Source: a virus
DNA length: 25,397 nt
Virus record (IMG/VR): IMGVR_UViG_3300025543_000189
Coordinates: 1-25,397 of that record
Reading direction: 5' to 3' (one strand)
Positions 1 through 25,397 of the stretch are shown in pieces. The stretch's first letter is position 1. Each line of letters begins with the position of its first letter. Below the pieces are notes generated by a model. It had not been told where the DNA came from. It saw nothing but the letters and a program-made list of their open reading frames with translations, and searched no databases. Both the position numbers and the translations under genes were made by a program.

Positions 1-182
1 CCGCCGCGTCTAAGCCTGTCTGCACCCGGTCGGCTGCGGTTGCCGCCGCGTCTAAGCCTGTCTGCACCCTGTCGGCTGCTGTTGCCGTCGCGTCTAAGCC
101 TGTCTGCACCCGGTCGGCTGCGGTTGCCGCCGCGTCTAAGCCTGTCTGCACCCGGTCGGCTGCGGTTGCCGCCGCGTCCAAG
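1..182 (-). repeat. 42-bp tandem repeat array inside the fibre gene
   Basis: Units lie at 1-42, 43-84, 85-126 and 127-168, followed by a partial unit at 169-182. Units 1 and 4 are identical; unit 2 differs at two bases and unit 3 at one. The near-identity at DNA level, including synonymous positions, points to recent duplication. The array may continue to the left of the window. Each unit codes 14 residues and keeps the frame. Confidence 0.95.
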
Positions 183-304
183 TCGGCCTCGTCTCGATAA
201 CCCAGCGCCTCCTCGGCGTACTGCTTCGCCAGCTCTTCGCCGGATAGCTCGACACTTACAATAAAAGAATCCGAGCTAACCTCGGTTATAATTACTTCGC
301 TCAT
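1..304 (-). CDS. Tail fibre protein with 14-residue repeats (partial, 3' end outside window)
   Basis: The frame opens with an ATG that overlaps the stop of the upstream gene (ATGA) and stays open to the window edge, so about 101 N-terminal residues are visible and the C-terminus is missing. The first ~40 residues form a short beta/alpha head ending in an acidic stretch (GEELAKQYAEEALGYRDEA). From residue ~43 the chain becomes a repeat of 14 residues, DAAATAADRVQTGL, four full copies plus a start of a fifth. Fourteen residues is two heptads; alanine- and Asp/Arg-rich repeats of this type are common in the coiled-coil shafts of phage tail fibres. It is the last of a coupled series of fibre/baseplate genes, which supports a role in host contact. 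The distal receptor-binding part cannot be seen. A fibre role is inferred from repeat type and position. Confidence 0.75.
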   Translation of the reverse strand, partial: MSEVIITEVSSDSFIVSVELSGEELAKQYAEEALGYRDEADLDAAATAADRVQTGLDAAATAADRVQTGLDATATAADRVQTGLDAAATAADRVQTGLDAA

Positions 305-681
305 TTTGTTACGGATTTATCTATTACTATTAACCCTTCTATGTAATGATTCACTTCTTCGCCTCTGTTAAATTTAATGTCGTAAAACCACGAAGTTAGG
401 GCGTTTCCGGTAAACTGCTGCGAAAACGAAAAAACCAAAACGTTAAAGTTTTCGCCCCCAATACTAAACCCTCCGTTTAACGTAAAGGAAATAAAAGGCC
501 TCCCGTTAGTGTCCTTGCTATTTTTAACGTCCATTCGGATGGCTGAAAATGTTCTTAGGTCAAGAGGTAACTCGGCGCCGAGCGCGTCCCGCGTTTTGAA
601 AGTTAGGGAAATAGTTTTTGTGTCACCTTCAATTAACCTAATTAGTAAAACGCCTTTTATATCTTTTTGTGTTTCCGCCAT
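301..681 (-). CDS. Small baseplate/tail protein, BppU-N-like
   Basis: A 126-residue protein with alternating hydrophobic residues and no signal peptide or membrane segment, so probably an all-beta domain. The pattern resembles the N-terminal domain of BppU-type baseplate proteins: a strand ending in EGDTKTISLTF, then an Asp-Leu-Arg segment (LPLDLRTFSAIRMDV), a central strand pair, and a late Tyr-Asp-Ile strand (WFYDIKF) followed by EGLIVIDKSVT. In such proteins this domain links fibres to the baseplate. It sits between the tail-fibre gene at 691-1785 and the repeat-bearing fibre gene, with which it overlaps by ATGA, so the three are probably made together. The family match is from remembered pattern only and is moderate to weak. 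Confidence 0.55.
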   Translation of the reverse strand: MAETQKDIKGVLLIRLIEGDTKTISLTFKTRDALGAELPLDLRTFSAIRMDVKNSKDTNGRPFISFTLNGGFSIGGENFNVLVFSFSQQFTGNALTSWFYDIKFNRGEEVNHYIEGLIVIDKSVTK

Positions 682-690
682 CGGTATGTA

Positions 691-1785
691 TTAATCAGTG
701 TAGTAAGTAGCCGATAATCTAATAGTCCCGGAGTCTATTGAGGGGGCAAAGTTTCCAACCGACTCTGTTAATGTTGAAAATCCTATCGTAGTAGAGTTTG
801 TAACTACTTCTGAAGAAAGTCTATTTAAAAGAGAGGAAGACCAATTTGTGCCTGTCATCTTGCTTAAAATAACGGCAGATATGTTACCAGAAGAAGCTTC
901 AGATTTAAACGGTAGGTTACCTATTACTAGCCCGCCTAATTGACTCCCTGAAGTTGATACTACGCCAATATTAACGGATATAAAAACCATTTTACCCGTT
1001 TTTATGTAAAAGCCTAATGCTGAAGAAAGCGCATAAGTGTACCCGCCGCCGTTGTCTACTAAGGTAGGAACAAACGTGCCGTTAGATTGACTAACACCGC
1101 CGCTACCTTTAACAACGCGATTACTTGCGTTGAGCATTAACACGTCTCCGGTGCCGCCAGCTACATTCGGGAGTGTAACCCCGCCAGTTCCGTGTGGAGC
1201 TATTTCAATATCAGTATTATCGGCCCGTGTTGCTATGCTTAATTTATTCGCTGGAGTGTCTAATATAATCCCCGCTTGATCTTCATTAAACACATTTCTA
1301 AAGTTAAAAGCTGCTGTGTTATCAGTTGTTTTTATAATAAATACCGGATTAGAACCCGATTGAATTAATAAGGGATTGCTAAAAATCTTCGTGCCTGTAA
1401 TCGTCTGGTCGGTGTCGAGGGTTACAAAACCGCCCACCGCAATATTAACCCACGAATCCGATACTGAATCATAGGAGAGGAGGTCTCCGTTTTGCGGGTC
1501 TATAACTACCACGCCGTTTAGGTCGTCAAAGGTCAATCCCGCCGCCGTTAGGTTAGCTGTTGGGACGAGATAAGCCTGCCCGGCTCTGAGCACTATTGCC
1601 GTGTCCCCACTTACGTTTAACAAGCTGCTTTGAACCCCTGCCAAAAGGTCCCCGCGACTTTGCGCGTCGTAAAGCTCATCTATTATTTTTTGAACTAGGG
1701 AGCGGTGTGTCGCCGCCGTTATAGGTTGCCCGCCTGCAAGTAGCGCGTTTTTTAGTGCCTCTAGTTGCTCTTTAGTAAACGCCAT
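691..1785 (-). CDS. Tail fibre / receptor-binding candidate
   Basis: A 364-residue protein. The N-terminal ~50 residues are helical (KEQLEALKNALL... RSLVQKIIDELYDA). A linker follows, then a segment at about 119-141 with the TLDTDQTITGTKIFSNP signature often seen in phage fibre shafts, where the strand unit IxGxKxF recurs. Residues ~150-230 look like beta-helical shaft (IILDTPANKLSIATRADNT, IEIAPHGTGGV). The last ~130 residues, from GTFVPTL, resemble compact distal fibre domains with the series GxYxxxGxxVxxxxxI and a GLVIGNLPF strand. There is no chaperone or peptidase motif at the C-terminus. The start abuts the stop of the connector gene upstream. The DNA of the distal part (about 691-1080) looks richer in AT than the rest, which would fit exchange of receptor-binding ends. 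Function is inferred from architecture and place. Confidence 0.7.
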   Translation of the reverse strand: MAFTKEQLEALKNALLAGGQPITAATHRSLVQKIIDELYDAQSRGDLLAGVQSSLLNVSGDTAIVLRAGQAYLVPTANLTAAGLTFDDLNGVVVIDPQNGDLLSYDSVSDSWVNIAVGGFVTLDTDQTITGTKIFSNPLLIQSGSNPVFIIKTTDNTAAFNFRNVFNEDQAGIILDTPANKLSIATRADNTDIEIAPHGTGGVTLPNVAGGTGDVLMLNASNRVVKGSGGVSQSNGTFVPTLVDNGGGYTYALSSALGFYIKTGKMVFISVNIGVVSTSGSQLGGLVIGNLPFKSEASSGNISAVILSKMTGTNWSSSLLNRLSSEVVTNSTTIGFSTLTESVGNFAPSIDSGTIRLSATYYTD

Positions 1786-2339
1786 TATTTTATAATATCT
1801 AAGTAAGAAAACCCTGAACTAACAAGCAAAGCGCGCCGCCGCCGGGGCGCTCTTATGCTGGCGCTGGGCGCTGTAGCTTTGCCGGACTTCGTGTAAGTTA
1901 CGCCGTCAAATGTAAAATCTACATTTAGCATTTTTATAGTTGCTACGCTGCAATCAGAATCTATCTGCCGCAAAATAACCGCTCGCTCGCCTGCCTCCAC
2001 TTGGCTAAAAGTGCCTTGCGGGTCGGCTGTTTTTGTAACTCCGAACTGTGTTATATTTATTCCGTGCGAAGAAATAAAGCGCTTGTAAGCCGTTAAAACT
2101 AAAAATCTGGCCACTTGCTTGGCTATAAATCCGTTTAATTCTGGGCGAGATCCGTCAGGGCTCCCCGCGTAATTAACGGCGGCGTTATAAAGATCCGCTC
2201 CGAGTTTTGGCTCTAGGTCGTACTCTTGGGCCGCGTATATAAAAGGGTTTAGTTGGGCCTCTTCTATGTTTGCGCTAAACTTAACAAGGTTTGCCGCTGC
2301 AAAATCCGCTTTAGAAATTAATAGAGTGGTTGCCATCAT
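1785..2339 (-). CDS. Head-tail connector (adaptor-like) protein
   Basis: A 184-residue protein taken from the ATGATG that overlaps the portal stop codon. An upstream in-frame start would add 15 very basic residues that are only the portal C-terminus read in another frame. Helices dominate: an N-terminal segment with LLISKADFAAANLVKFSANI, then LNPFIYAAQEYDLEPKLGADLYNAAV, and a long helix with FIAKQVARFLVLTAYKRFI. The pattern 'AQxxDLxPxLGxxLY' plus a later GVTKT strand is like the connector family of Bacteroidota phages (DUF6712-like, from memory) that fills the place of gp6-type adaptors under the portal. Its position directly after the portal supports this. The last ~30 residues are basic and then hydrophobic (RAPRRRRALLVSSGFSYLDIIK), an odd tail of unknown use. 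Confidence 0.65.
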   Translation of the reverse strand: MMATTLLISKADFAAANLVKFSANIEEAQLNPFIYAAQEYDLEPKLGADLYNAAVNYAGSPDGSRPELNGFIAKQVARFLVLTAYKRFISSHGINITQFGVTKTADPQGTFSQVEAGERAVILRQIDSDCSVATIKMLNVDFTFDGVTYTKSGKATAPSASIRAPRRRRALLVSSGFSYLDIIK

Positions 2340-3892
2340 TGACCGGGGTTTAAATCTTCTTCTTCCTCTTTTGTGACTAGCCATTTAGCCGCCTCCGCGG
2401 CGCTGGCTGCAAAGCCTCCACCAATCAAAAGCGCCTCGGCCTGTTCGTAAGTTATCTCGTCTTTATTGAACTTTCTAACGGTCCGTAAAAGTTGCTGCAT
2501 TTGCCGGCCTGTTAAGTTGGTTAGCGTGCTGTTAGCCTCCGCGCCCGGCGCTCGTACGCCCTCGGGCGTTGTGGGCTGTATGGTTTGCGCCTGGCTGCTT
2601 TGGAGGTCTATTTCGAATAGTTCTTTTTGCTCTTCTGTTGTCAGTCCCGCTATTACGGCGTCCGGTATAAAATCGAAAGGCTTAAGGGTGCTTAGTGTAA
2701 AGTCAGCGTTTGCCGGTAAGCCTTCAAGCCTTAAAAGGTGCTTAATCTGGTCGAACCCTTCCTTTATTAGTTCCTGTCTTTTAAAGACTGAAAGTGCAAA
2801 AAGGCTAAGCGTATTTTTTAGTTCCTGCACGTTACCCAGCTGGCCTTCCTTCGCTATGCTTACCAAAACATCTGGCACGCCCATAACCCTACAAACGCGC
2901 TTTGCTATTCGCTCGCTGGCCCGGTCCGTTTGGTCTAAAATTTCCGCTATGTTTATAGTCGTTACCGTTGGCTTAAATTCCTCGGTGTTCCCTTTAAGGT
3001 GTAAAATCGGGCTGGCGTCTTCGCCTGTAAAATCCTGTAACGCTTCATCAAAATAATCCTGGGGCGTGTTCCCGTCTTCGTCTTCGTTCTGGTCGTCAAT
3101 CGGACCGGTTGAAATTATTACGGGGGTCCTGAAACCCTGGGCTATGTTGCGGAGGTCTAAGCGGCTTATTTTGCCGTCGCTTACTAGGTCCTCGATCGAG
3201 GCGTAATACCTAGGAATGGGGTAAATATCATAAAAGCGCCCGAGCCCTTTTCGGTACATGTAAAGGATTTCGCCCAGCTGCTCGCCGTGCTTGTCCACCT
3301 GCTTTTTTATTTCTTGCAGGCGCTCCGCCGGCGTTCGCTCCGTGTCAAATTCAGGATAAAAAACCGTTTCGCTTTTGTCTTCGCCCAGCTCGCCGTTTAG
3401 CGGGTTGAACTCAAAACCGCCGCGGACCCTTCTAAGGTTGCTAACGTTTACGTTATAAATTTTTCTTATTGAGCCGTCCACGTTAAACACTAAGCGGAGC
3501 GCGTACCCTTCTAAATAGGCTACGTTAGTAACTAGCTCGGAAACCGCAGATAAAAGACTTTGTTTGCTGTTAGCCTTAACCGCGTTTAGGCCTTCCATTA
3601 TAAAGCCGTCCGCTTGTATAAATTGCTCCAGGCGTTCAATGCACGCCGTCGCGGTGCCGCTATTATCCACCGTTGCAATAATGGTATTAGGTAGGTTATC
3701 AAGCTCGCCGAAATAGTAACGCTCGTTTCCTTTGTTTCTGAGAATAACCGCTACGGCGTTTTTTGCCGCGCTAGCTATCTTCTTTTTGAAGTCACCAACC
3801 GCCGCCAAAGCCCCGCGGGATAGTGTGGAGGCGCTCGCCTGTAAATTAATAACCTTTTGCGCCTGTCGTACCTGCTTAGGATTTTTAGGCAT
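2336..3892 (-). CDS. Phage portal protein
   Basis: A 518-residue protein with the general shape of phage portals. A basic N-terminus leads to a region with TACIERLEQFIQADGF and a strand segment YALRLVFNVDGSIRKIYNVNVSNLRRVRGGFEF, the usual 'how the residue at this position shows in the wing' part. Later come EILDQTDRASERIAKRVCRVMGVPDVLV and LGNVQELKNTLSLFALSVFKRQELI, the long stem helix and GxP turn typical of portals. The acidic C-terminus ends EEEEDLNPGQ. The portal forms the dodecamer at the head vertex through which DNA enters. It starts 2 nt after the small basic gene and its stop overlaps the connector start. What is odd is the place: the portal lies ~12 kb from the terminase and downstream of the capsid gene. 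Confidence 0.85.
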   Translation of the reverse strand: MPKNPKQVRQAQKVINLQASASTLSRGALAAVGDFKKKIASAAKNAVAVILRNKGNERYYFGELDNLPNTIIATVDNSGTATACIERLEQFIQADGFIMEGLNAVKANSKQSLLSAVSELVTNVAYLEGYALRLVFNVDGSIRKIYNVNVSNLRRVRGGFEFNPLNGELGEDKSETVFYPEFDTERTPAERLQEIKKQVDKHGEQLGEILYMYRKGLGRFYDIYPIPRYYASIEDLVSDGKISRLDLRNIAQGFRTPVIISTGPIDDQNEDEDGNTPQDYFDEALQDFTGEDASPILHLKGNTEEFKPTVTTINIAEILDQTDRASERIAKRVCRVMGVPDVLVSIAKEGQLGNVQELKNTLSLFALSVFKRQELIKEGFDQIKHLLRLEGLPANADFTLSTLKPFDFIPDAVIAGLTTEEQKELFEIDLQSSQAQTIQPTTPEGVRAPGAEANSTLTNLTGRQMQQLLRTVRKFNKDEITYEQAEALLIGGGFAASAAEAAKWLVTKEEEEDLNPGQ

Positions 3893-3894
3893 GC

Positions 3895-4134
3895 TTACTT
3901 TTTATTTCTGTTTCGTGTCCTTTTTGGGCGCGGGTCGCTCGCCCCGTTTTCGCCCGTTACCGGCTGCTTAGGTAGATCCGCGCTTTCTGGCACGTCTTCA
4001 AACATATAGGCAAAAGAAGGGTTAGCTTTTAGCTCCTTTTGAACGCTATCTCGCCCGATTGAATGCTGGTCAATTAATAGGCCGCTAGCCAGAACTATAG
4101 TCTGGTTTAAATATTGTTTTTTAAATCGCTTCAT
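3895..4134 (-). CDS. Small basic-tailed protein of unknown function
   Basis: A 79-residue protein starting MKRFKKQYLNQTIVLASG. An upstream in-frame TTG at 4188 would place the start inside a terminator hairpin, so the ATG at 4134 is preferred. The N-terminal ~50 residues look like a small folded domain (a strand-like TIVLASGLLID, then helix), with SIGRDSVQKELKANPSFAYMFEDVPE; the last ~15 residues are strongly basic (RPKRTRNRNKK). It is the first gene after the terminator that follows the tail-tube gene and stands 2 nt before the portal, so it likely belongs to the portal transcript. The basic tail could bind DNA or the portal, but I do not recognise the family. Confidence 0.6.
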   Translation of the reverse strand: MKRFKKQYLNQTIVLASGLLIDQHSIGRDSVQKELKANPSFAYMFEDVPESADLPKQPVTGENGASDPRPKRTRNRNKK

Positions 4135-4174
4135 AGCTTTTAAAATTTTGAACAAAGTAGTAAATAAAAATGAA

Positions 4175-4204
4175 AAGCCCTTAACCAATTAAGGCTAAGG
4201 GCTT
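4175..4204 (-). terminator. Rho-independent terminator after the tail-tube gene
   Basis: A 9-bp perfect stem (AAGCCCTTA / TAAGGGCTT) with a 12-nt loop is followed on the minus strand by a T-rich run (TTTTCATTTTTATTT). The 6-bp arms CCTTAA / TTAAGG with a 4-nt loop (4179-4194) form a second, mutually exclusive hairpin within it. It separates the head transcript from the portal-fibre genes. Confidence 0.8.
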
Positions 4205-4227
4205 CTTTATTTTTCATTTGGTCGAAA

Positions 4228-4815
4228 TTAAGCAGGCCAGATAACAAGCGCGTCTAATATCGCTATGTCCTCCGCCAGGGTGCTTGCTCCCGGCACCGAG
4301 ATAAAATAACCCTGTAAATTTTCATGGTTACCCGTGAATCCTAGAGTGTAAACATTACTGTCTAAAATAGCTGCACCGCTTCCACCTTCGACGCTGGCCG
4401 CCTTCATGCCAAAGTTTGCAAAGTTGCCGCCCTTGTTCATGCCCCAAACTTCAAGCTCGCCGCTGTTAGTTTCTGCAACCATGAAAAGACCCTCTACATC
4501 TATAAGCTCGTCTAAGGCTTCAAGCTCCGCCGGCGTGCTGTAGTAGGCAACTAAATTAACCGCGTGGTTACGCAAATTAAAATTATCTCCAACTTCTAAA
4601 GTCATTGCGGTGTTGTGCTTTTCGCGCTTTCCGATAAACTTAACCAGCCCTTTGTCCGCCGCAAAAGTTAGCGCGGTTATAGCGTTATTGGTTCCAAATG
4701 TTACCGCTGTTAGGTCTGAAAGTACGCCTATATAAACGCGCTTATTAAGGCCTCCCGGCTTTCTTAGCGCGTCGCAGTTTGGGTCAATGCCCCTCGTTAA
4801 TTCATTACAAGCCAT
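4228..4815 (-). CDS. Major tail tube protein candidate
   Basis: A 195-residue protein whose N-terminus (MACNELTRGIDPNCDALRKPGG) has the 'Cys, LT-G, Cys, GG' start seen in a family of structural proteins of Bacteroidota phages. The body matches that family: a strand KRVYIGVLSD, a KFIGKREKHNTAMTLEVGDNF segment, an element with LEALDELIDVEGLFMVAETNSGELEVWGMNKG, and a late TLGFTGNHENLQGYFI strand followed by a short tail. The 'SGE/WGxxxGG' beta-turn and 'TGxHE' parts are compatible with a gpV/tail-tube fold. It is directly downstream of the major capsid gene and ends at a terminator, the place of an abundant structural protein. The alternative is a capsid decoration protein. The assignment rests on recalled family shape. 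Confidence 0.6.
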   Translation of the reverse strand: MACNELTRGIDPNCDALRKPGGLNKRVYIGVLSDLTAVTFGTNNAITALTFAADKGLVKFIGKREKHNTAMTLEVGDNFNLRNHAVNLVAYYSTPAELEALDELIDVEGLFMVAETNSGELEVWGMNKGGNFANFGMKAASVEGGSGAAILDSNVYTLGFTGNHENLQGYFISVPGASTLAEDIAILDALVIWPA

Positions 4816-4843
4816 AATTTTTTTTATATCTATAAAGTTAGAA

Positions 4844-4866
4844 AATAGGCGGAGTTTTTACGCCCC
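4844..4866 (-). other. Hairpin between capsid and tail-tube genes
   Basis: On the minus strand GGCGGGG and CTCCGCC pair across an 8-nt loop (one G-T pair), followed by a weak TATTTTC run. It lies in the 60-bp gap after the capsid stop. It could trim or weaken read-through, or protect the capsid message. It is a poor terminator by its T-run. Confidence 0.35.
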
Positions 4867-4875
4867 GCCCCTAAA

Positions 4876-6111
4876 TTACAAAGGCTTATACAAGAAAACC
4901 TCCTGGCCGTACTTATAGGTAATATCCGATTTCATACGGTTTTTAACTCTATAAACGTCGTCGCCTGTTACATCTCCTAAGAAGAGCACGCGCGCGTTAA
5001 CTTCATCAGAAAGCAAGTCCACGCCTAAAAAGACGTTCCCCGGGTTCCATACCGCCGCGGTATTATCCGCCCAGTGTGGCATAGCTACCACATCAAAATC
5101 TAAATACTTAAAGATTGAATCTTGTTCAAAGTAGCTTACCAGTGTGAAGTCTCCGCCGTTGCCTTGGATTAGACCGTTAGCAACGCGGTAAGCGTCCGCC
5201 ATTCTATCAGATAAAAATATCTTAGTTCGCCCGTTTCCGGTCTTGCTTACCTGCTTCTTTACTTTCTGCGGTACGCTCATGTAAATAGAAGTAATAACGC
5301 CCATAATATTAGTCTGGTTGACGTACCAGCCAAAACCTTCTGTTGCCGCCGCCGCGCCTGTTACGGCCTCTTCGATAGTCAAAACAAGTGCGTTTATAGC
5401 AATGACCGTAACGGTCTGGCCCGCAATGGTTGTGCCGCCTATTGTCTGGTTTCCGTTGGTTCCTGTCAAGGTTACGCGGTCCCCTACAATAATATTGTCC
5501 GCATTCGCAACCGTAACCGTCGCGGCGTTGGCCGCTCCAGACGCTACACCCGTAATCGCAACTCTAGCCGTCGGAGGTAGAGCCGTTTTTCTTACTGCCG
5601 CGTCCGCGATAGCCAAAGGCAAAAGACCCACGTAAGCCGCGGAAAAAGTAGCCGTTGCAACCTCGCCGGCGTTAACGCCCGCTTTACCTAAAATGTAAAG
5701 CTGCTCGTTTCCGATTGCCATTTTAGGCGCGTACACCTCGGACAAAAGAAAGTTGTAAAGCTCAGGCGTTAGCTTATAATCCTCAAAACTACCCGGCTTT
5801 TGCTGCTCCGACTCCCAGGACAAACGCAAGTCTACGGCATCAATCTCATCCATCACCTCGTAAGCTTTCATTTCCAAAGCTTTCTGGCTTAGATCAATGT
5901 CGCCCGTCTGAGCTACGAACTTAGCGCTCGGCTCCTGAAATTCAATAACGCGGTTTACGCCTCTTAAAATTTCCTTATTCTTAATTGTCTCGATTCCTGT
6001 AACCAGGCCCCGGTTTACAATGCCAGCAGGTGCTAACATTGCAGGCGTCATAAGCTCCGCATAGAGCTTGCCGCCGTAAGTGTTCCCGTTAGGGTAAATA
6101 ATTTCTGCCAT
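4876..6111 (-). CDS. Major capsid protein (HK97-type) with inserted beta domain
   Basis: A 411-residue protein placed right after the protease-scaffold gene, the usual site of the major capsid gene. Residues 1-180 hold an N-arm (GNTYGGKLYAELMTPAMLAPAGIV), a strand pair and an E-loop-like acidic segment (RVIEFQEPSAKFVAQTGDIDLSQKALEMKAYEV), then a spine helix region (DYKLTPELYNFLLSEVYAPKM). Residues ~265-411 resume the core with SIYMSVPQKVKKQV, KIFLSDRMADAYRVANGLI, a P-domain-like GDFTLVSYF...YLDFDVVAMPHWAD, and a final strand series with FLGVDLLSDEVNARVLFLGD. Residues ~182-262 look like an inserted beta domain rich in Val, Thr and Gly (VGDRVTLTGTNG, GQTVTVIAINALVLTIEEAV). The protein builds the icosahedral shell. 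No maturation cleavage site can be named from sequence alone. Confidence 0.85.
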   Translation of the reverse strand: MAEIIYPNGNTYGGKLYAELMTPAMLAPAGIVNRGLVTGIETIKNKEILRGVNRVIEFQEPSAKFVAQTGDIDLSQKALEMKAYEVMDEIDAVDLRLSWESEQQKPGSFEDYKLTPELYNFLLSEVYAPKMAIGNEQLYILGKAGVNAGEVATATFSAAYVGLLPLAIADAAVRKTALPPTARVAITGVASGAANAATVTVANADNIIVGDRVTLTGTNGNQTIGGTTIAGQTVTVIAINALVLTIEEAVTGAAAATEGFGWYVNQTNIMGVITSIYMSVPQKVKKQVSKTGNGRTKIFLSDRMADAYRVANGLIQGNGGDFTLVSYFEQDSIFKYLDFDVVAMPHWADNTAAVWNPGNVFLGVDLLSDEVNARVLFLGDVTGDDVYRVKNRMKSDITYKYGQEVFLYKPL

Positions 6112-6141
6112 TTTTTCTACGTGGTTTTGAAAGTTGAATAT

Positions 6142-6741
6142 TTATTTTTTAGACTCCGCTTTGTTCATGGCTTGCAGCCGGATTTTTTCGCCCGGGCTTA
6201 GCGCCTTAAACTCTTCCGGAGTTAATTTTTTCAGGGGTTTTGCCTTCCCGTCTGGGTCCCCCAGCACCAGGTTCTTAAGATCCGCAAAAGCAGAAATAAC
6301 GCCGTTAAGCTTTTCGGCTCCTTCGCTATTTGATTTTTTAAGGTTTGCGATTTGAGCGGAAAGCCCTGCAACCGTGGAGGCGTGGCGCGCTTCCATCTCC
6401 TTTTTATCCTCTTCAAAAGCTACCTTAAGCGCTTCCATCTCTTCTGGGGCGGGCGCCGAGGCTGGTTCGATAACTTCGCTAATTACGCCGCTTTCGGCGA
6501 CCGTAATTGTCTTACCGTCTTCTAGCTCGTAGCTTGCGGCCGGTGCCGTTTCTTCCGTTGGTAGCCCTTCGACCGCCAAAAATACCGGCTTACCTATTAG
6601 CTCGCCGCCCTCTTCGCCTCCAATAAATAAGGCCGTCCCGTCTTTCGCGGTAACTGCCATATTTTTAAGCGAAGATTTAAAGAAGTTTTTAACCCCCGCG
6701 AGCGCTTTTTCAAAGGCGCTAACTTTGTCTTTGTGATCCAT
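6142..6741 (-). CDS. Possible nested scaffold protein from an internal start
   Basis: An in-frame ATG (Met337 of the fusion) opens a 199-residue product with only the scaffold-like part, beginning MDHKDKVSAFEKALAG. It lies just past the end of the Nudix domain and is preceded by an unusually AT-rich stretch (AAATTTTAAATAAACTTAAT), like the leaders before true starts in this window. In lambda, the scaffold Nu3 arises from such an in-frame internal start within the protease gene C. There is no direct evidence of use here. Confidence 0.4.
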   Translation of the reverse strand: MDHKDKVSAFEKALAGVKNFFKSSLKNMAVTAKDGTALFIGGEEGGELIGKPVFLAVEGLPTEETAPAASYELEDGKTITVAESGVISEVIEPASAPAPEEMEALKVAFEEDKKEMEARHASTVAGLSAQIANLKKSNSEGAEKLNGVISAFADLKNLVLGDPDGKAKPLKKLTPEEFKALSPGEKIRLQAMNKAESKK

Positions 6742-7749
6742 ATTAAGTTTATTTAAAATTTGATTTACTACATTTATAAAGCGTTCGTTTTGGCCCTTAA
6801 TAACGGCTAAAGTTTTAAGCTCTTCAAGTGTTTTGTATTCTGCTAACTCATGCTCGGGCGTTACACCCGGGGCGGCTATTGCTCCGCTGGCGTAAAAATA
6901 AACGGTTAGGCTTTCGTCTTCGTTAACTACTTCGATTAGGCGCTCCACGCTTTCAAGCTTTTCGCTTACCTCCTCCTCGAACTCTCTAAGAGCGCCCGCC
7001 TCGGTTGTTTCGCCTTGCATAACCTTACCGCCGGGAAAGCCCCACGCGCCCGGCTCGAAATCATCCTGGGCGGACCGCTTAAGCATCAGCACCTCGCCGG
7101 CTTCGTTAATGTAGATAACGTCCGCATAGGTTGTTATTGGTCCGTCCTGTAGATTTAGCGCGCCTATTTGGTTTTGACTGTAAGTCAATACCCTGTTTTT
7201 AAAATAGGCCGTTACCGGCTCCGCTTCAATTATCTCGGTCGCAAAGCCTAATGCCAGGGCCATGTTAGCGCCTACGTTTGTTTCGACTGCCATAAGGGCC
7301 AGAAGTTTGCCGGCGTTCCCGTTGCCCGCGACGCTTGCATATATGTTTAATATTTGCATGTCTGTCTGGGCGAAAGATTCCGTAAGGGCCTTTAGAGTGT
7401 GAAAGTTTAACTTTTCACCCGTTAAGGCGCCCGCGTCTATCCAGGCGTTGTGTATAATCATTTCGGAGCCCCTGAAAACTTTTCTAGTTTTACCGGCTAA
7501 GAAAATAACGCTGGCTATGCTGTTCGCTATAATTGCCTCGGTATGCACTTCATGCTTTTTAAGCTCTTCGAAGATTTTAAAACCCTCCTCGACTGAGCCG
7601 CCGGGGCTTCTAAGGACCGCCCGAAAAGGACCGCCGCCGTAAGAATCTAAAAAATTTTGGAGGTCCGCAAAGCTAAAAACCTTCTCGCCCTTTGTTACGG
7701 TCGTGTCGTTTTTGTTGCCTATTACGCCCTCGATATTTAAAGTCTTCAT
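6142..7749 (-). CDS. ClpP-like head maturation protease fused to Nudix domain and scaffold
   Basis: A 535-residue three-part protein. Residues 1-185 are a phage ClpP-like (S14) protease: LRSPGGSVEEG at 47, the nucleophile segment ANSIASVIFLAG with Ser77, MIIHNAW with His100, and ETNVGANMALALGFATEI at 156, where Glu stands at the usual acid position. Residues ~205-330 are a Nudix fold: a strand EVLMLKRS, WGFPGGKVMQGE, and the box Gx5Ex7REUxEE (Gly241, Glu247, Arg255, Glu256, Glu259, Glu260); the closing Gly-hydrophobic pair is Ser-Glu. Residues ~337-535 are acidic, Ala/Glu/Lys-rich, with a long coiled-coil stretch (~435-475) and a C-terminal KLTPEEFKALSPGEKIRLQAMNK element, typical of scaffolds. 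The gene directly precedes the capsid gene, so the protease and scaffold roles are well supported. What the Nudix part hydrolyses, if anything, is unknown. Confidence 0.88.
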   Translation of the reverse strand: MKTLNIEGVIGNKNDTTVTKGEKVFSFADLQNFLDSYGGGPFRAVLRSPGGSVEEGFKIFEELKKHEVHTEAIIANSIASVIFLAGKTRKVFRGSEMIIHNAWIDAGALTGEKLNFHTLKALTESFAQTDMQILNIYASVAGNGNAGKLLALMAVETNVGANMALALGFATEIIEAEPVTAYFKNRVLTYSQNQIGALNLQDGPITTYADVIYINEAGEVLMLKRSAQDDFEPGAWGFPGGKVMQGETTEAGALREFEEEVSEKLESVERLIEVVNEDESLTVYFYASGAIAAPGVTPEHELAEYKTLEELKTLAVIKGQNERFINVVNQILNKLNMDHKDKVSAFEKALAGVKNFFKSSLKNMAVTAKDGTALFIGGEEGGELIGKPVFLAVEGLPTEETAPAASYELEDGKTITVAESGVISEVIEPASAPAPEEMEALKVAFEEDKKEMEARHASTVAGLSAQIANLKKSNSEGAEKLNGVISAFADLKNLVLGDPDGKAKPLKKLTPEEFKALSPGEKIRLQAMNKAESKK

Positions 7750-7777
7750 AATTTAGCGGTTAATATACTGTAAACTT

Positions 7778-7794
7778 TTAAGATAAAATCTTAA
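7778..7794. promoter_or_regulatory. Dyad in the divergent gap between protease and plus-strand gene
   Basis: A perfect 7-bp inverted repeat, TTAAGAT and ATCTTAA around AAA, lies in the middle of the 77-bp AT-rich gap between the two divergent starts (7749 minus, 7827 plus). It could be an operator for either gene or a small RNA hairpin. I see no clear promoter boxes here. Confidence 0.4.
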
Positions 7795-7826
7795 TTTGCT
7801 TGAATAATTTAAACCTAATTCAAAAA

Positions 7827-7967
7827 ATGAAATACTTTAACCGAATAACCGCCAGCTTTCTTGTCCTGCTTTCCTGCATTTTTGCCTTGCTTATTTGGCC
7901 TTTTGCCGCGCCTGTCTTCATCCTAACCGGAAAGGATCTAACCGCCCGCTTTAAAGTTTTTAAATAA
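7827..7967 (+). CDS. Small membrane protein on the opposite strand
   Basis: A 46-residue protein, MKYFNRITASFLVLLSCIFA onward, with a single strongly hydrophobic segment (residues ~9-33, through LLIWPFAAPVFIL) and a short basic C-terminal tail (TGKDLTARFKVFK). The 'WP-hhhh-ILTGK' ending resembles tiny membrane proteins that recur in Bacteroidota phages. It is the only plus-strand gene I support in the window. It faces the tape-measure gene tail to tail (3 nt apart) and is divergent from the protease gene. Its start follows an AT-rich leader with a run of six A, similar to other starts here. A role in lysis (holin-like) or superinfection exclusion is possible, but nothing in the sequence decides this. 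Confidence 0.6.
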   Translation: MKYFNRITASFLVLLSCIFALLIWPFAAPVFILTGKDLTARFKVFK

Positions 7968-7970
7968 ATA

Positions 7971-10355
7971 TTAGCTTAAATCGCTAAGCGCTTTCACCTG
8001 GTTAACCTCCGCGTTAACGCGGTTAATGTCGGAAACTTTCACTACTAAATTTAAGGCGCTTACCGCCTCCTCGAATCCCTGCTGGGTTTCCTGTAAGGCG
8101 CGGCGGTCAATGCCCGGCACGCTGGCCCGGCTTATGGCCCCGCCGTCTGCTAGGTAGTTAGACGAGCCTCGGGTCCAACTCCGCCCGCCGTAAAGCTGGT
8201 TATAGTTACTAAGGGCTTTAATAGATTGAAAAGCGTTTTTCTTCATAACGAAAAGACCCTCGCCGCCCTCCACGTTTGCCACGGTCCGCCCCCCTATCGC
8301 GACGTCTGAGCCTCCGCCGGCGTGCGACGGTCCGCCAATCTCAATGCCTCCGCCGTCTTCGAATTTGGGCGGCGCTTTGCTGTTAATCTTTGCCACGTTG
8401 GCCAGCCCCTGCACTACTGTAGCGCCTGCCACTATTTGACCGAACGGCGGCGGAATAGTGGCCAGCGCTAAGTTCGCCCCGCGGTAAGTGTCTATAATAG
8501 CCTGGAAGCTGGCGGCTATCTTACCGGCTGCACTTTGGGCCCCAAAGACGCTAACAGCCGCGTTTAGTACGGCGTCCGTTGCTGCCATTTGCGCGGCGGC
8601 GGTTTCCGTTGCCAGCTTCTTTTTGTCCTCGGATAATAGCGCTTCGCCAGCTATTTCTTTTTGCCGGGCCGCCACTCCGCGGCTTACCGTTTCATCCTGT
8701 AGCGTCCTAAGTTGTGCCTGTAGATCTGCCTCAATAGCGAGGCGCGTCTCGGCGTCTATTAGTGCGTTTTGTTGCGTAGCTACGAGCTGGCCCTGTAGAG
8801 CCGCCGCGCGTGTCTCAATCGCTAAGGCCTCCACTTGGTCAAGTTGGGCCTGGTAGGTTTCTAAGTCTATTAGCCCGTCCGCAAATTGCTGCTTAACGCC
8901 GTTTAGCGAGTCCCTTATTGCTAAATCAGTCTCGGCGGCGCGGGTCTTAATAGCCTCCGAATAGTTCGCGTTTAATTCCTTCTGGAGCTCCGCGGCTTGC
9001 TTAAGTGTCTCGGCGCCCGCGGCGGCTTGATCTGTGGCGACCTGGGCCGCCGCGGCTTTGTTTTTGTCCGCGGCTTCTTTGTTTAGCGCGTTCCTTTTAT
9101 TTTGTAGTTCTATTTGTTTAGTTGCGCTTTCTTGCTGAATATTTGCCAGCTGTATTTCTGCATCTATGACCCGGTTTAGATCCGCGTCCGTGCTACTGCT
9201 TAGCTCGTTTTGCTGCTTTAAAATACTTATTCTTTGCTTTTGTAAATCTATGCCTTTTTGTTCCAGGCCTTGCTCTAACTTTTCCGCTTTCGCAATAGCC
9301 GCCGCGCGCTCCGCGGTGCTTTTTGTTACGTCTTCGCCTACCTTCTTAAGGTCCTCTAACTGCTGGCGGCTTTGGGCCCTTTCAAGGCTTAGCGCTTTCT
9401 CGGCTCTTACTATGTTTTGCAGTTCGCCTTCAAGGCGTGCCGCTTCTTTCCCAGCCTTAACGGCGGCGGCTCCTACCTCTAAAATATTAATACCATCAAT
9501 ATTACCCGCTGCTTTTGCTATGCCATCAACCCCACGCTTTACGCGGTCAAAGTCTAACGTAACTATACCAGCTATAATGTCCCCTAAGCCCTCAAAGGCC
9601 GGCACCACGTTGTCAAAAATTTGCTTTCCTAAACCTATTAACGCATCAACCAGAACGCTTACGAACGTGCTTACGGCGGAGGTAGCCCGCGCCAGCTTGT
9701 CCATGCCTTCCTGGCTTTGCGAAAGGTACGCAACTAAAGCCCCTAATATTACAATGAAGGCACCAACGCCAGACGAGATTAGTATTTTACTAAATGATGA
9801 AGTTGCCGCACCCGCCGCGCCGGTCGTAGCTGTAACAATTTTGTTAACCGCTGCCAGGGCTTGCTGGGCTTTGCTAAATAGCCCGGTGCTATCCACCGCC
9901 TCAATAATAGAGCCGGTATAGTTACCCACGTTTCGCCCGGTAACTCCGATTTGGCCCTCTAAGCGCTTTAGCTCCTCGGTCTGAGCTAATAAAGATTTTT
10001 GAAGCGCTACACCTGTCCTTTCGTTATTGCGCTCCTCGGCGCTTAAGTTAACGTATTCTTGCTTAAGGCGCGAAACGTTCGCGCGCATGTCTGCAATCGA
10101 ACCCGTATTGCTTTTTTGGATCTTGTCGGAGGCTTGCAAAATACGCTGGTTTTCGCGTACCGTATTATTTAACCCTTTTATGGCCGTTTCGTTTCTCACG
10201 TATTCAACCGAGTTCTTTTTGCCTTGGTCCGCTAAGGCTTTATTTGCTTCCTTTAGGCCGTCAATTTCGCCCCGTAAATCTACTATAGCCTTTTCACTGC
10301 TGGCTATTTGATTTTCGTCAATTCCGACCCTTAATAAAATGCTTTCTTCTGCCAT
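7971..10355 (-). CDS. Tape measure protein
   Basis: A 794-residue protein with the make-up of tail tape measures. Residues 1-140 are coiled coil (KAIVDLRGEIDGLKEANKAL..., RLKQEYVNLSAEERN). Residues ~185-265 hold two hydrophobic segments (ILISSGVGAFIVILGALVAYL and FVSVLVDALIGLG onward), as in proteins ejected into the host envelope. A long Ala/Glu/Gln/Lys coiled coil runs from ~290 to ~620. The C-terminus is Gly-rich with GGPSHAGGGSDVAIGG and VEGGEGLFVMKKNAF, a pattern seen in other tape measures, and ends in another helix. Using the usual ~1.5 angstrom per residue, the tail would be about 120 nm. No lysozyme or peptidase domain is visible. It follows the tail genes and a 46-aa coupled gene. 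Confidence 0.9.
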   Translation of the reverse strand: MAEESILLRVGIDENQIASSEKAIVDLRGEIDGLKEANKALADQGKKNSVEYVRNETAIKGLNNTVRENQRILQASDKIQKSNTGSIADMRANVSRLKQEYVNLSAEERNNERTGVALQKSLLAQTEELKRLEGQIGVTGRNVGNYTGSIIEAVDSTGLFSKAQQALAAVNKIVTATTGAAGAATSSFSKILISSGVGAFIVILGALVAYLSQSQEGMDKLARATSAVSTFVSVLVDALIGLGKQIFDNVVPAFEGLGDIIAGIVTLDFDRVKRGVDGIAKAAGNIDGINILEVGAAAVKAGKEAARLEGELQNIVRAEKALSLERAQSRQQLEDLKKVGEDVTKSTAERAAAIAKAEKLEQGLEQKGIDLQKQRISILKQQNELSSSTDADLNRVIDAEIQLANIQQESATKQIELQNKRNALNKEAADKNKAAAAQVATDQAAAGAETLKQAAELQKELNANYSEAIKTRAAETDLAIRDSLNGVKQQFADGLIDLETYQAQLDQVEALAIETRAAALQGQLVATQQNALIDAETRLAIEADLQAQLRTLQDETVSRGVAARQKEIAGEALLSEDKKKLATETAAAQMAATDAVLNAAVSVFGAQSAAGKIAASFQAIIDTYRGANLALATIPPPFGQIVAGATVVQGLANVAKINSKAPPKFEDGGGIEIGGPSHAGGGSDVAIGGRTVANVEGGEGLFVMKKNAFQSIKALSNYNQLYGGRSWTRGSSNYLADGGAISRASVPGIDRRALQETQQGFEEAVSALNLVVKVSDINRVNAEVNQVKALSDLS

Positions 10356-10358
10356 GTC

Positions 10359-10499
10359 TTACGCGGTTTTTATACTTGCTTCAAGGGCTTTAATCTGAGC
10401 GCTTAGCCTTTGCATTTGTTCTTTATATACTTTGCAGCCGCAACCGTTAAATAGTCGCTCGGCCCTGTCGTAATCGCTCTTAAGTGCCTCTAATGTCAT
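10359..10499 (-). CDS. Small coupled protein before the tape measure
   Basis: A 46-residue protein beginning MTLEALKSDYDRAERLFNGC. The ATG overlaps the stop of the 683-aa tail gene (ATGA) and the TAA ends 3 nt before the tape-measure ATG, so the gene fits exactly between its neighbours. It is nearly all helix: two amphipathic helices (residues 2-17 and 25-45) joined by GCGCK, suggesting a helical hairpin, perhaps with metal or disulfide at the Cys pair. Tail-assembly chaperones usually lie at this place; this one is far shorter and shows no slippery site, so I do not call it one. Confidence 0.65.
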   Translation of the reverse strand: MTLEALKSDYDRAERLFNGCGCKVYKEQMQRLSAQIKALEASIKTA

Positions 10500-12547
10500 A
10501 CCCCTAATTTTATTAATTTAACCCAGCAACTTTCCCGCCTGTTAACTTTGAATTGCTTAACCTCTTCCACTATAAAGAAGTCCCCAAAGTAATCAATGTA
10601 AACCGGTACGCTAAAATCTAAGCGTTGCACGTCCACTAAATCTAACAAAAAAAGAGCTTCGACCGTTTTAGTGTTATCTAATACCGCGCGTAAAAGTCGG
10701 TAATTATCAGAAAGCGCCCGGCTAAAGCTGAGCGCGGAGCCGTTAACCTCGAAGTTAATCTCGTTGCCGTCCACCGCTATTTGTAGGGATGCCTCGGCCT
10801 CCGCTAATATTGCAACCCGCGCGCTAAAATCTGCTATTTTAGTGTCTTCGTTTAGTATGTAGTCGAAGCCGTCAAAGGTGTATTTGTCGCCGGTAAAAAC
10901 GCGCCCCATCGTCCGCTCGCCCTGTAGCGTTGGAAGAACCGGCACGGGCGAAAACTTGCTGGTAAATATTGTTTTTTCGGCTTCTAAATTTACGTTATTA
11001 ACTTCGACCGCCCCGCGCCCGTAATTAGGTTCTAGTAAGTTGTCTTTATCGTCACCTTTAAAACTATAAAAGTTCCGCTTAGCGAAGCCCGCAATAGAGT
11101 AGCCCACTATTGGCTGGTCCGTAATGTCTAGCTTCCCGCTCCAATCTAACGCGCGCGCTTTGTTTTTTGATATGGTGTCAAACTTCGAAGTGTTAATCTT
11201 TTTGCTCGTTTCATCTACTTGAATTATAAGCCCTTCCAGGTTTGCCACTGTTAAAAGCAGGTCCCCGACTGTAGGCTCGGAGGGCAAAACGTTAGCCGCG
11301 CGGACCGTTATAGGCGCTATAAATTCCGGGGCGGTTATCCGTTGGCCCGTCCTCGGTGTTTGATTAATTATAAACTCCAGATTTTCAAAGCGTAGGTACT
11401 TCAACCCATAGCCGGGGCGGTTGCTCCTAACCTGCCAGCCGAACCTTAGCTGGGTTAGGTCCGGGTTAGCGGTAAGCATAGCCGCAAAGGCGGCGGAGTC
11501 GTCACGCGTGGATGGTAAAACGGCATTAATATCTCGCTCTAAGGTGCCGCTGGCCGGCGCTTTGTATATGTTAAAAGGCCCTTTAAATCTGTCTTCGAAC
11601 TGTACCGGCGGCGTCGAAACTGTTAAGAGCTCCGCGCCGGAGGCGTTGTAAATTATCAAATCAACCCAGACGAGCGCGTTAGTGTAGCGCCGTGGTAAAT
11701 TGGTTATAACTTTGCCGGTTATGCTTATCTCGAATTTCGCCTGAATGCCGTCCGCCACGTTTGGGCTATAGACAAATTGACCTATAGTCAAATCATTTTT
11801 ATATAGTAGTGACTTATCGGAAACGCGCTCGGGAAAATTTATTTTTTCCGCCGTGTCTCCTGTCAGTTTATTATAATCAATAGTAAATTTATACTGGGCT
11901 AAGCTGTCTAGTAGGTCCGCGACGGCTCCGCGGCAAAGCACCGCAAGCCGGCGCCAGGTTAGCGTTTGCAAAATGTCACCGTGTAGCGTGTAGCCCGCGG
12001 CGCTTATCGCTTTTAATAATATAGTATTAGCCCAAAAGCTAGGATGAAAAAACCTGAAAGAATACGTTGGCGCGTCCGGGTCTGCATACTCCAGAAAACC
12101 GTAATCTATGTTAGGATAAACAAAGCCCTCTAAAGTTTCGCGGCGCGGCACCACCTCAGCGGCCAGATATTCGTGGTCATGCTCCGCCAAATCCACCTCG
12201 ACCAACTTAACCGAGCTTAGTGCTTTGAAAAAATCAGTATTGCCGGCGCTCACAAAAAGCCGGTATTTGTCCTGGGTGTCTAATATTGTGGCCGTGCCAT
12301 CAATGATTAACATACCATCAATAAAATGCTTGAAGGTGTTGAGCCGGTAAGGCAAAGCCGTTAAGCTTGTAACCAGCTCGCAGTTATCAAATAGAGCCTT
12401 ATTCGCGTTTGTCTTGTTGAGTTCGAAGACGTTCGAATAACTACCCTTTCGGCTCCCTAAAGTCTCAAAGCTAAGCGCCTGTAAAGTGATAACTATCTCG
12501 GCGTCCTGGGTGTCTACTAAAAGACCGTTTATATATGTTTCCGTCAT
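10496..12547 (-). CDS. Large tail/baseplate protein of Bacteroidota-phage type
   Basis: A 683-residue protein, mostly beta by pattern. The N-terminus carries the series ...VITLQALSFETLGSRKGSYSNVFELNKTNANKALF, the 'RK-x-S-x-F-LP/N-T-x-N' start typical of large tail proteins next to the tape measure in phages of Bacteroidota, followed by an IDGMLIIDGTATILDTQDKYRLFV beta layer. The middle has Trp/Tyr-rich segments (SYRFFHPSFWANTILL) and the C-terminus ends in FSVPVYIDYFGDFFIVEEVKQFKVNRRESCWVKLIKL, a compact beta domain. It overlaps the 488-aa gene by one base (TAATG) and the next gene by ATGA. A place in the tail tip or hub is likely from context. I cannot name a catalytic motif. Confidence 0.6.
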   Translation of the reverse strand: MTETYINGLLVDTQDAEIVITLQALSFETLGSRKGSYSNVFELNKTNANKALFDNCELVTSLTALPYRLNTFKHFIDGMLIIDGTATILDTQDKYRLFVSAGNTDFFKALSSVKLVEVDLAEHDHEYLAAEVVPRRETLEGFVYPNIDYGFLEYADPDAPTYSFRFFHPSFWANTILLKAISAAGYTLHGDILQTLTWRRLAVLCRGAVADLLDSLAQYKFTIDYNKLTGDTAEKINFPERVSDKSLLYKNDLTIGQFVYSPNVADGIQAKFEISITGKVITNLPRRYTNALVWVDLIIYNASGAELLTVSTPPVQFEDRFKGPFNIYKAPASGTLERDINAVLPSTRDDSAAFAAMLTANPDLTQLRFGWQVRSNRPGYGLKYLRFENLEFIINQTPRTGQRITAPEFIAPITVRAANVLPSEPTVGDLLLTVANLEGLIIQVDETSKKINTSKFDTISKNKARALDWSGKLDITDQPIVGYSIAGFAKRNFYSFKGDDKDNLLEPNYGRGAVEVNNVNLEAEKTIFTSKFSPVPVLPTLQGERTMGRVFTGDKYTFDGFDYILNEDTKIADFSARVAILAEAEASLQIAVDGNEINFEVNGSALSFSRALSDNYRLLRAVLDNTKTVEALFLLDLVDVQRLDFSVPVYIDYFGDFFIVEEVKQFKVNRRESCWVKLIKLGV

Positions 12548-14013
12548 TACTGAGTCTGGACTGGTACGCGTTGCGCTATTTTGAAACGGAAATTAAAACG
12601 CGTTTCGCTTTGGTTAAACTTGTTCCCATACGTGCTAAAATTCTGTTTATCCAATACTATTGGAATGTCCCAGGCCTGTGTGGAGGTGTTATATAAATAA
12701 ACCTGAATAGCGGAGCGCATGGAGGCCAGCGCGTCTATTTGAACCTTAGTCAATACTCCGCCGCTTACGTTGTAAGAATCATAAACCTCACCCAGCTCCA
12801 CGCGCTTAAGCAGGCCCGACGCCCCAACGGTTAGGCTTTCCTTTCCAAATTCCCGCCCTTTAATGTAGCGCGTATCTAATGCCATAGACGAAAAGCCGCC
12901 GCGCTGGTTTATCCAGGCGAAGTTTAGCGCGTCCGGGCATACCTCCACTATCTCAGAAATAGGGGTAACGCAAGTATTAAGAGTAAAAAGCGGCCCGCCG
13001 CCCAGCGTAAAGTCGAAGCTATAGCAGCCCGTCACGCTGTTAATTTCGCCGGCTACTAAGTAGTCGAGCGGGTTATAGTCCGCCGCTAAGTAGTCACCCG
13101 CGCCCGCGGTGCATGGGTTAATAACTAGGTCTATTCCGTTTCCGTTCGCGGTCGCTTGAATCCATGAAGGCAAAGCGGGTGAAACGCTAAAACCTGCTGT
13201 AGGTGCCACGCCGAGCCAGTTAATTACTTTGGGCTCGCAGCTTAATAGCTGTACATCTAACACCGCCCCGGACGCCGTGGAGGGCGCCGCGTTGGGGTCC
13301 GCTATAAAGTTGTTTATTATTCCTTTTGCGAGCGCTAAGCTGTAGAGTATAGGCGCCGCGCCAAAATATAAAATAGGCCTTTCTCCTACCGCCTCCGCGC
13401 CTTCCTGTTGGGCCGTTGTTAAATCTGCTAGGCCGTAGTAAGCCGTTAACGCGTTCACGTCATCTGGTATAGCTGTTTCACTTTTTAGCCTTACTAGGTA
13501 TCTAATACTTATAGGCACGTTAGGACCTACGAGCGGAGCCTCCACGGCAAAGCGGGAACGGATAAAGCCGCTAATGTCGAAGCGGTAGCGCCCGTTAATA
13601 ACGCTCGGGCTTACTCTTATCTCGTCTGTAACCTGCCAAGGCTTAAGAGCCGCCTCGGGTCCGCTGCTATAGCCCGCGATTAGTTGGAAGTCGGCAAGGC
13701 CTTCTGGCGTGAATTGGTTGGACCCCGTTGCGGCGCTGCTCCCTATGTACGGAGTGTTAAGACTTAATCTAAAATCTAGGCCTAAATCTAAGGTTTCAAT
13801 AATAGTATAAACGCCTAAATACGCGCCGTTAGTTATTCGAACCTGGTCGCCCTCTTCTAAGAATCCGATATATAAAGCGCTTACAACTATAGCCGCCCCG
13901 CCTTCAACCTCCACAAATTGAGCGCTGGCCGCCGTAAAAGCGAACTCATAAACCATAGGGCTAAAAACGTCCTGACCGTTTACCGGTGTAATTATTGCAT
14001 TTATTAAGCTCAT
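12547..14013 (-). CDS. Tail structural protein with possible carbohydrate-binding segment
   Basis: A 488-residue protein, largely beta. The first ~95 residues form a small beta module (FLEEGDQVRITNGAYLGVYT), then a WQVTDEIRVSPSVINGRYRFDISGFIRSRF segment that recurs in tail proteins of Bacteroidota phages. Around 258-302 there is a short domain (LSCEPKVINWLG to IDLVINPCTAG) with the 'W, P-W-I, G-x-G-h-x-h-x-V-N' rhythm of BACON-type carbohydrate-binding domains; this is tentative. The C-terminal part has FAWINQRGGFSSMALDTRYIK and a final FRFKIAQRVPVQTQ. It starts at an ATGA overlap with the gp10-like gene and ends at a one-base overlap with the 683-aa gene. With that gene it probably makes the tail tip or hub. 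Confidence 0.55.
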   Translation of the reverse strand: MSLINAIITPVNGQDVFSPMVYEFAFTAASAQFVEVEGGAAIVVSALYIGFLEEGDQVRITNGAYLGVYTIIETLDLGLDFRLSLNTPYIGSSAATGSNQFTPEGLADFQLIAGYSSGPEAALKPWQVTDEIRVSPSVINGRYRFDISGFIRSRFAVEAPLVGPNVPISIRYLVRLKSETAIPDDVNALTAYYGLADLTTAQQEGAEAVGERPILYFGAAPILYSLALAKGIINNFIADPNAAPSTASGAVLDVQLLSCEPKVINWLGVAPTAGFSVSPALPSWIQATANGNGIDLVINPCTAGAGDYLAADYNPLDYLVAGEINSVTGCYSFDFTLGGGPLFTLNTCVTPISEIVEVCPDALNFAWINQRGGFSSMALDTRYIKGREFGKESLTVGASGLLKRVELGEVYDSYNVSGGVLTKVQIDALASMRSAIQVYLYNTSTQAWDIPIVLDKQNFSTYGNKFNQSETRFNFRFKIAQRVPVQTQ

Positions 14014-14462
14014 GAGGTGCCGCGTTTTACAAATTCATTAATAACCGCGCGCCTTAGTTTTCCGTCCAGTACATCGGTTAAATTTTCTTTTATGCTTTGG
14101 GCGTTTATGCTTTTGGATATAACGCCCGATTTGCCGCCCTGCCTGTGTAGTAATGAGCCCTCTTCGCCTATCTTACGGGCTATAAGGAACGCCAGCGAGC
14201 GGGTGCTGATATCGGAAATAATAGGCTTTTGTTTTACCCACTCTTCTATAACATCGAGCGGCGGACGTTTGCCCGGCTTTCGCCCTGTCTCCAATACTGT
14301 AAAGTATTTCTCGCTTGAGAAGATAGTAAGTGTTAACCCTTCAATCCTATAACCCAGCGAGGCGCTCATGGTGCCGCTAACGTTGGGTATTCGCGAGCGA
14401 ATCTCTTCTATTGTCTTTTCCGCAAAGGCCGCCAGAACGGCCCGCGTTAGCCCGCTTAGCAC
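14010..14462 (-). CDS. HK97-gp10-like tail completion protein
   Basis: A 150-residue protein. The start is a GTG overlapping the upstream stop. The central part VLETGRKPGKRPPLDVIEEWV is the mark of the HK97 gp10-like family, in which a Thr-Gly-Arg turn and 'PP-x-x-x-I-x-x-W' precede a helix; here it is followed by the helix STRSLAFLIARKIGEEG and a GGKSGVI loop. Proteins of this family take part in joining the tail to the head or closing the tail tube. The C-terminal ~35 residues are a basic helix. It is coupled on both sides to tail genes (7-nt and 4-nt overlaps), which fits the role. Confidence 0.75.
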   Translation of the reverse strand: MLSGLTRAVLAAFAEKTIEEIRSRIPNVSGTMSASLGYRIEGLTLTIFSSEKYFTVLETGRKPGKRPPLDVIEEWVKQKPIISDISTRSLAFLIARKIGEEGSLLHRQGGKSGVISKSINAQSIKENLTDVLDGKLRRAVINEFVKRGTS

Positions 14463-14869
14463 GGCGCCAAAATATTAAGGTTAAAAGATACCGCGAAGCC
14501 GCTAAGCGTGCCCTGGTACATTTGATATTGAGGCTCTTTTAAAATGCTAGTTATCTGTAAGTCCGTACGCTGTAAAAGGCTATTTAGAAAAGTGTCGCTT
14601 AGTTCATCCATTTCAACTATTAAGGCTTCGCGCTCTTCTGGCGTGGTGTCCGGGCGGTCTTCTTTCCAAAAACCTATTAGTAACGGCGTGGAGTCGAACC
14701 GGTTCTCGGACGTGCCGCGGGCGTCCGTAATGGTAAAAGGCAAAAGCGTTATTAACGGATAGGCGCCGCTATAACTTTGCGAAAAGTCAATTAATCTGCC
14801 ATGAATAAACCGCTTGCCGGTAGGCGTTGCGGCCCTGCAGGCGTTTACAATGTTTTGATAGTTAGCCAT
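14456..14869 (-). CDS. Tail terminator-like protein
   Basis: A 137-residue protein starting MANYQNIVNACRAATPTGKR. A longer in-frame start (TTG at 14890) would lie in the T-run of a terminator, so the ATG at 14869 is chosen. It has the alpha/beta rhythm of tail terminators: an N-terminal helix, a strand YPLITLLPFTITD, a strand DSTPLLIGFWKEDRPDTT, a long helix ALIVEMDELSDTFLNSLLQ, and two closing strands ending in FAVSFNLNILAPC. It is the first gene after a terminator and is coupled to the gp10-like gene. The class is inferred from secondary-structure pattern and order. Confidence 0.6.
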   Translation of the reverse strand: MANYQNIVNACRAATPTGKRFIHGRLIDFSQSYSGAYPLITLLPFTITDARGTSENRFDSTPLLIGFWKEDRPDTTPEEREALIVEMDELSDTFLNSLLQRTDLQITSILKEPQYQMYQGTLSGFAVSFNLNILAPC

Positions 14870-14895
14870 ACTGGCGACAATATAAAGCAAAAAAG

Positions 14896-14915
14896 CCCCG
14901 GCCGCAAAGCCGGGG
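14896..14915 (-). terminator. Rho-independent terminator after the zinc-ribbon gene
   Basis: A 7-bp GC-rich perfect stem (CCCCGGC / GCCGGGG) with a 6-nt loop is followed on the minus strand by CTTTTTTG. It lies between the zinc-ribbon gene (stop at 14933) and the tail-terminator-like gene, dividing the packaging block from the tail block. Confidence 0.85.
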
Positions 14916-14932
14916 TACTATTTAATTGCTTC

Positions 14933-15235
14933 TTATAAAAACAACAGGTAAAAAAGAGTAAAGAAAAGAAAAAGAAAAACCGCAAAAAATACTACGGCCT
15001 CTTTTCGCTTTGTGCTTTTATTCCTTTTCTTGTAGAGTTTTAACGAGCGGCCGCAATTCGGGCAAGTGGGCCAATTTTCGCGCTTGCCCTCCTCGTAGAA
15101 ATCGCCGTAATACAGCGGGTTAACCTCGTCACCGTAGGTAATACGCCCGAGCTGGTCCGCAACCTTTACGAATCCGTTAAATCCAAACGCGGCGTGAAGG
15201 CCCTCGCATTTTTTGCACTCTTTTTGATCTGTCAT
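14933..15235 (-). CDS. Zinc-ribbon protein with C-terminal membrane anchor
   Basis: A 100-residue protein with two Cys pairs, CKKC at 7-10 and CPNC at 58-61, far apart in sequence but suited to form one zinc ribbon. Between them is a Tyr/Gly-rich segment (ITYGDEVNPLYYGDFYEEGK). A basic stretch (KLYKKRNKSTKRK) is followed by a 22-residue hydrophobic C-terminus with no charge (79-100), so the protein should be tail-anchored with its zinc domain in the cytoplasm. It starts 2 nt after the 139-aa gene and is the last gene before a terminator. No known family comes to mind. A part in host takeover or lysis timing is possible but unsupported. Confidence 0.65.
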   Translation of the reverse strand: MTDQKECKKCEGLHAAFGFNGFVKVADQLGRITYGDEVNPLYYGDFYEEGKRENWPTCPNCGRSLKLYKKRNKSTKRKEAVVFFAVFLFLFFTLFYLLFL

Positions 15236-15237
15236 CT

Positions 15238-15657
15238 TTAGATAGTGTTTACGCCCGTGGAGGCTTTTTTATAAAAGTATTTAGTTATATGTAAGCGCTC
15301 GCCGGTCCGGGCCGTAACCCAGTGCACCGCTTCAAGCTTTACTATTTTAATTCCGTTGGCTTGGAAGGCTTGTTTTACCTTAACCAGCATAACGCGCCGC
15401 CCTCCGTGCTTTATGTACATTCCGGGTTTTAGATCAATAGCTTTCATAGCTTTTAAAAGTTTGCGCCAGTCGCTGAGTGGTAGCTGGTCCAAATTCTTTA
15501 AAATCTGCATCTCGTGAGCGTACCACTTTTTAACTACTTCGTCCTGGGCTTCGCGGCTTAGCGCTAAAAAATTTATACCGCGGGTTTTTGTGTAGCTTAA
15601 AATTTTAGCCGCGAACGCGTCCGCCAGCTCTTCGATTCTTTGTTTTTCGGTTGTCAT
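15238..15657 (-). CDS. Helical protein with KOW-like C-terminal half, unknown function
   Basis: A 139-residue protein starting MTTEKQRIEELADAFAAKIL. An earlier in-frame TTG (15693) would add 12 residues that coincide with the promoter and leader, so the ATG at 15657 is preferred. Residues 1-70 are charged helices; residues ~75-139 are beta with DLKPGMYIKHGGRRVMLVKVKQ, a strand-turn-strand like the opening of small beta-barrel (KOW/SH3-like) domains, then VKLEAVHWVTARTGERLHITKYF. This suggests nucleic-acid binding but is not decisive. The gene has its own promoter and an operator-like element, sharing both with the 74-aa gene at 21560-21784. It is followed 2 nt later by the zinc-ribbon gene. 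Confidence 0.6.
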   Translation of the reverse strand: MTTEKQRIEELADAFAAKILSYTKTRGINFLALSREAQDEVVKKWYAHEMQILKNLDQLPLSDWRKLLKAMKAIDLKPGMYIKHGGRRVMLVKVKQAFQANGIKIVKLEAVHWVTARTGERLHITKYFYKKASTGVNTI

Positions 15658-15680
15658 ATTCTTTCGGTTTATTTGATACC

Positions 15681-15722
15681 CGATATTAAACAAACTTTAA
15701 TTAAATACCAAACAAAGTTTAA
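15681..15722 (-). promoter_or_regulatory. Promoter with double operator-like site, before the 139-aa gene
   Basis: On the minus strand TTTG (15709-15712), 20 nt, then TAATATCG (15681-15688) fits the Bacteroidota promoter form TTTG-N19-21-TAnnTTTG with changes in the -7 box. Two dyads, AAAC-AAA-GTTT (15710-15720) and TTAAAC-AAA-CTTTAA (15686-15700), lie 22 bp apart and cover both boxes. The leader AATAAACCGAAA follows, and the start comes ~24 nt after the -7 box. Confidence 0.6.
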
Positions 15723-15725
15723 TAT

Positions 15726-16418
15726 TTATTTTTGTGTTCCGCTTTTCCGGCGCTCTATATTCCGTAAATTTTCCTGATAAGCCGCTTTAGTTTGCTGGTA
15801 AAGTAGATCTATGTAAACTTCCTCCGCGGCCCATTGGTAGACGTCGTAAGGCTTGCAGCCGTAGCGCGACGCGACGCCCTCAACTATCGCATAGGTTCCG
15901 AACGTATGAAGCGCACCAATCCCGGCCTCTTCCTGATCTTCGTTAGGCGGCTCGCCTTTCAGGTCCTTAAACCTTTCAAATAGTTTGGTAAGCTCCGCGA
16001 AGACCAAAGCGCCCAGGGCCATTAGCTCCACGGCGTCGAAGTCCTGCAGGCGGTCCGCGTAATAGACTTTAACTAAAGCCGGGAAAAGCAAATAGGGTTT
16101 TTTATGATCTATTAGGCGGAGCCGCCCGACCTCCGCGCGCTCGTACGTGCCGCCAGCTATGTCCACATCCGGGAGCTCCGCAGCGGGGCTAAGGTTTGCG
16201 GCCAGGTCGTCTAAATCATCTATAAAACTAACGAGCTCGTAAAGGGCTAAAATTTGCCCGCTGTTAAGCGCTCGGACCTCCGCGGCGGTTAGTGTGCTTA
16301 GGGCTTCGATAATAGCGCGCGGCCCTTCTTTTTGGATGCCCAGCAGGTCCGCGGCGGTTACGTCACGCCAGGAAGTCTTGAAAGTGACTACCTTTTGATT
16401 TACGTTTAGTTTTACCAT
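15726..16418 (-). CDS. Unknown protein after TerL (tail-chaperone-like pattern)
   Basis: A 230-residue protein that starts inside the terminase gene, overlapping its last 56 nt in another frame. The N-terminus (LNVNQKVVTFKTSWRDVTAADLLGIQ) followed by helices and an IDDLDDLAANL stretch resembles proteins of Bacteroidota phages that start with a 'W-x-x-hT-x-x-x-L' motif. The C-terminal YGCKPYDVYQWAAEEVYIDLLYQQTKAAY is like the end of some tail-assembly chaperones, where a 'G-x-x-hxxV' turn precedes a helix. If so, it is far from the tape measure (which starts 5.4 kb on) and there is no frameshift product. The family is not certain. It is coded with the terminase, so it is late. Confidence 0.5.
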   Translation of the reverse strand: MVKLNVNQKVVTFKTSWRDVTAADLLGIQKEGPRAIIEALSTLTAAEVRALNSGQILALYELVSFIDDLDDLAANLSPAAELPDVDIAGGTYERAEVGRLRLIDHKKPYLLFPALVKVYYADRLQDFDAVELMALGALVFAELTKLFERFKDLKGEPPNEDQEEAGIGALHTFGTYAIVEGVASRYGCKPYDVYQWAAEEVYIDLLYQQTKAAYQENLRNIERRKSGTQK

Positions 16419-17679
16419 GTGAGCGGCTTTTATAGTTCGGTGTGTAATTGGTTAGCAGCATAACGGCTAAATAGCGGGCCGCGTCTATCGCGTGGTTAAA
16501 AGCGTCAACCGGTTTATTAGTCGCTTTGCCTGTCTTCTTATCCTTCGCCCAGCTGTAGGTGCGGAGCTCTTTTATAAGGTTTAGGCTTCGCGACGTTACC
16601 AGCATCTCGTAGCCCTGTAAAAGATCAATACCAAAGTTAACGCTATCTTTTCCCTTGTCCGCCGGTAAGACGTTAAACCCGTAACTAACCAGCTCTTTAA
16701 TGCTCTTGGGCTCCGCCTGGTCCGCGTAGATTGGCACGCCGGGTTTAACGCCTACCTGCTTATAAAGCGCGGCCAGGTCTGAGTTTAGCAGGCCTTTCTG
16801 GTAAATAAGCTCGTCTAGTATTATTTTGCCGTCCCACGCGTACACCGCGACGGTTGCCGCCGGGTCGTTAGTAAATCCAAAGTCTTGACCGTAACCCAAA
16901 AGCTTAGCGCTTTCCGGAACGGTGCTTATTTGCTTCCAATTGTCAAAAATAACACCTTCCAGGCTGCCAAGTAATCCAAGGCCGTAAACCTTCCACCAAT
17001 TAGCCCAATAAGCATTTTTAATATTTGGCTCCGCGAAGAGTGTCGGCCCCTCCAGGCTTTCATCTATAAACGCCTTCGTGCGGTTCTTTTCGATTTCCTT
17101 AACTATTGAGGGCGCGAGCGCTTCGTTGTCTTTGTAGGTTAATGTAAGCGTTACGGCGTCCGGGTCGTTAGCCAGCTCCGTGTGCACCCAGAATTCATTA
17201 GACGGATTATAATCTAACCAAATCTCGTCATCGGTTCGAATGGCGAGCTGGTAGTATGTTTCAAAGCTTAGGTTGTTTGCTTCGTTTATATAAAGGATAT
17301 TACGCCGGGGGCCTCTTACTTTTGTCTCGCTTTCCGCACTAAAAAATTCAATGTAGGATCCGTTCGGAAATTTATAAACGCGGTCCGTTTTGTTATAATC
17401 TGCCTCGCGCCAGCGGCCCGTGCTTACCATAAACTTTTTAAAATCTCTTATCGCCCCTTTTTTCAGGTGTGGCACGCTTTCCGCAACTACTGAAATGGTT
17501 AGGCCTTTTTGTTTTATAGCCTTGTCCACTAAAACTGGTATTATTCCTACAGTTTTTCCTGCAGACGTTCCGCCTGGTATTATCTTAGTTCTTTTGCCGG
17601 TATGCCTGAGGCCGCGGAGCTTGCGGACCGCCGTAGTGACGCGCCAACCTTCGACGGCTTTAACGGTCTTCGCTATCAT
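16363..17679 (-). CDS. terL: Terminase large subunit
   Basis: A 438-residue packaging motor. With numbering from the TTG one codon upstream of the chosen ATG (17679): Walker A GGTSAGKT at 37-44, Walker B LYINEA with Glu134, a coupling/C-motif region near LDYNPSNEF (157-164), and the nuclease part with Asp267 (YGQDFGFTNDP), Asp321 (YADQAEP) and Asp400 (DAFNHAIDAARY). This is the ATPase plus RNase H-like nuclease pair of the Terminase_3/6 type, somewhat compact in length. It cuts concatemeric DNA and drives it into the prohead. The gene overlaps the end of the small subunit by ~20 nt, so the two are translated together. The C-terminal ~20 residues are basic (YKSRSHGKTKRKSKG), as in other terminases. 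Confidence 0.95.
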   Translation of the reverse strand: MIAKTVKAVEGWRVTTAVRKLRGLRHTGKRTKIIPGGTSAGKTVGIIPVLVDKAIKQKGLTISVVAESVPHLKKGAIRDFKKFMVSTGRWREADYNKTDRVYKFPNGSYIEFFSAESETKVRGPRRNILYINEANNLSFETYYQLAIRTDDEIWLDYNPSNEFWVHTELANDPDAVTLTLTYKDNEALAPSIVKEIEKNRTKAFIDESLEGPTLFAEPNIKNAYWANWWKVYGLGLLGSLEGVIFDNWKQISTVPESAKLLGYGQDFGFTNDPAATVAVYAWDGKIILDELIYQKGLLNSDLAALYKQVGVKPGVPIYADQAEPKSIKELVSYGFNVLPADKGKDSVNFGIDLLQGYEMLVTSRSLNLIKELRTYSWAKDKKTGKATNKPVDAFNHAIDAARYLAVMLLTNYTPNYKSRSHGKTKRKSKGSHFQDFLA

Positions 17680-18130
17680 CAAAAATAGGCTGGTACTCTA
17701 TTAGCTTGTTTTCCACCTTGTCAACTAGACCGAGCTCGCGTGCTATGATTGACGGATTAAGCAGTCCCGCCGCCGCGCCTTCTATCTTTTGGCTGTACAT
17801 TATCTCGCGCGCCTGCGCTATGATTTCCGAGAAGCCGTCTCCCTTTCCGCCCTTCTCGTACTCGTAGAGCGTCGAAGAGCCGCACCCCGTAAAGCCGCAA
17901 AAGCCCTGAATAGTCATACATCGCATTTTTGGAAGGCTGTAAACCTTAACGCGCTCCGCTCCGCCGGATGTTTTGATCTTCTGTAAAACGGCCTCTTTTA
18001 GCGGGTTCTCTTCTATGTATTGGAAGTAGTCGTTAAAGGCTTCGCGTAACTCGTCCGGGCTGCTAAATCTACGCGGCGCCCCGGTGTTAATCCTAAACAT
18101 CCAGTGTTTATTTCCTATCGGTCCGGGCAT
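17660..18130 (-). CDS. terS: Terminase small subunit
   Basis: A 156-residue protein, start taken at ATG 18130 (MPGPIGNKHWMF); a TTG two codons earlier is also possible. It begins with a GNKHW/ SSPDELREAFNDYFQYIEENPL segment, continues with a helix-turn-helix-like part MRCMTIQGFCGFTGCGSSTLYEYEKG, and ends with a long helix FSEIIAQAREIMYSQKIEGAAAGLLNPSIIARELGLVDKVE. The 'LY-x-YE', 'I-x-x-x-K-x-x-G-A-x-x-G-h-x-N-P-x-I-A-x-R-x-LGL-x-DK' pattern is that of DNA-packaging small subunits of the P22 gp3/related type. It recognises the packaging start on the genome; that site often lies within or near this gene. It has its own promoter, next to the repeat-rich gap. Confidence 0.85.
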   Translation of the reverse strand: MPGPIGNKHWMFRINTGAPRRFSSPDELREAFNDYFQYIEENPLKEAVLQKIKTSGGAERVKVYSLPKMRCMTIQGFCGFTGCGSSTLYEYEKGGKGDGFSEIIAQAREIMYSQKIEGAAAGLLNPSIIARELGLVDKVENKLIEYQPIFDDSEDR

Positions 18131-18134
18131 ATTC

Positions 18135-18181
18135 AAATAAAGTTTAATACAATGTTAAATCTTTTGAGGTTCAAAAGCAAG
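18135..18181 (-). promoter_or_regulatory. Promoter of the small terminase gene with operator half-site
   Basis: On the minus strand CTTG (18178-18181), 20 nt, then TAACATTG (18150-18157) fits the same promoter form as the ones at 15.7 and 21.8 kb. The leader (18135-18149) carries AAATAAAGTTTAA, one base from the operator-like element of the others. The start at 18130 lies 20 nt after the -7 box. Confidence 0.55.
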
Positions 18182-18274
18182 ACGGCTATAAAACTAAACT
18201 TTTCTACAATAAGCCGAGGGCCCTAAAATTCTTATTTACAAGCTAACCAATTAAAAACCAATACGTTAAGCCAA

Positions 18275-18422
18275 AAAGTAAACAAGTAAACACGAATCCC
18301 ATATAATATTCTGGAGCTATAGGGGTGTCTGGTTTACTACTATGTATAACATACTACCTAAAATACACACCCCCCTATCTATTCTATATCTTTCTTTATA
18401 TTATTGTTTACTTGTTTACTTT
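18275..18422. repeat. 18-bp perfect inverted repeat, arms 112 bp apart
   Basis: Arms at 18275-18292 and 18405-18422 are exact reverse complements. Each arm holds two GTAAACAA-like units in tandem with an 8-bp step. The DNA between contains a C-rich run (CACCCCCCT) and is AT-rich otherwise. Confidence 0.9.
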
Positions 18423-18514
18423 ATACTAATAATAGGCTTATACATTAAATAAAGCGGGTTTTTAGTGGTAAACAAAGAAGGTAAACAAGAACCCGAAAAA
18501 GGCGCCTCGTTTAC
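18278..18514. repeat. Cluster of GTAAACAA sites (iteron-like)
   Basis: Plus-strand copies at 18278, 18286 (last base C), 18468 and 18481; minus-strand copies at 18404-18411, 18412-18419 and 18509-18514 (GTAAACGA). Seven sites in 240 bp is far above chance for an 8-mer. They could bind a replication initiator, a repressor or an activator. Confidence 0.75.
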
Positions 18515-18525
18515 CCACCAATGAA

Positions 18526-18555
18526 AAAAGCCGCCTTTTTACCAAAGCGGCTTTT
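18526..18555 (-). terminator. Terminator closing the replication operon
   Basis: A 9-bp perfect stem AAAAGCCGC / GCGGCTTTT with a 12-nt loop; on the minus strand a T6 run follows. It lies 40 bp past the stop of the 64-aa gene. The plus-strand side also has a T-rich run (CTTTTAACTTTTT), so it may act in both directions. Confidence 0.85.
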
Positions 18556-18590
18556 AACTTTTTAACTTATAATCTTAACTTTTTAACTTA
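18554..18590. repeat. 16-bp direct repeat TTAACTTTTTAACTTA
   Basis: Two exact copies, 18554-18569 and 18575-18590, stepped by 21 bp (two helical turns). They lie directly after the stop of the 64-aa gene and overlap the end of the terminator stem. The motif shares the TTAA-C/TTTT style of the operator-like elements but is not the same. Confidence 0.8.
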
Positions 18591-18595
18591 AAACC

Positions 18596-18790
18596 TCAAT
18601 AAATTTTATAATTGGTTTTGTTAAAATTTAACTTTGCGGAAGTTAAAAAATTACCCCCTTTGCTAAATTCCACGGCGATATCCTGCCAGTCTTCTACTGG
18701 CCTCTCCTGTATTTTTGTTAGTAGCTCCAAAATCGCAGCTTCTTTTTCTACCGGTGTAGGCGCAACAATTTTAATGTTTACATCAACCAT
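18596..18790 (-). CDS. Small protein of unknown function
   Basis: A 64-residue protein starting MVDVNIKIVAPTPVEKEAAI. One strand is followed by a helix (EKEAAILELLTKIQERPVEDWQDIAVEF), then a short GGNFLTSAKLNFNKTNYKIY tail. Its start overlaps the coiled-coil gene upstream by 13 nt, so it is probably translated with it. It is the last gene of the replication block. No family is recognised. Confidence 0.55.
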   Translation of the reverse strand: MVDVNIKIVAPTPVEKEAAILELLTKIQERPVEDWQDIAVEFSKGGNFLTSAKLNFNKTNYKIY

Positions 18791-19164
18791 ACTTTCCCAT
18801 TTTTAGCCGTAAAATTATCATTTAGTATTGATTCAATCGCGTCAAGCTTAGAAGAGTCAATAAACTCCCAGGAATCTGAAAGCTTTTCAAACACCAAGCT
18901 TTTCTGCATTGAATCCAATTCAAGAAGGCCTATTACCTCCGCGTCTATTTTCTCCCAGAAAATGTCGCGCTCCGCGTTTTTTTCTTCTAGCTCTTTTATA
19001 GTCTTTTCGAACGCCTCCACGGCTTCGCGGTGCTCTTCTTTTGCCAGCTCCACGGCTTCGTTAGCCTTCGCCCTTTCCATATCCATCATGTCGGAAACAT
19101 CACGCTCGGCCAGCTCGATTTCAGCCAGCAAATCTTTTAATTTTTCTTTTAGTTTTTTGGTCAT
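18778..19164 (-). CDS. Coiled-coil protein of unknown function
   Basis: A 128-residue protein, charged and helical: residues 1-70 are a near-continuous coiled coil (KKLKEKLKDLLAEIELAERD..., EEHREAVEAFEKTIKELEEK). The rest has FWEKIDAEVIGLLELDSMQKSL and a compact C-terminus ending AKNGKVWLM. No Cys, no signal, no membrane segment. It lies 12 nt after the SNF2 helicase gene and overlaps the next gene. It may be a partner of the helicase or a replication accessory factor, but only its place suggests so. Confidence 0.6.
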   Translation of the reverse strand: MTKKLKEKLKDLLAEIELAERDVSDMMDMERAKANEAVELAKEEHREAVEAFEKTIKELEEKNAERDIFWEKIDAEVIGLLELDSMQKSLVFEKLSDSWEFIDSSKLDAIESILNDNFTAKNGKVWLM

Positions 19165-19176
19165 TTCTGTAAGTGT

Positions 19177-20595
19177 TTAGGTGTATTTTTTAACTAGGTC
19201 TTTTATAAATCCTATCTGGCTTTTGTCCGCTTTTACCGCGTGCATAAGTTCGCCCTCGGTCGCGTCCTTATCTGCTAGGCTCCGCGCTACGCGCTCGTCT
19301 ATAGTGCCGGCGGCTATTATCCTGTAAATGAAAACCTGCTTAGCTTTCTGGCCCTGTCTATAAAGTCGGGCTATTAATTGTTTATAAAGCTCCGAGCTCC
19401 AATTCAAGCCAAACCAGGCAATATAATTAGAGCCGTTTTGAATGTTAAGCCCGTGCCCGCCGCTGGCCGGGTGTAAGATCAGCATAGGAACGCGCCCCGC
19501 GTTCCAGTCGTCTATGTCCTGCTGGCCACTCAGAACCCGCGCACCATCCTTAGCGAACCGCTTTAAAATCCGGGCGGTATCATGCTTAAAAGATACCGCA
19601 ACGAGTAGCGGTTTGCCGTTGGTAGCTTCTACCACGTCTTCTAATTTGTCTAATTTTAAGTCGTGGATTTTGTGCACGTTCCGCTCGGCGTCGTAAACCG
19701 CGCCGTTTGCATACTGCAGCAACTTGTTAGAAAGCGCGGCGGCGTTTGCTACGCTTATTTCTTGGCCTGCTCCTAGTTCGTTTATAAGGTCTAAAACTAA
19801 TTCCTTTTCGAAGTTGTCGTAACCTTCGCGAACCGCCGCCGGGAAAATTACCGGCTCGTCTATTATAAGCTTGTCAGGCATGTCTAAGAAGTCCTCAGCT
19901 TTCATGCTTATGCAAATGTCGCCTATCTCCTCATATATTCTTTTTTGCTGCTTATCATCTGCCAGCGCATAGCTGTAAACTATTGAGCCGTTGCGGGCGT
20001 CGGGTTTAAAATATTCGTTTCTATAACGCCCAATCGAAGCACCTAAGCGCTCGCCGCCGTCAATAAGATAAACCTGGGCCCATAGATCAATTAAGCCGTT
20101 GGGCGCCGGCGTACCGGTCAAACCTACCACGCGAGGCACCGACTTGCGGACCCGCTTAAGCGCTTTAAATCTTTGGCTTTGGTGATTCTTAAAACTGCTT
20201 AGCTCGTCAAGTAAAAGCATATCAAAAGGTAGCATAGAGCCGCCGTATTGCTCCACTAACCAAGGCACGTTGTCTTTGCTAATTAGATAAATGTCCGCGC
20301 TTACTTCTAAAGCTTTGGAGCGCTTAGCCGGCGGACCCGCAACCAGGCTAAACTTAAGCGAGCGGGTGTGCTGCCACTTAAGCGCCTCCTGGGTCCAGAC
20401 GCTTTCAACCACGCGCTTAGGACCTACAACCAGCACGCGCTCCACTTCTAAGCAGTCGATTAGCTCGCGTATAGCTGTAAGGCTTATGATAGTCTTTCCC
20501 AGGCCCATGTCTAAAAAGAGCCCGGCGCCGTCGTTTTTAAGTATGTGGTTTACTCCGAACGTCTGGTAGTCGTGAAGGTTTGAGGCGTTTAGCAT
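19177..20595 (-). CDS. SNF2-family DEAD-like helicase
   Basis: A 472-residue superfamily 2 ATPase of the short phage SNF2 type. Visible motifs: Q-like LHDYQTFGVNHIL at 7-19, motif I LDMGLGKTI at 28-36, motif Ia VLVVGPKRVV, motif II LLLDELSSF with Asp130-Glu131 (DELS), motif III GLTGTPAPN at 158-166, and, in the second lobe, SGGHGLNIQNGSNYIAWFGLNW and motif VI QLIARLYRQGQK. It moves on double-stranded DNA using ATP. In phages it commonly lies beside a VRR-NUC nuclease gene, as here (5 nt away), and is thought to serve replication or recombination. All catalytic motifs look intact. Confidence 0.93.
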   Translation of the reverse strand: MLNASNLHDYQTFGVNHILKNDGAGLFLDMGLGKTIISLTAIRELIDCLEVERVLVVGPKRVVESVWTQEALKWQHTRSLKFSLVAGPPAKRSKALEVSADIYLISKDNVPWLVEQYGGSMLPFDMLLLDELSSFKNHQSQRFKALKRVRKSVPRVVGLTGTPAPNGLIDLWAQVYLIDGGERLGASIGRYRNEYFKPDARNGSIVYSYALADDKQQKRIYEEIGDICISMKAEDFLDMPDKLIIDEPVIFPAAVREGYDNFEKELVLDLINELGAGQEISVANAAALSNKLLQYANGAVYDAERNVHKIHDLKLDKLEDVVEATNGKPLLVAVSFKHDTARILKRFAKDGARVLSGQQDIDDWNAGRVPMLILHPASGGHGLNIQNGSNYIAWFGLNWSSELYKQLIARLYRQGQKAKQVFIYRIIAAGTIDERVARSLADKDATEGELMHAVKADKSQIGFIKDLVKKYT

Positions 20596-20600
20596 CCTGT

Positions 20601-20993
20601 TTAAATTTTACAATGTCTACACCGCATCTGGCCGCCGCCGCAAAATTTGCATTTCTCGAATTGCTTAGCCTCGTCCGTATATATCTCGGTAATCTGCTTA
20701 GTCGCCGGGCGGTATAGGTCCGCTAGGGAGGTTAGCAGGGTGTCCACCATAGCGGCGGAGTTTGCCACGTACACGCGGACGCCTAAGGCTTCAAGCTTTC
20801 GCGCTACATGGAGCTGGCGGGGCCTAAGCTTCAAGCCTTCGCCTTTGGTCTCCACGAAGAAAACCAGACCGCCCGGCATAATACAAAGCCTGTCAGGTAT
20901 GCCCGCGAAGTAAACCGCGGGAAACTTTAAACAAAGACCGCCCAGATTTTCTATGCCTAAGCGTAGCTTTTTTTCTATTTGTTTTTCAGTCAT
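20601..20993 (-). CDS. VRR-NUC domain nuclease with zinc-finger tail
   Basis: A 130-residue protein. The first ~95 residues are a VRR-NUC (PD-(D/E)XK) fold: Glu7/Lys8 helix, the GIPDR loop at 31-35, the strand LVFFVETKGEG with Glu48 and Lys50, RPRQ at 57-60, and the helix ending GVRVYVANSAAMVDTLL. The last 20 residues hold CKFC (115-118) and CRHC (125-128), which should bind one zinc ion; this tail is an addition to the minimal VRR-NUC of phages. It likely cuts branched or flapped DNA during replication or recombination together with the SNF2 helicase next to it. Confidence 0.9.
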   Translation of the reverse strand: MTEKQIEKKLRLGIENLGGLCLKFPAVYFAGIPDRLCIMPGGLVFFVETKGEGLKLRPRQLHVARKLEALGVRVYVANSAAMVDTLLTSLADLYRPATKQITEIYTDEAKQFEKCKFCGGGQMRCRHCKI

Positions 20994-21005
20994 AAGATTA
21001 TATTT

Positions 21006-21539
21006 TTAAATATGAACCGGCATAATTATTCCTTTTGCGTCTAAGCCAGTACCAAAAGGGCTAACTAAAATAGGCTTATTAGTCCCCCAAAATTGAAGTT
21101 TTAAGCTCTTATTTTTCTCACTAGGAGCCGTAAGGCCCTCGGCTAAAAGAACAAGCAACGCTGGGTTGATTCCTATTTGGCTCAGCTCTTTTGCGTCGGA
21201 TTCTTTGGGAAAAACGTTGTCTAAATCGGGGTAATTTTCGTCTAGCTTAAAAACAGGAGCTAACTTGTCAGACTTATTTTTAAGAAAAACTCTAAAAAAG
21301 TCACCTTCAAATTTTAGCGCCACAACGTCTAAAGTTGTTAAGAGCTTGAAACTATCAGCCTTCATGTACAAGGGGTATTCTGGCAGGTCTTCAATTTCTA
21401 AACAAGTGCCTTCCGTTTGGACTATCGCGGCAATATGAGTGTTACAGGCCCTTAGGTCTTTTCTTGTAATTCTTACGCAAGCAAGCGCGGGGCGCAGGCC
21501 GTCATCTTTTGCAGTTAATAAATGTAATTTAGGGAGCAT
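21006..21539 (-). CDS. Possible sliding-clamp-like protein
   Basis: A 177-residue protein with two signs of a DNA polymerase III beta clamp fold. Near the start, RPALACVRITRKDLRACNTHIAAIVQ resembles the clamp segment 'h-x-h-x-x-x-x-h-x-A-T-D-x-x-x-h'. At the end, NKPILVSPFGTGLDAKGIIMPVHI resembles the clamp C-terminus '...Pxxhxx....hxMPhxL'. Between lie strands (DSFKLLTTLDVVALKFEG, FFRVFLKN) and INPALLVLLAEGL, like the helix of the last clamp domain. Bacterial clamps have ~370 residues and three domains; this one would have about one and a half. It lies in the replication block beside the nuclease and helicase. The match is by pattern only. Confidence 0.4.
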   Translation of the reverse strand: MLPKLHLLTAKDDGLRPALACVRITRKDLRACNTHIAAIVQTEGTCLEIEDLPEYPLYMKADSFKLLTTLDVVALKFEGDFFRVFLKNKSDKLAPVFKLDENYPDLDNVFPKESDAKELSQIGINPALLVLLAEGLTAPSEKNKSLKLQFWGTNKPILVSPFGTGLDAKGIIMPVHI

Positions 21540-21559
21540 AATTTTTAAGGGGTTAGGTT

Positions 21560-21784
21560 TTAAGAATAATAAGCAATTCGATACATTTCGCTGGCCTCTT
21601 CTTTAACGTCGGGCTGGCTTTGTACCGTCGCCATTGCTAAGGCCTCCGAGTCTCCTAGATCAACAAGGGAATTAAACGCGTGGAGCTTAGCGCCGTTTCG
21701 TGTAGCTTTCCAGGCTGCAACCTGCTCGGCTATCTGCTCAACTGTTAGACTTTTTGCGGCGGTGTAAATTTCTTGGCTGTTCAT
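21560..21784 (-). CDS. Small helical protein of unknown function
   Basis: A 74-residue protein from the ATG at 21784 (MNSQEIYTAAKSLTVEQIAEQ). A TTG 12 codons upstream is in frame, but those codons coincide with the promoter and leader shared with the gene at 15.7 kb, so it is not used as the start. The protein appears all-helical: KSLTVEQIAEQVAAWKAT, AKLHAFNSLVDLGDSEALAMATVQS, KEEASEMYRIAYYS. No family is recognised. Having its own promoter and operator-like element within the replication block suggests regulated or early use. Confidence 0.55.
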   Translation of the reverse strand: MNSQEIYTAAKSLTVEQIAEQVAAWKATRNGAKLHAFNSLVDLGDSEALAMATVQSQPDVKEEASEMYRIAYYS

Positions 21785-21807
21785 ATCTTTTCGGTTTATT
21801 TGATAGG

Positions 21808-21850
21808 CAATATTAAACAAAGTTTAATGAAATAGCAAACAAAGTTTAAA
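21808..21850 (-). promoter_or_regulatory. Promoter with double operator-like site, before the 74-aa gene
   Basis: On the minus strand TTTG (21836-21839), 20 nt, then TAATATTG (21808-21815). A perfect dyad TTAAAC-AAA-GTTTAA lies at 21813-21827 across the -7 box, and a second site AAAC-AAA-GTTT at 21837-21847, 22 bp away, across the -33 box. The leader ATCAAATAAACCGAAAAG follows up to the ATG at 21784. Confidence 0.65.
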
Positions 21851-22532
21851 TAAAAGTAAATAATTTTTCAATACGGCGCTCGCCGGGCTTTCCGCTCCTA
21901 ACTTCTAGGTTAACATTTTTTCGCCAAATCTCCACGAAGTCAGGCGGCGCGGCGTACTCCGATATAAAAACAAGGTTGTGCTCGCTTAGGTCCCGGCACT
22001 TTTGCCAAAACGCCGCGGAGTCAAAACCGCCGGTACTGTAGGCCGTCGTATCATTGTACGGCGGGTCGCAATAGATCACGAACCCGCTATACTCTGAGGC
22101 TAAAAAATCCTCATGCTTGAACGTTACGCCCTCGCACCGCTTGAACTTGACCGCTAACGCACGGCTGGCTTGCTCGACATAGTTACGTTTCCCTCCCCGC
22201 GCGTACCCACCAAAGAATTTTCCTGCGAAGCTGCATGCGAAGCCCACAAAGCCCCGCAAAGCGGACGGCCCCGGCGAGGCCTTAATCTCCCGATAATCCT
22301 CCTCGCTTACATTTGTGGGAAGGTTAAACCCTTTTTGCATACTTAAGTAAAGCGCTATTAAATCCGGGTGAAAGTCGCGCGCGTGTCGCTCCGCCGCGGG
22401 GTTGACGTATTGAATAACGTTCAAAGCCCCGCAAAATGGCTCGGCGTATTTGCTAAACCTTCCACCTAAGTTGCTGTTTATAACCGCGGCCAGCTCCTTA
22501 GCTATCCGAGATTTTCCTCCCATGTATCGCAT
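21846..22532 (-). CDS. DNA adenine methyltransferase (D12/Dam class)
   Basis: A 228-residue protein starting MRYMGGKSRI, the typical start of D12-class enzymes. Motif I is AEPFCGAL at 30-37, which binds S-adenosylmethionine; motif IV DPPY is at 156-159, followed by NDTTAY. An FKHEDFLASEY segment (138-147) precedes it. It is expected to methylate N6 of adenine in a short site; which site cannot be read from sequence. Its ATG follows directly on the TAA of the primase gene, so it belongs to the replication operon. No restriction partner is visible, so it is an orphan enzyme, probably protecting phage DNA or marking replication. Confidence 0.92.
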   Translation of the reverse strand: MRYMGGKSRIAKELAAVINSNLGGRFSKYAEPFCGALNVIQYVNPAAERHARDFHPDLIALYLSMQKGFNLPTNVSEEDYREIKASPGPSALRGFVGFACSFAGKFFGGYARGGKRNYVEQASRALAVKFKRCEGVTFKHEDFLASEYSGFVIYCDPPYNDTTAYSTGGFDSAAFWQKCRDLSEHNLVFISEYAAPPDFVEIWRKNVNLEVRSGKPGERRIEKLFTFI

Positions 22533-24911
22533 TTATATCTTTTTAAATATTCTTTGGCGCCCGTATATAGGTACATTTTTAACTGACCCGGTAAAACGCC
22601 AGCCTAAACCTCTTAAAATTTCGTTTACTTCTTTAGTATTGTATCGGCTCATGTCTTCGCGGCGCTTGTCCAGGCACTCCGCCCAAATCTCCGCAACCGT
22701 TACCTCGTGCCGCGGTTCGTCTTCAAGGTCCGCCGCGTCTTTATCCTGGGCGTAAGAGTTAAAAAATGTTACGCGGTCAAAGGCGGCCATTTTTGCCCAG
22801 TCCATTGGCAAAGGCATTTCTAAGAAAGCCGAAACAAGGCCCGCCCGCTCGTCTATTTCCATGTGGTCCGACTGAACTGCCCTCGCCTCTAGTGTCACCG
22901 CATCTGATAAATAAAGCTTTTCGCCTTGCATGAAATACCAAACCGCCTCGGCCCAAATCTGGTTTACCTCTTCGCCTACTAGCTCCAAATCCACCGAGCG
23001 CGAAATATAAGCGAGACAGCATTCGATAGGCAAAAAGCGCCTATTTCCGGTCGGATCCTTTAGAAAATCTCTCAAGTTCGTGGTGCCTACAAAAATGTTT
23101 TGGCGCTCGTATTCTTCGCGGACGTGCCCGTAAGCGGGGCGGTATTCGTCCTTCTGCTTTGTAATAAAATGCTTGACCGCCTCCGCTTCACCTTTTCGCA
23201 TCCCTGCCAGCTCCGCGACTTCAATGATCCAGGCGCCCTGTATTTGCTCAACCGCCTCTTTTCCGTCAACTTTAAAAAAGGTATCGCTAAACCATTGTTT
23301 GCCGAGCCGTTTCCAAAATGTCGACTTATATAAACCCTCTTCACCCACCAGAACGGGCATGAGATCAAATTTACACCCGGGATTAAACACCCGTGCGACG
23401 GCTCCACAAAGTGTTTTCCGCGCTGCTTCGCGCGTATATGCTGAATCTTTAGCGCCGAGGTACTCGATAAAAAGAGTATCCACGCGCGGCGTCTGATCCC
23501 AAATTAAACCGTTTAAATAAGTTTTGATAGGGTGCCAGGCGTTTCGGTATAGTTCCAGGTTCAAACTATCCTGTACTATTTCTTTGCCCCGTATTCCGTA
23601 ATGCTTACCAATGTAATTTCTGAGCCCTGAAAAATCCACGTTTTTCATCGGGTCGCCTTCCTTCGTTTTCCTCCAGGGGATTGGACGTTTTAGGCTGGGC
23701 TTCCCGTTAAACTCATTAAGGGCAAAAAGGCCCTTTAACACTCCGTCGTTTTCTAGTATTAAGTCTATGTTTTTTTCAGTATTTAAAAACGTGGAGCCTT
23801 TGCCGTCCATGTCCATACCTTCAAGCCAGCTCGCGTCCGCCTCTTCATCCGTTCCAAAATTCTCGCTTTCGTCTTCAAAATCCGAGGCCAAGGCTTCCTT
23901 TAATTCTCGCGCTAAAATCGCTTTTACTGCCTTGTCTGCCATTGCGAATGCTTCCATAGCCTTAAAAGATTTTAGACTATTTGGCGCCGCGTCTAAGGCT
24001 GCAAATTTATGCACCCGCACCAGGTCGAAGACGTTGCAAAGCATACCGCTGGCCGGGTCGGTCCCGTGGTGACTATAGGCGTATTTATTCTCGTAGATAA
24101 CCAGACCGTTTGCCGTGCTTCCTTTGGTGTAGGTATAGCGGCCCTCGGTGCCCTCTTCATACTGCTTAGGTAAGAAGACCGCCAGCGCCTCTTCGACCGT
24201 GTAGGCCCGGCAAAACGCCCCTATAACGCCGCGCTTTTCTAACGGGTCTTCTTGCTTGTCGGCCCGGGTTAAAATGTCGTCGCTGCTTTGTTTATTAGTC
24301 GGCCATTCGGAAACGTCGCGCCAGTTACGGTAAGAGCTTAAAACCTTGTCGACGTCTAACCAGGCGCCTGTTTGGTGCTTTATATAAAAATCCTTATCAC
24401 TGCAAATTGTCGGCCAGTACATTAGCCTGTTTACTTCAAATGTCGTGTTATCAAAAAACTCTATGCCTATGTCCCCAGCAACTTTTCTGGCGGTCGCGGT
24501 GTACTCGTCCGCGGCGCATTCGCGCGAGAGTGGTATAAGTAGCCGATAACGCGGGGCGCTGTCTTCGTGGCTCATGGTGCCGTGGATTACCGCCTCGCAA
24601 TCAAAATTAAATTGAAAGCCCTCCCAAAAATCGAGCGTTCCAAAATCAATGTCTAAGGTTAAAAGTTGGCGGTAACTTACGTTTGCGGGGCTCCGCTTGC
24701 CGGCCCTTAGGTAGCCGCCCACATAGCCGCCCACGTCTTTAACTTTGCCGGCGTCCGCCTTTGAAAGGGCCCTAAACTTTTTAAATGGAATATCTTTTAT
24801 TTGCGGCGTGTTCAACTTCTGCACGAAGTCGGGCCAGCTTATTTTCTTGTTTTTCCAAACTTTCGCCTGGGCGGTAAAGGCTACCGCTATTTCTATAAAT
24901 TCGCCTTGCAT
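22533..24911 (-). CDS. Primase-polymerase / VirE-type helicase fusion
   Basis: A 792-residue replication protein. Residues ~1-200 are an archaeo-eukaryotic-type primase (PrimPol) domain: LLTLDIDFG with Asp87 and Asp89 as metal ligands, IHGTMSHEDSAPRYRLLIPLSR at 109-130, and NRLMYWP at 161-167. A middle part (~225-340) is like the primase C-terminal region. Residues ~385-720 are the VirE-type (SF3-like) helicase: PVLVGEEGLYKSTF at 519-532 as Walker A, WIIEVAELAG at 561-570 as Walker B, HFITKQKDEYRPAYG, then IFVGTTNLRDFL and GNRRFLPIE with the sensor and arginine. The Walker A has Tyr528 in place of the last Gly. It should both prime and unwind phage DNA. The gene follows a terminator and is coupled to the methyltransferase. 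Confidence 0.92.
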   Translation of the reverse strand: MQGEFIEIAVAFTAQAKVWKNKKISWPDFVQKLNTPQIKDIPFKKFRALSKADAGKVKDVGGYVGGYLRAGKRSPANVSYRQLLTLDIDFGTLDFWEGFQFNFDCEAVIHGTMSHEDSAPRYRLLIPLSRECAADEYTATARKVAGDIGIEFFDNTTFEVNRLMYWPTICSDKDFYIKHQTGAWLDVDKVLSSYRNWRDVSEWPTNKQSSDDILTRADKQEDPLEKRGVIGAFCRAYTVEEALAVFLPKQYEEGTEGRYTYTKGSTANGLVIYENKYAYSHHGTDPASGMLCNVFDLVRVHKFAALDAAPNSLKSFKAMEAFAMADKAVKAILARELKEALASDFEDESENFGTDEEADASWLEGMDMDGKGSTFLNTEKNIDLILENDGVLKGLFALNEFNGKPSLKRPIPWRKTKEGDPMKNVDFSGLRNYIGKHYGIRGKEIVQDSLNLELYRNAWHPIKTYLNGLIWDQTPRVDTLFIEYLGAKDSAYTREAARKTLCGAVARVFNPGCKFDLMPVLVGEEGLYKSTFWKRLGKQWFSDTFFKVDGKEAVEQIQGAWIIEVAELAGMRKGEAEAVKHFITKQKDEYRPAYGHVREEYERQNIFVGTTNLRDFLKDPTGNRRFLPIECCLAYISRSVDLELVGEEVNQIWAEAVWYFMQGEKLYLSDAVTLEARAVQSDHMEIDERAGLVSAFLEMPLPMDWAKMAAFDRVTFFNSYAQDKDAADLEDEPRHEVTVAEIWAECLDKRREDMSRYNTKEVNEILRGLGWRFTGSVKNVPIYGRQRIFKKI

Positions 24912-24948
24912 GTTTTTTCGGTTATTGGATTAAGGGCAAAGTAATAAA

Positions 24949-24966
24949 AAAGCCCCGGAGGGCTTT
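24949..24966 (-). terminator. Rho-independent terminator before the primase gene
   Basis: A 7-bp stem AAAGCCC / GGGCTTT with loop TCCG (minus-strand reading) is followed by TTTATTA. It ends the transcript of the pentapeptide-repeat and small membrane protein genes. The primase start lies 38 nt beyond, with the sequence AATAACCGAAAAAAC just before the ATG. Confidence 0.85.
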
Positions 24967-24987
24967 ACTTTTTAAGCGGGTTTTAAA

Positions 24988-25119
24988 TTATTCTATAATC
25001 CCGTAAATGTCCGGGTTGCTATCCAGCATTCCGTTCGGGGCAAACCAAATAAAAGCGAGAGCTAACACAAGAGCGAAAAGCCCCACTGCAAAAACTATTT
25101 TTTCAAATATATTTTTCAT
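24988..25119 (-). CDS. Small membrane protein (43 aa)
   Basis: The ATG lies 4 nt after the stop of the pentapeptide-repeat gene. The product, MKNIFEKIVFAVGLFALVLA onward, has one hydrophobic segment (residues ~8-27), then FAPNGMLDSNPDIYGIIE, an acidic tail. Lys residues before the segment favour an inside N-terminus, so the acidic tail may be outside. A terminator follows 22 nt later, so it is the last gene of its unit. The family is unknown; it could be a spanin-like, holin-like or envelope-modifying peptide. Confidence 0.6.
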   Translation of the reverse strand: MKNIFEKIVFAVGLFALVLALAFIWFAPNGMLDSNPDIYGIIE

Positions 25120-25123
25120 TTTG

Positions 25124-25397
25124 TTAGCTGTTTAGGTGGTTGTAATAGGCCTCAAAAGCCTTAAAATTAGCCTCTATTTGTTTAAATTCTGTAGATCCTC
25201 TTTTAGTGTCATACTTTTCTTTCCCCGCGAAAAATAAAACCCATTCAGCTATTGATTTCTGCTTGCAGCCTATTTTTATTATATCAGTTGTCCCTATCTG
25301 AGTGACTGCCCATTTACAAAATATTGGAATCTGAGCGCCCTGCAAATTAACGCCCCGCAAATTGGCACCCTGCAAATAAGTGCCCTGCAAATAAGCG
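25124..25397 (-). CDS. Pentapeptide-repeat protein (partial, 5' end outside window)
   Basis: The frame is open to the window edge, so the true start is not seen. About 20 residues of pentapeptide repeat remain (AYLQG TYLQG ANLRG VNLQG AQI), the A(N/D/Y)LxG form that folds into a right-handed beta helix. Then comes a ~65-residue domain: IFCKWAVTQIGTTDIIKIGCK, SIAEWVLFFAGKEKYDTKRG and FKQIEANFKAFEAYYNHL. This domain, with 'IGC...T/SIxEW...FxTxRG...F..I...F.A...Y', is found at the end of many phage pentapeptide-repeat proteins. Its role is not known. It is followed 4 nt later by the 43-aa membrane protein. Confidence 0.75.
   Translation of the reverse strand, partial: AYLQGTYLQGANLRGVNLQGAQIPIFCKWAVTQIGTTDIIKIGCKQKSIAEWVLFFAGKEKYDTKRGSTEFKQIEANFKAFEAYYNHLNS

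Follow-up and report, generated by a model that had tools for sequence, protein, structure and literature searches.

Why should the head maturation protease of a phage carry a nucleotide hydrolase fold in its own chain, and what could such a domain do there? This question is raised by a gene on the minus strand of a 25.4-kb virus record, the whole of which was analyzed and is referred to here as the window. The gene (6142..7749, minus) joins a ClpP-like protease, a Nudix domain and a scaffold-like region, and had been predicted as a single reading frame. That frame was borne out exactly: it is intact, begins with ATG and encodes 535 aa followed by a stop. By comparing the gene with its relatives, we found that the Nudix domain is an optional in-frame cassette at the seam between protease and scaffold, present or absent among near-identical phages. 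The comparison also informs our model of what the domain may do.

Genomic context of the fusion gene

The minus strand of the window carries a primase/helicase gene and other replication genes, followed by the genes for the small and large terminase subunits, tail genes and the tail tape measure protein (7971..10355, minus; phrog_3336, E 9e-9). After the tape measure come the fusion gene, a putative major capsid gene, two small genes and the portal gene (2336..3892, minus; phrog_11226, E 1.1e-27). The late gene order (2336-18136) is unusual, with terminase, tail and tape measure first and protease, capsid and portal last, and the block from tape measure through protease and capsid to portal is kept in relatives. 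A Bacteroidota host is likely, because the large terminase subunit (16363..17682, minus; phrog_2) is 58% identical to the terminases of Flavobacterium psychrophilum phages.

The original prediction placed the fusion gene directly before the capsid gene, and the position holds, as the next gene (4876..6111, minus; 411 aa) starts 30 bases downstream. The capsid identity of its product is putative and has synteny as its basis, namely position and conservation in relatives; the PHROGs match is to an unannotated family (phrog_11320), and a profile of the protein searched against the PDB gave no match. At the edge of the record, a reading frame cut by the window end (2-304, minus) probably encodes a tail-fibre or coiled-coil protein. 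Positions 1-182 hold 4.3 copies of a 42-base unit in tandem (95% match), which encode a AATAADRVQTGLDA-like repeat of 14 residues.

Protease domain

Residues 1-193 (7171..7749, minus) form a ClpP-like head maturation protease. Pfam CLP_protease (PF00574) matches residues 46-176 with an E value of 9e-9 (35.9 bits against a cut-off of 20.2), and the head maturation protease family phrog_94 covers residues 1-181 (E 1.7e-25). A profile of the protease compared with the PDB found ClpP chains, with E values down to 2.4e-9, and placed Ser77 on the ClpP nucleophile. The predicted catalytic residues, Ser77 (7519..7521, minus), His100 (7450..7452, minus) and Glu156 (7282..7284, minus), the last assigned to the ClpP acidic position after the motif was aligned by hand, are unchanged across 11 sequences, which were drawn from two distant families that are ~32% identical, in agreement with the triad first proposed. 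Ser80 was also considered as the nucleophile and rejected, as it is replaced by Phe in two second-family members (L038 and L040), whereas Ser77 is invariant and lies on the ClpP serine. Matches to pentatricopeptide-repeat proteins, obtained with phmmer when the protease alone was compared with the PDB, were an artefact of weak repeats being summed; the profile gave ClpP instead. The score against the ClpP-related head maturation protease model NF045542 of NCBIfam, 71.7 bits, is below its cut-off of 120, so by sequence the window protease is best described as a divergent relative of that family and not as a member.

Nudix domain

The Nudix domain occupies residues 202-335, approximately (6745..7146, minus). 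The domain search that had been proposed found NUDIX as well as CLP_protease above their cut-offs; PF00293 matches residues 209-313 with an E value of 4.4e-14 (53.1 bits against 21.1), and the MutT/NUDIX family phrog_1198 matches the middle of the fusion protein (E 2e-13). The Nudix box (residues 241-263; 6961..7029, minus) contains all six core residues, Gly241, Glu247, Arg255, Glu256, Glu259 and Glu260, and these are invariant in 27/27 Nudix relatives. Position 262 is Ser, as originally noted, and this had cast doubt on activity. The doubt is weak, as Gly occupies this position in L002, L004 and L017, the closest relatives, 9 of the 27 related sequences have a residue other than Gly (18 have Gly), and the six core residues do not vary. 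Ser262 is private to the window phage and lies at a non-catalytic position.

The AlphaFold2 (AF2) model of the domain alone, built with 27 sequences, has a pLDDT of 88.6, and its best structural match is the MutT protein 3grn_B (Z 16.9, 132 residues aligned, rmsd 2.6). A fold other than Nudix, which would have contradicted the prediction, is not what the model gives. The substrate cannot be read from this comparison, because the scores for MutT, RppH, Ap6A hydrolase and NrtR, an ADP-ribose sensor, lie within 1 Z of one another. The top family models are of the generic MutT/NTP type and each scores under its own cut-off, including the 8-oxo-dGTPase MutT model TIGR00586 (45.1 bits against an equivalog cut-off of 97.9). 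Specificity for 8-oxo-dGTP is not claimed, as MutT Asn119 aligns near an Asn-Glu pair in the window protein that is not conserved in L004. The suggestion that the substrate is a defence signal such as NAD or ADP-ribose finds no support in the sequence, for which generic MutT/NTP models are best, T4 NudE, a hydrolase of ADP-ribose, FAD and Ap3A, is only 20% identical in alignment and the structures tie. In a scan of a genome collection for similar proteins the only match was distant, a Nudix protein from a metagenome-assembled genome (28% identity over 76 residues).

The Nudix segment is maintained and is not decaying, because its dN/dS against L002 (NG86) is 0.081, near the value for the protease (0.054) and under that for the scaffold (0.173). 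YN00 gives 0.19 for the same segment and pair, and selection is purifying by both methods.

Presence and absence among related phages

Among the IMG/VR relatives that form the first family, the window, L002, L004 and L017 have the Nudix domain. Six others (L006, L007, L008, L009, L010 and L020) lack it and encode a protein of 392-406 aa with the same protease and scaffold. The closest comparison is between L004, which has the domain, and L007 and L008, which do not. DNA identity is 90-97% on both flanks, and a Nudix stretch of about 420 bases in L004 corresponds to about 20 bases in L007/L008. In a DNA tree of five genes, L004 is nested within the Nudix-less clade with bootstrap values of 99 and 96; single-gene trees have weaker support, yet L004 is always paired with L008. 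A single gain in L004 would be simpler than several losses, because the Nudix-less members of its clade share one nearly identical linker. A recombination breakpoint at the L004 seam is not claimed, since the raised divergence on its right side (91%, against 99% on the left) does not exceed that found elsewhere.

A second family, whose capsid and portal proteins are 28% and 33% identical to those of the window, has the same polymorphism. The domain is present in L035, L037, L038 and L040 and missing in L117-L121. Between members with and without it, DNA identity is about 87% towards the protease and 78% towards scaffold and capsid, and at the seam the protein reads SVQE...EDLILKTTEM in both. 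Between the two families the Nudix domains are 32-34% identical and the whole proteins 34%. This suggests that the fusion itself is old, because the Nudix domains have diverged about as much as the proteins that carry them. A second Nudix gene was sought on the records of the Nudix-less relatives, which are incomplete, and none was found there. In each of two distant families, phages of the same type thus differ naturally in having or lacking the domain, and such pairs offer a clean with/without comparison.

Scaffold-like region and candidate internal start

The cassette seam directly precedes a conserved internal Met, Met337 in the window protein (6739..6741, minus), at which the scaffold-like region begins (residues 337-535; 6145..6741, minus). 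The region is conserved in all relatives. It had been predicted to be a scaffold-like coiled coil, and its position and the helices predicted at residues 339-360 and 435-496 agree with this at low to medium confidence. Between the two helical parts lies a conserved, strand-rich piece (residues 365-427; about 6469-6657, minus) that the earlier description did not mention. The helices come from an AF2 model of the full fusion built with 10 sequences, which has a pLDDT of 52.8 (about 25-45 in the Nudix part) and was used for secondary structure only.

Met337 is invariant in ten first-family sequences, and the second family has a Met at the equivalent place. The 20 bases before the seam Met are 70-95% A+T in both families and rank in the top 0.4-9% of positions per gene; in the window, this stretch (6742..6761, minus) is 95% A+T and falls in the top 0.4% of codon positions in the gene. 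Conservation of an Ile-Leu protein sequence may account for part of this A/T richness. Bacteroidota initiate translation without Shine-Dalgarno sites, and an A/T-rich leader fits this habit. Met337 and its leader would probably allow the scaffold to be produced on its own, with neither protease nor Nudix attached, as in the nested C/Nu3 genes of lambda, where the scaffold is made from an internal start inside the protease gene; here the start is a prediction. If it is used, the Nudix domain would travel with the low-copy protease, apart from the bulk of the scaffold.

Nudix domains in other head proteins

Other phage proteins with a comparable arrangement were sought, as the original prediction had proposed, among relatives that were sampled by similarity to the query and from which frequencies are not derivable. 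The same type of Nudix domain is joined to a Peptidase_S78_2/XkdF head protease in L032 and to a DUF2213 head protease in L046, L047 and L049. In the Arthrobacter phage Mufasa8, gp3 carries portal, Nudix and MuF on one chain. A separate Nudix gene lies immediately upstream of a phrog_1028 head protease gene in the Chryseobacterium phage MA9V-3 and in L041 and L043. The association between Nudix domains and head proteins is therefore recurrent. This recurrence and the published analysis of such fusions, in the text of PMC9503650 that bears on them, give good support to the earlier idea of a Nudix enzyme built into the prohead. Mufasa8 and MA9V-3 are isolated phages with related arrangements, in which virion mass spectrometry and deletion of the domain are feasible.

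Nudix domains were also observed in other settings. Domains of the same type lie inside a 924-aa protein of Flavobacterium phage MaF61 (ORF123; L027:5029-7803) and a 1357-aa protein (L033:1343-5413), neither of which has another recognised domain. An N-terminal Nudix domain is fused to proteins of 1177-1222 aa that match the unannotated phrog_22901 (L042:3896-7561 and L044:3953-7483). In L048, L053 and L045, a small Nudix gene that stands on its own overlaps the end of a gene matching the unannotated phrog_36119.

Proposed function

We consider the best explanation, with a probability of about one half, to be that the domain is an active hydrolase that is carried into the prohead by the protease-scaffold protein and delivered with the DNA, as an optional cassette. 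A complete and probably active MutT-like Nudix hydrolase sits at the seam between protease and scaffold. As it shares one polypeptide chain with protease and scaffold, it would be carried into every prohead at a copy number like that of the protease. Cleavage of the linkers during maturation could then free it inside the capsid, from which it could enter the next host together with the DNA and hydrolyze a small compound of nucleotide type, which could be an oxidised nucleotide or a nucleotide signal of the host. Two points count against this explanation: the domain may do its work in the cytoplasm, ahead of assembly, and all copies of the exact protease-Nudix-scaffold architecture are on metagenomic contigs, many of them fragmentary.

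The enzyme might instead be active late in the infected cell as a MutT-like housekeeping or nucleotide-pool enzyme, fused for co-expression and never delivered. The nearest family models and structures are indeed of MutT type, and the separate Nudix gene upstream of the head protease in MA9V-3, L041 and L043 suits late co-expression as well as it suits packaging. Co-expression alone, however, would not call for fusion to a portal and to head proteases of at least three Pfam types, and we regard this reading as rather unlikely. A domain that does no chemistry at all, serving as a spacer or as a ligand-binding regulator of protease or scaffold, for example a nucleotide sensor that times maturation, would agree with its location at the hinge between the two and with the existence of non-enzymatic Nudix sensors such as NrtR, one of the structures that tie in the comparison. 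It is harder to reconcile with six core box residues that are invariant in 27/27 sequences and with the same type of Nudix domain at differing places in unrelated head proteins. The purely structural or binding role that had been left open is also made less likely by near-identical phages that live without the domain, and we judge it distinctly improbable.

That the fusion is an error of sequencing or assembly joining two genes is refuted. Apart from the metagenomic origin of the sequences, no support for an error was found. Two other samples contain orthologues with 87% identity, the distant second family has the same order, and the Nudix segment is under purifying selection.

Delivery of an active hydrolase with the DNA can be extended to a broader and more speculative model, which we think unlikely to hold in full. 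Head proteases of several unrelated families would act as general docking points onto which an optional Nudix enzyme, exchanged horizontally, is loaded as cargo. The protease of the phage would release this enzyme during maturation, and after injection it would destroy a nucleotide signal of the host, with gain and loss at the seam tracking local host defences.

Comparison with known systems

Fusion of Nudix domains to head proteins is, as a kind, already known. Section 3.5.2 of Iyer et al. 2022 (PMC9503650) notes Nudix domains fused to MuF, portal and capsid-processing serine peptidase proteins, and proposes that such fusions are packaged and injected. The window Nudix is likewise covalently joined to a head protein. 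The fused domains are described in the text of PMC9503650 as T4 NudE-like, whereas the window domain shares only 20% identity with T4 NudE and obtains its best scores from MutT-type models. The passages on these fusions describe neither a domain inserted between protease and scaffold nor a presence/absence polymorphism, and figure 5a of the paper may show the same architecture.

The window protein also resembles the ClpP-like protease-scaffold fusions of PHROG 94 and of NCBIfam NF045542 and NF045540, with an N-terminal protease, a C-terminal scaffold-like region and the capsid gene next. It differs from them in having a 135-residue Nudix domain between the two parts and in scoring under the NCBIfam cut-offs. 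As in gp3 of the isolated phage Mufasa8 (compare PHROG 15528), a Nudix domain lies inside a structural protein of the head, but the carrier is the portal in Mufasa8 and the protease in the window phage. Relative to the open-access literature, the apparent additions are the presence/absence polymorphism, seen at a single seam in both distant families, a domain character that is MutT-like as opposed to NudE-like, the association with head proteases of the XkdF, DUF2213 and phrog_1028 types, and a candidate internal start for the scaffold.
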